A stretch of DNA of 47,676 nucleotides, taken from positions 1 through 47,676 of IMG/VR virus record IMGVR_UViG_3300046167_000911; one strand, 5' to 3'. Origin of the DNA: a virus. The position numbers were made by a program, and so were the translations under genes. The notes below the pieces were generated by a model. It was not told the DNA's origin. It was given only the letters and a program-made list of their open reading frames with translations, and made no database searches. This document shows, in pieces, positions 1-47,676 of this stretch (positions within the stretch are counted from its first letter, which is position 1; every line of letters starts with the position of its first letter).

Positions 1-138
1 ATCCACAATTTTGTACCTTCAATACAAAAGAATGGATATGGTGGAGGTGATAGTGATGATACAGGAGATGTAACTACTTATGGTGACCAAAGATATATTG
101 CTTTAAGTAATAAATACTCTAATAATTACGAAATATAA
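1..138 (+). CDS. C-terminal end of an unidentified tail/baseplate protein (partial)
   Basis: The first reading frame is open from base 1 to a TAA whose last base is the A of the next gene's ATG. It gives 45 residues, Gly/Asp-rich early on (YGGGDSDD) and ending SNKYSNNYEI. The 5' end lies outside the window. It precedes baseplate genes with a one-base overlap, so it is probably a tail or baseplate protein, but nothing in the fragment identifies it. Confidence 0.55.
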   Translation: MHNFVPSIQKNGYGGGDSDDTGDVTTYGDQRYIALSNKYSNNYEI

Positions 139-440
139 TGGGTAGATACACAAATATAACAACATTAAGAACAACAGGGGGAAAAAGATATAAGGCGACT
201 ACTAAGTACCCTGATATTCCTCTTAGTTTTGATGATATTTACGTTTATACTGATGAGGGAGATAGATTTGATATTTTAGCCCAAGCTTATTATAGCGATT
301 CTAATTTATGGTGGGTTATTTCCAATGCAAATCCTCAACTCCCACAAAATTCAATGTTCCCACCAATAGGAATACAAATCAGAATCCCAGGTAACATAGG
401 AAGTATATTACTTGAATATGATAAGTTAAATGAAATTTAG
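138..440 (+). CDS. gp53-like baseplate wedge / LysM-like protein
   Basis: 100 residues. The middle and C-terminal parts (about residues 30-90) read IYVYTDEGDRFDILAQAYY, then LWWVISNANP and IPGNIGSI. This is the pattern of phage gp53-like and LysM-like baseplate proteins: a GDR-D-A motif, a Tyr-rich helix, then WW-I-NAN. In T4, gp53 is a baseplate wedge subunit. The start overlaps the preceding stop (TAATG) and the next gene begins 2 bases after its stop, so the three genes are tightly coupled. The fold is seen by motif only; a generic LysM tail protein is the alternative. Confidence 0.62.
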   Translation: MGRYTNITTLRTTGGKRYKATTKYPDIPLSFDDIYVYTDEGDRFDILAQAYYSDSNLWWVISNANPQLPQNSMFPPIGIQIRIPGNIGSILLEYDKLNEI

Positions 441-442
441 TT

Positions 443-3400
443 ATGGCAGGAAATATAATAGGAGAACCAATAGATGAAAAAATCTTAGAACAAATTGATC
501 TAAGACAGAAAATGCATGGGGCTGGTTATAATGCCTCTTCTATTAGTAGAGATCCTAAAATTTTAAACTATTTAAATAACCGAAATGCTTGGATAAAAAT
601 GGCATCTGGTGTTAGTATAGATGGAAATGAAGGGTTAAAAAAACTAAAAGATCTCTCCACATCAACTAACGGTTACCTTTCAGATAAAGATTTACCAGGT
701 CTAACAGGAACAGGTTTAGCCGAAAAATCAGTATTATTTAATACTATTCAAACTTCAAACCGTACTAAGAATTCTAAAAATGCAGGGTATACTCCTAGAA
801 AGGGGGTAAGAACAGATAATTTTTTTAAAAATTCCACAGATAAAATGTATGGTGGTTTAGGTAGTAATTCTAGAGGATTACAACCAGTAGGGGGTATAAC
901 TGATATAACTGTAAAAGCTTTAAATAGAGGTTCTATTAAAAAAGCAACAGTAAATGTAAAAGTATATAATAAATTTCAATTTTCAATAATTGAAATGCTT
1001 TATTTAAGATTAGGTTACATAATGATGTTAGAATGGGGTTGGGATAAATATGTTGAAAAAATAGATGAAAATAATAAACCAATTATAAAAGATACTCAAT
1101 CTACAATAATAGAAAATAGTTGGTTTGATGGTGAGTCTTACACCCAAAGATCAATGTTAGATAAAATTAACTATTATAATAAAAAATATAAGGGGAATTA
1201 TGGTGGTTTTTTTGGTAAAGTATCTAACTTTAGTTGGAAATTAAACCAAGATGGAAGTTATGATATTACTATAAATTTAATAACATTAGGAAGTATAGTA
1301 GAATCCCTTAAAGCTAATATCTCTACCCAAGATTTAACTGAGGAAGAAATTAAAAATACTCAAGTAAATTTAGCCAAAGATTTTAATATAAGTAAAAATA
1401 CAGAAACAGGAAAATATGATAATTCTATAATTGATAATTTGGGGGACAATACAATTACCCAATGGGTAAGCACAACTATTATTTCATTCCCTTTTAAAAA
1501 TAAAAATTATTTATACTTACCAAACCTAGCAGGAGAACCTTATGATTCAACTAATTCATTAAGAAACAAAATACCCCAAACTTCTCAATATTACGTAAGA
1601 TTTGGAACTTTTTTAAATAAACTTCAAACTCTAATTATAGGAGCTTATAAAAATGGGAATGCTAACGGAAAAATCCTAGAAATAGAAACCTCTGAGACTA
1701 ATAATATATGTAATTATGTTACGAATTTAATCCCTTTAGAAAGCAATAAATGCGTATTTTCTATCCTTTTTGATAAAAGTATAAGTAATAAATCATACTT
1801 AAATTTAAATACATTTAACAAACCCTTAAAACCTTTTGCTGTTAAAAGCGAGGAGAATACAAATGTAGTATATGGTAAATTAATGAATGTATATTTAAAT
1901 TTAGAATTTATTAATTCATCTTTAGAATCTAACATAGATGATGAAGGGAATGTTAGCGTATATAATTTTTTAGAATCTCTTTGTAAAGGAATAAATGATA
2001 GTACTGGTAATACAACTAACATAGAACCTTCAATTAAAAATGACAAAACAATATATTTTCTAGAAAAAAACCCAATTAAAGGGTATGATTCTTTAGATAA
2101 AAAAGAAGAAAAAAAGGAATATCCTTTAGAGATTATGGGGTATAATTCAAATGGTTCTTCTAATTTTGTTAAAGATTTCTCATTTCAAACAAAAATTACT
2201 CCTAATTTAATGGCTATGATTTCTATAGGAGCTACTGCTGAAGGATCTTCTACTAAAGATATTGATGCTATTCCTTTTAAAAAATGGAATAAAGGTCTTA
2301 AAAATAGATTTGAAGAAGGTTATACCGATTCCCCTACTATAGTCGATCCTAAAACGGATGATGAAATTGCAGCAGAAAAAATTAAAAACGCTTTTAAAAG
2401 TGATTTAAAAAATAAAAGCAGTAATATAAAATACTCTAGTTGGGGTGTAAATCATTATGATTGGACTTACCAAAATAACCCATATAAGAAAATTATACCC
2501 TCAGGTAAGGAATTAGAAGGTCCAGAAAAAGATATAAATAATCCTGAATTATTAGATGAAGTAGTAAGTAGGGTTCAAGAATACCAAAAAGCTAAAGAAG
2601 ATAAAGAAGAGAAAATAGGGAAAAAAATTATTAGTAGAAATGGTATTAATTCACTCCCAGGGTATTTAAACCATTTAATATATGCATTTGGTGGAGAAAC
2701 TGACTTTGTTATTAAAACTAGGGAGAGGAGGAAAAAATTAAAAAACCCCTATTCTAGTATTACCAAACCAGTAGAATCTGGGAAATGGTGGAATGGGAGT
2801 GATAATCAAGATTTTATTAAAAAAGGAATATCATCTTGGAAAAGTTATATTAGAGAAATTAACCTTATAGACTTTCAAGAAAATAAGGTTAATTCAAGTT
2901 TAAGTGGTTTTATACCTGTTGAATTAGGTATTACAATGGAAGGTATTAGTGGTGTTAAAATTTATAATAAAATTAAAATTAATCAAAAGTTTTTACCTTC
3001 ATCATACCCTGAAGCTTTAAAATTTATAATCAAAGGGGTTGACCATAAAATTTCAAATAATGTTTGGGAAACGGATATTACAACTATTTCCACGTCACCA
3101 ACGGATAATGCTCCTACAAACATTCCAATTATAGTTAATCAACCATCAAACAATAATCAACCTATTGAAGTAAAAGGTCCAATACCTCCAAATAACCCTA
3201 ACGATACTTTAGTGATTGAAGATTGGAGAGATGTTGATGATGAACCATTTGATAGTGAAACTTATGGTAAAAAACAATCTGTAGAATGGTTAATAGGAGA
3301 AATGAATGTTCATACTCAAAATGTGTGGAGAGGATTTTTTAATAAATTAAAAGCCCAATACCCTGGTTATACTTTAAAAATTAATGCCACTTATCGCACA

Positions 3401-3739
3401 TATCAGAGATCAAGAGAATTAAATAAAGAAAACCCTAAAAATGCAGAACCTGGATATTCACCCCATAATTATGCTTATGGTATAGACATGAATATTATTC
3501 CTCCTACAGGTAAAAATTATACTTTTATGAAAGGAGATAGAACCCCATGGATAGAATCAGGAATAGCAGATTTAGCTAAAAATTCAGGAATAAGATGGGG
3601 AGGTAATTTTTCTAGTTATGTAGATTGTATACATTTTGACGCAACACCAGTAACTATTGCTTCTAGACAAAATGCTCGAGAAGAAAATAGAGGATTACCA
3701 GAGAAAGATTGGAATACTAAAGACACAAATTACGTATAA
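443..3739 (+). CDS. Large tail/baseplate hub protein with C-terminal M15-type peptidase
   Basis: 1098 residues, uninterrupted. The N-terminal two thirds are Asn/Lys-rich and not recognisable by eye, although MLEWGWDKY near residue 200 resembles phage baseplate proteins. A proline/asparagine linker near residues 890-930 (NQPSNNNQPIEVKGPIPPNNP) leads into a C-terminal domain of about 150 residues with the zinc-peptidase signature of family M15 (VanY / L-Ala-D-Glu peptidase): SPHNYAYGIDMN near residue 1006 and DCIHFD near 1061, giving the His, Asp and His ligands. The role inferred is local peptidoglycan cleavage during DNA injection, analogous to the T4 gp5 tail lysozyme but with peptidase chemistry. 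It lies between the gp53-like gene and the adhesin and overlaps the latter (TAATG). Confidence 0.72.
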   Translation: MAGNIIGEPIDEKILEQIDLRQKMHGAGYNASSISRDPKILNYLNNRNAWIKMASGVSIDGNEGLKKLKDLSTSTNGYLSDKDLPGLTGTGLAEKSVLFNTIQTSNRTKNSKNAGYTPRKGVRTDNFFKNSTDKMYGGLGSNSRGLQPVGGITDITVKALNRGSIKKATVNVKVYNKFQFSIIEMLYLRLGYIMMLEWGWDKYVEKIDENNKPIIKDTQSTIIENSWFDGESYTQRSMLDKINYYNKKYKGNYGGFFGKVSNFSWKLNQDGSYDITINLITLGSIVESLKANISTQDLTEEEIKNTQVNLAKDFNISKNTETGKYDNSIIDNLGDNTITQWVSTTIISFPFKNKNYLYLPNLAGEPYDSTNSLRNKIPQTSQYYVRFGTFLNKLQTLIIGAYKNGNANGKILEIETSETNNICNYVTNLIPLESNKCVFSILFDKSISNKSYLNLNTFNKPLKPFAVKSEENTNVVYGKLMNVYLNLEFINSSLESNIDDEGNVSVYNFLESLCKGINDSTGNTTNIEPSIKNDKTIYFLEKNPIKGYDSLDKKEEKKEYPLEIMGYNSNGSSNFVKDFSFQTKITPNLMAMISIGATAEGSSTKDIDAIPFKKWNKGLKNRFEEGYTDSPTIVDPKTDDEIAAEKIKNAFKSDLKNKSSNIKYSSWGVNHYDWTYQNNPYKKIIPSGKELEGPEKDINNPELLDEVVSRVQEYQKAKEDKEEKIGKKIISRNGINSLPGYLNHLIYAFGGETDFVIKTRERRKKLKNPYSSITKPVESGKWWNGSDNQDFIKKGISSWKSYIREINLIDFQENKVNSSLSGFIPVELGITMEGISGVKIYNKIKINQKFLPSSYPEALKFIIKGVDHKISNNVWETDITTISTSPTDNAPTNIPIIVNQPSNNNQPIEVKGPIPPNNPNDTLVIEDWRDVDDEPFDSETYGKKQSVEWLIGEMNVHTQNVWRGFFNKLKAQYPGYTLKINATYRTYQRSRELNKENPKNAEPGYSPHNYAYGIDMNIIPPTGKNYTFMKGDRTPWIESGIADLAKNSGIRWGGNFSSYVDCIHFDATPVTIASRQNAREENRGLPEKDWNTKDTNYV

Positions 3740-5750
3740 TGTTTTACCCAAAATCCCAAATAAAAACTAATTTATCTACCAATGGTGGAGAATATATCTA
3801 TGATTCTAATAATCTCCCATATTCTGGAGATTATTTCATAACAGGGGATGGTAAAATATACACAGGGAAAAACCCAAATAATAAACCCAATTATTTACTT
3901 ATTCCTGTTAGTATAAATTTAACAGAAGCCCCAAACCCAGAAGGAGAAAAATTACCCAGTTCTTATTACATTGCAGATGATTATTACTACTATGCAAGAG
4001 GTATAGATGTCCCTTCTCCAATATCTTTACCAACACAAATATTTCCCAACACCCACAGAAAAAGATTATCAAATAGGAGAAATTCAAAGATATTTTGTTA
4101 AAAAAATTAATGAAATTAAATATATAGAAATAAATCAAGAAGAATTTGAACAATATCTAAACCAACAATCTACAGTTAGCTACCAATTGTATACTCCATT
4201 TTCTTTTCCATGGGTGTTAACAGGTAATAGATCTAATGCTTATAAAGTAAATAAAAAAACAATAGAAAGGGTACAAACAAATAATAGATTTCAAGGTTTA
4301 AAGTCTTATTTTAATGGTAAATATGACCAATTATTTAAATATTCCCCTGATGAAAACTTGTATACTGATGGAACAAAATTTCTTAACCCTTTAAATAGAA
4401 AACCTTATATAGGGTTTTACCATATAGGTCCCTGAAGGTAAACCAATGGAGGGGTCCCAACACACTGATAAACCACATAGTTTCTTAATCCCTGTATCTG
4501 AAACCTATAAAACAGAATCAACAGGTTCTACATATGTAACCCAATCTTGGTACGATTTAAGATATGGAAACCTTAATGGACCTATATATAAACCATTACC
4601 TGAACCACCACAAAACCCATACCCTGATGCCTTTATTACTACTTGGAAAACAACATCTCCTAATGAAGAAATTAAAATAGGACTTGAATCTAGTCAAACT
4701 TATAATTTTACTGTTTATTGGGGGGATGGAGATTCTGAAGAAATAACTTCCAGTGGAAATATTTCCCATACTTACCAAGATGCAGGAGAATACAGAGTTA
4801 TAATAGATGGTATTTTTCCACGAATATTAATGGTAAGACCAAATGTCACTAGAGATAAAATAATAGCCATAAACCAATGGGGTAATAATCAATGGGTTAG
4901 TATGTATAGGGCTTTTAAAGATTGTATCAATTTATATAGATGTAATCCTAGTGATACCCCTGATTTATCAATAACAACTTCACTAAGAGAAATGTTTAGA
5001 AATGCAGGTTCCAATTCTCCTAATCTATACATGGATAATATAGATGATTGGGATATTTCAAATGTTAATGATATATCATATATGTTTAGAGATGCAAGTT
5101 CTTTTAATCAAAATATTAATTCTTGGAATACTAATAATATATCTACCCTTGCAGGTATATTTTGGGGGGCATCATCTTTTGACCAACCCTTAAATAATTG
5201 GGATGTAAGTAATGTTATCAATATGTATAGAGCATTTTTTAATGCTACTTCTTTTAATCAAGATATAAATACTAAAGAAGTTATAGTAAATGGGGTTACT
5301 TATACTGCTTGGGATGTGAGTAGTGTTACTAATATGAGAGACACATTTAAAAATACGCCTTTTAACCAAAATATTAGTTCCTGGGATGTAGGTAATGTTA
5401 CAGATATGACAGAAATGTTTAGAAATACCCCATTCAACCAACCCATCGGAAGTTGGGATGTTAGTAATGTAACAAATATGCAAAGTATGCTTAGAACTAC
5501 TCCTTTTAACCAAGATATTAGTGATTGGGATATTAGGAAGGTAAGTAAATTTAATAACTTTATGGCAGACAGCTTTGCTCTAAACCCAACAAATTACAGT
5601 GCGTTATTAATACAATGGGTTACTCTACCACCTCAATCAAACATTACAATCCATTTTGGAGATGCTAAGTACACCACTGCAGCAGCCCCTGCCCATAACA
5701 CTTTAAGTACTACATACAATTGGACAATTACAGATGGAGGTCCACTATAA
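3739..5750 (+). CDS. Tail fibre/adhesin with PKD-like domain and DUF285 (BspA-type) repeats; two frameshifts
   Basis: Three open frames join into one protein of about 669 residues. One extra base near 4050 (IFP to TPTEKDYQ) and one in a CCC run near 4434 (HIGP to EGKPMEG) break it. Domain order: unrecognised N-terminal region with Tyr-rich DDYYYYARG; a PKD-like beta-sandwich at about residues 304-360 (VYWGDGDSEEI, ISHTYQDAGEY); then at least six DUF285-type repeats at about 380-607, each with WDVSNVTNM and an MF...FNQ-I core. DUF285/BspA repeats are common in surface proteins of Bacteroidota and other host-associated microbes. In the tail region they suggest host-receptor binding. The start shares a base with the upstream stop. 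Function as the receptor-binding fibre is inferred. Confidence 0.7.
5041..5560 (+). repeat. DUF285/BspA-type protein repeats in the adhesin
   Basis: Successive units of about 25 codons carry W-D-[VI]-S-N-V, then N-M, MF or an equivalent, and F-N-Q. Clear copies begin near 5047, 5119, 5200, 5308, 5380 and 5452. Copies have diverged at the DNA level, so this is an old protein repeat and not a recent tandem expansion. Confidence 0.75.
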
Positions 5751-5764
5751 ACAACAATAAAACT

Positions 5765-5980
5765 ATGGAACAATCAAATGGTACAGAATTAAATTACCCC
5801 CCAGTGAACACTTGGTTTATATGTTGGGACGATAATAGAGTTGAAATCACTTCCTATGATTTAGTACTTCCAACCCAGTGTATGGTTACTCCTTGGAATG
5901 AAGTAGACTATTACACAAACGAGGCAGAATGGCTTAAAATCCTTATAGAAAATGGTATTAATCCTGATTTAGATCAATAA
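5765..5980 (+). CDS. Small hypothetical protein after the adhesin
   Basis: 71 residues from ATG 5765. The frame is open further upstream, but that part overlaps the end of the adhesin in another frame and reads poorly. The ATG at 5765 follows an A-rich stretch, like other starts here. The protein is Trp/Asn-rich (NTWFICWDDNRVEI, TPWNEVDYY, EAEWLKILIENGINP). No family recognised. Position suggests a fibre-associated or assembly protein. Confidence 0.55.
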   Translation: MEQSNGTELNYPPVNTWFICWDDNRVEITSYDLVLPTQCMVTPWNEVDYYTNEAEWLKILIENGINPDLDQ

Positions 5981-5998
5981 TATAATTTTAAAAAGTAA

Positions 5999-6028
5999 TT
6001 TGGTTTATAAGATATATTGTCGTATATT
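5999..6028 (+). promoter_or_regulatory. Promoter, TTGG-N19-TATATT class
   Basis: TTTGG at 5999-6003 and TATATT at 6023-6028, with exactly 19 bases between TTGG and the -7 box. It precedes the polymerase-like gene by about 20 nt and marks the switch from tail genes to replication genes. Confidence 0.75.
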
Positions 6029-6048
6029 AGACCAAATAAATAAAGGTT

Positions 6049-7327
6049 ATGTTTTATTTAATAGAAAACGAGGAACAGTTAAATGTTTTAATAAATAGTG
6101 GTTATAAAAAGGCTTTCATTGAGGTAATACCTTATAATGATACAATACACCCTGTACAAAATCACGTAAGTTTAGTGTATATTAGACCGATTGAAGCAAG
6201 CAAGGGCTTTATGGTATGTGTTGACGCATAGTGAGGCTTTAAATGCTTTAAACACGCGTATAAACGATTTATTTAATAACTTTGATAAATTATATTGTAG
6301 GGATAAAAAAGAAATATTACATTATTACCCAAAAATAAACAAAGCTTTACATGACATCACACCATCCCCTACTACGTATATACGCCCTACAACACAAACA
6401 CACGATTTATACTATCGTCAACACAAAGATAACTTAGAGTTAAACCTAATTATACCGATTGTTAAACACTATGAATTATGTGAAACTATTTTTAGAGATC
6501 TAAAAGCAAATATTAACGATAAAAAAACAAAATACGATGAATTCTTTAACAGTAAAGTATCAGTGGTGTTCAACGCCATCGAGAGAAGTGGAATTCGAAT
6601 ACACAAACCAACATTCGAAGAATATTTCCATCCCATTAATGGTGAATACACCTACACTCAGTTCAACTTAAAAACAACAACAACAAGACCTTCAAATAAA
6701 TTTAAAAACGTAAATTATGCCGCACTTAATAAAGAAAATGGATGTAGAAAAAGTTTTATACCACGTAATAATAGGTTCGTGGAAATTGACATTAGCGCTT
6801 ACCATCCTTCTCTTGCTGCCCATCTTATTAATTATAAGTTTCCCACTAGTGATATTCACGCTCATTTTGCATCGTTATATAATGTTGATTATAAAAAATC
6901 AAAGGAGCTCACGTTCAAACAATTATATGGGGGTGTTTTCGAAAACTATAAAAAGCTGGAGTTCTTTCAACGAATTGAGAAATACGTAGGAGAAAATTGG
7001 AGTAAGTTTCAAAGCGATGGGTTCATTGAATGTCCGGTTTCTGGATTTAGATATGAAAAAGAAAAATTGGATAACATGAACCCACAAAAACTATTTAATT
7101 ACATTTTACAAAATTTAGAAACATCGGTAAATGTGTTGGTTTTGTGGGATATGTTTCGTATATTACGGGGATGTAAAACAAAGTTAGTATTATATACTTA
7201 TGATAGTTTTACATTTGATGTAGATGATGAGGAAATAAAGGTTTTAGAGGAAATTAGAGAAGTATTCAAAAAATATAAATTAAACATAAAAGAAAACGAA
7301 GGTTATGATTACCACTTTACAGAATAA
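6049..7327 (+). CDS. Divergent family-A-like DNA polymerase; one frameshift
   Basis: Two frames join near 6228 (one extra G; MVCVD to HSEALNAL) into about 425 residues. The C-terminal half shows three palm/fingers motifs of family A polymerases in order. Motif A is FVEIDISAYHPS (Asp near residue 247). Motif B is KELTFKQLYGG near 285, matching the O-helix Lys-x3-Phe-x3-Tyr-Gly spacing. Motif C is LYTYDSFTFDV near 384. The motif-A Glu of Pol I is replaced by His and the usual HDE is YDS, so it is far from Pol I. FIEVIPYNDT near the N-terminus may be a decayed 3'-5' exonuclease. The real replicase looks like the gp43 pair at 33039-36461, so this may be a specialised or accessory polymerase. Start ATG 6049 follows TAAAGGTT. 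Confidence 0.62.
7136..7164 (+). promoter_or_regulatory. Possible internal promoter, TTGG-N19-TATATT class
   Basis: TTGG at 7136-7139 and TTTCG-TATATT ending at 7164, with 19 bases between, inside the polymerase-like gene and about 140 nt before the next start. The match is exact, but one such hit could occur by chance in this AT-rich window. Confidence 0.4.
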
Positions 7328-7773
7328 TCCTAATACGTATAACACGAATTACGATGTTATAACGGACATAAAAATATTAGGAGATTTGCAAAACAAATTA
7401 TTTTGCACATTCACAGACTTAGATGGTCTTGATGTGTTAATTGAAGGCATAAAAAGAAAATACGATATTATATACAATAAAATCTTTGTACTAAAAATAG
7501 TAGGAAAAGATGAGTATGTAGTTACATATAATGTAGACCAAACAAATTTAAATTCAATACCAGAAAATACTATTTTAGGTACATAGAAAAAAAGAATCTA
7601 ATACTTTGTATACCATTAATGCCCTTAATGAATTAATTAAAAAATTGAATGGTGGGGTAGTAGATACAAGATATAGAGTAGATTGGCAACATTATAAAAA
7701 TTGTGTTTTACTTACCCAACACAATGAATTAAATCAATTGAATACAAAAATTTACAAAATAATTGATCTATAG
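7305..7773 (+). CDS. Hypothetical protein, one frameshift
   Basis: The frame opened by ATG 7305 ends early at 7586, but the next frame continues (HRKKESNTLYTINALNELIKKLNGG, ending YKIIDL at 7773). One extra base near 7580 would restore about 155 residues. The start overlaps the end of the polymerase-like gene by 23 bases, so the two are probably co-translated. No family recognised. It may be a partner of that polymerase, from position only. Confidence 0.5.
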
Positions 7774-7774
7774 C

Positions 7775-7803
7775 TTGGTTCCCCAAACCCTAGGTCGTAT
7801 ATT
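7775..7803 (+). promoter_or_regulatory. Promoter, TTGG-N19-TATATT class
   Basis: TTGGTTCCCC at 7775-7784 and GTCG-TATATT ending at 7803, 19-base spacing. It begins 2 bases after the preceding stop and serves the SSB/UvsX/exonuclease/helicase run. Confidence 0.8.
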
Positions 7804-7845
7804 ACAGTTACATATAAACAGTTATAATTAAAAATAAGTTACATT

Positions 7846-8688
7846 ATGGATTTAAATGCTTTAAAAGCAAAATTGGATACACTCCAATCAAAACCACAGC
7901 AAGGTGGTGGAAAAATTGATTACACAACCATTTATTGGAAACCTACAATAGGTAAACAACAGATTAGAATCGTACCATCAGCGTATGATGCTTCTAATCC
8001 TTTTACTGAATTGAAGTTTTACTATGGTATTACCAATAAGGTAATGATTTCACCTACAAATTTTGGTGAAAAAGACCCAATTGCCCTATTTGCTGGAAAA
8101 CTACGTGAAGGTGAGTATAATAAAGAAAATTATGTACTTGCTAAAAAGCTAGATGCTAAAAACCGTATTTTCGTTCCTGTAGTAGTTAGAGGAGAAGAAG
8201 ATAAAGGTACTAGATTATGGCAATTTGGTAAACAAGTATATGAAGAATTATTAGCACTTGCTGTTGATGATGAAATTGGAGATTACACTGATATTGTAAA
8301 TGGTAGAGACCTTACAGTAGAAACAGTAGGACCAGAATCTACAGGTACTCCTTATAATAAGTCATCAGTACGTGTTAGATTAAAAACATCACCACTTAGT
8401 GAAGATGCTTCATTAGTAGAAAAATGGACAAATGAACAACCAAATCCTAAAGGTGATTTGTTTAAACGTTATTCATTTGATGATATGAAAGTAGCACTAG
8501 AAAAATGGTTATCACCAGAAGAAGAAGAATCATCTAACGTAACGGAAAACGCATTTCCTACCCCAGCATCTACTTCTACTCCAAAACCAGCTACTAATTT
8601 TAGTTTAGATACTACTAAAGCTAAACAAAGTAAAGTAGACCAATTTGATAGTTTGTTTGATACTAAAACTGATGATTTACCTTTCTAA
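7846..8688 (+). CDS. 32: Single-stranded DNA-binding protein, gp32-like
   Basis: 280 residues. The N-terminus (MDLNALKAKLDTLQS) and the core (TIYWKPTIGKQQIRIVPS, FTELKFYYGI, RIFVPVVVRGEEDKGTRLWQFGKQVYEEL) match T4-type gp32 SSBs, which coat single strands in replication, recombination and repair. The C-terminal 60 residues are Ser/Thr/Pro-rich, then acidic, ending DDLPF. That is very like the D-D-I-P-F tip of bacterial SSBs used to dock partners. It is directly followed by uvsX (2-base gap) and stands behind its own strong promoter with about 40 nt of leader. The zinc-binding Cys of T4 gp32 are not apparent. Confidence 0.85.
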   Translation: MDLNALKAKLDTLQSKPQQGGGKIDYTTIYWKPTIGKQQIRIVPSAYDASNPFTELKFYYGITNKVMISPTNFGEKDPIALFAGKLREGEYNKENYVLAKKLDAKNRIFVPVVVRGEEDKGTRLWQFGKQVYEELLALAVDDEIGDYTDIVNGRDLTVETVGPESTGTPYNKSSVRVRLKTSPLSEDASLVEKWTNEQPNPKGDLFKRYSFDDMKVALEKWLSPEEEESSNVTENAFPTPASTSTPKPATNFSLDTTKAKQSKVDQFDSLFDTKTDDLPF

Positions 8689-8690
8689 AC

Positions 8691-9764
8691 ATGGCGAAAA
8701 AAGTATCAAAGTCTCTCTCGGCAGCAGTGTCTGCCGAGATTAAGAGCAAATTTGATCTAAATAAATTTAAATCCTCTAAAGGTTTAGATAAAAACGTCAA
8801 ATTTAAGGAACAAAAATGGATACCACTATCTCCCGCTTTCCAAGAAATTGCAGGAATACCTGGTATACCTATGGGACACATTTCATTACTTAGAGGACAT
8901 TCTGATACAGGGAAAACTACTGCTTTACTTGAAGCAGCAGTATCATCACAGAAAATGGGAATATTACCTGTTTTTATAATTACTGAGATGAAATGGAATT
9001 GGGAACATGCAGCTCAAATGGGGTTAAATGTTAACTTAATCAAAGATGATGAAGGTAATGTTATAGATTATGAAGGGAACTTTATTTATGTTGATAGAGA
9101 AACTTTACATACCATTGAAGATGTAGCAGCATTTATTATGGATTTACAGAATGAACAGAAAAAAGGTAATTTACCTTATGACTTAGCATTTTTCTGGGAT
9201 TCTATTGGTTCAATTCCTTGTGCAATGTCAGTTGAAAAACTGAAAAATAATAATGAATGGAATGCTGGTGCAATGTCAACACAATTTGGTAATACTGTTA
9301 ACCAAAGTATTGTAATGTCTCGTAAAGAATCATCTCCTTATACTAATACTTTAGTTTGTATTAATAAAGTTTGGACTGCTAAAGCAGAATCACCTATGGG
9401 TCAACCAAAAATGATGAATAAAGGTGGGATGGCTATGTGGTATGATGCAACATTCGTAGTTACATTTGGTAATGTGTCAAATGCTGGAACATCTAAAATT
9501 AAAGCCATTAAAGGTGGTAAACAAGTAGAATGGGGTAAAAGAACCAATCTACAAATTGATAAGAACCACGTTAATGGAATTCAATCTAGGGGGAAAATTG
9601 TTATGACAACCCATGGTTTTATTACAGATACAGATAAAGACAAAAATGCTTATAAAAAAGAGCATGCTGATGAATGGTCTAAAATCCTAGGAGGAGGAAC
9701 ATTTAAAATTGTAGAAGACCAAGAAGATGTAACCCCTGTACTTTACGACGTACAAGACTTATAA
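8691..9764 (+). CDS. uvsX: UvsX/RecA-like recombinase
   Basis: 357 residues. Walker A is GHSDTGKTT at about residue 65-73, preceded by IPMGHISLLRG. A Walker B-like strand (LAFFWDSIGSIP) lies near 165-176 and NAGAMSTQFGNTVNQ near 190. This is the phage UvsX branch of RecA: ATP-dependent strand exchange for recombination-dependent replication and repair on gp32-coated DNA. The start is 2 bases after the SSB stop, and the exonuclease follows 9 bases later. Length fits the family (T4 UvsX about 390). Confidence 0.85.
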   Translation: MAKKVSKSLSAAVSAEIKSKFDLNKFKSSKGLDKNVKFKEQKWIPLSPAFQEIAGIPGIPMGHISLLRGHSDTGKTTALLEAAVSSQKMGILPVFIITEMKWNWEHAAQMGLNVNLIKDDEGNVIDYEGNFIYVDRETLHTIEDVAAFIMDLQNEQKKGNLPYDLAFFWDSIGSIPCAMSVEKLKNNNEWNAGAMSTQFGNTVNQSIVMSRKESSPYTNTLVCINKVWTAKAESPMGQPKMMNKGGMAMWYDATFVVTFGNVSNAGTSKIKAIKGGKQVEWGKRTNLQIDKNHVNGIQSRGKIVMTTHGFITDTDKDKNAYKKEHADEWSKILGGGTFKIVEDQEDVTPVLYDVQDL

Positions 9765-9773
9765 AACAAAATC

Positions 9774-10812
9774 ATGAAGCATAAAGAATTATTTAATCTC
9801 TTGGATGATATCCAAGAAGATCAGGAGATACCTACTCCAAATAGACACGATAGAGTATTAATATTAGATGGTTTAAACTTATTTTTTAGAAATTTTGCCA
9901 TGATGAATATGGTTAACCCCGATGGTGTTCATATTGGAGGATTAGGTGGATTCTTTCGTTCTTTAGGTGCTATGATTAGACAAACAAATCCAACTTCTGT
10001 TTATGTAGTATTCGATGGAGCAGGTTCAACCGTAAATCGTAAGAATTTGCTCTCCGAATACAAAGGAACAAGGAATTTGTCTAGAATTACTAATTGGGAA
10101 GCATTTGATAATATTGAGGATGAACATGACTCAAAAATCGACCAAATTGTACGTATAATACAATATTTAAAGCTATTACCTGTTAAAACCACCATACTCG
10201 ACAAAGTTGAAGGCTGATGATATTATAGCCGTGTTAGCTGAAAAACTAGTAGAAAAACATGATTCTACTTGTTTTATAGTATCTAGTGATAAGGATTTTT
10301 TACAACTAGTAACTGATAAAATTATTGTATATAGACCTATGGAGAAAGAATATTATACTCCAAAAGTTGTAGAAGAGAAATTTGGTTTATTACCTCATAA
10401 TTTCATATTACACAAAACACTATTAGGCGATAACTCAGATAATATCAGGGGTATTAAAGGTTTAGGTGCTAAAGGTATATTTAAAAAGTTTCCTGAATTA
10501 AAAACACAAGAATTAAATCTCCAAGACATTTTCGATATATCTGCTAGGAAATTTAAAGAACATATTGTATATTCACGTATCGTTCAGGAACAAGATAGAA
10601 TTGAAACTAATTATAAAGTTATGGATTTAAGTGTTCCAATGATAGACGATAGAGGTAAAGAATATATTGACAATTTAATAGTAGATGATTTACCTGAATT
10701 CAACCCAGAAATGTTTACTTCATTTTATAATGAAGATAAATTAGGAGGGATGATTAGGAATTTAGATACATGGTTAAAAGATATATTCTCTATGTTCCCA
10801 ACTTACAAATAA
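9774..10812 (+). CDS. rnh: 5'-3' exonuclease / RNase H (FEN-like), one frameshift
   Basis: Two frames join near 10210 (one extra base; DKVE to KADDIIAVLAEKL) into about 345 residues. Metal-site motifs are in order: VLILDGLNLFFRNF near residue 24, VYVVFDGAGS near 80, ADDIIA near 146, SSDKDFLQLV near 165, and a helix-hairpin-helix region GDNSDNIRGIKGLGAKG near 222. This is the T4 RNase H / FEN family that removes RNA primers and 5' flaps on the lagging strand. It sits between uvsX and the helicase gene. The break is probably a sequencing error because both halves are fully conserved. Confidence 0.82.
10545..10573 (+). promoter_or_regulatory. Possible internal promoter, TAGG-N19-TATATT
   Basis: TAGG at 10545-10548 and TATATTCACG starting at 10568, 19-base spacing, inside the exonuclease gene about 260 nt before the helicase start. 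It uses the same TAGG variant as the promoter before DNA polymerase. It could be a chance match. Confidence 0.3.
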
Positions 10813-10831
10813 TAAAATAAATAGGTTATAA

Positions 10832-12205
10832 ATGACATTAAATTCCATTCAAAATTATGGACACGATTTTCAAATTAAAGTGTTATCATCATTATTAACA
10901 CATAAGGAATTTCTAGTCAATATACATGATATTATATCAGATGAATATTTTGAAAACCCCGCTATTAAGTGGTCTATAAAAGAAATACTTAAATATTTTG
11001 ATAAATATCATACTACCCCCTCATTAGATATATTAAAAGTAGAATTACAAAAAGTAGATAATGACGTATTACAAATCTCAATTAAAGAACAATTAAAACA
11101 AGCATTTGTTACCTCAGATGAAGATTTAGAATATGTACAAGAAGAATTTACTAATTTTTGTAAGAACCAACAATTGAAGAAGGCCTTAATGTCGTCTGTG
11201 GACTTATTGAAAGCAGGCGATTTTGATGGTATTCGTTTTATTGTAGATAATGCTTTAAAAGCAGGTCAAGATAAAAACCTAGGACATGAATATGTTAAAG
11301 ATATAGAATCAAGATATAGAGAAAATTCAAGAGAAACTATACCAACCCCTTGGGATAAAATTAATGAATTATTGCAAGGTGGGCTTGGAAACGGAGATTT
11401 TGGTCTTATATTTGGTAATCCTGGAGGTGGTAAATCTTGGTCATTAGTTGCTTTAGGTGGACATGCTGTAAGATTAGGGTATAATGTTCTTCATTATACT
11501 TTAGAGTTAGGGGAAGATTATGTTGGGAAAAGATATGATGCTTTTTTCACCAAAATACCAGTTAATAAAGTAGATTCCCATAGAGATAAAATTGAAGAAA
11601 TCATACCCCAATTGCCAGGTAAACTAATTATCAAAGAATACCCAACAGGTAAGGCAACAATCTCAACAATTGAATCTCATATTGCGAAAGCAACAAGCAT
11701 GGGAGTTAAACCTGACTTAGTAATTATTGATTATGTAGACCTTCTTTCATCAAGAAAAAAGAATCGTGAACGTAAAGATGAAATTGATGATATTTATACA
11801 AGCACTAAAGGATTAGCTCGACAATTAGATATTCCTATTTGGTCTGTTTCTCAAGTTAACCGTGCAGGAGCAAATGACAATGTTATCCAAGGAGATAAGG
11901 CAGCAGGATCATATGATAAAATTATGATAACTGATTTTTGTATGTCTCTTTCACGTAAAAAAGAAGATAAAGTTAACAACACAGGTAGATTTCATTTAAT
12001 GAAAAACAGATATGGAATGGATGGACTTACCTTTGGTATAGAAGCAGATACTTCAACTGGTCATTTTATTGTAAAAAATGAATACATAGAAGGAGATGAA
12101 TCTGAATCTATGGTCCCAACAACACGTTCAAATAAATTTGATACTGATGTTGATAAATTTGATAAACAATTATTACAAAAGAAATTTTTTGAATTAAACT
12201 CTTAA
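10832..12205 (+). CDS. 41: Replicative DnaB-family helicase (gp41-like)
   Basis: 457 residues. An N-terminal helical domain of about 160 residues (FQIKVLSSLLTHKEF start) is followed by a RecA-like motor: Walker A GNPGGGKSW near residue 195, Walker B LVIIDYVDLLSSR near 298, and SVSQVNRAG near 341. It matches DnaB/T4 gp41, the hexameric 5'-3' helicase that unwinds the fork and binds primase. No primase gene is visible in the window. It follows the exonuclease by 19 bases and precedes nrdB by 13. Confidence 0.87.
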   Translation: MTLNSIQNYGHDFQIKVLSSLLTHKEFLVNIHDIISDEYFENPAIKWSIKEILKYFDKYHTTPSLDILKVELQKVDNDVLQISIKEQLKQAFVTSDEDLEYVQEEFTNFCKNQQLKKALMSSVDLLKAGDFDGIRFIVDNALKAGQDKNLGHEYVKDIESRYRENSRETIPTPWDKINELLQGGLGNGDFGLIFGNPGGGKSWSLVALGGHAVRLGYNVLHYTLELGEDYVGKRYDAFFTKIPVNKVDSHRDKIEEIIPQLPGKLIIKEYPTGKATISTIESHIAKATSMGVKPDLVIIDYVDLLSSRKKNRERKDEIDDIYTSTKGLARQLDIPIWSVSQVNRAGANDNVIQGDKAAGSYDKIMITDFCMSLSRKKEDKVNNTGRFHLMKNRYGMDGLTFGIEADTSTGHFIVKNEYIEGDESESMVPTTRSNKFDTDVDKFDKQLLQKKFFELNS

Positions 12206-12218
12206 TAAAATAAAATAA

Positions 12219-13205
12219 ATGGCAAAAACATCATTACTACAAGAAAGAATAGTCTACAAACCCTTTGAATATCAGCAAGCTTCTGATTATTGGTTAAAAC
12301 AACAACAAGCACATTGGTTACACACAGAAGTACCTATGATGTCTGATGTTAATGATTGGAAACAAAATTTAACTGAATCTGAAAAAAATATTATTGGGAC
12401 TATATTAAAAGGGTTTGCCCAAACAGAAACTGTAGTAAATGATTATTGGTCAACTTTAGTTACAAAATGGTTTAGAAAACCTGAAGTAATTAAGATGGCA
12501 GTTACATTTGGAGCGTTTGAAACTATTCATGCTGAAGCATATTCTTTATTAAATGAAGAATTAGGTTTAGATAATTTTAGTGAATTTTTAGAAGATGAAG
12601 CAACAATGGCTAAAATTGAAGCATTAACTGAAGTAAGAGATTCACATGATGGAACCCCAAATTGGCATGAAAGAGCAAAATCATTAGCTATATTCTCAGC
12701 ATTTACAGAAGGTGTGAATTTATTTTCATCATTTGCTGTTTTATTATCCTTTAAATTAGATAATAAATTAAAAGGAGTAGGTCAGATCGTAGAATGGAGT
12801 ATTAGAGATGAATCATTACATTCTGAAGCGGGGTGTTGGTTATTTAGAACATTAATGCAAGAACATCCTGAATATAACACACCTGAATTACAAGCTGATA
12901 TTGAAGAAGCAGCTAAATTATCTTTAAAGTTAGAATTAGATTTTATTGATAAAGTATATGAAATGGGTGATTTAACAGGTTGTCCTAAATATGATTTAAT
13001 TTCATTTATTAAACATAGAGTAAATACTAAAATGAGTGATTTAGGGTATGGACCAATTGTTAATGGTATAGATAAGGATGCAGTTAAAAGAATGAAATGG
13101 TTCGATAGTTTATCAGCAGGAAAACAGCATACTGACTTCTTTGCAAATAGGGTAACTAATTATTCTAAGGGTGTTCAAAATTGGGACGCAAACGATTTAT
13201 TTTAA
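12219..13205 (+). CDS. nrdB: Ribonucleotide reductase small subunit (class I, NrdB)
   Basis: 328 residues. It carries the diiron/radical features of class I beta subunits: an early EKNIIGTILKGFAQTE helix, FETIHAEAYSLL (Glu, His and the radical Tyr in E-x2-H-x3-Y), EGVNLFSSFAVLLSF, and IRDESLHSEAGCW supplying the late Glu and His ligands. It forms the NrdAB enzyme with the next large gene, making dNTPs for phage DNA. The start follows A/T-rich sequence after a 13-base gap. Confidence 0.88.
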   Translation: MAKTSLLQERIVYKPFEYQQASDYWLKQQQAHWLHTEVPMMSDVNDWKQNLTESEKNIIGTILKGFAQTETVVNDYWSTLVTKWFRKPEVIKMAVTFGAFETIHAEAYSLLNEELGLDNFSEFLEDEATMAKIEALTEVRDSHDGTPNWHERAKSLAIFSAFTEGVNLFSSFAVLLSFKLDNKLKGVGQIVEWSIRDESLHSEAGCWLFRTLMQEHPEYNTPELQADIEEAAKLSLKLELDFIDKVYEMGDLTGCPKYDLISFIKHRVNTKMSDLGYGPIVNGIDKDAVKRMKWFDSLSAGKQHTDFFANRVTNYSKGVQNWDANDLF

Positions 13206-13209
13206 GAAT

Positions 13210-13317
13210 ATGGCTATTTGTAGCAAATGTAAAGTAGAGATTACCTCATATGGTAGTGGAATTAATAAATATAATAAATGTAGTAAATGTGGGGAAATAT
13301 CTTACCCAACTAAATAA
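13210..13317 (+). CDS. Very small zinc-ribbon protein
   Basis: 35 residues from ATG 13210, 4 bases after the nrdB stop and 7 before nrdA. Two CxxC knuckles (ICSKC near the start, KCSKC about 20 residues later) form a plausible rubredoxin-like zinc ribbon. The coding frame fills the space exactly between the nrd genes, which supports a real gene. It could modulate the reductase, but no direct evidence exists. Confidence 0.6.
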   Translation: MAICSKCKVEITSYGSGINKYNKCSKCGEISYPTK

Positions 13318-13324
13318 AAAATAA

Positions 13325-15040
13325 ATGGAAAATAACGCATTACAAGCAGATTATACAAATTGGGTGGAAGGTAAGGATTACCCAAGTTTTATGGATGAAA
13401 TTTCCCTAGCAACCATTTCTAAAGGTTATTTATTACCTGGAGAAACTGTAAGAACAGCATATAAAAGAGTAGCTAATGCATCTGCTAATAGACTCAAAAA
13501 ACCAGAATTAGCTAATAAATTCTTTAAACTTATGTGGAATGGCTGGTTAGGATTAGCATCCCCTGTTTTATCAAATATGGGAACTGATAGAGGTTTACCT
13601 ATTTCATGTTTTGGTGTTGATACACCTGATTCAATACGGGGAATTGGTTTAACTAACGCAGAACTAATGAAATTAACCGCATCTGGTGGTGGTGTAGGTA
13701 TTTCATTATCTCGCATTAGAGAACGTGGAGAAGGCATTACAGGGAATGGAAAAAGTGAAGGTGTAGTACCATGGGCTAAAATATTTGATTCATCAATTAT
13801 TGCAACAAACCAAGGAAATGTAAGAAGAGGAGCAGCATCTGTTAATTTAGATATTGAACATGGTGATATAGATGAATTTTTACAAATTCGTAGACCAAAA
13901 GGTGACCCAAATAGACAATGTTTAAATTTACATCAATGTGTTGTAGTAGGTGATTCTTTCATGAGGAAACTAGAAGCTAGAGACCCAGAAGCAATGAATA
14001 AATGGGCTACAGTTTTAAAATCAAGAATGGAAACAGGAGAACCTTATATCATGTATAAGGATAATGTTAATAAAGACAACCCAATTGCTTATAGATTAAA
14101 TAATTTAGAAGTATCTATGACTAATATTTGTTCTGAAATTACATTATTTACAGATGAAGAACATAGTTTTATTTGTTGTTTATCTTCTATGAATTTAGCA
14201 AAATATGATGAATGGAAAGATACAGATGCTGTTGAATTAGCAACTTGGTTCTTAGATGGTGTAATGCAAGAATTCATTGACAAATCAGCGGGTAAAGATT
14301 CATTACAAAGAACTTATAACCATGCTCGTAAAGGACGTGCTTTAGGTTTAGGTGTAATGGGTTGGCATTCATTTTTACAACAAAAAGGATTACCATTTAA
14401 TTCAATTGCTTCTACAGCCCATACTCATAATATTTTTAATAATATTAGAGGTAAAGCTGAAAAAGCATCTATGGCTTTAGCTCAAGAATATGGTGAACCA
14501 CTTTGGTGTAGAGGAACAGGTATGAGAAATACCCATTTATTAGCAGTAGCCCCAACAGTATCCAATTCAGTTATTTGTGGTGGTATTAGTGCAGGTATTG
14601 AACCTTTACCTGCTAATATTTATACTTTTAATGGTGCTAAAGGTACTTTTATTAGAAAAAATAAAGTACTACAGTCTATTTTAGCAGAAAAAGGTGAAGA
14701 TAAAGATAAATGGTGGGATCAAATGTTGGCAGAAGATGGTTCAGTTCAAGGATTACCTGATAATATCTTAACTCCTGAAGAAAAAGAATTATTCTTAACC
14801 TTCCCTGAAATTAATCAATTAGAATTAGTAAGACAGGCAGCCATTAGACAAAGATATATTGATCAAACCCAATCTTTAAATTTATCATTTGATGTAAATG
14901 ATTCACCAAAATGGATTAATCAAGTCCATTTAGAAAGCTGGAAATTAGGAATTAAAACCCTATATTATTTAAGAACAGATTCCGTAATTAAAGGTGACTT
15001 AGGTTCAAGGATGAGTGAGTGTCTTTCTTGCGACGGATAG
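13325..15040 (+). CDS. nrdA: Ribonucleotide reductase large subunit (class I, NrdA)
   Basis: 571 residues, shorter than the roughly 750 of E. coli/T4 NrdA because no N-terminal ATP-cone is present, so the classic dATP switch is probably absent. Catalytic elements: ISCFG near residue 94 (first active-site Cys), TASGGGVGISLSRIR, TNICSEITL near 268 (Asn, thiyl Cys, Glu), a Cys in CCLSSMNL near 285, APTVSNSVICGGISAGIEP near 410, the radical-transfer pair in KTLYYLRTD, and a C-terminal ECLSCDG redox pair. That pair would be recharged by thioredoxin, which the phage also encodes at 28463. A strong terminator follows. Confidence 0.9.
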   Translation: MENNALQADYTNWVEGKDYPSFMDEISLATISKGYLLPGETVRTAYKRVANASANRLKKPELANKFFKLMWNGWLGLASPVLSNMGTDRGLPISCFGVDTPDSIRGIGLTNAELMKLTASGGGVGISLSRIRERGEGITGNGKSEGVVPWAKIFDSSIIATNQGNVRRGAASVNLDIEHGDIDEFLQIRRPKGDPNRQCLNLHQCVVVGDSFMRKLEARDPEAMNKWATVLKSRMETGEPYIMYKDNVNKDNPIAYRLNNLEVSMTNICSEITLFTDEEHSFICCLSSMNLAKYDEWKDTDAVELATWFLDGVMQEFIDKSAGKDSLQRTYNHARKGRALGLGVMGWHSFLQQKGLPFNSIASTAHTHNIFNNIRGKAEKASMALAQEYGEPLWCRGTGMRNTHLLAVAPTVSNSVICGGISAGIEPLPANIYTFNGAKGTFIRKNKVLQSILAEKGEDKDKWWDQMLAEDGSVQGLPDNILTPEEKELFLTFPEINQLELVRQAAIRQRYIDQTQSLNLSFDVNDSPKWINQVHLESWKLGIKTLYYLRTDSVIKGDLGSRMSECLSCDG

Positions 15041-15062
15041 TATATATTATACAATTAATGAT

Positions 15063-15090
15063 AAGGGAATGCAATAGCATTCCCTTTTTT
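15063..15090 (+). terminator. Rho-independent terminator after nrdA
   Basis: AAGGGAATGC at 15063-15072 pairs perfectly with GCATTCCCTT around loop AATA, followed by TTTTTT. It closes the replication/nucleotide block. Confidence 0.9.
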
Positions 15091-15102
15091 ATATGTATAA
15101 TT
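15091..15102 (+). promoter_or_regulatory. Putative late promoter, ATATGTATAAT class
   Basis: ATATGTATAATT directly follows the terminator T-run and starts the exported-protein block. The same string occurs before the lysis genes, hsp20 and both homing endonucleases. It resembles the T4 late box TATAAATA. Confidence 0.65.
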
Positions 15103-15105
15103 GAA

Positions 15106-15121
15106 CAGTGCGGCAACACTG
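15106..15121 (+). other. 5'-leader stem-loop with CGGCAA loop
   Basis: CAGTG (15106-15110) and CACTG (15117-15121) pair around CGGCAA. It lies at the expected 5' end of the transcript from the ATATGTATAAT motif. The same six-base loop recurs in the hairpin at 18003-18026. Confidence 0.45.
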
Positions 15122-15170
15122 CTCAACACAATGGTTTCCCCAAATGTTTTTTTTTACAAAAAAGTTGAAT

Positions 15171-15644
15171 ATGAGATTAATATGTTTCATTTTTGCCTTA
15201 ATGGTAGGCATTAATGCGTATAGTCAAGAAACTATACACATACAAAAAGTTACCAATAACATAGTTATGGGCCCATTTGCAGGTAACCGTAACCTGGCTT
15301 TTGGTGTACAAAATATCCTAGAAGAAATTATCCAAGATAAAGACTACTATTTAGATGATAATTCACCAAGAAATATTAAAGTCGAACTATTATACTTTGA
15401 CATAAAGAAAAATAACATGCAATTGGCAGCATATGGGCGTAAAGTCAATATTACCCAAATTATTGCAGGTGCAAGGTTAATATTAGATGGAAAAGTAGTA
15501 AAAGAAGTAATTGCTAAAGGAACTTCTAAATCTATTTCAACATCTACTTTAATTATAGATGATGGAGGAAAATTTTCCCAAGCTAGTGTATCCTCTGCAC
15601 TTAAAAAAGTTTGTGAACAACTTATAAATAAATTAAAATTATAA
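15171..15644 (+). CDS. Small exported protein of the CsgG-containing block
   Basis: 157 residues from ATG 15171. The frame is open further upstream to a GTG, but a signal peptide (MRLICFIFALMVGINAYSQ) begins exactly at this ATG. The mature part alternates beta strands and ends with GKVVKEVIAKGTSKSISTSTL, DDGGKFSQASVSSALKKVC and an amphipathic helix. That C-terminal Gly/Ser plus helix pattern resembles the end of CsgG/LpoB-like envelope proteins, but I cannot assign it firmly. It overlaps the next start (TAATG), so it is probably co-translated with the cohesin-like protein. Confidence 0.6.
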   Translation: MRLICFIFALMVGINAYSQETIHIQKVTNNIVMGPFAGNRNLAFGVQNILEEIIQDKDYYLDDNSPRNIKVELLYFDIKKNNMQLAAYGRKVNITQIIAGARLILDGKVVKEVIAKGTSKSISTSTLIIDDGGKFSQASVSSALKKVCEQLINKLKL

Positions 15645-17335
15645 TGAAAAAACTATTATTTTTATTACTTTTACCTTTTGGGCTACTAGCTCAACAAGGT
15701 TATTTAAGTCATAGCTACATTGATGATGATTCAAATGGGTTTGTAGTTGGGCAAGAGATTACTATAAAGTTTGAAGGAATTCAAGGAAATGAGATGACAC
15801 CTGATCGTGTTCATTTTGACTTTGAGTGGAATAACAAACTTTTAGAATATGTTTCACATACATTCAATCCTACCTCAGGTTTACCCTCTGATGCTCAAAC
15901 ATCTTGGAATATGTGGAATGGGTATAAGTTTAATCCTATTAATTTTTATGCTGGAATAGCAATTGCTGAATCAGATTTAGATGTTCAATATGAACAAGGA
16001 TGGTTAAATTCTTCTACTTCTTACCCCCAAACACCAAATTGGTCAGTTGCAAGAGTAATTATACAATCATCATCAGATTTACCTTTATCTACAGAATGGA
16101 TTTATGTTAAATTTAGAATTAAAGATAGACAAGGAACAGGATATGATAACTATAATAACGTTACAGATCTGAACTTTGCTGGCTTTGAAGATATTAGTGC
16201 AAGCTCAGGGCTATATGATATAAATGCTGGTACAGAAAATATTTCGTTAGCTAATGTAAGTGGAGTAAATGCAGGTAATGTCACTATTAATTTAAATTCT
16301 GCTGCTAAATCCCAATATGCTACTGACTTTACTTATGCTATTTATGCTGCTGATGGAGTAAATGGTAAAACAGGAAATGCAATTGAAACAGGTAATTTTG
16401 ATGCAAACGGTCAAGTAATTACTAGTAATTTAATTGTAGGTGGGAAATATTATGTGGAGATACAAGTAAACGATCAATCCACTTGGTTAGATGATGTTTT
16501 AACTATTACAGATGCTTTTATAATATTTAAACAAGGTAATGCTACTGGAGCAGGAGGACCTGGAGATACAAGTAACCAAAATACATTTGATTATTCTATT
16601 CAATATCTTTTAGGAGAATTAAACAATTCAGGAAACATTACTCCTGCGGATGCTTATCAAGCTTTGGGACACGTACAAGGTGTAGAAGGGTTAAGTGAAT
16701 GGTTTACCAATAAAATCAACGGATCTAAAAACGTCTGGGGTAGAATTGAACAGTTAGGTGTATCAACTGACGATTATTATTTCGGACAAAAATATATTAT
16801 TGAACCTACAGATGTTGTTAAATCATTTAACTTCGGTCATGCTTTAATTGGTGATGTAGATTTTTCACATGGGTATGCTCCTACAGCTGAAGGAAGCTCT
16901 TTTTCAACTACTTCTCAAGCACAAGCAAGAATGACTTTAACATCAAGAGCATTAAGTCAAGCAGTTGAAAGTAACTTAGATGTTGTTTCTGAATTAATAG
17001 ATGGTAAAGTACACTTTACTATTAATTTACAAGAAGAAGGAGTAGTAGGTACTCAATTTAATATAAATTATGATGATACTATTTTAACTTTAGATAATGT
17101 AATTTTTGATACTGGAAATACAATGACAAATTTTGCAAATCATAAACAACAACAAGCTAAAGTAAATATAGGATCTTTAGACCAATCAGGAGGAATATCA
17201 ATTAAAACAGGGAATGCTTATAGATTAATATTCACTCCAAACGAAACATTACAAAACACATCAGGGTTAATTACTTTTAAATTAACTGAAGGTATTAAAG
17301 CTGATGGACAAAAAGTTCAATTTATAATTCAATAA
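15644..17335 (+). CDS. Exported cohesin-like protein
   Basis: 563 residues with a signal peptide (MKKLLFLLLLPFGLLAQ). An N-terminal beta domain at about 20-170 (FVVGQEITIKFEGIQGNE, VHFDFEWNNKLLEYVSH) and a C-terminal one at about 450-560 (GTQFNINYDDTILTLDNVIF, GNAYRLIFTP, GLITFKL) have the look of cohesin or carbohydrate-associated beta-sandwiches. Between them, ITPADAYQALGHVQG near residue 330 resembles half of a dockerin EF-hand. It is probably displayed at, or secreted across, the outer membrane by neighbours. Whether it becomes a virion part or remodels the host surface is unknown. Confidence 0.6.
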   Translation: MKKLLFLLLLPFGLLAQQGYLSHSYIDDDSNGFVVGQEITIKFEGIQGNEMTPDRVHFDFEWNNKLLEYVSHTFNPTSGLPSDAQTSWNMWNGYKFNPINFYAGIAIAESDLDVQYEQGWLNSSTSYPQTPNWSVARVIIQSSSDLPLSTEWIYVKFRIKDRQGTGYDNYNNVTDLNFAGFEDISASSGLYDINAGTENISLANVSGVNAGNVTINLNSAAKSQYATDFTYAIYAADGVNGKTGNAIETGNFDANGQVITSNLIVGGKYYVEIQVNDQSTWLDDVLTITDAFIIFKQGNATGAGGPGDTSNQNTFDYSIQYLLGELNNSGNITPADAYQALGHVQGVEGLSEWFTNKINGSKNVWGRIEQLGVSTDDYYFGQKYIIEPTDVVKSFNFGHALIGDVDFSHGYAPTAEGSSFSTTSQAQARMTLTSRALSQAVESNLDVVSELIDGKVHFTINLQEEGVVGTQFNINYDDTILTLDNVIFDTGNTMTNFANHKQQQAKVNIGSLDQSGGISIKTGNAYRLIFTPNETLQNTSGLITFKLTEGIKADGQKVQFIIQ

Positions 17336-17338
17336 AAA

Positions 17339-17716
17339 ATGAAAAAATTAATATCAATATTAGCATTATTTCTAGTATTAGGGTGTGCACAAGATGAAAA
17401 GTTTATCGTAATAGATGAAAATCAAGAAGTACCTGAAGCTTTATTTATTGAGGGTTTAGTAGGAATTAAATTATCTAGTTCTATTGTTTCTGATAGAATA
17501 GCTATGAATATTAAACTACCCTCAGATGGAGCTTATAGAGTAAAAATTAGACACAGTATGACCAATGAGTTAATTTCTCAAGAAAAACTTATAGGTAAAG
17601 AAGGAGATAATATTTTAAAAGTGTATGTTAATACTTTAGAAAATAGTTCATATAAGTTAGAATTAACTAAAGAAAACCATATAGTAGTAGGAGTAACATT
17701 ATTTTCAAAATTTTAA
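17339..17716 (+). CDS. Small lipoprotein
   Basis: 125 residues. MKKLISILALFLVLGCAQDE is a classic lipoprotein signal with lipobox LVLGC at residues 12-16. The mature part is all-beta in appearance (YRVKIRHSMTN, VYVNTLENSSYKLELTKEN). Gaps of 3 bases to both neighbours point to one operon. It probably anchors or assists the exported proteins at a membrane. No family recognised. Confidence 0.65.
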   Translation: MKKLISILALFLVLGCAQDEKFIVIDENQEVPEALFIEGLVGIKLSSSIVSDRIAMNIKLPSDGAYRVKIRHSMTNELISQEKLIGKEGDNILKVYVNTLENSSYKLELTKENHIVVGVTLFSKF

Positions 17717-17719
17717 AAA

Positions 17720-17998
17720 ATGAGCGAAGAAAAAGGAGGATTTTTTAGTCAAATTAAAAATCAAATAATTGCAACAATTAGTCTTATTATTACTGCTGCA
17801 GGTGGTTTAGTAATAACTAATATGGAAGCTATATTTGGTGTAGGTGAAGAAGTAGTAGTAGAACAGCCTATGATGAAACAAACTATTAATTTACCTGAGG
17901 TTATTAAAGACACAATAGTAATTTCTAAAACTGTAATAGTTTCTCAGAAAAAAGAAAAAACTGAAACAGAAAAAAGAAAAGAAGAATTTGACTGGTAA
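17720..17998 (+). CDS. Small membrane-anchored protein
   Basis: 92 residues. One hydrophobic segment at about 15-38 (IIATISLIITAAGGLVITNM) follows a short N-terminus. The C-terminus is highly charged (SQKKEKTETEKRKEEF). No family recognised. It ends the first half of the export block and is followed by a perfect hairpin. Confidence 0.6.
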   Translation: MSEEKGGFFSQIKNQIIATISLIITAAGGLVITNMEAIFGVGEEVVVEQPMMKQTINLPEVIKDTIVISKTVIVSQKKEKTETEKRKEEFDW

Positions 17999-18002
17999 AA
18001 AA

Positions 18003-18026
18003 GAAACCCAACGGCAATTGGGTTTC
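18003..18026 (+). terminator. Hairpin with CGGCAA loop, possible terminator
   Basis: GAAACCCAA at 18003-18011 pairs perfectly with TTGGGTTTC at 18018-18026 around CGGCAA. The T-run is weak (TTG, then TCTATTTT), so it may be a partial terminator or processing site. Its right arm contains the TTGG of a possible promoter. Confidence 0.6.
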
Positions 18027-18045
18027 CTTGATATTGGTCTATTTT
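18018..18045 (+). promoter_or_regulatory. Possible promoter overlapping the hairpin
   Basis: TTGGGTTTCC at 18018-18027 and TATTTT at 18040-18045, spacing 18. It resembles the TTGGYTnCCC class with a weaker -7 box and stands 37 nt before the next start. Confidence 0.35.
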
Positions 18046-18081
18046 AATCTAAAATGAAGTATAACAATTAAAATAATAACC

Positions 18082-18324
18082 ATGAATTATTTATCACAAC
18101 ATACAAAGAAATTTGGGTTAGGCCAAGTAATTCTTAGTATTCTTAGTTTTTATAGATTAGAACAAGATGGTCTTATCAATAAAATAGTTGAAATTATTGT
18201 AAAAATATGTATAACTTTTTTATTTGTAATTGCAATATTAGGTATAATAAAATTAATTTTTGAATTGATAACTAACCCATCCCAATTTAACAATGCTACT
18301 TTTGGTGTGTTTGACTACCTGTAA
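18082..18324 (+). CDS. Small membrane protein
   Basis: 80 residues with one long hydrophobic segment at about 38-65 (IVEIIVKICITFLFVIAILGIIKLIFEL). The N-terminus is amphipathic (FGLGQVILSILSFYRLEQDG). It lies 2 bases before the CsgG-like gene and may be its inner-membrane partner. No family recognised. Confidence 0.6.
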   Translation: MNYLSQHTKKFGLGQVILSILSFYRLEQDGLINKIVEIIVKICITFLFVIAILGIIKLIFELITNPSQFNNATFGVFDYL

Positions 18325-18326
18325 AA

Positions 18327-19037
18327 ATGAAACTATTTATCGTATTTTTACTTGGATTAAATGTATCATTTGGTCAAGTACTCGGCAAAACAACTACTGA
18401 AGATTATGTAGCAGGATTTGAATCAAGAGAATCTATTTGGTCCATTCCTGAATATAACGGTGATCCTGTTACTGTCTCTCTCCTTAATATAGGTGTTAGT
18501 GATGAAGTATTATCTCAATATCCTGAATTAGGTGATTATAGAGTTGGATTAGGTCTTACCAATATTACTGTAGCATTCTTAGATGAAACATTCAGATTTG
18601 AATTCGTTGAAACAAAAGACGAAATCAAAGATAGAATGATTACTCAGTACAAAGCCTCTCAAAAAGGATTTACTGCAAATCAAATTAATATCAAGGGTAA
18701 AATTATGCTTGCTAAATACTTTTGTTACATAGAAGTATATGATTTTTCTATCTCTGAAGATGAATCCATCAGCTTAAAAGACGGTATCAAAAGTAACTTA
18801 GTTACTAAATTAGGTCTTCAAGTTAAGATGGTTGATGCTGAAACAGGACTTTATATGACAGGATCAGGTTTAGGTAAATCTACAACTACAAGAGAAATGA
18901 CTCTATTAAATAATCAAAATTTAGAAGAAATTAAATTTAACCAGTCTTCAATTGGTACATCAACTAAGAAAGCTTTAGAAACAGCAGTAGCTAAAGTAGT
19001 AAAAAGAATGATACGTAAACGTATCTTTGACCATTAA
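18327..19037 (+). CDS. csgG: CsgG-like curli export protein
   Basis: 236 residues with a signal peptide (MKLFIVFLLGLNVSFGQ). The body fits the CsgG family: YRVGLGLTNITVAFLDET, a helix/strand region ICNIKGK-like at about 120-135, LGLQVKMVDAETGLYMTGSGLGKS near residue 175, and a C-terminal SSIGTSTKKALETAVAKVVKRM helix. CsgG forms the outer-membrane channel that secretes curli subunits in bacteria, and csgG-like genes are known in some marine T4-like phages. The acylated Cys usual at the CsgG signal cleavage site is not seen here. It is flanked by a small membrane protein and a predicted OM beta-barrel. Confidence 0.6.
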   Translation: MKLFIVFLLGLNVSFGQVLGKTTTEDYVAGFESRESIWSIPEYNGDPVTVSLLNIGVSDEVLSQYPELGDYRVGLGLTNITVAFLDETFRFEFVETKDEIKDRMITQYKASQKGFTANQINIKGKIMLAKYFCYIEVYDFSISEDESISLKDGIKSNLVTKLGLQVKMVDAETGLYMTGSGLGKSTTTREMTLLNNQNLEEIKFNQSSIGTSTKKALETAVAKVVKRMIRKRIFDH

Positions 19038-19040
19038 AAT

Positions 19041-20516
19041 GTGCGGAAACTTCTTTACATATTATTTTTATTTGTCTGTTTTAAATCTATAGGACAGACC
19101 CAAACTGTATCTCAAACTTTTGTAGATAGATGTACTGGTGAAACTACAATATTAACAGTTAACTTTGTAAACGGTTCAGCCGTAGTAGCATTTTATAATA
19201 GAGTAAAAACATTTACTTGGGGTGAATATACTAATGGAGCTTTAGAGACATGGCTTAATGAAACTTATGCCTGGTGGTCAAATTTAAGTCCCTGCTCTAC
19301 CAATACAGCAACTAACCAAACCACACAACAAACCACTACTAATGCTACTTCTAGTGCTACAAACGCTGCAGCTAATGCCACTAGTACTACAGGAGGAACA
19401 ACAAGTACAACAACAAGGACAGCATCTACTAATACAAGTTCGACTTCAACCAAATCTACTAATACATCTAATGGTAATACAGATTCTACATCTTCAAGCT
19501 CATCGTCTGGGTCTTCGGATTCATCTAATAGTTTTTCGACTAGCAGCGGAGGCGAAAGTGAGGGAGATAGTTCTAATGATTCAAAGAAAGACACTTCGGA
19601 TACAAGTGGTGAAGAGTCCACCGAAGAAATCAACAATGAATCAGAAAGCCCAAAGGATAGTGAAAATGAAGAATCTGAATCTGAAAAAATAGAAGAGGAA
19701 TCCTCAGAAGAATCAGAAGAAGAAAGGTCTAAAGAAGAAGAAAAAGAGGAGAAGAAAGAAGAAAAGAAAAAACACAACCCCATATCAGTAGCTGCTAATA
19801 TAATGACCCAATCTGGTTTAGATGGAAGATTAACTCAAGCAGCTAGTTTTGGATTCTCACAATCTTCACTTACAGGTACTACTACTTATTCTGCTAATGT
19901 TATGGTATGGGATAATCTAAAGCAGTTTAGTTTAAACTTATCCCTTTCAGATGTATACTTCAAATACGATAAAGAAGTAGATGTAATGATAGATAACCCT
20001 TTCACAAATAAACAAGAAAAATTAGGAAGCTACTGGACAAAAGGATCTATAATGATGATACAATCTGTTAGTGCTAACTTTATGTATATATATGGTACTA
20101 AAGTAGCATCGTTTGGTTTATCAAATGTATATTTAGGTCAAAAAGAAAACTTTTGGAAAGGGTTCGTAGGTGGATACGCTCTCTCAGGTACTATAATAAA
20201 TGTAGAAGATAACGTCATGGTGATGTCTTCCGGTGTTTTATTTGGTACTAAACCCTTCCCAACCAAAAGAGTTACTATATCCCCTATGTTGGCGTTGGCA
20301 ATAAACCCAGTATCTTATTCGTTCAATACAAAAGATAATGTATTAAAAGGAAATTTAGTTTGGAATGAACATATAACTTATATAGTAGGATCAAATTTTG
20401 ATGTAGGGCTTACACAAAGATTTAGATTTAACATCGGGGGTAACATAATAGGAACAACTCTTCCAGGAATCCCATTAACTTGGTCAGCAACTGTTGGATC
20501 TAAATTTCAGTTTTAA
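19041..20516 (+). CDS. Exported outer-membrane beta-barrel protein with low-complexity linker
   Basis: 491 residues from GTG 19041, chosen because a signal peptide (RKLLYILFLFVCFKSIGQ) begins there; the overlapping ATG at 19039 is out of frame. Parts in order: a small domain at 20-80 with Cys near 31 and 79; a Ser/Thr/Asn-rich stretch at about 83-190; a Glu/Lys-rich stretch to about 248; then about 240 residues of alternating beta strands typical of a barrel. It ends SKFQF with a terminal Phe, the usual BAM recognition signal. It probably sits in the host outer membrane. The role is unknown: it could block superinfection, present the cohesin-like protein, or work with the CsgG-like pore. Confidence 0.65.
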   Translation: MRKLLYILFLFVCFKSIGQTQTVSQTFVDRCTGETTILTVNFVNGSAVVAFYNRVKTFTWGEYTNGALETWLNETYAWWSNLSPCSTNTATNQTTQQTTTNATSSATNAAANATSTTGGTTSTTTRTASTNTSSTSTKSTNTSNGNTDSTSSSSSSGSSDSSNSFSTSSGGESEGDSSNDSKKDTSDTSGEESTEEINNESESPKDSENEESESEKIEEESSEESEEERSKEEEKEEKKEEKKKHNPISVAANIMTQSGLDGRLTQAASFGFSQSSLTGTTTYSANVMVWDNLKQFSLNLSLSDVYFKYDKEVDVMIDNPFTNKQEKLGSYWTKGSIMMIQSVSANFMYIYGTKVASFGLSNVYLGQKENFWKGFVGGYALSGTIINVEDNVMVMSSGVLFGTKPFPTKRVTISPMLALAINPVSYSFNTKDNVLKGNLVWNEHITYIVGSNFDVGLTQRFRFNIGGNIIGTTLPGIPLTWSATVGSKFQF

Positions 20517-20530
20517 TATGTATAATAGAA
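20516..20530 (+). promoter_or_regulatory. Putative late promoter, ATATGTATAAT class
   Basis: ATATGTATAATAGAA right after the beta-barrel stop and 32 nt before the first lysis-block gene. An ATG at 20538 gives only a three-residue frame and is not a gene. Confidence 0.65.
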
Positions 20531-20561
20531 TAAAAATTATGTTTCACTAAAAAAGTTATTT

Positions 20562-20822
20562 ATGGTTAAATATTTAAAAAGTAAATGGATGGCTTTTAGA
20601 GATATCTTCAAAGATGAAAATGACATTAACGAAAAATCTGTAGTTGGTTTTTCTTCTTTTATAGTAATGGTAGTATTTGCTGTAGTCGATTTAGTAACAG
20701 GGTATATTGGAAAAGATTTAGTAATTAATGAGTTTATATATGACTCATTTTTATTTATTACTTTAGGTTGTTTCGGTATAGCTGAATTAGGAAATATATT
20801 TAATAACAAATCTAAAAAATAA
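20562..20822 (+). CDS. Two-TM small membrane protein, holin-like
   Basis: 86 residues with two hydrophobic segments at about 28-48 (VVGFSSFIVMVVFAVVDLVTGYI) and 60-78 (FLFITLGCFGIAELGNIF), a basic N-terminus and a basic tail (NNKSKK). The topology and the adjacent DUF5675 and holin-like genes suggest a holin or antiholin. One base separates it from the next gene. Confidence 0.55.
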   Translation: MVKYLKSKWMAFRDIFKDENDINEKSVVGFSSFIVMVVFAVVDLVTGYIGKDLVINEFIYDSFLFITLGCFGIAELGNIFNNKSKK

Positions 20823-20823
20823 T

Positions 20824-21300
20824 ATGAAATTAGAAGTACAAAGATTCAGTTCGGAATCCAACTCTACATTAGGTATTTTATTTGATGTAACGGATAAACC
20901 AAAATTTTTGTGTTATACTTTAGAAGATGAGTTCCGTGAAATTAAGGTAAATGGTGAGACAAGAATACCTGCAGGTACTTATAATATAACTCTTCGTACT
21001 AAAGGTGGATTTAATCAAAGATATACTGAAAAGTTTGGATCTGATTTTAATAAGGGGATGCTTTGGGTAAGAGATGTACCTGGGTTTGAATATATATTAA
21101 TCCACATAGGAAATGATGATGATGATAGTGAAGGTTGTCTTTTAGTAGGAGATTCACAAAATCAAAATATAACAAAAAAAGGATTTATAGGTTCTTCAAC
21201 AGATGCTTATAAAAGAATATACCCTCCAATTGCTGATGCTTTAGAAAGAGGAGAAGATGTAACAATAACCTATATAGATTATGACTCTATAATGTTTTAA
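20824..21300 (+). CDS. DUF5675-family protein, probable lysis-associated enzyme
   Basis: 158 residues resembling the phage/bacterial DUF5675 family: MKLEVQRFSSESNSTLGILF, CYTLEDEFREIKVNGETRIPAGTY, then a conserved GFEYILIHIGN, DDSEGCLLVGD block with His and Cys near 97 and 107. That His...Gly-Cys arrangement resembles L,D-transpeptidase active sites, and the family is often near phage lysis genes. The enzymatic activity is not demonstrated. It is packed between two holin-like genes. Confidence 0.65.
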   Translation: MKLEVQRFSSESNSTLGILFDVTDKPKFLCYTLEDEFREIKVNGETRIPAGTYNITLRTKGGFNQRYTEKFGSDFNKGMLWVRDVPGFEYILIHIGNDDDDSEGCLLVGDSQNQNITKKGFIGSSTDAYKRIYPPIADALERGEDVTITYIDYDSIMF

Positions 21301-21308
21301 ATAGACCA

Positions 21309-21725
21309 ATGAAATCAACAACAACACTTATTTTTTTCCCCTCTATGATCTTAGGATTTATATGCTCATACTTTTTAGAAATCACAATGCAAAACGCAGA
21401 ACAATATCTTGCAGTCGCCACCTTAGTATTTGCTGATGGTTTTTTTGGTATAATAGCAGGAATAAAAAGAGAAGGATTTAAAACTTATAAGGCCATAAAG
21501 ATTTTAAAAACCCTAATTTTTTGGGTATTAATATTAACTTTAATTTTAGTAATAGAAAAAAGTATTCCTGGAGCGGGGTGGTTAAGTGAAACTATGCTTA
21601 TGCCTCTAGTGATATTTCAATTAATAAGTGTTATCAAAAATGCATCAATGTCTGGGTTTATTAAAGCGGATGTTTTAAATAAAATTTTAGATCGCATAGA
21701 TAGACACAAGGGTCTTAGAGAATAA
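21309..21725 (+). CDS. Holin-like membrane protein
   Basis: 138 residues with about four hydrophobic segments (FFPSMILGFICSYFL; LAVATLVFADGFFGIIAGI; LKTLIFWVLILTLILVI; LMPLVIFQLISVI) and a charged C-terminus (DRIDRHKGLRE). ADGFFGIIAGIKREG corresponds to the D-x3-G-I...K signature of the toxin-secretion/phage-lysis holin family. The inferred role is timed inner-membrane permeabilisation with the neighbouring DUF5675 protein. Confidence 0.65.
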   Translation: MKSTTTLIFFPSMILGFICSYFLEITMQNAEQYLAVATLVFADGFFGIIAGIKREGFKTYKAIKILKTLIFWVLILTLILVIEKSIPGAGWLSETMLMPLVIFQLISVIKNASMSGFIKADVLNKILDRIDRHKGLRE

Positions 21726-21761
21726 CTTGCTTCACCCCTACCCTTTTTTTATATTATTGCT

Positions 21762-22973
21762 ATGATAAAAAAACTAAAACAAGGAATATTCCCATTCCTA
21801 ATTGGATTCTCTGCCTTATCAGTTTCAGCATCAGCTGCTTTCTATTCAGTTAGTGGTCTTAGTAAATTATTTGCTGGGGCATCTTTAGAAGTTATTATAA
21901 TGGCGGGTTCATTAGAATTTGCTAAATTAGTAACTGCTTCACTTTTATACCAATATTGGGATACAATTAACAAAACATTACGAACTTATTTATCTATTGC
22001 AACTATAGTACTAGTATTAATTACTAGTATGGGTATTTATGGTTTTTTAAGTGCAGCATATCAAGAAACATACTCTAAATTATCAGCCGTAGAAAACCAA
22101 AAAGAATTTATCCAACAAAAAATAGACTTTTACCAAAATGATATAAATCGATATGATAAAGAAATTGAAAGAATATCTAACAATATTAGTACTTTATCTA
22201 ATGCAAAAGCTTCATCCATCGAAGTACGAGACACCACGGTATCTGGGGGCGTTAGACGAACAATCTCTACTACAGAGCTTAGGATGGCGCAGAATCGTAT
22301 CAATATTGAAGAGGAAACTCGTAAATTAACCCAATCAAAACGAATAATAGCATCAGATAGTTTACAAAAATTCCAATTACAAGTGCTAGAACTAGATAAT
22401 AACAACGAGGTTGCTGGAGAATTAGGACCCTTGCAGTATCTATCGAGTTTGACAGGTATATCTATGGATAAAATTATAAATGTATTATTACTTATTATAA
22501 TTTTTGTATTTGATCCTTTAGCTATATCCTTGGTAATAGCATCTAATTTTGCTTTTGAAAAAGCTTATCCAAGAAAAAAATATAAAGATAATTTATATGG
22601 AGAAAAAGTTGAAGATAAATTTTCAGAATGGGATGATTTAGAGGATTTATCTCCTCGAGATATTTCTAAAATAGTAAAAGAAAACGAAAACTCCTCTCCA
22701 CCAAATGAAGCTTTATGGGAAGCAGCAGAAAGAAGGATGGAAATTATAGGTCAAAATGGTAATGAAGGAGAACACTATTCTGAATATGACTTAAATAAAG
22801 ATGGTGTTTTAGATCAGGAAGAAATTTCAAATATAAAAAAGAAAATAAAACAAATTAAAAATGAATCTGGGGGTAATTTACCTGCCTATGAACATAAAGT
22901 ACAAGAAATAAAAAATTTAGAAAAATTACTTAAACTTAAAGGTTTAGATGATGATTTAACTAAAACTTACTAA
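21762..22973 (+). CDS. Multi-span membrane protein with coiled coil and EF-hand
   Basis: 403 residues. Three hydrophobic segments in the first 110 residues, a long coiled coil at about 105-215 (YSKLSAVENQKEFIQQKIDFY through ISTTELRMAQNRINIEEETRKL), a further membrane segment at about 240-265 (VLLLIIIFVFDPLAISLVIASN), and a charged cytoplasmic tail with one canonical EF-hand loop DLNKDGVLDQEE near residue 345. No named family recognised. It lies directly after the holin-like gene, so lysis timing, spanin-like function or superinfection control are all possible. Confidence 0.6.
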   Translation: MIKKLKQGIFPFLIGFSALSVSASAAFYSVSGLSKLFAGASLEVIIMAGSLEFAKLVTASLLYQYWDTINKTLRTYLSIATIVLVLITSMGIYGFLSAAYQETYSKLSAVENQKEFIQQKIDFYQNDINRYDKEIERISNNISTLSNAKASSIEVRDTTVSGGVRRTISTTELRMAQNRINIEEETRKLTQSKRIIASDSLQKFQLQVLELDNNNEVAGELGPLQYLSSLTGISMDKIINVLLLIIIFVFDPLAISLVIASNFAFEKAYPRKKYKDNLYGEKVEDKFSEWDDLEDLSPRDISKIVKENENSSPPNEALWEAAERRMEIIGQNGNEGEHYSEYDLNKDGVLDQEEISNIKKKIKQIKNESGGNLPAYEHKVQEIKNLEKLLKLKGLDDDLTKTY

Positions 22974-23161
22974 TGAAAAATTTTTTAAAATTTCTTATCA
23001 TATGGGTTAGCCAAAATTTAGCTATCCCATTTTGGATTGTAGGTCATATCCACTTATCTCTAAATATATATAAGGATATTCATGAAATTATCGCTTCTTT
23101 TGGAATGAATTTAATTGTAGCAGTTGGTTTTATTTTAGATTTTCCGCGAAAACTCCCGTAA
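22973..23161 (+). CDS. Small two-TM protein
   Basis: 62 residues with two hydrophobic stretches (FLIIWVSQNLAIPFWIVGHI; FGMNLIVAVGFILDF). Its ATG overlaps the upstream stop (TAATG). The first promoter of the next block starts within 10 bases of its stop. No family recognised. Confidence 0.55.
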   Translation: MKNFLKFLIIWVSQNLAIPFWIVGHIHLSLNIYKDIHEIIASFGMNLIVAVGFILDFPRKLP

Positions 23162-23166
23162 ATAAT

Positions 23167-23195
23167 TTGGTTACCCGGGATATCCTTCGTATATT
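23167..23195 (+). promoter_or_regulatory. Promoter, TTGG-N19-TATATT class
   Basis: TTGGTTACCC at 23167-23176, TTCG-TATATTTACG with the box at 23190-23195, spacing 19. The spacer contains CCCGGG and GGATATCC palindromes. A stem-loop follows at the expected transcript start. Confidence 0.85.
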
Positions 23196-23200
23196 TACGC

Positions 23201-23218
23201 ATTGGAAATGGTTCCAAT
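23201..23218 (+). promoter_or_regulatory. 5'-leader stem-loop, ATGG loop (copy 1)
   Basis: ATTGGAA at 23201-23207 pairs with TTCCAAT at 23212-23218 around ATGG. It begins 6 nt after the -7 box, i.e. at the predicted +1, and is followed by AAGGTT and the ATG at 23234. Copies 2 and 3 have different stem sequences that still pair. Confidence 0.7.
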
Positions 23219-23233
23219 ATTAAAATTAAGGTT

Positions 23234-23692
23234 ATGGTAAATTTAATTAATACTACAAATGTTAGAACAGTAAATTTTATTGATGGTCGTAAAGGATCTT
23301 TTAGACATATTGTTAAATGTAAAGCAGGTTATCCCTCATGTAATGAAGTAAGATTTGAGAGAGATAATGAATTTTATAGTGAAAACCCAGGTGAGCTATT
23401 AAAAACATATAAAAGAGGTGCTTTACTTACTGTAGAGTTTAATCCTGAAGGAACTGATCATTGGCTTACAGTTTTTGCTAGAGTTGGTAAGAAAGTTAAG
23501 TTCATGGATGAAGCAATAATGAAAGATTTAGAGGTTGGTACCATTAATAGTTTATTTGATAATACCAATTTAATGGATATAAATCAGTATAAAGCAGTAA
23601 ATTCAAAAACATGGAGTGATAAAGCATTTGTTAGTAATGTAATTGCTGGTGTGGATTTTTCAGAGTCATTAAAACAATTAGAAGCAATTTAA
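23234..23692 (+). CDS. Hypothetical early protein
   Basis: 152 residues, no recognised family. Notable parts are VNFIDGRKGSFRHIVKCKAGYPSC near the start (two Cys, basic), DHWLTVFARVGKKVKFMDE, and a helical end DFSESLKQLEAI. It sits behind a strong early-type promoter with a structured leader, typical of phage host-takeover proteins. That role is inferred. Confidence 0.6.
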   Translation: MVNLINTTNVRTVNFIDGRKGSFRHIVKCKAGYPSCNEVRFERDNEFYSENPGELLKTYKRGALLTVEFNPEGTDHWLTVFARVGKKVKFMDEAIMKDLEVGTINSLFDNTNLMDINQYKAVNSKTWSDKAFVSNVIAGVDFSESLKQLEAI

Positions 23693-23709
23693 TAAAAAAC
23701 ATATAAATT

Positions 23710-23941
23710 ATGATCAATTTAGGTAAAGAAATGGCTTGGGATTACATTCCGTGATGATGAATTTGAGATTAAGTGGTATCCTGTATTATGCCCAATAACA
23801 AAAAAACATCTTGAATGGGATAGTATTACCACAATGCAGTATTGTCGTAATCACTTTAATAACGATGATAATTGGATTTATTTCGGTATAGCACCCACAT
23901 CTCAAATGATCCAAAGACATTCAGTTAGAGATAATATGTAA
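23710..23941 (+). CDS. Small hypothetical protein, one frameshift
   Basis: From ATG 23710 (preceded by TATAAATT) the frame reads MINLGKEMA, then an extra base near 23733 shifts it. The continuation LGITFRDDEFEIKWYPVLC through RHSVRDNM ends at 23941, about 76 residues in all. Trp/His-rich (KKHLEWDSITTMQYC, NHFNNDDNWIYFG). No family recognised. Confidence 0.5.
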
Positions 23942-23946
23942 AAAAT

Positions 23947-23975
23947 TTGGCTTCCCGGAATAGAGTTCGTATATT
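23947..23975 (+). promoter_or_regulatory. Promoter, TTGG-N19-TATATT class
   Basis: TTGGCTTCCC at 23947-23956 and TTCG-TATATTTACG with the box at 23970-23975, spacing 19. It begins 6 bases after the preceding stop. Confidence 0.85.
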
Positions 23976-23980
23976 TACGT

Positions 23981-23997
23981 GTTCGAATGGTTCGAGC
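23981..23997 (+). promoter_or_regulatory. 5'-leader stem-loop, ATGG loop (copy 2)
   Basis: GTTCGAATGGTTCGAGC: the 7-base arms GTTCGAA and TTCGAGC pair (one G-T) around TGG, starting 6 nt after the -7 box. The ATG follows at 24018 after TAAAGGTT. Confidence 0.7.
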
Positions 23998-24017
23998 GAT
24001 TAAAAATAATAAAGGTT

Positions 24018-24221
24018 ATGTTCAATTTATCAAGTGTTTTAGATTATTTAAAAGTTGTATTAAATTACAACCATTCACAATTATTAGATTTTGTTAATAC
24101 AGTCCCAGGTAAATGGGATGGTAATACCGTTATGTTAAAAGGAAGTGATATCGAAAGATATTTAGGTGTTGCTGAACATAGAAAATTAGAGTGTGAAGTT
24201 GTTCAGCATATTTATTTATAA
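24018..24221 (+). CDS. Small hypothetical early protein
   Basis: 67 residues from ATG 24018. An upstream in-frame ATG at 23979 lies inside the promoter/stem-loop and is rejected. MFNLSSVLDYLKVVLNYNHSQLLDFV, then WDGNTVMLKGSDIERYLGV, is probably helical. The TAAAGGTTATG start context is shared with 6049 and 27690. No family recognised. Confidence 0.55.
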   Translation: MFNLSSVLDYLKVVLNYNHSQLLDFVNTVPGKWDGNTVMLKGSDIERYLGVAEHRKLECEVVQHIYL

Positions 24222-24230
24222 TAAAAAAAT

Positions 24231-24259
24231 TAGGCTCCCCGAAAGGGGAGTTATATATT
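24231..24259 (+). promoter_or_regulatory. Promoter overlapping a terminator-like hairpin
   Basis: TAGGCTCCCC at 24231-24240 and TATATTTAAG with the box at 24254-24259, spacing 19. CTCCCC-GAAA-GGGGAG (24235-24250) forms a perfect hairpin within the spacer, so the site may both end upstream transcripts and start new ones. Confidence 0.75.
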
Positions 24260-24284
24260 TAAGTATAATTAAAAAATAAAGGTC

Positions 24285-24398
24285 ATGAAAGAATTTATTA
24301 AATCAATTAAAGAAAATCCCTTAGAATTTTTAGGAAATGTAGTGTTTGTAGGTATGATATCATTATTGTTTTATGTTTCAATGTGGGTTTTTTACTAA
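24285..24398 (+). CDS. Tiny single-TM protein
   Basis: 37 residues from ATG 24285: a charged amphipathic start (MKEFIKSIKENPLEFLG) and one membrane span (VVFVGMISLLFYVSMWVFY). The start is preceded by TAAAGGTC, a variant of the shared TAAAGGTT context. The stop overlaps the next ATG (TAATG), supporting a genuine coupled gene. Confidence 0.6.
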   Translation: MKEFIKSIKENPLEFLGNVVFVGMISLLFYVSMWVFY

Positions 24399-24916
24399 TG
24401 AATAGTCCGTATAAACCAACATTATCTAGAAAACAGTTAGATAAAAAATTTTCTAAATTACGCAAACTCAACTATAATGCTTTTAGATGGTGGCGTATGT
24501 ATGATAATCCTAACAAACCTTTAGATAATAGAGCACCATTTCGTGATCGTATTTTAAATGGTGATTTTGATTATTCACACTATAAATATCAAGCAGATTG
24601 GTGTGAACATGAGATGAATGATATAGCTGCAGAATGTAAGGAAGATATAGGAAAATATGTTGAAAAAACATCTTTATTGCGTTCTAGAAGAAAACGTTTA
24701 CTTGAAGATTTTGAAAAAGATGAAAATAGTAAATTAGAATTATTGATAAAAACATTTACTGATCATTTTAGATGTAGTAAAGATCAAGTTTATGAAGAAA
24801 TTTTCAAATGTAGTGGGGAACTGATAGATCTTTATTATATTATAGAAGAGAAATATAAAATAGTCCATATACCTTATCCCCTAAAGCGTAGAGGACGACC
24901 AAGAAAAAACCCATGA
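24398..24916 (+). CDS. Basic protein with C-terminal AT-hook-like motif
   Basis: 172 residues from ATG 24398, the start overlapping the preceding stop; a longer in-frame start at 24383 would overlap the TM gene and is less likely. Highly charged and helical, many Arg/Lys/Trp (FRWWRMYDNP, LRSRRKRLLEDFEKDENSK), ending PLKRRGRPRKNP. The RGRPRK core matches the AT-hook minor-groove DNA-binding motif. It is a possible DNA-binding regulator in an early-gene region. No family recognised for the body. Confidence 0.6.
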   Translation: MNSPYKPTLSRKQLDKKFSKLRKLNYNAFRWWRMYDNPNKPLDNRAPFRDRILNGDFDYSHYKYQADWCEHEMNDIAAECKEDIGKYVEKTSLLRSRRKRLLEDFEKDENSKLELLIKTFTDHFRCSKDQVYEEIFKCSGELIDLYYIIEEKYKIVHIPYPLKRRGRPRKNP

Positions 24917-25219
24917 TAACCGGAGCACAACCCAAATTAGAATTGAACTTCGATGCCGAAGAACCTAAATACAAATTAATTAGAGAAAGAGATAATTTAG
25001 TAAAAGAATCAGCTAAAGTATTGTGGTTAGAATGGAATGAAGATGGTACATTTAAAGATAGATTTGAGGAACTTGATATTGGAAGAAGTTTACTTATGTC
25101 TCCATTTAATCAGTTCTTTACTTGGCAGACTACTACAGTAACCTGAGATTGTAGAGCAGAGAAATGATTATATTAAATTTAAAACAGAAAATAGTAATTA
25201 CGAATTATTTAAAATATGA
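24913..25219 (+). CDS. Hypothetical protein, one frameshift
   Basis: Starts 4 bases inside the previous gene (ATGA overlap). The first frame gives QPKLELNFDAEEPKYKLI and RSLLMSPFNQFFTWQTTTVT. One extra base near 25142 shifts to EIVEQRNDYIKFKTENSNYELFKI with a stop overlapping the dpdA-like ATG. About 101 residues. No family recognised. Translational coupling to the next gene is likely. Confidence 0.5.
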
Positions 25220-25998
25220 AAGTATCACACGAAGTACCTAGATGTTTATTAACATTATCCCCTGAGATTAATAATTACGAATATATATTACCCCATTTAT
25301 TAGACCAAGATGAAGAATATTTAGCATATTATAGGGAAGCTAAGGCTAAGGGACGTTACATTGTAATGGATAACTCATTACATGAACTTGGAGAAGCATA
25401 TGATTTTGATAGATTAAAATATTGGGTAAATGAATTAGAACCAGATGAATTTATGGTTCCTGATGTTTGGATGGATTGTCATCAAACGGCAGCCCAAGCT
25501 AAATATTGGTTACAATTCCATTCCCCACAAAAACTAAAAAGATAGCAGTAATCCAAGGGTAAAGATAAAAATGATGCTTATTTATGTGCTGGGTTATTAA
25601 GGGAATTAGGTTATGATAAATTATGTGTATCTTATGGTGCTACTTGGTATAATGATTTCTTTCCCCATACTAACACAGATATGGGAAAAGCATTAGGTAG
25701 AGTAAGATTTGTACAGGGTTTACTAAATTTAAATCATTTAAAGGGTATTAAATTCCATTTATTAGGATGTTCAATACCACAAGAATTTGGTTGGTATGAT
25801 AATCACCCCCGAATAGAATCAATTGATACCTCAAACCCAGTAATGGCTGCTTTAGATGGTATTAAATATAACAACAATGGTCTAAATTATAAACCAAATG
25901 CCAATATGAATGACCATTTTGATATGATGTTTGATGAATTAGATTATGATTTGGTTAAATATAATACAAGTAAATTTAAACAAATAAATAACATATAA
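25216..25998 (+). CDS. dpdA: DpdA/TGT-like 7-deazaguanine DNA transglycosylase; two frameshifts
   Basis: Three frames join (missing base near 25528, extra G near 25553) into about 260 residues. Recognised by features shared with queuine/archaeosine tRNA-guanine transglycosylases and phage DpdA: RYIVMDNSLHELG near residue 52, DEFMVPDVWMD near 80 (carboxylates suited to nucleophile/base recognition), KIAVIQGKD near 110, GIKFHLLGCSIPQEF near 185, and ESIDTSNPVMAAL near 205. DpdA swaps guanine in DNA for a 7-deazaguanine. The same region holds folE2, queD, queE and queC, the genes that make that base, which strongly supports the call. TGT zinc-site cysteines are not obvious. Confidence 0.68.
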
Positions 25999-25999
25999 A

Positions 26000-26185
26000 A
26001 TGGCAGAGATAATAAAACATGTGTTAGGAATTTGTGGGGAGCACCACCATCCAAATCTTTGGACTCTTTTAATAGGAGGAGTTGGAGTATCTACTATTTT
26101 TTCGTATGTTCGATTATATATAAAATGTAAATTTAAACAAGCGTTTGCCTATACGCAAAATACCTGGCAAAAATTAAATAAATAA
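26000..26185 (+). CDS. Small single-TM protein with CGEHHHP motif
   Basis: 61 residues: LGICGEHHHPNLWTLLIGGVGVSTIFSYV. A Cys and three consecutive His stand just before a membrane span, followed by a basic tail. It lies between dpdA-like and queC with 1- and 3-base gaps. The His cluster could bind metal. No family recognised. Confidence 0.6.
   Translation: MAEIIKHVLGICGEHHHPNLWTLLIGGVGVSTIFSYVRLYIKCKFKQAFAYTQNTWQKLNK
26082..26110 (+). promoter_or_regulatory. Possible promoter before queC
   Basis: TTGG at 26082-26085 and TTCG-TATGTT with the box at 26105-26110, spacing 19, one mismatch from TATATT. It lies inside the small TM gene, 79 nt before the queC start. Confidence 0.35.
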
Positions 26186-26188
26186 ATT

Positions 26189-27079
26189 ATGGCAAAACAC
26201 GTAGTAGTTTCGTTAAGCGGTGGAATGGATAGCAGCACCCTATTATTAAGAGCATTATCAGAATACGATACTGTAACAGGTATCTCTTTTGATTATGGTC
26301 AAAAACACAGAGTAGAGTTAGAACGAGCTCAATCATTAGTAGATTATGTAAATGATAACCCAACAAGAGTATTTAATATTCGTGAAACCATGGAAGGGTA
26401 TTCTGAAGTATATCCTGAAGTGAATTACCGTCAAATCAAATTAGATGGACTAGTAGATTTACTAGACTCAGCTTTAGTTGAAGGTGGGGATGATGTACCA
26501 GAAGGACATTATGAACAGGATAATATGAAGGAAACTGTTGTTCCTAATAGGAATAAAATATTTGCTTCTATTACACAAGCTGTAGCATTATCAATAGCAA
26601 ACAGAACAGGAGAAACTTGTGACATTGCTTTAGGTATACATGCAGGTGATCATGCTGTTTACCCAGATTGTAGACAAGAATTTAGAGATGCAGATGATAA
26701 AGCATTTCGTGAAGGTAATTGGGATGCAGAAAGAGTAGGTTATTTTACCCCTTATTTAAATACTGATAAGTTTGGAATTTTACAAGATGGGGAAAAATTA
26801 GTTGAGGAACTAGGTTTATCATTTGATGAGGTGTACAAACGTACAAATACATCTTATAAACCAATCAAATACTACTCTAGACCAGAAACAAAGGCTTACA
26901 AATGGTATTCAGATTACAAATCAGCTTCTTCCGTAGAAAGAATTGAAGCCTTTATTAAGTTAGGAAGACCTGATCCTGTAGAATATGCAGACGAAACAGG
27001 ACCTGTATCTTATGATGTAGCTAGAGCCGCTGTAGAAAAAGTACTATCTGAACACGTAGCAGTTAAAGGTAGAGATTAA
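26189..27079 (+). CDS. queC: QueC-like 7-cyano-7-deazaguanine synthase lacking the zinc cysteines
   Basis: 296 residues. The PP-loop ATPase motif SLSGGMDSSTLLL (residues 8-20), FDYGQKH near 34, VPNRNKIF near 116 and DIALGIHAGDH near 145 identify QueC, which converts 7-carboxy-7-deazaguanine via the amide to preQ0. The C-terminal zinc site of typical QueC (a TxSCY element then CGxCxSC) is replaced: NTSYKP and KSASSVERIEAF occupy these places, and the protein has only two Cys, both upstream (TCDIA, PDCRQ). The scaffold R-x2-AF-x3-G-x-PDPVEY is intact, so this is substitution, not truncation. It may work without zinc or stop at the amide. Confidence 0.85.
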   Translation: MAKHVVVSLSGGMDSSTLLLRALSEYDTVTGISFDYGQKHRVELERAQSLVDYVNDNPTRVFNIRETMEGYSEVYPEVNYRQIKLDGLVDLLDSALVEGGDDVPEGHYEQDNMKETVVPNRNKIFASITQAVALSIANRTGETCDIALGIHAGDHAVYPDCRQEFRDADDKAFREGNWDAERVGYFTPYLNTDKFGILQDGEKLVEELGLSFDEVYKRTNTSYKPIKYYSRPETKAYKWYSDYKSASSVERIEAFIKLGRPDPVEYADETGPVSYDVARAAVEKVLSEHVAVKGRD

Positions 27080-27099
27080 AAAGTATTAACCACTCTTTT

Positions 27100-27170
27100 T
27101 GACTCATGGTGTAATGGTAGCACTACGGTTTTTGGTACCGTCAGTCTAGGTTCGAGTCCTAGTGAGTTAA
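27100..27170 (+). tRNA. tRNA-Gln (anticodon TTG)
   Basis: Acceptor TGACTCA pairs with TGAGTTA (one G-T). The D arm is GTGTAATGGTAGCAC. Anticodon stem ACGGT/ACCGT holds loop TTTTGGT, with anticodon TTG reading CAA. The T arm CTAGG-TTCGAGT-CCTAG is perfect. Discriminator A at 27170; CCA is not encoded. CAA is the favoured Gln codon in these genes. Confidence 0.92.
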
Positions 27171-27185
27171 CTAAAATTAAAAGTT

Positions 27186-27416
27186 ATGGCAAATTACAAA
27201 ATTCCAAAAACAACAAAAAAACAAAGAGTACAACTTAATGAGGGTCTATCTTCTAAAAAACAAGAACTACCAGATGCAAGAAAACACCAACAAATTAGTT
27301 TTATTAAATCAGGTATTCGTATCTTAGGTTATGGGGCTTTATGGTTTAGCTTGGATATAGCAGTTATTTTACTTATATTGAGTGAAGTAGTAGGTATAAA
27401 AGAAGAATTAGTATAA
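27186..27416 (+). CDS. Small membrane protein
   Basis: 76 residues: a basic N-terminal half (MANYKIPKTTKKQRVQLNEG, PDARKHQQISFIKSGIRIL) and one or two spans (GYGALWFSLDIAVILLILSEVVG). It follows the tRNA by 15 bases. No family recognised. Confidence 0.55.
   Translation: MANYKIPKTTKKQRVQLNEGLSSKKQELPDARKHQQISFIKSGIRILGYGALWFSLDIAVILLILSEVVGIKEELV
27351..27379 (+). promoter_or_regulatory. Possible internal promoter, TTGG-N19-TATATT class
   Basis: TTGG at 27351-27354 and TATATT at 27374-27379, spacing 19, inside the preceding gene and 46 nt before the ATG at 27426. Confidence 0.4.
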
Positions 27417-27425
27417 ATAATAATT

Positions 27426-27578
27426 ATGAGCGAAAAAGTAGAAAGTTACGTAAGAGAAAATTACAAAAAATTATATGGTAATAAACCATTAATTATTGAA
27501 GAGAAAGAATTAGTTTATTTAATATCAACTAATGAAGACGAATCCCCTTTAATTTTAAGTAAAAATATTAATAGTTAA
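27426..27578 (+). CDS. Small hypothetical protein
   Basis: 50 residues from ATG 27426, which follows TAAATAATAATT as at other starts: MSEKVESYVRENYKKLYGNK, then IIEEKELVYLISTNEDESPL. Short and charged with no family recognised. Supported by codon use and by a start context like its neighbours'. Confidence 0.45.
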   Translation: MSEKVESYVRENYKKLYGNKPLIIEEKELVYLISTNEDESPLILSKNINS

Positions 27579-27614
27579 ATAAACAAATAAAAATAAACAT
27601 TTCCATTTAAAAAT

Positions 27615-27643
27615 GTGGTTACCTGGGATATTTTTCGTATATT
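27615..27643 (+). promoter_or_regulatory. Promoter, GTGG-N19-TATATT variant
   Basis: GTGGTTACCT at 27615-27624 and TTCG-TATATTTATG with the box at 27638-27643, spacing 19. A perfect stem-loop follows. Confidence 0.8.
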
Positions 27644-27648
27644 TATGT

Positions 27649-27665
27649 GTTCGAATGGTTCGAAC
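27649..27665 (+). promoter_or_regulatory. 5'-leader stem-loop, ATGG loop (copy 3)
   Basis: GTTCGAATGGTTCGAAC: perfect 7-bp stem GTTCGAA/TTCGAAC around TGG, starting 6 nt after the -7 box. The ATG at 27690 follows TAAAGGTT. Confidence 0.72.
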
Positions 27666-27689
27666 GATTAATTTAAAACAATAAAGGTT

Positions 27690-27977
27690 ATGTTAAAATT
27701 TGAATTTTTAAAAAAAAGTGAAGTAGAAAAAATTAATAACAGATTTTCAAATGAAGATTCCATTGATTTTGATAATTGGAATTTAATGAGTGAAGAAGAA
27801 ATTTTAATCATGGATGCAGCAATGTTTGTAGATGAAGCATATTGTGATAATAAATTTAATTCAATTAAAGAGTTTGCTAATAATGTTGTAGAAGAAGAAG
27901 GTGATAGTTTTGAAAGTACTGTAGATAGAATAAATAAGATGTTAAATAAAAATATTTTAAAAACTGTAAATTTATAA
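27690..27977 (+). CDS. Acidic hypothetical early protein
   Basis: 95 residues, strongly acidic and helical (NRFSNEDSIDFDNWNLMSEEEI, VVEEEGDSFESTVDRINKML). Behind the third promoter/stem-loop unit. Acidity could suit a DNA-mimic or host-inhibitor role, but nothing specific is seen. Confidence 0.55.
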   Translation: MLKFEFLKKSEVEKINNRFSNEDSIDFDNWNLMSEEEILIMDAAMFVDEAYCDNKFNSIKEFANNVVEEEGDSFESTVDRINKMLNKNILKTVNL

Positions 27978-27987
27978 ATCAAAAATT

Positions 27988-28227
27988 ATGGATGTAAAAT
28001 ATAAGTATCTCAAAGAAAATACAACCTTAATGATTATTGATGGGGAACCTTTTTCTGAAATTACTCGTGTAAAGGATAATAGATTACAAATACTAACAGC
28101 TGATGGAGAATATTTTGATGATGATTTAAGAGATATTGAAGAATGGTGTATAGAAAAATATACAAGAGACCATATTGATAAATTCCCAGGAACTAAAATT
28201 CACCAAGATTATTTAAAATGCCTATAA
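27988..28227 (+). CDS. Hypothetical protein
   Basis: 79 residues, beta-rich N-terminus (YKYLKENTTLMIIDGEPFSEI) and DDDLRDIEEWCIEKYTRDHID. It overlaps the next gene by 10 bases. No family recognised. Confidence 0.5.
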   Translation: MDVKYKYLKENTTLMIIDGEPFSEITRVKDNRLQILTADGEYFDDDLRDIEEWCIEKYTRDHIDKFPGTKIHQDYLKCL

Positions 28228-28460
28228 TATTTTCTAAAGACGGTGACGAAAAAATAGTTCCTTGGTCTCAATATCATAAAAGGTTTATAAAAACACATAC
28301 ACTTAAAGAACCATATAAAAAACCAAGAAAAAAGTTTATCCCTAGAGGTTGTGAAATGGATTCACCTATGTATGTACAAATTCTAAAAGAAATTGCTAAA
28401 GGTTATACTATAGAACCATGCATAAAAACGTATAAAATATTAACAACTAAAATTAAATAA
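28218..28460 (+). CDS. Basic hypothetical protein
   Basis: 80 residues, Lys-rich (WSQYHKRFIKTHTLKEPYKK, PRKKFIPRGCEMDSP). Immediately precedes the thioredoxin gene (2-base gap). No family recognised. Confidence 0.5.
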   Translation: MPIIFSKDGDEKIVPWSQYHKRFIKTHTLKEPYKKPRKKFIPRGCEMDSPMYVQILKEIAKGYTIEPCIKTYKILTTKIK

Positions 28461-28462
28461 AT

Positions 28463-28705
28463 ATGAGCAAAATTTATTACTTCAGTGCTTTATGGTGTGG
28501 ACCCTGTAAACAGTTAGCACCAACAATGGAAAAAAGTGGTTTACCTTACCAAAAGGTAGATGTAGATAATGATACTGAATTATCCGCGAAGTATGGGATT
28601 AGAAATATCCCAACATTAGTAAAAGTAGATGCTAATGGTAATGAAATTAGTAGAATGACTGGTAACAAGCCTTTGGCTACAATTCAAAATTGGTACAATG
28701 GGTAA
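28463..28705 (+). CDS. Thioredoxin/glutaredoxin-like protein
   Basis: 80 residues with the redox motif ALWCGPCKQLAP at residues 9-20 and the cis-Pro segment RNIPTLVKVD near 47. It is shorter than standard thioredoxin (about 105), like phage mini-thioredoxins. The probable role is reduction of the NrdA C-terminal Cys pair. It overlaps the queD start by 8 bases, so it is made together with the deazaguanine enzymes. Confidence 0.8.
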   Translation: MSKIYYFSALWCGPCKQLAPTMEKSGLPYQKVDVDNDTELSAKYGIRNIPTLVKVDANGNEISRMTGNKPLATIQNWYNG

Positions 28706-29166
28706 ATTTCAATCAAGTAAAGTATTTGACGGTTTTTCTACAGTATTTCGTCCAACACAACGCAGGAAATACTCACTGTAGGTTTGTACATGGTTATGGT
28801 ATTTCATTTAAAATTTATTTTGAAGGTGAATTAGATGACCGTAATTGGGTTTGGGATTTTGGAGGAATGAAAAGGGCTAAAACCTTAATCGATAATATGC
28901 AACCCAAAGAATGGATGGATTATATGTTTGACCATACTATGATAATTGCTAAAGACGATCCTGAATTAGAGGCCTTTAAACAAATGGATACTGCTGGGGT
29001 AGCACAAGTTAGAATAATCCCTGCAACAGGTGCTGAGAAATTTGCTGAATATATTTATAGCAAAGTTAACCCATTTGTATTAGAAGAAACTAATAATAGA
29101 GTAAGAGTAACTAAAGTTAAATTTATGGAGCATGGTAAAAATGCTGCCTATTATGTAGAAGATTAA
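28698..29166 (+). CDS. queD: QueD-like 6-carboxytetrahydropterin synthase, one frameshift
   Basis: From ATG 28698 the frame reads MGKFQSSKVFDGFSTVFRQ, then one extra base near 28755 shifts it to HNAGNTHCRFVHGYGISFKI and on to 29166, about 155 residues. The N-terminal strand plus THCRFVHGY (Cys and zinc His), a Phe-Glu strand, NWVWDFGGMKRAK and FDHTMIIAKDDPE form the T-fold pattern of QueD, which makes 6-carboxytetrahydropterin from dihydroneopterin triphosphate. The usual HGH is HGY here, a form I recall from some QueD-like proteins. Second step of the preQ0 pathway, between thioredoxin and queE. Confidence 0.8.
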
Positions 29167-29170
29167 TTAC

Positions 29171-29200
29171 ATAGTGAACAAAAAACCACTTAAAAAAATT
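29171..29200 (+). repeat. 30-bp direct repeat, copy 1
   Basis: Begins ATAGTGAACAAAAAACCACT and continues to 29200. It matches 30708-30737 at 29 of 30 positions. It lies between queD and the queE ATG, and could encode a short GTG-started peptide (NKKPLKKI). Confidence 0.8.
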
Positions 29201-29201
29201 T

Positions 29202-30008
29202 ATGGAACACAAAAAATTAAAACGTATTGAGGATTACGATAAAACCTTACCAATTGTTGAGGTTTACACAGCAGTTCAATCAGAAGGATCAAGAGCAGGT
29301 TACCCTACAGTAGTTATTAGAACCACAGGATGTACGCATCGCTGTTATTTTGGAGAAGGAGGTTGGTGCGACTCATTTTACACATCAATCCATCCAGAAA
29401 AAGGGACGTTTACATTTAATGATATAATTAATATGTACAAAGAAAACCCTCACATTAAAGAGATGATGTTAACCGGAGGTTCACCTACAATGATACCCCA
29501 CTTAGTTAACGAATTAACACATTTTGCACATGAAAATAATATTTTTATTACTATCGAAACTGAAGGATCTCATTTCCTCGCCACAGACTATCCTATTAAT
29601 CTCCTATCTATTAGTCCTAAGTTTTCTAATTCTGTTCCTGTCTTAGGAGTAGAAACACCACAAGGAGCAATTACAGACCAAAAAATGATTGATAGACATA
29701 ATAAGTTTAGACTTAATTATACAGCTATGTCTGATATGATGTCTTACCACTCAGATTATCATATTAAGCCTGTTTGGGATGGAGAAGATAAAGAATCCTT
29801 ACAAGAGATTTTAGATTTTATTAAAATTATGGATGTACCTCAAGATAAAGTATGGTTTATGCCTAGTGGAGATTCAAGAGAAGGGTTATTTCAATCGTAT
29901 CCTTTAGTATTTGATTGGGTTAGAGATAATGGTTATCGAATGACTTGGAGACCACACATAATAGCTTTTGAGGATCAAAGATGTGTGTGTAAGCGTTTAA
30001 AGATGTAA
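29202..30008 (+). CDS. queE: QueE-like 7-carboxy-7-deazaguanine synthase (radical SAM)
   Basis: 268 residues. VYTAVQSEGSRAGYPTVVIRTTGC at about 21-45 is the QueE start. The iron-sulfur ligands are CTHRC then CYFGEGGWC, i.e. C-x3-C-x7-C instead of the usual C-x3-C-x2-C. MMLTGGSPTM near 88 is the SAM-binding GGEP-like region, and ISPKFSNSVP near 144 the substrate region. It rearranges 6-carboxytetrahydropterin into 7-carboxy-7-deazaguanine, the third step before QueC. It lies between a copy of the 30-bp repeat and the HNH gene. Confidence 0.83.
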   Translation: MEHKKLKRIEDYDKTLPIVEVYTAVQSEGSRAGYPTVVIRTTGCTHRCYFGEGGWCDSFYTSIHPEKGTFTFNDIINMYKENPHIKEMMLTGGSPTMIPHLVNELTHFAHENNIFITIETEGSHFLATDYPINLLSISPKFSNSVPVLGVETPQGAITDQKMIDRHNKFRLNYTAMSDMMSYHSDYHIKPVWDGEDKESLQEILDFIKIMDVPQDKVWFMPSGDSREGLFQSYPLVFDWVRDNGYRMTWRPHIIAFEDQRCVCKRLKM

Positions 30009-30025
30009 GAAAGGTATATTTTGTT

Positions 30026-30036
30026 ATATGTATAAT
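30026..30036 (+). promoter_or_regulatory. Putative late promoter, ATATGTATAAT class
   Basis: ATATGTATAATAAAA starting at 30026, 12-22 nt before the HNH endonuclease ATG. T4 homing endonuclease genes are often expressed late. Confidence 0.6.
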
Positions 30037-30047
30037 AAAACATAGAT

Positions 30048-30686
30048 ATGACAAAATTACCTTACAAACATAATTGCCAACGTTGTAATACTGAGTTCCG
30101 TTCAAAGGGACCTAATAACAAATATTGTTCTAAAGAATGTAAAAAACAAACCTATTTTGAAAATTCAAAATTATATACTTGTAAAGTATGTAATACAAAA
30201 TTTCAAGGGGTTACAAACAATAAAAATGAGTTTTGTTCTAAAAAATGTTATGGCTCAAGAATGAGTACACACCCTAAAGAATTTGGGATGACAGAACGTT
30301 CAGCTAAAATGAGAGAGAGTTGGGATGAAAGTTCTTGGAAAAAAAGTATTGAAACTAGAAAAGCAAATGGTAATATTATTGATTGGAACGTAGCAGAATG
30401 GAAGCAGTATTGGCGTAGATGTAATGATTTAACACGTAAAATACGTGTAAAATTACTTGAAGATTGGGATGGTATTGATTACATTGATGGGGAAAATATA
30501 CGCGAAAATCTCGCATTACCTTACACACATGGTGATTATCCAACATTAGATCATGTTATTCCTAGAAGTGAAGGATTTAAACAAGGATTATCACCTTATG
30601 AAATTACAACTCCAAAAAATCTAAAATGGACCAAAAGAAGAAATAATAGTAAGAAATATAATAAAAAATTGGGATTACCGAGATAA
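30048..30686 (+). CDS. HNH homing endonuclease with zinc fingers
   Basis: 212 residues. Two Cys4 zinc knuckles at the N-terminus (CQRCNTEF...KYCSKEC and CKVCNTKF...EFCSKKC), a basic helical linker, and a C-terminal HNH nuclease: YPTLDHVIPRSEGFKQGLSP, then TPKNLKWTKRRNNSKK supplying the Asn residues. It is a free-standing mobile gene between queE and folE2 with its own late-type promoter. Together with queE it is bracketed by the 30-bp direct repeats. Confidence 0.8.
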   Translation: MTKLPYKHNCQRCNTEFRSKGPNNKYCSKECKKQTYFENSKLYTCKVCNTKFQGVTNNKNEFCSKKCYGSRMSTHPKEFGMTERSAKMRESWDESSWKKSIETRKANGNIIDWNVAEWKQYWRRCNDLTRKIRVKLLEDWDGIDYIDGENIRENLALPYTHGDYPTLDHVIPRSEGFKQGLSPYEITTPKNLKWTKRRNNSKKYNKKLGLPR

Positions 30687-30698
30687 AATTATTATATT
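30669..30698 (+). promoter_or_regulatory. Possible promoter before folE2
   Basis: TTGGGATTACC from 30669 and TATATT at 30693-30698. The spacing is 20 from TTGG, one more than the norm here. The upstream part lies in the end of the HNH gene. Confidence 0.45.
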
Positions 30699-30707
30699 CA
30701 AGTAAAT

Positions 30708-30737
30708 ATAGTGAGCAAAAAACCACTTAAAAAAATT
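30708..30737 (+). repeat. 30-bp direct repeat, copy 2
   Basis: Begins ATAGTGAGCAAAAAACCACT; one base differs from copy 1 (29171-29200). It lies about 25 bases before the folE2 start chosen here. Confidence 0.8.
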
Positions 30738-30761
30738 AATAAATCAAAACAAATAAAAATT

Positions 30762-31781
30762 ATGTCCAAAAAAACAAGTTATGAGTGGTTAGGTGAGTCT
30801 ACTACTAACCCTAATATTATTCCTTATGATATGAAAGAGGGTACTTTATCCTCAACTTTAGATAGAAGTTATGATAATAACTTTAAAGCTACAGAAGAAT
30901 ATAAAGCATCTATGGGGGATTTGCAAAATGGTGCTTCATCTAACATTCAAGGTAGTCATACTAAAATCCAACAAGTTGGAATACACAACTTTAAATTACC
31001 ACTAAAATTCCAGAAAAAAGATGGAAGTACTATAGAATTAGAAACATCAATAACAGGTACTGTATCATTAGAAGCTGAAAAGAAAGGAATTAATATGTCT
31101 CGTATTGTACGATCATTTTATGAATATAAGGATCAAGTATTTTCAATTAATTTATTAGAAGATATTTTAGGTGCTTACAGAGATAAATTAGGTTCTTATG
31201 ATGCTCATATAATTCTTAATTTTAGTTTCCCTATTATACAACCATCATTAAGAAGTGGTTTAGAAGGATATCAATATTATAATGTATCTTTAGAAGCTAA
31301 CCATAAACAAGATGGTACTTTAAAAAAGTATATCCATTTTGATTTTGTATATTCTTCAGCCTGCCCATGTTCATTTGAATTAGCAATGCAAGCTATGGAA
31401 GAAAGAAATAAAGCCATAGTATCTCATTCACAAAGATCAAAAACACGTATCACAATTGAATTTGATGATATGGTTTGGATTGAAGATTTAAGAGATATGT
31501 GTATTGATGCTTTACAAACAGAAACTCAAGTTATGGTAAAACGTGAAGATGAACAAGCTTTTGCTGAGTTAAATGGGTCTAATCTTAAATTTGTAGAAGA
31601 TGCTGCTCGTTTAATCCATGAAAGATTAAGTCAAAATGATAAGGTAATAGATTTTAAAATCATCTGTTCTCACTTAGAATCACTACATTCACATGATGCT
31701 ATATCAGTACTAATCAAAGGTGTAAATGGAGGTTTAACTTCAGAAGTACCAGTTGAAGTTTATAGAAGTTTAGTTTGTTAA
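30762..31781 (+). CDS. folE2: FolE2-type GTP cyclohydrolase IB
   Basis: 339 residues from ATG 30762 (preceded by AAAAATT). The frame is open to GTG 30711, but that segment is the 30-bp repeat and low-complexity Lys codons, so it is probably leader. QQVGIHNFKLPLKF near the start, SSACPCSFELAMQ with the metal/active Cys at about residue 205, HSQRSKTRITIEF, and SHLESLHSHDAISV with Glu and His near 310 identify FolE2. It makes dihydroneopterin triphosphate from GTP, the first committed step towards preQ0. Its zinc-independent type is distinct from FolE. Confidence 0.85.
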   Translation: MSKKTSYEWLGESTTNPNIIPYDMKEGTLSSTLDRSYDNNFKATEEYKASMGDLQNGASSNIQGSHTKIQQVGIHNFKLPLKFQKKDGSTIELETSITGTVSLEAEKKGINMSRIVRSFYEYKDQVFSINLLEDILGAYRDKLGSYDAHIILNFSFPIIQPSLRSGLEGYQYYNVSLEANHKQDGTLKKYIHFDFVYSSACPCSFELAMQAMEERNKAIVSHSQRSKTRITIEFDDMVWIEDLRDMCIDALQTETQVMVKREDEQAFAELNGSNLKFVEDAARLIHERLSQNDKVIDFKIICSHLESLHSHDAISVLIKGVNGGLTSEVPVEVYRSLVC

Positions 31782-31808
31782 TATTAATATTTTAATTAAA
31801 AACATATA

Positions 31809-32216
31809 ATGGCTTTAAAATTTGATAATAAAATAAAATTAAGTTGGAGTGACCTAGAAGATTTAATCAATAAATTATGTGAAAAAATTACTACAGAAAC
31901 TCCAACCATAGACTCAGTAACTGGGATTGCAAGAGGAGGATTAATCCCTGCTGTAATGGTATCTCATAAATTAGATTTACCCTATGTAGATGCTGTAGGA
32001 CCTAATACTTTAGTAATTGATGACATAGCGGATAGTGGAGTTACTTTAGAAAAAGCACCTGGGGTTTATACAGCAGTATTACATTATAAACCTCATACAT
32101 CCTGTTTTAAACCCACAATATGGGCTGAAGAACATAAAAGTGATGAATGGGTGATTTACCCATTTGAGAGGTATGATTCAAAACCAATGCAAGATTATTT
32201 AAACACTAAAAAATAA
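31809..32216 (+). CDS. Purine-type phosphoribosyltransferase
   Basis: 135 residues. A short flexible start, GIARGGLIPAVMVSHKLDLPY near residue 40 and the PRPP motif TLVIDDIADSGVTLE near 70 are those of type I phosphoribosyltransferases, closest in look to xanthine/hypoxanthine-guanine enzymes (IWAEEHKSDEWVIYPFE near the end). It salvages a purine base onto PRPP. In the deazaguanine cluster it could replenish GTP for FolE2; use of preQ0 itself is speculation. Confidence 0.75.
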   Translation: MALKFDNKIKLSWSDLEDLINKLCEKITTETPTIDSVTGIARGGLIPAVMVSHKLDLPYVDAVGPNTLVIDDIADSGVTLEKAPGVYTAVLHYKPHTSCFKPTIWAEEHKSDEWVIYPFERYDSKPMQDYLNTKK

Positions 32217-32221
32217 AAATT

Positions 32222-32419
32222 ATGAATTACTGGCAAGTAGATGTAAAATTAACCTTTGAAAATGAACAAGGTAAAGTACAAAAAACAACAGAAAAATATT
32301 TAGTAGAAGCAGTATCACCAACAGATGCAGAAGCTAAAGTATACAAAGATTTTGAAGGTGAAAGTAATTTTACCGTAGATAAAATTGTAAAAACTAAAAT
32401 TATTAAAATTATAGAATAA
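32222..32419 (+). CDS. DUF4494-like small protein
   Basis: 65 residues: MNYWQVDVKLTFENEQGKVQ, YLVEAVSPTDAEAKVYKDFE, FTVDKIVKTKI. This is the W-x-V-K...YLV-A-S-TDAEA pattern of DUF4494, a family I know mainly from Bacteroidota and their phages. Function unknown. It supports the host inference. Confidence 0.65.
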   Translation: MNYWQVDVKLTFENEQGKVQKTTEKYLVEAVSPTDAEAKVYKDFEGESNFTVDKIVKTKIIKIIE

Positions 32420-32420
32420 T

Positions 32421-32981
32421 ATGGGTAAACAGTTAAAACTAGATTTAGGACCGTGTTCATCTCATGAAGGTGAAAATGTCCCATTTGTTAACGAAGTAGA
32501 AGAATTTAATGCTACCTTTAATAAACCTAATAACTATGAACCAACAATACCAGAAAAAAAGGAATGGCAATTCGTATACGACTTTGTACTTGAAGAATTG
32601 GAAGAATATAGACAAGCTTGCGAAAACGGAGACATCGTGGAAGTTCTGGATGCTTTGTGTGATATTACTTATGTTTCCCTTGGGAACGGTACTATGTTAC
32701 ATGGCCTTAAAGATAAGATATGGCCGGCGTATCAAGAGGTACAAGCAAGTAATATGTCTAAAACTTGTAAGACTAAAAAGGAAGCCATGGATACTGTCAC
32801 CCTCCGCTCTAAAGAACAAGCTGAGCCATGTCATTTTGAAGCAGTCGAAGATAGATTCGTAGTATATAGAACACGTGATCGTAAAGTAATGAAATCAATA
32901 AATTACTTTAGACCTGATTTAACACAATTCTTTACAACAGAAGAATTAGCTAAAAATTATTCAGCAGAAACTATTATATAA
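32421..32981 (+). CDS. MazG-like nucleotide pyrophosphohydrolase
   Basis: 186 residues. The central helices FVYDFVLEELEEYRQACENGD and EVLDALCDITYVSLGNGTMLHG give the E-x2-E...D-x-L-D-x2-Y metal motif of the all-alpha NTP pyrophosphatases (MazG type). The C-terminal 60 residues (VVYRTRDRKVMKSINYF) are an extra part I do not recognise. It probably hydrolyses an (d)NTP, a common phage function that in this context could tune the nucleotide pool for modified DNA. Its start is separated from the previous stop by one base. Confidence 0.7.
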   Translation: MGKQLKLDLGPCSSHEGENVPFVNEVEEFNATFNKPNNYEPTIPEKKEWQFVYDFVLEELEEYRQACENGDIVEVLDALCDITYVSLGNGTMLHGLKDKIWPAYQEVQASNMSKTCKTKKEAMDTVTLRSKEQAEPCHFEAVEDRFVVYRTRDRKVMKSINYFRPDLTQFFTTEELAKNYSAETII

Positions 32982-32985
32982 AACT

Positions 32986-33014
32986 TAGGCTCCCGTAGGG
33001 AGCCTTCGTATATT
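32986..33014 (+). promoter_or_regulatory. Promoter overlapping a perfect inverted repeat
   Basis: TAGGCTCCCG at 32986-32995 and TTCG-TATATT with the box at 33009-33014, spacing 19. GGCTCCC-GTA-GGGAGCC (32988-33004) is a perfect hairpin within the spacer. Serves DNA polymerase. Confidence 0.8.
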
Positions 33015-33038
33015 CCCATTCAAATAAAAGTTATATAA

Positions 33039-34801
33039 ATGTATAAAAAAGCATATACTGGTAATAAATTAAAACATTTAGGTCCTAATTGGGTTGAAAT
33101 TCACCTTTGGGATGATAAAGACGATTACAAAGTAGTACCTTACAACAACATAGCATACCAGGAATGTAGTGAAGAAGAATCTTCACATAAAGGGTTAAAT
33201 GGAGAATTTTTAAAACCTATATCAAAATGGTTTTTTTCAAAAAACCCTGATTATAGTGCTAAAAATACTCCTAATCTTCATTTCCACGATATGAAACCCC
33301 ATCAAAAATTTTTGGTTGAAAAATATGGAATCAATGATGAACCTTCTACGGGTCATAGGGAAGTATTTTTTGATATTGAGTGTGAAATAGGAGGTGCTTT
33401 AACTGAAGAATATATTGAAGATGCACCAATGCCTATAACTTCTATTGCTTGGTGGGATAAACAAAAAGATTATTGGTCTATTCTAATTTTGGATAGAAAA
33501 AGCCAATTATCACATACCAAAACAGGTAAGAATAAAAACAAAGAAATCATACCTTGTTCTACAGAGAATGAATTATTAGCTAAATTTGTGGAAGCAATAA
33601 GAGAAATGAACCCTGACATATTAGTAGGATACAACTCAGATTATTTTGATATACCCTATTTGTACTACAGAATGTGTAGAACAATAGGTAAAGATTGGGC
33701 TGATCATTTATCTCCTATTGGTAAAGTAAATTGTAAAAAGAATAATAAATATTTCTTTAAACAAAACCAATATGTAGATATTGTTGGTATTGAATCTTTA
33801 GATTATATTCGTTTACATAAAAAATATAGTTGGAAAGATGAACCAAGTTGGAAATTAGATGCTATTGGGGAAAAATATGTTGGTATGGGTAAAGTTGAAT
33901 ATGAAGGAAACCTAGATCAACTATTTGAAACAGATATACATAAATTTATACAGTACAATTTTGTAGATGTAGAGATTCTTCAAAAATTAGATGAAAAACT
34001 ACAATATCTTGCTTTAACTAAGAATATATCACATAAAGGAAAACACAATTATAGTGAAGTTTATGCTAATAGTATTTCACAAGATGGAGCAATTTCAGCA
34101 TATTTACTCTCACAAGATATTATACCACCCCCAAAAGAACCTAACCCTCAAAAGAAGGATAGTTACGCAGGTGGATATCTTTTTTGCCCTAAAGCAGGAT
34201 TGTATAAGTATATGTTTGATGAGGATTTAACATCACTGTATCCCTCTATAATAATGTCTATAAACATAGGTAAAGAAACATTCGTGGGTCGTATTGTAGA
34301 TGCTGATGACCGTAATAATAGATTGGGACTTAACGATTTAAAAGCTAAAGACCTTAAGGAATTATTGTTAGTTGAAAATGGAAAACGTCAACAAACTAAT
34401 GTAGAAGTAGGAGAGTTAATAAAAATAATTGAATCTCAAAAATTAGCAGTAGCTGCTAATGGTTCAATGTTTAGAACAGATAAAGAAGCAGTATTGTCTA
34501 CTATTCTAAAAAAATGGTTTAAGGAAAGGGTTGTTTATAAAAACCGTATGAAAAAAGCATATAAAGCTGGAGATAAAGAATTAGGAGAATATAATCCATT
34601 TAATGCAATATACTATGAAGATCCTCTTGAAACTCCCTTTATGGTGCAACCGCTCTCCCTTCTTTTAGATATGGAATGAATTTCCAAACATTAAGTGAAG
34701 CAATCACATTATCAGGCCATAGAATAATACAAGAATCAGCTCTGTGTGCAAATCGTCACATGAATAAAGTTATGAAGGGAACAGTAAAGTTAGACATATA
34801 A
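33039..34801 (+). CDS. 43A: DNA polymerase family B (gp43), N-terminal half; two frameshifts
   Basis: About 586 residues. Proofreading motifs: EVFFDIECE near 108 (Exo I), NPDILVGYNSDYFDIPYL near 200 (Exo II), FVDVEILQKL near 310 (Exo III). Polymerase motif A DEDLTSLYPSII is near 394. Motif B becomes readable only after removing an extra base near 34600 and another near 34635: MQYTMKILLNSLYGATALPS, then RYGMNFQTLSEAITLSG. The frame stops at 34801 after HMNKVMKGTVKLDI, before motif C, which is in a separate gene from 35525. The two products total about 897 residues, matching T4 gp43 (898). Confidence 0.85.
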
Positions 34802-34822
34802 ATCCATGCAAGACAAAAGGTA

Positions 34823-34850
34823 ATGCGTTAAACGCGCGTAAAATGCGCAT
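34823..34850. other. GC-rich palindromes in the polymerase split
   Basis: Within 28 bases are ATGCG, the self-palindromes ACGCGCGT (34832-34839) and ATGCGCAT (34843-34850), all CG-rich in an otherwise AT-rich region. It lies directly after the first polymerase half. Could be a terminator, intron remnant or recombination relic. Confidence 0.4.
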
Positions 34851-34865
34851 AAATTACATAATATT

Positions 34866-35137
34866 ATGACACTAAAAAAACAATCAATTAGAAAAAACCA
34901 AACCATTTTAGCTAACGATAAACCCTATATCCAAGGACGGAATTAATAGCTGAAAGTGAAAACTGGTCTGAGATACAAGAGAATTTCTTTAAAAAAATGA
35001 TTAAACAAGGTGGTACTTTTAATGTTAATAAAGTTAAATATAGAGTAACCATAGCTGATAGAGATGATTTAGATTCAAAAGGAAACAAACCAGTTAATAT
35101 GCCTCTTAGCACCAGGGGAAAGAACATTTTAAATTAA
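34866..35137 (+). CDS. Small hypothetical protein inside the polymerase insertion; frameshifted
   Basis: MTLKKQSIRKNQTILANDKP is broken near 34938. The next frame continues ELIAESENWSEIQENFFKKM, GTFNVNKVKYRVTIADRDDL and MPLSTRGKNILN to a stop at 35137, about 90 residues. No family recognised. It is neither an endonuclease nor an intein by motif. Confidence 0.5.
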
Positions 35138-35141
35138 AAAT

Positions 35142-35525
35142 ATGCAAGTAGAAATATCAAATGGGGAATTATTAGATAAAATCTCAATTTTAGAATTAAA
35201 AATTCTTAGAATTGAAGATGAAGAAAAGTTAATTAATGTTATGACTGAATTTGATGCTCTTAATCCTTTAGTTATAGAATTATTTGAAAAATATGATGGT
35301 CAACTTCAAAACCATTATCTTGAACTAGCTAAAATTAATGGTGAACTTTGGGATATAGAAGATTGGATTAGAGATTGCGAACGTGAGAAGAGATTTGATA
35401 AAGAATTTGTAGAATTGGCTCGTTCTGTGTATATTACTAACGATAAAAGATGTGAAATCAAAAAATTAATTAATTTAGTAACATCATCAGAATTAGTAGA
35501 AGAAAAATCATATAAAAAATATTAA
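35142..35525 (+). CDS. DUF6165-like protein inside the split polymerase
   Basis: 127 residues: MQVEISNGELLDKISILELK, LAKINGELWDIEDWIRDCER, FVELARSVYITNDKRCEIK, LVEEKSYKKY. This strongly resembles the DUF6165 pattern (ISxGELxDKISILxIK...EEKSY), a family I associate with sugar/glycan gene clusters. Function unknown. Its TAA overlaps the ATG of the second polymerase half (TAATG), so that half is likely translated by coupling. Confidence 0.72.
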   Translation: MQVEISNGELLDKISILELKILRIEDEEKLINVMTEFDALNPLVIELFEKYDGQLQNHYLELAKINGELWDIEDWIRDCEREKRFDKEFVELARSVYITNDKRCEIKKLINLVTSSELVEEKSYKKY

Positions 35526-36461
35526 TGAAACATTTAGAAGAAGTTCCTTGGTTTATATGTGACCCCGATGATACAAACTATTGCTCTTACATGGATACAG
35601 ATTCAGTGTATTTAGATGCCCAACCTTTAGCCGAACATCTATATCCTGAATTTAATTCTCTCCCCGAAGATAAAAAAGATGAGCTTATAGAAAATATGGC
35701 TTTAAAATATCAGGATATAATTACGGATTATTATGGCGTTTTATGTAAAGAATGCTTCAATGTTACAGAACATAGACTTGAAATGAAGACAGAAGCAGTT
35801 ATTAGAGCTGCTTATTTCAGAGCAACAAGAAGATATGCTCAGTGGATTACAAAACAAGAGGGTATTTCAAAAGAAACACTAGATATTAAAGGTTTAGAGT
35901 TCATGAAAGCGAATTTTCCCACCTATTTTAGGGGAATTTTTCAATGATATACTTCAACAAGTACTTAAAGGTGAAGAAAGAGATAGTATTTTAGAACAAA
36001 TTAAAGTATTTAAAAAACAAATATTAGATGGTACTATACCGCTAGTTAAACTAGGTAACCCAACAGCAGTAAAAAAACTTGAAAAATATTCTGGAAAAAA
36101 TGCTAGAGCCGGTGAAATGTTTACAGAAATCCTCAAAGGAGCCCCAGCCCCAGTAAGGGCAACTATTCGCTATAATGATTTATTGCGACTATGGCAATTA
36201 GATAAAAAACATAATTTAATAACCATGGCCGATAAGGTTAAATTTATATATTTAAAAGATAACCCTTATAAAATAGAAGCACTAGCATTCCAACCCCATG
36301 ATATACCTGAAAAGATAAATGATTTTTTAGAAAGATATGCGGATAGACAAAAAGTATTTGATACTATATTATTAAATAAACTAACTGGGTTTTTCTCTGA
36401 TCTTTCTTGGAAGCTTGATTTGAACCCTTATGTAAATGCTTTATCTTCCTTTGAGATATAA
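35525..36461 (+). CDS. 43B: DNA polymerase family B (gp43), C-terminal half; one frameshift
   Basis: About 311 residues once an extra T near 35920 is removed (KANFP to PILGEFFNDI). It starts MKHLEEVPWFICDPDDTNYC and carries motif C YMDTDSVYLD within the first 35 residues, then the thumb (ECFNVTEHRLEMKTEAVIRA, RRYAQWITKQEG, DIKGLEFMKANFP). It ends LNPYVNALSSFEI, near the clamp-binding tail position. It complements 33039-34801: half A has exonuclease, motif A and motif B, while half B has motif C and the thumb. Both are needed for catalysis, so the halves must assemble. Confidence 0.85.
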
Positions 36462-36478
36462 AATAAATTTCGTATATT
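36450..36478 (+). promoter_or_regulatory. Promoter before the sliding clamp gene
   Basis: TTTG at 36450-36453 and TTTCG-TATATT with the box at 36473-36478, spacing 19, beginning inside the end of the polymerase gene. Confidence 0.65.
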
Positions 36479-36495
36479 ACAATAAATAAAAACAA

Positions 36496-37218
36496 ATGGT
36501 AAATAAGAGTACACTCACTAGCGTTATTTCAAAATATTATTTAAATGGATTAAATAATCAAGTAAAATGGCGTATTAAAGATAATCAACTTACAGTTTAT
36601 GCAGGTGATAATGGTAGAGTATGTAAAGTAGTACATAATAACTTTAACCTTGAAGATGCTGAGTTAGGTATATTTGATACTCATAAACTTAGTAAATTAC
36701 TTTCTATTACTAATGGTGAACTAAGCATTTCACTTGAAAAAATAAAAGCAGTTTATACTAAAATGCATATTGCTGATTTAAATTTTGATTTAACTTATTC
36801 TTTGGCTGATATCTTAATTTTAGGTAAAAATACTTATTATGAAGATCCTGATGAATGTGAAATACAAATAGATTTAACACGTGAAGATATTAGTCACTTA
36901 ATTAAAGCAAAAAGTGCTTTAGCTGATGTAAATAATATGTTAATTACTTCTACCACAGATTTTGATGGAGTAAATGTATGTGAAATTATATTTGGTGATA
37001 ATACAGGATTTTCAAATAAAATTACTTACCAACTTCGAGGAAATATTACTAAGGGAGATATCCAAATCCCATTCGATTCAGATATATTTAAAGACATATT
37101 AAGTGCTAATAAAGATATGGAAAGTGGTACATTAAAAATTTCAGAAGTAGGTATGTTAAAACTAAATTTTGTAACTGAAGAAACAGAAAGTGAGTATTTC
37201 ATTGCGAGAAACGAATAA
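36496..37218 (+). CDS. 45: Sliding clamp (gp45-like)
   Basis: 240 residues, close to T4 gp45 (228). It starts with NKSTLTSVISKYYLNG and has the alternating strand pattern and NGELSISLEKIKAVYTKM expected for the trimeric clamp, with DSDIFKDILSANKDMESGTL and FVTEETESEYFIARNE at the end. It follows the polymerase gene and precedes the loader genes, as in T4-like phages. Identification is from context plus pattern; clamps diverge a lot. Confidence 0.78.
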   Translation: MVNKSTLTSVISKYYLNGLNNQVKWRIKDNQLTVYAGDNGRVCKVVHNNFNLEDAELGIFDTHKLSKLLSITNGELSISLEKIKAVYTKMHIADLNFDLTYSLADILILGKNTYYEDPDECEIQIDLTREDISHLIKAKSALADVNNMLITSTTDFDGVNVCEIIFGDNTGFSNKITYQLRGNITKGDIQIPFDSDIFKDILSANKDMESGTLKISEVGMLKLNFVTEETESEYFIARNE

Positions 37219-37223
37219 ACCAT

Positions 37224-37234
37224 ATATGTATAAT
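37224..37234 (+). promoter_or_regulatory. Putative late promoter, ATATGTATAAT class
   Basis: ATATGTATAATAGAAC from 37224, just after the clamp gene and about 85-95 nt before hsp20. Confidence 0.6.
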
Positions 37235-37254
37235 AGAACATAAAATGTGATTTT

Positions 37255-37265
37255 TAGGACACGCT
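37255..37265. repeat. Inverted repeat, left arm, flanking hsp20
   Basis: TAGGACACGCT, the perfect reverse complement of AGCGTGTCCTA at 37752-37762. The pair brackets the hsp20 gene. Confidence 0.6.
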
Positions 37266-37289
37266 GTTATGTTTAAATTAAAATAAATC

Positions 37290-37304
37290 GAGAGCTTCGG
37301 CCTC
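37290..37304 (+). promoter_or_regulatory. UUCG-tetraloop hairpin in the hsp20 leader
   Basis: GAGAGCTTCGGCCTC folds with a C(UUCG)G tetraloop, two G-C pairs, a bulged A and three further pairs. It sits 17-31 nt before the hsp20 ATG, where folding would affect ribosome access. Confidence 0.5.
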
Positions 37305-37319
37305 ACAAAACTAAATGAT

Positions 37320-37736
37320 ATGAGTACATTATTCAATGAACGTACACCGTTCGACCTATTATTCCGTAACCTATTCAAGGCAGACGGCGCTTTTCAACCA
37401 ACCACGTTTGAAAACAAACAACCACATCCATTAGATATTTTTTATGACGAAGAAGGACTTCATTTTGAAGTTGCCTGTACTGGTCTAACTAAAAAAGATA
37501 TTCAACTAGAAATTGATGGAGATCTTTTAAAGATTATATATGATAAACCAACTGAAGAAGAAGATTACAGCGGTTATATCTATAAAGGATTAGCTAAACG
37601 ATCTTTTAACTTAGGTTATAAAGTAGCAGCTAAATTCGAACTTGAGAAATTAGAAGCAGAAATGAAAGATGGTTTACTTCATTTATTTATTCCAATTGCG
37701 GAATCTAAAAAACCAAAATCTATTAAAATAAAATAA
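37320..37736 (+). CDS. hsp20: Small heat-shock protein Hsp20
   Basis: 138 residues: alpha-crystallin domain at about 38-138 (PLDIFYDEEGLHFEVACTGL, KKDIQLEIDGDLLKIIYDKP, GYIYKGLAKRSFNLGYKV, AEMKDGLLHLFIP). ATP-independent holdase. Hsp20 genes are frequent in marine T4-like phages. Here it stands beside groES/groEL, giving the phage a three-member chaperone set. Upstream are a late-type promoter and a hairpin. Confidence 0.88.
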   Translation: MSTLFNERTPFDLLFRNLFKADGAFQPTTFENKQPHPLDIFYDEEGLHFEVACTGLTKKDIQLEIDGDLLKIIYDKPTEEEDYSGYIYKGLAKRSFNLGYKVAAKFELEKLEAEMKDGLLHLFIPIAESKKPKSIKIK

Positions 37737-37751
37737 AAGTTTTATTAAAAA

Positions 37752-37762
37752 AGCGTGTCCTA
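37752..37762. repeat. Inverted repeat, right arm, flanking hsp20
   Basis: AGCGTGTCCTA, complementary to 37255-37265. It overlaps the upstream half of the next promoter. Confidence 0.6.
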
Positions 37763-37783
37763 GCGCATTTTATTTCGTATATT
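37755..37783 (+). promoter_or_regulatory. Promoter with weak -33, strong TTTCG-TATATT
   Basis: TATATTCACG with the box at 37778-37783, preceded by TTTCG. The 4-mer 19 bases upstream is GTGT (37755-37758), not TTGG, and lies in the inverted repeat. Confidence 0.5.
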
Positions 37784-37807
37784 CACGTCTAAATAAATAA
37801 GTTATAA

Positions 37808-38125
37808 ATGACAACAAAAAGAAAATCTATTCAGATTATTACCGACCCTTTGCTAGACCCATTCTTTATTACTAAAGATGAATACAGTTATACTGTAAAA
37901 CAGAATGTAACCTCAGATTCAACCCATTTTAGATCTAAGGGGAATGCTAAAACCTACGAAAAATCCCTATATTACTTTACACGTTTTGACCAAGCATTAA
38001 ATAAAATTTCTGATTTAAAATCAGATATGGAAAGCTTCAATAGTTTAGAAGAATATATTAACAATTATACAAAAATAAGTACTAACATTAAAAATTACAC
38101 AGATGGAATTAGAAGCATTGTTTGA
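37808..38125 (+). CDS. Hypothetical protein before groES
   Basis: 105 residues: RKSIQIITDPLLDPFFITKDE, HFRSKGNAKTYEKSLYYFTRF, DMESFNSLEEYINNYTKI. Basic with a helical end. It overlaps groES by 23 bases, so they are translationally linked. No family recognised. Confidence 0.55.
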   Translation: MTTKRKSIQIITDPLLDPFFITKDEYSYTVKQNVTSDSTHFRSKGNAKTYEKSLYYFTRFDQALNKISDLKSDMESFNSLEEYINNYTKISTNIKNYTDGIRSIV

Positions 38126-38414
38126 TGCAGTTATTGTAAAACCAATAGAAGTAGAAGAAACTACTTATGGAAACATTATTGTCCCAGATTTAGGAAAAGA
38201 AAAAAATGAAACTGGACAAGTTGTTGCTGTTGGTCCTGGAAAGCCTACTATTACAGGAGAATTTATTCCTACTAATTTAAAAGTAGGTGATAAAGTAATT
38301 TTACCTACCATGGGATTCACAAAGTTACCATATAATGGAGAAGAATATTACGTTGGACCAGAGAACCAGATATTAGCAAAAATTAATCAAAAAGATATAA
38401 AAGAAAATGAGTAA
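38103..38414 (+). CDS. groES: GroES-like co-chaperonin
   Basis: 103 residues: MELEALFDAVIVKPIEVEET, TYGNIIVPDLGKEKNETGQV, VAVGPGKP, GDKVILPTMGFTKLPYNGEEYYVG and ILAKI show the GroES order of strands. The mobile-loop region (residues 20-35) has Ile-Ile-Val-Pro, like bacterial GroES IVLP. The stop overlaps the groEL start by 8 bases, so both are made in step. Confidence 0.85.
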   Translation: MELEALFDAVIVKPIEVEETTYGNIIVPDLGKEKNETGQVVAVGPGKPTITGEFIPTNLKVGDKVILPTMGFTKLPYNGEEYYVGPENQILAKINQKDIKENE

Positions 38415-40026
38415 ACAAGTTACACTAGGTTCAAAAGCAAGAACCAATCTAGTTAAAGGAATTGACACTTTAGCTGATGCCGTAGTATCAACATTAGGAC
38501 CAAATGGAAGAAATGTAGTAATTACTAATAATGGAGCTCCACAATCTACTAAAGATGGAGTTACAGTTGCAAAATCAATATCACTTTCAGATCCTGAACA
38601 AGAATTAGGGGTACAGTTAGTAAAACAAGCCGCAATAAAAACAGCTGAAAAAGCAGGGGATGGTACAACCACATCTACTTTATTAGCTCGTGAAATGATT
38701 AAAGCAGGTTTAAATGCTTTAAATAATAGTGAAAATGCAGTACAAATTAAAAGAGATATTGATTTAACAGTTAAACAAGTAGTAGATAACCTTAGAAATA
38801 ACATATCAGAAGATATTTCAGGGGAAGAACAATTAGAACAAATTGCCTCTATCTCAGCAAATAATGATCCTGAAACTGGAAAATTAATTGCTACTGCAAT
38901 AGATAAAGTAGGACTAGAAGGAGTAGTCCATATTGAAGAATCTCGTACTGGAGAAACTTATTTAGAAACTGTTGAAGGGTTACAATTTGATAGAGGTTAT
39001 AAATCACCTTATTTTGTTACTAATAATAGTAATATGACTTCTACCTTAGATAATCCCCTTATTCTTATTGCAGACCAAAAATTAACTCAAGTAAAAGAGT
39101 TATTACCTGTATTAGAAGCAGTAGGAGCCCAAGCTCGATCTTTATTAATCATTGCAGAAGATATTGATAATGAAGCTTTAGCTACCCTTATTGTAAATAA
39201 AATGAGAGGTACATTAAATGTATGTGCTGTCAAAGCCCCAGATTTTGGAGACAGACGTAAATTAGTTTTAGAAGATATTGCTATCACAACAGGTGGTGTT
39301 GTATTTGATAAACAAAAAGGAATGAAACTTGATAAATTTTCTTGGGAATGGTTTGGAGAAGCTCGTACTGTAACAGTAGAAAAAGAACAAACTACAATCG
39401 TAGATGGAAAAGGAACTGTAGAATCAATTGAAGCACGTATTGAAGAATTACAACAACAAATCAATAAAGCTGCAACCCCTTTCGAAATCGAAAAACTTCA
39501 AGAAAGACTTGCGAAATTCACAGGAGGAGTAGCAATTATTCATGTAGGTGGAAATACTGAAACTGAAATGAAAGAAAAGAAAGACAGAGTTGATGATGCA
39601 TTACATGCAACCAAAGCAGCTATTGAAGAAGGAATAGTACCAGGGGGAGGAACAGCATTATTATATGCATCTTCAGGTATAGAAGCTAAAACAACAGGAG
39701 CTATAATTGTAAAACATGCTTGTGCTAAACCATTTAACCAAATTTTAGTTAATGCTGGTTATGATGCCGTTAAAGGACAAATTTTAGCAGATACTTTAAT
39801 TAACTCAGGTAATGATACTTGGGCCGGATATAATATTAAAACTGATGAAACAGTTAATATGAAAGAAGCTGGGATTATTGATCCAACTAAAGTAGCTAGA
39901 ACAGCATTACAAAATGCAGCATCAGTTGCAGGTACTGTATTACTTACAGAATGTACTATAGTAGATGAACCTAATGATGATAAACAACAACCACAAATAG
40001 ACCCAATGATGGGTATGGGAATGTAA
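38407..40026 (+). CDS. groEL: GroEL-like chaperonin
   Basis: 539 residues, full length (host GroEL about 545). LGPNGRNVVITNNG near residue 30, KDGVTVAKSISLSDPEQELG near 50, AEKAGDGTTTSTLLAREM near 80 (ATP site Asp), GVVHIEESRTGETYLE, the apical domain, and EEGIVPGGGTALLYA near 405 are canonical. The end MMGMGM matches the Gly-Met tail. Complete phage groEL with groES is uncommon. It would supply a folding cage tuned to phage proteins during late infection. Confidence 0.93.
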   Translation: MSKQVTLGSKARTNLVKGIDTLADAVVSTLGPNGRNVVITNNGAPQSTKDGVTVAKSISLSDPEQELGVQLVKQAAIKTAEKAGDGTTTSTLLAREMIKAGLNALNNSENAVQIKRDIDLTVKQVVDNLRNNISEDISGEEQLEQIASISANNDPETGKLIATAIDKVGLEGVVHIEESRTGETYLETVEGLQFDRGYKSPYFVTNNSNMTSTLDNPLILIADQKLTQVKELLPVLEAVGAQARSLLIIAEDIDNEALATLIVNKMRGTLNVCAVKAPDFGDRRKLVLEDIAITTGGVVFDKQKGMKLDKFSWEWFGEARTVTVEKEQTTIVDGKGTVESIEARIEELQQQINKAATPFEIEKLQERLAKFTGGVAIIHVGGNTETEMKEKKDRVDDALHATKAAIEEGIVPGGGTALLYASSGIEAKTTGAIIVKHACAKPFNQILVNAGYDAVKGQILADTLINSGNDTWAGYNIKTDETVNMKEAGIIDPTKVARTALQNAASVAGTVLLTECTIVDEPNDDKQQPQIDPMMGMGM

Positions 40027-40050
40027 AATAATAAATAAACAATTTAAAAA

Positions 40051-40431
40051 ATGAAAAAACTATTAGTAATGTTAGCATTGGTGCTTGGAGTATCAACTAA
40101 CGCTCAAACAAAATCTTATTCACTTAAGTATAACACTTTTATTAAAACCACTAAAAACCCTAAATCTACACTTAGAAAGGAAAATGTAAACCTTCATGTT
40201 ATTTTTAGTGGAGATGAAAAAGGTGATGTTATTTTATTTTTCAATGAGTATAAAGTAGAAAGATATAAAAAAACTAACCAAATCCAAGAAGGAGTTAATA
40301 AACAAGGTAAATCTTTTAGATGGATAGCAACTGTAAGAGAAGATGGTGTACCCGCTTTATTACAACTTTTTGATAATAATGTATTACGAATCCACTATAG
40401 AGGTTATAATATAGAATACGGTTTAGAATAA
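40051..40431 (+). CDS. Small exported protein
   Basis: 126 residues with a signal peptide (MKKLLVMLALVLGVSTNAQ). The mature part is beta-rich and basic (SYSLKYNTFIKTTKNPKS, LHVIFSGDEKGDVILFFNEY, VLRIHYRGYNIEYGLE). It follows groEL by 24 bases. Probably periplasmic or surface-exposed. No family recognised. Confidence 0.6.
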   Translation: MKKLLVMLALVLGVSTNAQTKSYSLKYNTFIKTTKNPKSTLRKENVNLHVIFSGDEKGDVILFFNEYKVERYKKTNQIQEGVNKQGKSFRWIATVREDGVPALLQLFDNNVLRIHYRGYNIEYGLE

Positions 40432-40450
40432 TAATCAATAAATAAAAACA

Positions 40451-40618
40451 ATGAACAAACAAGAAATTTTTGAAATTATTGAAGAAAACTTCAATATTTT
40501 AGCAGCAGAACATGTAGGAACTACAAAAGCAAGTCAAGCACGAGCTAGAAAAGCAGCACAAGCTATTAAAAGGGTAATTACAGATTATAAAAAAGCATCT
40601 GTAGCAGAATCTAAATAA
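40451..40618 (+). CDS. Histone H1-like (Hc1-type) small DNA-binding protein
   Basis: 55 residues from ATG 40451, running to a stop just before the terminator. MNKQEIFEIIEENFNILAAE, then TTKASQARARKAAQAIKRVI, then YKKASVAESK. The acidic helix plus ARARKA basic helix pattern matches the short histone H1-like proteins of Bacteroidota. Likely binds DNA nonspecifically. Supports the host inference and could compact or protect phage DNA. Confidence 0.7.
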   Translation: MNKQEIFEIIEENFNILAAEHVGTTKASQARARKAAQAIKRVITDYKKASVAESK

Positions 40619-40624
40619 TTTAAT

Positions 40625-40656
40625 TGGGGAAGCTTTTGGTTTCCCCATTTATTTTT
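40625..40656 (+). terminator. Terminator overlapping the next promoter
   Basis: TGGGGAA (40625-40631) pairs perfectly with TTCCCCA (40641-40647) around a 9-base loop, followed by a T-rich tail. The promoter TTGG is in the loop (40636-40639), so termination and initiation share about 40 bases. Confidence 0.8.
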
Positions 40657-40664
40657 CGTATATT
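40636..40664 (+). promoter_or_regulatory. Promoter, TTGG-N19-TATATT class, predicted leaderless
   Basis: TTGGTTTCCC at 40636-40645 and TTCG-TATATT with the box at 40659-40664, spacing 19. The ATG at 40671 is only 6 nt after the box, about where transcription should start. Confidence 0.82.
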
Positions 40665-40670
40665 ATATAC

Positions 40671-40952
40671 ATGGAAGAAACTAATAAAAAAATAGTAGAA
40701 GAAAACGTTCTAATAGCAAGACGTTGCCCACCATCTGATCGTTGGAGACTAGTCGCAAATGAACCTGATGGTCCAATCCATAAATCTCTCACAGACACAC
40801 TTGAAGCATATATGGTTAAAACAGGGTTTAAAGGGAATTATAGATTAGAACCACTACAGAGTAAATTATACGCTATACAAACAGATGAAATAGAGGTAAA
40901 ACCTGAACCTGTTAAAAAGTTTAGCTTGTATGGGGAATTTGGAGAACAATAA
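40671..40952 (+). CDS. Hypothetical protein before the clamp loader
   Basis: 93 residues: EENVLIARRCPPSDRWRLVA, GPIHKSLTDTLEAYMVKTGF, YRLEPLQSKLYAIQTDEIEV. The end carries the next promoter's -33 element. No family recognised. The mRNA is probably leaderless. Confidence 0.6.
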   Translation: MEETNKKIVEENVLIARRCPPSDRWRLVANEPDGPIHKSLTDTLEAYMVKTGFKGNYRLEPLQSKLYAIQTDEIEVKPEPVKKFSLYGEFGEQ

Positions 40953-40967
40953 TAAAAGTCGTATATT
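40939..40967 (+). promoter_or_regulatory. Promoter, TTGG-N19-TATATT class, predicted leaderless
   Basis: TTGG at 40939-40942 and GTCG-TATATT with the box at 40962-40967, spacing 19. The ATG at 40974 is 6 nt further on. Confidence 0.75.
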
Positions 40968-40973
40968 ATAGTT

Positions 40974-41879
40974 ATGAAAGGAAATAGTTTATTAAATGAG
41001 AAATACAGACCACTTACTTTAGACAAGTTTGTTGGGAATGAAAACCTAAAAAAAACAATACAACAATTTCTTGACCAAAATGATATTGTTAATATGCTTT
41101 TATATGGAGGGGCAGGAACTGGAAAATCTACTCTAGCTAAATTAATAGTACATAACCTGGATTGTGATTCTCTCCTCATCAATGCTTCGGATGAACGTGG
41201 TATTGAAACGATTCGTGATAAAGTACAAAGCTTTGCAAGTGTTGCTTCTTTTAAACCACTTAAAGTGGTCATTTTGGATGAAGCTGATTTTCTTACTATC
41301 CAAGCGCAAGCTTCACTCCGTAATATTATTGAAACTTTCTCACGTACGACGCGTTTTATCATGACTTGTAATTTTGTAGAGCGTATTATTGACCCTCTAC
41401 AATCTAGATGTCAGGTACTTAAAATTGTACCTCCTACTAAAAAGGATGTTGCTAAACACTTAGCAGGCATTTTAGATAAAGAATCCATTTCTTTTGAAAT
41501 AAATGATCTAGTACCTTTAGTTAATCAATATTATCCTGATTTACGTAAATGTATTAATACTATACAGTTATCTACACAGGATAATATATTAAAACTAGAC
41601 CAATCGGTATTAGTATCATCGAATTATATAGATAAAATAATTACAGCGTTATCAAATAAAGCAAAATTCAACGATATACGTCAAATTATTGCTGATTCTA
41701 ATAATGATGATTTCGATGAATTATTTAGAGCACTATACGAAAGATCATCCGAATATCTACCAGGCAAAGAAGGTACAGCAGCTATTTTAATAAATGAACA
41801 CCAATACAAAGCAAATTTCCGTATTGATAAGGAAATAAATATTTCTTCTCTTTTACAACAAATACTAAATAATAAATAA
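40974..41879 (+). CDS. 44: Clamp loader large subunit (gp44-like AAA+)
   Basis: 301 residues, similar to T4 gp44 (319). LLNEKYRPLTLDKFVGNENL at 5-24, Walker A YGGAGTGKSTLAKL near 44, VVILDEADFLT near 98, sensor 1 RFIMTCNFVERI near 124, and the arginine-finger segment DPLQSRCQVL near 139. ATPase that opens and loads the clamp with gp62, whose gene follows after a hypothetical gene and the GIY-YIG insertion. Confidence 0.88.
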   Translation: MKGNSLLNEKYRPLTLDKFVGNENLKKTIQQFLDQNDIVNMLLYGGAGTGKSTLAKLIVHNLDCDSLLINASDERGIETIRDKVQSFASVASFKPLKVVILDEADFLTIQAQASLRNIIETFSRTTRFIMTCNFVERIIDPLQSRCQVLKIVPPTKKDVAKHLAGILDKESISFEINDLVPLVNQYYPDLRKCINTIQLSTQDNILKLDQSVLVSSNYIDKIITALSNKAKFNDIRQIIADSNNDDFDELFRALYERSSEYLPGKEGTAAILINEHQYKANFRIDKEINISSLLQQILNNK

Positions 41880-41894
41880 TAAATAATAAATAAT
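41867..41894. repeat. Four tandem AAATAAT units at the gp44 stop
   Basis: Four perfect heptamers spanning the stop codon of the clamp loader gene and the leader of the next gene. The 7-base unit rotates TAA through all three frames, giving stop codons in every frame. Confidence 0.7.
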
Positions 41895-41898
41895 AATT

Positions 41899-42144
41899 AT
41901 GCAACAACAAATGCAACAACCACCAATTGACTTAAAAAACACAACACCTATTGAAAACTTTGATGGGGGTGTTTTATTTACACAAGGAGTACTTCTTCGG
42001 ACCGTTAGCAAATTTGTAATGGGTACAGACGAAGATGCTCTACTACCAATCCCAGTTTTTTATGACCCATCAACTAAGAAAATTCTTAAATCATCGGTTC
42101 CAAAAGAACTTAGAGAAGAATTAGCTGATGAATTAATGGACTAA
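41899..42144 (+). CDS. Small hypothetical protein
   Basis: 81 residues: Gln-rich start (MQQQMQQPPIDLKNTTPIEN), LFTQGVLLRTVSKFVMGTDE, DPSTKKILKSSVPKELREEL with an acidic helical end. Located between gp44 and the GIY-YIG gene. A short late-transcription or loader accessory factor is possible by position only. Confidence 0.55.
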   Translation: MQQQMQQPPIDLKNTTPIENFDGGVLFTQGVLLRTVSKFVMGTDEDALLPIPVFYDPSTKKILKSSVPKELREELADELMD

Positions 42145-42186
42145 GTTTGAAGAATATCTTTGATTGGTAATGAAGAATATTTTTAC

Positions 42187-42198
42187 CATATGTATAAC
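42187..42198 (+). promoter_or_regulatory. Putative late promoter, ATATGTATAA variant
   Basis: CATATGTATAACCAAAA around 42187-42203, just before the GIY-YIG ATG at 42207. One base differs from the ATATGTATAAT core. Confidence 0.5.
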
Positions 42199-42206
42199 CA
42201 AAATAT

Positions 42207-42815
42207 ATGGCACATATTTACAAAATTACTAATCCTAAAGAAGAAGTATATATAGGACAAACAATTGATTTAAAAGGAAGAATGCATCGTTATTCAACCG
42301 TTAGTAAATCATCTCTGGGTCGAAGTATATATAATTCTTTAAAAAAATATGGTTGGGATAATCATACTTTTGATGTTATTGAAGTCTGTGAGGAAAATAA
42401 ATTAAATGAACGAGAAAGATTTTGGATCAAAAAATTTAACAGTTTTAATAAAGGTTTAAATTTAACAGAAGGTGGTTCAAGTGGAAGACATAACCATGAA
42501 ACATGTTTGAAAAAATCCAAATCTATGACTGGAAAAACTCATAGTAAAGAAACACGTCAAAAAATGAGTGATACTAAAAAGAATCACCCAATGTATACTA
42601 AGGAATGGAAAGATAAAATGAGAAAAGGGGCTTGGAGTTCAAAAACAAGTGCTAAACCTATTTTACAATTTGATAAAGAACATAACCTTATAAAAGAATG
42701 GGAATCCAGCAGAAAAGCAGCTAGGGAATTAGGACTTCATATAGGTCCATTATCCAGTGCGTTAAATGGTAAATACCATACTTGTGGGGGGTTTGTTTGG
42801 AAATTTAAAGAATAA
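42207..42815 (+). CDS. GIY-YIG homing endonuclease
   Basis: 202 residues. The nuclease core shows HIYKITNPKEEVYIGQTIDL (the GIY...YIG strands are IYK and YIG), RMHRYSTV and GWDNHTFDVIEVCEENKLNE with the catalytic Glu in NERERFWIKKF. It is followed by NUMOD-type DNA-recognition modules (SKSMTGKTHSKETRQKMSDT, KPILQFDKEHNLIKEWESSR, GGFVWKFKE). It lies between the gp44 and gp62 loader genes, a typical free-standing homing location, with its own late-type promoter. Confidence 0.9.
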   Translation: MAHIYKITNPKEEVYIGQTIDLKGRMHRYSTVSKSSLGRSIYNSLKKYGWDNHTFDVIEVCEENKLNERERFWIKKFNSFNKGLNLTEGGSSGRHNHETCLKKSKSMTGKTHSKETRQKMSDTKKNHPMYTKEWKDKMRKGAWSSKTSAKPILQFDKEHNLIKEWESSRKAARELGLHIGPLSSALNGKYHTCGGFVWKFKE

Positions 42816-42825
42816 ATTGTATATT
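42797..42825 (+). promoter_or_regulatory. Promoter, TTGG-N19-TATATT class, predicted leaderless
   Basis: TTGG at 42797-42800, in the end of the GIY-YIG gene, and TTG-TATATT with the box at 42820-42825, spacing 19. The gp62-like ATG is 7 nt further on, at 42833. It re-establishes gp62 expression downstream of the mobile gene. Confidence 0.7.
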
Positions 42826-42832
42826 ATACTAT

Positions 42833-43255
42833 ATGAATGAAATATCAAATATATTCGATTGGCTTAAATGTATTAATACTACTAAACCCCCAGTCGAATC
42901 TTTTACAGATAAAGATTGGGAGGTTTGGAATAGCTATATGATACACAGGTTCATTAGCATGAATCCTGATTATATTGAAATAGTAAATTACGTACAAGAT
43001 TTTCCACCTCAAGAAAAAAGAATGATTTATTCTATTTATAAAGAATTCATTCCTAAAAATAATAAATGGAGTAAATATATTAAATCTAAGATAAAACAAC
43101 CTAATAAAGATTTAATAAACCACATCAAAGATTATTTTGAATGTTCTAGTAGAGAAGCAAAAGAATATATAAATATATTGGCTCCCACAGAAATAAATCG
43201 TATATTAACTAATAAGGGGTTAGATAAAAAAGAAATAAAACCATTATTAAAATGA
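42833..43255 (+). CDS. 62: Clamp loader small subunit (gp62-like)
   Basis: 140 residues, shorter than T4 gp62 (187). FTDKDWEVWNSYMIHRFISM near 25, QDFPPQEKRMIYSIYKEFIP near 58, KNNKWSKYIKSKIKQPNKDL near 78 and DYFECSSREAKEYINILAPT near 105 match the pattern of gp62 in marine T4-like phages (W..K repeat, then SREAKEY). With gp44 it forms the loader. It overlaps the next gene by 4 bases. Confidence 0.75.
   Translation: MNEISNIFDWLKCINTTKPPVESFTDKDWEVWNSYMIHRFISMNPDYIEIVNYVQDFPPQEKRMIYSIYKEFIPKNNKWSKYIKSKIKQPNKDLINHIKDYFECSSREAKEYINILAPTEINRILTNKGLDKKEIKPLLK
43178..43206 (+). promoter_or_regulatory. Promoter inside gp62, TTGG-N19-TATATT class
   Basis: TTGGCTCCCA at 43178-43187 and TCG-TATATT with the box at 43201-43206, spacing 19, 45 nt before the ATG at 43252. 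It has the extended TTGGYTnCCC form although translated. Confidence 0.65.
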
Positions 43256-43482
43256 CAAAAGAATTATATACAATGTTAAAAACATCTGCTGAAGCAGATA
43301 AAGCTAAAGCATTATTATCACTTGAATTATTAGGTAATAAAGCAGTAGGTATTGGTGATCATTCAACAGAAGATTTTTATAAGAATGCTGAAAAAGCACT
43401 TGCAATGTTAGTTGATGCTGATGACAGATTATCAGTATTAAACATATACTTTTTAGATAGTAAAGAACAAATTAATGGGTAG
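43252..43482 (+). CDS. Small hypothetical helical protein
   Basis: 76 residues, Ala/Lys/Leu-rich helices (LKTSAEADKAKALLSLELLG, STEDFYKNAEKALAMLVDAD). It starts 4 bases inside gp62 and ends 8 inside the next gene. No family recognised. Confidence 0.55.
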   Translation: MTKELYTMLKTSAEADKAKALLSLELLGNKAVGIGDHSTEDFYKNAEKALAMLVDADDRLSVLNIYFLDSKEQING

Positions 43483-43894
43483 TACAGTAAGTAAATACGA
43501 AGAAAATATGAGTAGTAGAGAAATTAGTGATGCAAAAAATGGTAAAACCATTAAAGAAGATGTAATTTTACATTTTGAAAATCAATATCCTGAATTAGCA
43601 GAAGAATTTTCAATTATACAAGAGGAACAATATGAATTGTTTGCTAGAAAGATGATGGATTACGGTTTAAATAATGTTACATTAGGTGGAGATATCGTTA
43701 ATAACAGCGATGATAAAAAATTCTCACTAACTGGGTTAACTATTAGATTGACTGATAAAATTAACCGTTTAAGAAATCTAGTGGTAAGTGGGAAACAATA
43801 TGTTAAAGATGAGGGTATGGAAGACACATTTATTGATATTGCCAATTATGGGATCATAGGAATGATTGTGGGGCGCAACAAGTGGAAGAAATAG
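43475..43894 (+). CDS. Nmad1/DUF1599-like nucleotide-modification-associated protein
   Basis: 139 residues. EEQYELFARKMMDYGLNNVT near 50, LTGLTIRLTDKINRLRNLVV near 90 and EDTFIDIANYGIIGMIVGRN near 118 match the DUF1599 pattern, K-x-x-DYG-N ... G-x3-R-x2-DKI-RL-NL ... E-x3-D-x2-NYG. The family has been named nucleotide modification associated domain 1. It fits the deazaguanine theme, though its reaction is not established. Stop and next start are adjacent. Confidence 0.75.
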   Translation: MGSTVSKYEENMSSREISDAKNGKTIKEDVILHFENQYPELAEEFSIIQEEQYELFARKMMDYGLNNVTLGGDIVNNSDDKKFSLTGLTIRLTDKINRLRNLVVSGKQYVKDEGMEDTFIDIANYGIIGMIVGRNKWKK

Positions 43895-43895
43895 T

Positions 43896-44872
43896 TTGGC
43901 TAAAAAGATACCTAAAATAGTAGAGGAAATTCGTAGTAACCCTCCTAAAGAGATTAATTTTGCATACCAGAAAAACATCTCATTTTCACAAATGTCTATA
44001 TTTAGAAGTTGTGCTTATAGGTGGAAACTACAATATAAAGATAAGATAAAGAGATTTAACTCATCTATTCATACTGTATTTGGTACTGCAATTCATGAAG
44101 TAATGCAACATTATTTAGATGTAGCATATGAAAATTCTTTTGCTCATGCTGATAGGAATATTGATATGGAAGAATTCTTCCAAGAAAAAGTTTATAGGTG
44201 AGTATCAAAAACAATATAAATCTAATAAAAACGAACATTTTTCTTCTGCTGAAGAAATGAGAGAATTTTTTGAGGATGGTATTGCTATATTAGAATGGTT
44301 TAAGAAAAAACGTAGTAAATATTTTACTAAAAAGGGTACATACTTAGTTGGTTGTGAAATTCCCAATTGTAATTGCACCAAATAAAATGTTAAATAACGT
44401 ATTATACATGGGGTATCTAGATGTTGTAACATATTGTGAAACAACAGATACATTCAAGATAATCGACATAAAAACCAGTACTAAAGGTTGGAGCTCTTAT
44501 GATAAAAAGAATGAAGATAAACATTTTCAATTAATACTCTACAAAAAATTCTTCTCAGAACAATATGGAATACCTTTAGATAAAATTGAAATTGAGTTTT
44601 TGATTGTAAAAAGAAAAGTACTAGATTGGGATGATGAAAAAATAATGTCACCTCATCAAGCCTATAGAGTACAACAATTTGTACCACCTAGTGGAAAAAT
44701 AAAAATAAATAGAGCTAGTAATGCTGTAAACGATTTTATAACAGAATGTTTTAGTTCAAGTGGGAAAATTAAAGAAATAGAATATCCAAAATCACCATCA
44801 AAATGGAATTGTACTTTTTGTAGTTTTGGAGATGATAAAGAATTATGTGGAGCCAAACAACATTTTTCGTAA
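43896..44872 (+). CDS. PD-(D/E)XK nuclease (RecB/Cas4-like), two frameshifts
   Basis: Three frames join (extra bases near 44200 and 44362) into about 324 residues from TTG 43896, just after the preceding TAG; a longer TTG start at 43866 would overlap it. FSQMSIFRSCAYRWKLQYKD near 28 and TVFGTAIHEVMQHYL near 58 are the RecB-family helical motifs. Then come GCEIP, GYLDVVTYC and FKIIDIKTSTKG near 190 (Glu, Asp and D-x-K active-site residues), and a QFQLILYKKF-like helix. C-terminal CTFCSFGDDKELC may bind zinc or an iron-sulfur cluster with the early Cys, as in Cas4. Probable DNA exonuclease in recombination or repair. Confidence 0.78.
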
Positions 44873-44877
44873 TTTCC

Positions 44878-44906
44878 TGTATACGTATATATAATAAAAT
44901 AATGTT
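44878..44906 (+). promoter_or_regulatory. Possible promoter before the small gene at 44923
   Basis: CTGTATACGTATATATAATA is an AT-rich box resembling both motif classes. No TTGG lies 19 bases upstream. Weak. Confidence 0.3.
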
Positions 44907-44922
44907 TTAATAAATAAAGACT

Positions 44923-45108
44923 ATGGCCAATAAAGAAATGACACTAACTAGTGTTAAAGTTAAAAGTGAATTATTTCAAGAATTCCGTGTAGAATGTGTA
45001 AAAAGAAAATTTTCATTCCAAAAACTTGCTGATAGAGCTATCTATTTGTATCTTACAGATGAAGATTTCCGTAAACAAATTACTAACCAAATTAATTTAG
45101 ATTTGTAG
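44923..45108 (+). CDS. Small ribbon-helix-helix-like protein
   Basis: 61 residues: a beta strand MTLTSVKVKSELFQEFRVEC, then helices KRKFSFQKLADRAIYLYLTD and DFRKQITNQI. Strand plus two helices fits MetJ/Arc (ribbon-helix-helix) regulators, which often read VKV...L...F...C. It may be a transcription regulator; uncertain because it is short. Confidence 0.55.
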   Translation: MANKEMTLTSVKVKSELFQEFRVECVKRKFSFQKLADRAIYLYLTDEDFRKQITNQINLDL

Positions 45109-45113
45109 ATTTC

Positions 45114-46554
45114 ATGAATAAAGACTTTAAATATATCCCTAAGGATAAAAGAAAAAAGATACTTCTAATTTGTGATGATATTAGAGTACATTCTGGAGTT
45201 GCAACAGTAGCTAAAGAAATTGTAATGCATACCTCACAACATTTTAATTGGGTACAAATAGCAGGATCTATTAATCATCCTGAAAAGAATAAGAGGTTAG
45301 ATTTATCACCTTCAACAAATAAAATTACAGGATTAGAAGATTCATCTATAATACTATACCCTTCAGATGGGTACGGGAGTACACAAATGATAAGAGAAAT
45401 AATAAAAATAGAGAAACCAGATGCTTTATTTTTATTTACCTGACCCAAGATATTTTATGCATATATGGAATATGGAACAAGAAATTAGAAAAAATATCCC
45501 AATTTCTTATTTAAATATTTGGGATGATTATCCTGCTCCAATGTATAATAGACCTTACTATGAAGCTTGTGATTTATTGATGGGGATTTCTAAACAAACC
45601 GTTAATATTAATAAATTAGTATTAAAAGGTCATGAAGGTAATAAAATATTTAAATATATACCCCATGGAAAAGATATTACTAATTTCTTTCCTATCGATG
45701 GTAATGATTTAGATTATAACAACTTCAAATCCTCTTTATTTGGGAATAAAAAACCTAAATTTACCTTATTCTTCAACTCTAGGAACATTAGAAGAAAACA
45801 AATTCCAGATGCAATGTTAGCTTTTAGAGCATTTTTAGATTCACTACCAAAAGAAGAAGCTAAAGAATGTTATATGGTTTTAAAAACTGAAAAAGTAACA
45901 GATGCTGGGACAGATTTACCTAAAATAAAAGAATATCTTTTTGAGGAAGAATATAAAAATAATGTAATTTTTATAGACCAAAGATTGTCAGAACAACAAT
46001 TAAATTGGTTGTATAATATGGCTGATGTTCATATTTTACTTACCTCTAATGAAGGTTGGGGACTAGCAAATACTGAAGCAATGTTAGCTGGAACACCAAT
46101 TATAGCTAATACCACTGGTGGTATGCAAGACCAAATGAGATTTGTAGATGAAAATGGAGAATGGTTTACACCAAGTGCTGATATACCTTCTAACCATAGA
46201 GGAACTTATAAAGAACATGGTGAATGGGCATTCCCAGTTTATCCAACTTCAAGATCAATTCAAGGTTCCCCTCCAACCCCTTATATTTTTGATGATAGAT
46301 GTAGATGGGAAGATGCAATGGAAAGAATACAAGAATGTTATAAACTAGGTAGAAAAGAATTAAAACAAAGAGGTTTGAAAGGAAGAGAATGGGCTTTAAG
46401 TGAGGAAGCAGGGTTTAATTCTAAACATCAAGCAGAAAGAGTTATTGAAGCCTTAGATACATTATTTGATACTTGGGAACCAAGAGAAAAATACGAAGTA
46501 ATTAATACTAATGATTATAAAGGTAAATTTTTAAACCATAAAATTATATACTAA
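45114..46554 (+). CDS. Glycosyltransferase, GT4-like, one frameshift
   Basis: Two frames join near 45440 (extra T; DALFLFT to DPRYFMHIW) into about 479 residues. N-terminal Rossmann domain KKILLICDDIRVHSGVATVA, then PYYEACDLLMGISKQTVNIN, IPHGKDITNFFP and KPKFTLFFNSRNIRRKQIPD. The C-terminal nucleotide-sugar site SNEGWGLANTEAMLAGTPII carries the E-x7-E motif of GT-B enzymes. It follows a small gene by 5 bases and overlaps the next glycosyltransferase (TAATG). Target unknown: virion protein, host glycan or modified phage DNA. Confidence 0.82.
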
Positions 46555-47676
46555 TGAGTAAACCAAGATTTGTAATTTCATCACCATTCGATACCTATTC
46601 AGCGGATACGGAGTCATGATCTAGAGACATCATCAAAGCCATAATAGAATTAGATAAATATGAAGTTCAACTTTTACCCCAAAAATGGGGAGAAACTTCA
46701 TGGGGTTTTTGTAAAGACCATCCCTGAATGGGAATTTTTATTAGACCATGTAGTACCACAAAATTGGCAACAAACCCAACCCGAAATTTGGGCCTCAAAT
46801 TACCATACCAAATGAATTCCAACCTATTGGAAAATATAATATTGGTATAACTGCTGGAATTGAATCTACTGCTTGTAAACCTGAATGGGTTGAAGGATTA
46901 AATAGAATGGATATGAATTGGGTTTCTTCTAAATTTGCTAAGGATACATTTGAAAAAATGGTTTTTGATAAAAAAGACCAAAGAACAGGTCAAGTAGTAC
47001 AACAAGTAAAGTTAAATAAACCTATTGAAGTTGTATTTGAAGGAGCAAATTTAACAACTTATAAATCCCCTCAACCAATCAGAAATTAAAACCATAGACT
47101 TAAAAGAAATCAAAGAAGAGTTTTGTTATTTATTTGTTGGTCATTGGATGCAAGGTGAATTTGGTCATGATAGAAAAAATGTAGGTGTATTAGTTAAATC
47201 CTTTTATGATGCTTTTAGACATAAAGTAGGTAAAAAACCAGCTTTGATATTAAAATCATCAACAGGAGTTGCCTCTTATTTAAGTAGAGATTCTATTTTA
47301 GATAAAATTAAAACTATAAGAGATAGTTATGGAGATGTTAAATTACCTAATATCTATTTATTGAATGGGGAATTTGATGATTCTGAAGTAAATGAATTAT
47401 ATAATCATTCTAAGGTTAAAGCAATGGTTAGTTTTACTAAAGGAGAAGGATTTGGTCGTCCTTTATTGGAATTTGGGTTGACTGGTAAACCAATTATAGC
47501 ATCTGGATGGAGTGGTCATACTGATTTTTTACATTCCGAATATAACGTATTATTGTCTGGAAAGTTAGAAAATGTTCACCCATCAGCAGCCAATAATTGG
47601 TTAATACAAGAATCTCAATGGTTTCAAGTAAATGCACAACAAGGGATTAGTGCTTTAAAAGAAGTTTATAAAAATT
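46554..47676 (+). CDS. Second glycosyltransferase, 3'-truncated by the window, several frameshifts
   Basis: A conserved protein is readable across at least four shifts (near 46605, 46725, 46790 and 47085): SKPRFVISSPFDTYS, SRDIIKAIIELDKYEVQLLP, IGKYNIGITAGIESTACKPE, LNRMDMNWVSSKFAKDTFEK, FCYLFVGHWMQGEFGHDRKN, then MVSFTKGEGFGRPLLEFGLT and KPIIASGWSGHTDFL. The GEGFGRPLLEFGLTGKP segment is the GT-B donor site. The frame is open at base 47676. It is read in sequence with the preceding enzyme, so the two probably add successive sugars to one acceptor. Confidence 0.72.

Follow-up and report, generated by a model that had tools for sequence, protein, structure and literature searches.

The window (the whole stretch of viral DNA that was analysed, 47,676 nucleotides long) encodes, between positions 6049 and 7327, a divergent DNA polymerase of family A, with a small conserved gene directly behind it. 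The polymerase belongs to the family divPolA1, which was described in 2024 (PMC11348598). The locus is laid out as follows.

6020..6029, + strand: promoter-like element TCGTATATTA, 19 bases before the divPolA1 ATG
6049..6231, + strand: N-terminal section of divPolA1, a vestigial exonuclease domain, read in the frame that precedes the extra G; full-length relatives have it in one piece with the remainder
6191..7327, + strand: main part of divPolA1 (rest of the exonuclease remnant, probably short thumb, palm, fingers); true reading from ~6223
6223..6223, + strand: extra G, a probable sequence error; the ~60 relatives printed in the alignment have no base here
7305..7773, + strand: partner gene (gp002 in Flavobacterium phage immuto), ~155 aa, directly downstream of divPolA1 and conserved; interrupted by one additional G, at 7579

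The two parts of the polymerase lie in different frames because of the one extra G at 6223, and the apparent TTG start at 6191 is a by-product of this split. Intact relatives have a single open frame of ~425 aa, with a start equivalent to 6049, and read, for example, ATG-GTA-TGT-GTT-ACG-CAT-AGT-GAG where the window has its additional G. The preliminary description took 6049–7327 to be a polymerase gene; a family-A polymerase is indeed encoded there, but in two frames, not one. When relatives' proteins were scanned against the window, breaks of the same type appeared near 4020, 7560–7580 and 10200, and the family-B polymerase gene is fragmented too, at 34600–35600. A contig that is 99.4% identical to window positions 6353–12326 (L005; site 6223 falls outside it) has no breaks at 7579 and ~10210, and its other differences are single substitutions. 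These breaks are therefore specific to the window sequence and are most simply sequence errors, as the split at 6223 probably is. That the split is instead a programmed frameshift, or the mark of a decaying pseudogene, seems to us scarcely credible. The frames do overlap, at 6191–6231, but the single open frame of full-length relatives led us to reject programmed frameshifting, and the genes at ~4020, 7579 and ~10210, and that for PolB, are broken likewise. The window thus seems to contain indel errors, and any further 'short ORF' reported from it may have the same cause.

The polymerase motifs fall within the main part.

6788..6811, + strand: motif A, DISAYHPS, with His at the position of the steric-gate Glu (E710 in E. 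coli Pol I)
6890..6931, + strand: motif B, Y-x3-K-x3-F-x3-Y-G (in the window, Y-KKS-K-ELT-F-KQL-YG), covering the R754, K758, F762 and Y766-G767 positions
7193..7210, + strand: motif C, YTYDSF, with the D882 equivalent kept, H881 replaced by Tyr, and E883 by Ser or Ala

All three occur in order, as had been noticed at the outset, and far beyond what chance allows, given 82 relatives, a PHROG match and the predicted fold. Conservation was gauged in an alignment of 153 sequences that spans several divergent groups, with Pol I residue numbers assigned by motif alignment. The equivalents of D705, K758, Y766, Q849 and D882 are invariant, and N845 is Asn in 152 sequences. Within motif B, whose core K-E-L-T-F-K-Q-L-Y-G occupies 6902–6931, K and Y are universal (153/153), G is present in 152 and F in 150; the R754 position is Tyr in 146 and Arg in 6, and the occurrence of Arg supports the register. 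In motif C, D is found in 153/153, and Tyr occupies the H881 position in 152. Among 82 aligned relatives, D245, H250, K283, F287, Y291-G292, Q352 and D383 have no exception.

The steric-gate Glu of Pol I is the barrier to rNTPs; typical of family A, though not strictly defining for it, it is missing here. Its replacement by His, which the preliminary description had read from DISAYHPS, holds in 153/153 sequences, marking a divergent branch rather than an ordinary PolA. That description also set YDSF in motif C against the usual HDE. The YDS is there, and the change of His to Tyr is indeed odd; the third position is less so, for it varies in ordinary phage PolAs, too, which have HDS in Kayvirus and HDQ in immuto gp199. 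The constant, distinctive changes are thus the His gate and the motif-C Tyr.

The structure was predicted, from an alignment of 70 sequences, for L004, the nearest intact homologue, which shares 86% identity with the window protein. The model is of high quality (mean pLDDT 92.1, pTM 0.90), contains a palm domain, in keeping with the family-A fold proposed in the preliminary description, and aligns along its whole length with Pol I large fragments: with 6vdd at Z 26.7 and rmsd 3.1 over 390 residues, and with the other Pol I entries among the matches listed at Z 24.8–26.5. Its best Foldseek match is the apicoplast polymerase, an A-family enzyme (E 5.6e-17). The resemblance to bacterial large fragments (Klenow, Bst, M. 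smegmatis Pol1) thus extends from the fold (Z 25–27) to the motifs T-x-R and K-F-Y-G, the metal Asp pair, and the N845 and Q849 positions. The differences are substantial, however: identity is ~14%, Glu710 has become His, His881 Tyr and Arg754 usually Tyr, the exonuclease acids are lost, and divPolA1 is ~150 residues shorter (423 residues in the model versus ~570–580 for the aligned Pol I, a difference in total length). When the conserved N-terminal columns are mapped to Pol I by sequence, all four exonuclease acids are unrecognizable, and the 3'–5' exonuclease appears to have been inactivated, its catalytic Asp replaced.

Yutin et al. (2024, Virol J 21:200; PMC11348598) gave the name divPolA1 to a divergent PolA found in 14 phages, among them the exemplar, Flavobacterium phage immuto. 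These phages have a regular PolA, PolB or PolC as well; the divergent enzyme has conserved palm residues, a truncated thumb and an inactivated exonuclease; its gene lies among conserved replication genes; and the regular polymerase has GroEL or GroES encoded nearby (PMC11348598). Most of these features recur here. The nearest annotated relative of the window protein is immuto gp001, 'DNA polymerase family A' (tblastn, 35.5% identity over 94%, E 3e-63), a near full-length homology, and the palm catalytic residues, the dead exonuclease, a second polymerase, replication neighbours in an operon and a nearby GroEL-like protein are all found. Where the window departs from immuto's divPolA1 is in sequence, its group being ~35% identical, in the regular polymerase, which here is PolB, and in the one-base split of the window copy. 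Microcystis phage Mel-JY01 and the 484-kb genome LR756508 carry further relatives. Barbaviruses, too, encode a divergent PolA, divPolA2, in addition to their regular polymerase, but it is described with an unrelated N-terminal domain and a variable neighbourhood (PMC11348598), whereas in the window protein the N-terminal part resembles Pol I and the neighbouring genes are fixed.

Profile searches reach the family with uneven success. PHROG 17, 'DNA polymerase', matches the polymerase domain of the window protein (E 2.7e-9), but searches of Pfam and of PDB sequences with that protein gave nothing useful. Pfam DNA_pol_A matches only three of 15 divPolA1 members, with a best E of 4.6e-11, and a divPolA1 family profile run against PDB sequences returned a chance match to ribosomal S8 only. 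The preliminary description recognized no characterized subfamily, and this has been overtaken, since the clade is divPolA1; its view of a second, divergent family-A polymerase beside PolB holds. The window therefore adds a branch member with PolB as its regular replicase to a real, widespread and known family. What goes beyond the published text is the His gate in 153/153 sequences, the usual Tyr at R754, and the directly linked partner gene; the His may already show in that paper's figures.

Relatives are numerous in viral contigs. Searches with four polymerase queries returned 117, 312, 109 and 0 relatives, overlaps still included, the last figure being for the homologue from LR756508. That homologue (L003, at ~240919–242274 of LR756508.1) lies in a genome well beyond the 155–190 kb published for divPolA1 phages (PMC11348598), and in it the partner gene is ~1.5 kb downstream rather than adjacent. 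Among 84,980 genomes of bacteria and archaea, only nine contigs had it, all from metagenome-assembled genomes and several of Flavobacteriales, so that divPolA1 looks essentially viral.

The gene at 7305 had been thought coupled to the polymerase, and its conserved adjacency bears this out, although the gene is longer than first read: the extra G at 7579, absent from L005, cuts it, and the true reading continues to 7773. Its relatives are ~129–156 residues long. It lies just downstream of divPolA1 at 65–66 of 66 loci in the window's group, 66 of 68 in immuto's and 71 of 78 in that of Mel-JY01, counts in which some loci end too soon to show the partner. Six records of the annotated phage collection contain the partner, and exactly these six contain the polymerase; the best 80 partner loci in viral contigs, which are the relatives nearest the window, have divPolA1 in 80/80. 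A PHROG search with the partner found no family giving a function. Its predicted model (pLDDT 77, the first 28 residues of low confidence) had no significant match in fold searches (best Foldseek E 0.19, best Z 6.8). A resemblance to the DNA-binding domains of papillomavirus E2 and polyomavirus T-antigen (T-antigen Z ~6.1–6.5) was considered and set aside, its scores being below a meaningful level.

Downstream lie the replication genes, and farther on the regular polymerase and a chaperonin.

7846..8688, + strand: gp32-like single-strand DNA-binding protein, SSB (PF08804, E 3.9e-10)
8691..9764, + strand: RecA/UvsX-like recombinase, homologue of immuto gp005 'recombinase'
9774..10812, + strand: 5'–3' exonuclease (flap/RNase H type), PF02739 in both halves; split near 10210, a one-base difference to L005
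10832..12205, + strand: DnaB-like replicative helicase, homologue of immuto gp007
33039..35947, + strand: family-B DNA polymerase, the regular replicase, in pieces (33039–34679, 35525–35947); PF00136/PF03104, PHROG 262
38407..40026, + strand: GroEL-like chaperonin, recognized from its translation, ~2.5 kb after the last PolB piece

In both the window's group and immuto's, the order partner, SSB, recombinase, exonuclease, helicase is kept, with offsets that hardly vary. That the polymerase stands first in the replication block, and that the phage has a PolB replicase besides, were both early observations and both stand. In immuto the regular polymerase is a canonical PolA with the Glu gate, and a DnaG primase is encoded. 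Replication of a mobile element, once suggested as the polymerase's task, was rejected: the locus has no element features and the operon context is fixed and conserved.

The element TCGTATATTA also stands before the SSB gene (7795), the clamp loader gene (40959) and a clamp-like ORF (36470); the copy before the PolB gene (33006) has one mismatch. With at most one mismatch there are 16 sites in the window, all on the + strand, versus 7.3 expected, and none of 100 shuffles reached 16. Such sites (0–1 mismatch) lie shortly upstream of many genes, further examples being at 37775, 40656 and 43198, among others. Exact copies occur within 120 bases of the start at 16 of 65 loci of the window's group, and at fewer in other groups. 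Judged from its sequence and placement, the element is likely to be a phage promoter common to replication genes.

Several other genes of the window deserve mention. QueC (26189–27079), a radical SAM protein placed like QueE (29202–30008) and a FolE2-type GTP cyclohydrolase (30711–31781) make up a 7-deazaguanine pathway; together with DpdA in immuto, they make deazaguanine modification of the DNA likely. Among signal-peptide-like proteins after the RNR genes is a secreted-looking one (15644–17335) in which a cohesin-like domain is weakly matched (PF00963, E 2e-4, short of the curated cut-off), and immuto encodes a 'cohesin domain' protein at the corresponding position. The protein encoded at 4446–5750, adjacent to the tail genes, contains WDVSNVTNMxxMF repeats, recognized by eye as surface repeats of the DUF285/BspA-like kind, and is possibly a receptor-binding or adhesion protein. 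A GIY-YIG homing endonuclease with NUMOD domains is encoded at 42207–42815, between replication genes.

What does divPolA1 do? Its discoverers proposed a role in replication and named no step (PMC11348598). On balance we favour, with some reserve, an exonuclease-less Pol I-like enzyme that fills SSB-coated gaps in concert with the 5'-nuclease of its operon. From the fold, the conservation of the metal Asp and K-F-Y-G residues, the loss of the exonuclease, the operon and the coexisting polymerase, we infer an activity, a substrate and a step served. The protein, ~425 residues with a shortened, dead 3'–5' exonuclease domain, probably a reduced thumb, and complete palm and fingers, would be an active DNA polymerase that lacks proofreading and synthesizes short DNA patches where the template is coated with SSB. 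It would extend lagging-strand or D-loop 3' ends and fill gaps, while the separately encoded 5'-nuclease—to judge from gene order—would remove primers and flaps. Between them, the two would do the job that bacterial Pol I does in one chain, leaving bulk replication to a swappable PolA, PolB or PolC. The partner may serve as an accessory subunit for nucleic-acid binding or tethering.

The same features can be read differently. Lost proofreading, a probably short thumb and an operon shared with a recombinase and SSB would suit a translesion or recombination-specific repair polymerase that works with the RecA-like recombinase and is dispensable in normal replication. We consider this unlikely, since very wide conservation and a constant place in the core operon, kept while the main polymerase is exchanged, suggest a routine role (PMC11348598). 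The changes at the triphosphate-contacting Arg754 (usually Tyr), the gate Glu and the motif-C His mean that catalysis could be weak, altered or absent. Taken to the extreme, with the Arg754, Glu710 and His881 positions all changed, divPolA1 might be a catalytically dead replisome scaffold acting with the partner protein; this is very unlikely, for the equivalents of both metal Asp residues, K758, Y766 and Q849 are invariant, which would not be expected of a dead enzyme.

The main novel alternative is a primer-making or ribonucleotide-tolerant polymerase, in which the His gate would loosen discrimination between sugars and allow RNA or mixed primers, or transcripts, to be made. The universal His would fit, as would the helicase in the same operon and the presence of Bst E658A–rCTP complexes (4dqq, 4dqr) among the fold matches. 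T7-type RNA polymerases, moreover, evolved from the same fold as family-A polymerases and share the palm, and the HDS of their motif C resembles YDS. In divPolA1, however, with its 425 residues, the promoter-binding domains are missing, and the fold matches listed are DNA polymerases, with no RNA polymerase among the best 50 in either search. The F762 equivalent and Y766 are kept, and a bulky His may still act as a gate. Immuto's DnaG, too, argues against divPolA1 as the only primase. We rate this role as improbable. Much the same doubt attaches to the idea that divPolA1 and the 7305–7773 protein are obligate partners in a two-subunit polymerase of a functionally new kind, whose invariant His gate and Tyr at the Arg754 position alter sugar or primer specificity (so that RNA–DNA hybrid primers are made or extended, for example), and that it is this pair, and not the exchangeable replicase, that makes up the fixed core of replication in these phages.

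Whichever of these is nearest the mark, an invariant His at the steric gate poses a clean question on sugar selection in family A, and the partner gene, left undiscussed in the published divPolA1 text (PMC11348598), is a candidate subunit. divPolA1 is the constant part of a replication operon in phages whose chief replicase may come from family A, B or C, and so its job bears on how phages swap replicases.

Follow-up and report, generated by a model that had tools for sequence, protein, structure and literature searches.

An accessory block of predicted envelope genes around a divergent CsgG-like protein in phages of marine flavobacteria

Genes for CsgG and CsgF are carried by pelagimyophages such as HTVC008M and by the Methylophilales phage Melnitz (PMC7029224, PMC9004378). 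The CsgG proteins of those phages are 37-40% identical to E. coli CsgG; an uptake role was suggested for phage CsgG (PMC7029224), and a role in lysis was proposed for the CsgGF pore of Melnitz (PMC9004378). Cryophage, a phage of Bacteroidota, encodes exported cargo of the type IX secretion system (T9SS) with sorting domains and PA14, which varies between phages and was proposed to serve superinfection exclusion; the part of that account drawn on here reports neither a CsgG-like protein nor a comparable operon (PMC7468147). Phage-encoded exported proteins with surface roles have precedents (PMC7468147, PMC7029224).

Here, we describe a block of seven genes (g1 to g7) in a virus infecting marine flavobacteria. 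Like the pelagimyophages and Melnitz, it encodes a CsgG-type protein (g6) within a small envelope operon. Theirs, however, is an ordinary curli CsgG accompanied by CsgF, whereas g6 lies far outside the curli family, lacks a lipobox and is partnered by g2, g3 and g7. A homologous block is present in the isolated Flavobacterium phage immuto (gp13-gp18), in the order lectin, cohesin, g4-like, g6 (49% identity) and g7, but the annotations of its products go no further than lectin C-type, cohesin domain-containing protein and hypothetical protein. Searches of the open literature turned up no paper that describes such a combination of genes in flavobacterial phages.

Layout and boundaries of the block

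The window, i.e., the whole stretch of DNA analyzed, is an IMG/VR record of 47.7 kb. It encodes, near its start, a protein of 1098 aa whose C-terminal part contains a Peptidase_M15_4 domain (443-3739), as well as a DUF285/PKD protein (4446-5750) and phage versions of GTP cyclohydrolase FolE2 (30711-31781), the chaperonin Cpn60 (38407-40026) and a glycosyltransferase (45421-46554). The block occupies positions 15171-20516; its features and those at its borders are as follows.

15063-15086, + strand: intrinsic terminator 3′ of the ribonucleotide reductase (RNR) alpha gene; stem of 10 pairs with an AATA loop, followed by a run of T
15091-15101, + strand: promoter-like motif ATATGTATAAT at the block start; 11 bases, exact copy
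15171-15644, + strand: g1, 157-aa exported protein, weakly Lipoprotein_16 (YajG)-like; signal peptide, weak PF03923 matches
15644-17335, + strand: g2, 563-aa exported modular protein with a cohesin-like C-terminal domain and a dockerin-like segment; Pfam, orthologues
17339-17716, + strand: g3, 125-aa lipoprotein, T9SS-sorting-domain/DUF3244-like sandwich; invariant lipobox Cys16
17720-17998, + strand: g4, protein of 92 aa that has a single membrane segment and, at its C-terminus, an invariant Trp; alignment of 20 orthologues
18003-18026, + strand: hairpin between g4 and g5; loop CGGCAA, 9 pairs
18082-18324, + strand: g5, 80-aa small membrane protein, poorly conserved; lineage comparison
18327-19037, + strand: g6, 236-aa exported protein without a lipobox, assigned to the CsgG superfamily by Foldseek and profile-profile alignment
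19041-20516, + strand: g7, 491-aa exported protein, GTG start; AlphaFold2 model, Foldseek
20516-20526, + strand: second copy of ATATGTATAAT, where the lysis unit begins; in many relatives conserved immediately after the stop codon of g7
20562-22973, + strand: lysis unit next to the block and outside it, kept in block-less relatives; g8 (small membrane protein), a DUF5675 protein (20824), Phage_holin_4_1 (21309) and g11 (membrane protein with a coiled coil, 21762)

The seven genes are closely packed (starts at 15171, 15644, 17339, 17720, 18082, 18327 and 19041, all on the + strand). Five of the six junctions are overlaps or gaps of 2-5 bases, and the gap between g4 and g5 measures 83 bases. A consecutive seven-gene block had been described from the sequence alone, and the shared strand, the tight junctions and five export signals show it to be real. 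It had also been taken for a discrete unit following a terminator, which agrees with the stem-loop at 15063-15086, 84 bases 5′ of the block start, and with the promoter-like motif on both sides. Terminators lie at the matching place in several block-bearing relatives and in the block-less relative L152; in the window, no strong terminator was seen behind g7.

Four exact copies of ATATGTATAAT are present in the window (15091, 20516, 30026 and 37224), all on the + strand, compared with 0.16 expected from shuffles, and the first two flank the block. The pattern TAT[GT]TATAA stands at the block-start place in L007, L010, L024, L025 and L030. Judged by sequence, ATATGTATAAT is a candidate phage promoter motif; we infer that it may be active as such and that the cassette is probably expressed late. 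The hairpin between g4 and g5 recurs in L002, L006, L007 and L010, where the CGGCAA loop is constant and the stems differ with pairing kept, and constitutes a candidate small RNA element or terminator. A shorter second CGGCAA hairpin lies upstream of g1 (~15106-15121).

Signal peptides were called by a simple home-made rule, with + strand ORFs of at least 60 aa as the comparison set. Export signals were assigned to five of the seven block genes vs 1 of the 60 other + strand ORFs of the window (Fisher p = 1.3e-5), and one of the five, g3 at 17339, was of the SPII type. The sequence-only reading had counted four genes with such signals; the count is corrected to five. Selection appeared purifying, with the clearest signal in g6 (dN/dS 0.04-0.06) and the least clear in g5 (mostly 0.27-0.52, with one pair at 1.6 on few changes).

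Predicted products

The structure of g6 was modeled with AlphaFold2 from 26 sequences at low confidence (pLDDT 63). Foldseek returned CsgG (4uv2) as the best PDB match of this model (E 6e-8; TM about 0.44), followed by superfamily members such as GNA1162, HpaA, PelC, FlgT and LptE. The VDAETG-type turn and the C-terminal helix of curli CsgG (type VIII) align with g6. Against a mixed profile built from E. coli and Bacteroidota CsgG, g6 aligned end to end in the global mode of hhalign (E 1.2e-6, where 20 column shuffles gave 0.11 at best) and reached E 0.004 in local mode; a single-sequence alignment to E. coli CsgG with hhalign was uninformative. Pfam CsgG (PF03783) matched nothing in the window and none of 25 g6 orthologues, and searches with g6 in PHROGs and in PDB sequences returned nothing usable. 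Because fold comparison and full-length profile-profile alignment agree, we accept g6 as a predicted divergent member of the CsgG superfamily, not a curli pore. The CsgG-like channel noticed in the sequence thus finds no backing in Pfam and PHROGs, but that failure is overturned by the other two lines of comparison.

In contrast to curli CsgG, g6 stays under every Pfam threshold and lacks a lipobox; its alignment shows an invariant Gln17, which indicates a protein without the CsgG-type lipid anchor. The hairpin regions are charge-rich, which, like the missing anchor and the low confidence of the model, counts against the display mechanism favored below. Within the gene set, g6 is the most conserved member. 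CsgE, CsgF and curlin had no match in the window, which is a fragment, and g2 of L044 uses a host-type T9SS sorting domain; in view of both, the self-contained secretion system that had been envisaged is a conjecture.

The AlphaFold2 model of g7 starts with an N-terminal domain, continues through an S/T/E-rich linker that is disordered and closes with a C-terminal beta-barrel of about 14 strands, the barrel mostly with pLDDT 80-92. The protein ends in Phe, and its Foldseek matches are many outer-membrane barrels, in line with the barrel ending in Phe recognized earlier. FapF, from the amyloid exporter of Pseudomonas, was among the better-aligned matches and shares with g7 an N-terminal periplasmic part, a linker, a helix and a barrel. 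Because many unrelated barrels scored equally well, this is a resemblance only, and an identification of g7 as FapF was rejected as non-specific.

The Cohesin match of g2 (E 2.2e-4; 21.9 bits) is just under the Pfam cut-off of 24.1. Cohesin was matched in 16 of 24 g2 orthologues, and in L044 it exceeds the cut-off, so that the cohesin-like call made from the sequence holds in this relative and falls slightly short for the window protein itself. The dockerin-like segment proposed with it corresponds to a weak match (PDB 5m2s, E 0.03). With a mean column identity of 32%, the lowest among the large block genes, g2 appears to vary between phages like an adhesin: in L044 it combines a genuine, over-cut-off T9SS sorting domain and the cohesin domain on one chain, in L023 the g2 relative carries PA14/GLEYA, and in immuto a C-type lectin protein adjoins the g2 relative.

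Among the orthologues of g3, 14 of 21 weakly matched Por_Secre_tail (best 1.3e-7); the sole Pfam match of the window g3 is DUF3244, under the cut-off, and the window block contains no over-cut-off T9SS sorting domain. PF03923 was matched weakly in 20 of 22 g1 orthologues (best 4.3e-6), which do not use the GTG start at 15108. A weak signal in global mode (E 1.8e-4) led us to consider g1 as a second CsgG-like protein, which we do not claim. The place of g5 is taken in other lineages by holin-like or other small membrane proteins. PHROGs gave nothing usable for the remaining block products.

Distribution, accessory nature and the lysis unit

A profile-guided scan detected g6 in at least 459 IMG/VR viral stretches; it is also present in immuto and in two Bacteroidota metagenome bins, on viral-looking contigs. 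Our lineage set consists of 38 g6 lineages that are <92% identical; like the window, many of the relatives are fragments. A synteny search in these relatives showed that the gene set recurs in near-constant order, with g2 and g7 accompanying g6 in 36 lineages each, g1 in 34, g4 in 32 and g3 in 31, and that lysis genes usually adjoin. Directly behind g7, L040 encodes a protein with an N-terminal membrane segment, charged repeats and an apparent C-terminal barrel (10619-11146; no Pfam match), which could bridge both membranes.

Neighborhood maps first suggested a role in lysis because of nearby endolysins. According to this explanation, g6 and g7, or g3 and g4, would open or destabilize the outer membrane late and replace spanins, which is akin to the proposal for phage CsgG (PMC9004378). 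Within about 4 kb of the block, 30 of the 38 lineages have an endolysin candidate, which in some cases sits inside it, including between g4 and g6, where holin-like proteins also fill the slot. Five unrelated types are represented, namely amidase, GH19, M15 peptidase, DUF5675 and a family that matches nothing in Pfam and that we read as a lysin because of its position. In immuto-like lineages, no endolysin was recognized near the block.

The lysis role was demoted after we had tested it by sampling relatives via the DnaB helicase rather than g6 (36 loci, each extending 7.5 kb or more downstream). The block is at this position in 6 of these loci and missing there in 30, nearly all of which retain g8, an endolysin candidate, a holin and/or g11. 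A clean empty site is seen in L152 (95% helicase identity), where RNR, terminator, promoter-like motif and g8 are directly consecutive. Whole-contig searches of 29 of these 30 found g6 in no part of 28, among them contigs 119-164 kb long; the remaining one has it farther downstream of the helicase. In close relatives, the genes on either side of the block are direct neighbors, as is typical of a moron site, and the block is not kept with endolysin and holin as lysis machinery would be. Its natural absence from relatives is an indirect sign that phage growth may not require it. Because these relatives keep the lysis genes without it, the block is accessory and unneeded for lysis there. For the same reason the role in release, one of those listed by the sequence-only reading, is unlikely. 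Altogether, we consider lysis machinery a rather unlikely explanation, though the proximity of endolysins in 30 of 38 lineages, and at times their presence within the block, may yet point to assistance in lysis.

As a two-component spanin, g3 and g4 were rejected, since the lysis unit is kept without both and g4 has no obvious coiled coil. A candidate spanin-like protein is encoded beside the endolysin in L012 (10987-11406), with orthologues in 7 lineages; it has a signal peptide, a long coiled coil and a C-terminal hydrophobic segment, and no protein of this type was found in the window.

Possible roles of the cassette

In relatives, the slot between RNR and holin holds other exported gene sets. 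In L176 (8674-11211) it contains a TonB-dependent receptor, with plug and barrel both over the Pfam cut-off, and in L172 (14489-17386) a 966-aa T9SS cargo and a 355-aa exported protein. In L158 (8444-10941) we found a 400-aa signal-peptide protein, a lipoprotein, a one-segment membrane protein and a thioredoxin-like protein, and similar cassettes in L157, L165, L168, L192 and L205. Signal peptides were predicted for 64 of 209 ORFs in the slot vs 14 of 587 in the remainder of these loci; as the loci are related and include block-bearing ones, the statistical contrast is indicative. From such predictions, the slot looks like a hotspot for the swapping of envelope cassettes.

On balance, we lean toward a moron-like accessory cassette that rebuilds the outer envelope of the infected cell and displays g2 and g3 via g6 and g7. 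It would form a separate transcription unit, placed in the genome of a large flavobacterial phage after the RNR genes and ahead of the core lysis unit. The majority of the block products would leave the cytoplasm and then remodel the outer envelope of the infected cell. We suppose that g6 may form a ring at the outer membrane and work with the barrel protein g7, assisted by g1 from the periplasm and g4 from the inner membrane. Together they would bring the lipoprotein g3 and the variable, adhesin-like g2 to the surface of the cell, perhaps by way of the type IX secretion sorting of the host. The altered surface might then prevent superinfection, mask receptors or cause infected cells to stick. 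Direct support exists for the export signals and folds, for a gene set that is conserved yet accessory and for the alternative exported cassettes in the slot, and it is beyond these that we infer ring assembly, transport of g2 and a benefit to the phage. The block probably serves surface display or superinfection control and is probably not a lysis device, a curli operon or a virion part. More tentatively, it may be a dedicated phage apparatus for display or secretion, in which an unanchored CsgG-fold ring, a long-linker barrel and g4 export a variable phage adhesin, and are exchanged whole between hundreds of Bacteroidota phages at an envelope-cassette hotspot; we see this as possible, not likely.

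A device by which the infected cell takes up nutrients or macromolecules, g6 and g7 serving as channels while g2 and g3 bind at the surface, would fit the TonB-dependent receptor that fills the slot in another lineage and the suggestion made for phage CsgG (PMC7029224). We regard it as quite improbable, as the block comes without a transporter or substrate-specific enzyme, and its cohesin-, PA14- and lectin-type domains suit adhesion at least equally. That g2 and g3 are decoys, occupying the T9SS or gliding machinery of the host and thereby removing a common flavobacterial phage receptor, is suggested by the matches to the T9SS sorting domain that g3 orthologues and the g2 of L044 show; it is very doubtful, however, as the window g3 matches DUF3244 only, under the cut-off, and both g7 and the most conserved protein, g6, would be left unexplained. 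Virion fibers can also contain cohesin- and lectin-type domains, but five products with export signals, among them one lipobox and one outer-membrane-type barrel, and the lack of any structural PHROG match except a chance-level one of g4 make virion parts such as fibers or decoration proteins a highly improbable identity.

CsgG genes in phages have been puzzling so far, with lysis, uptake and aggregation each proposed. The CsgG-fold family predicted here in flavobacterial phages is much wider and can be compared with close block-less relatives. This comparison argues against an essential role in lysis and points toward surface modification, the display cassette that we favor. The slot between RNR and the lysis genes, where whole envelope cassettes appear to be swapped, is a place to seek superinfection-exclusion systems of marine Bacteroidota phages.
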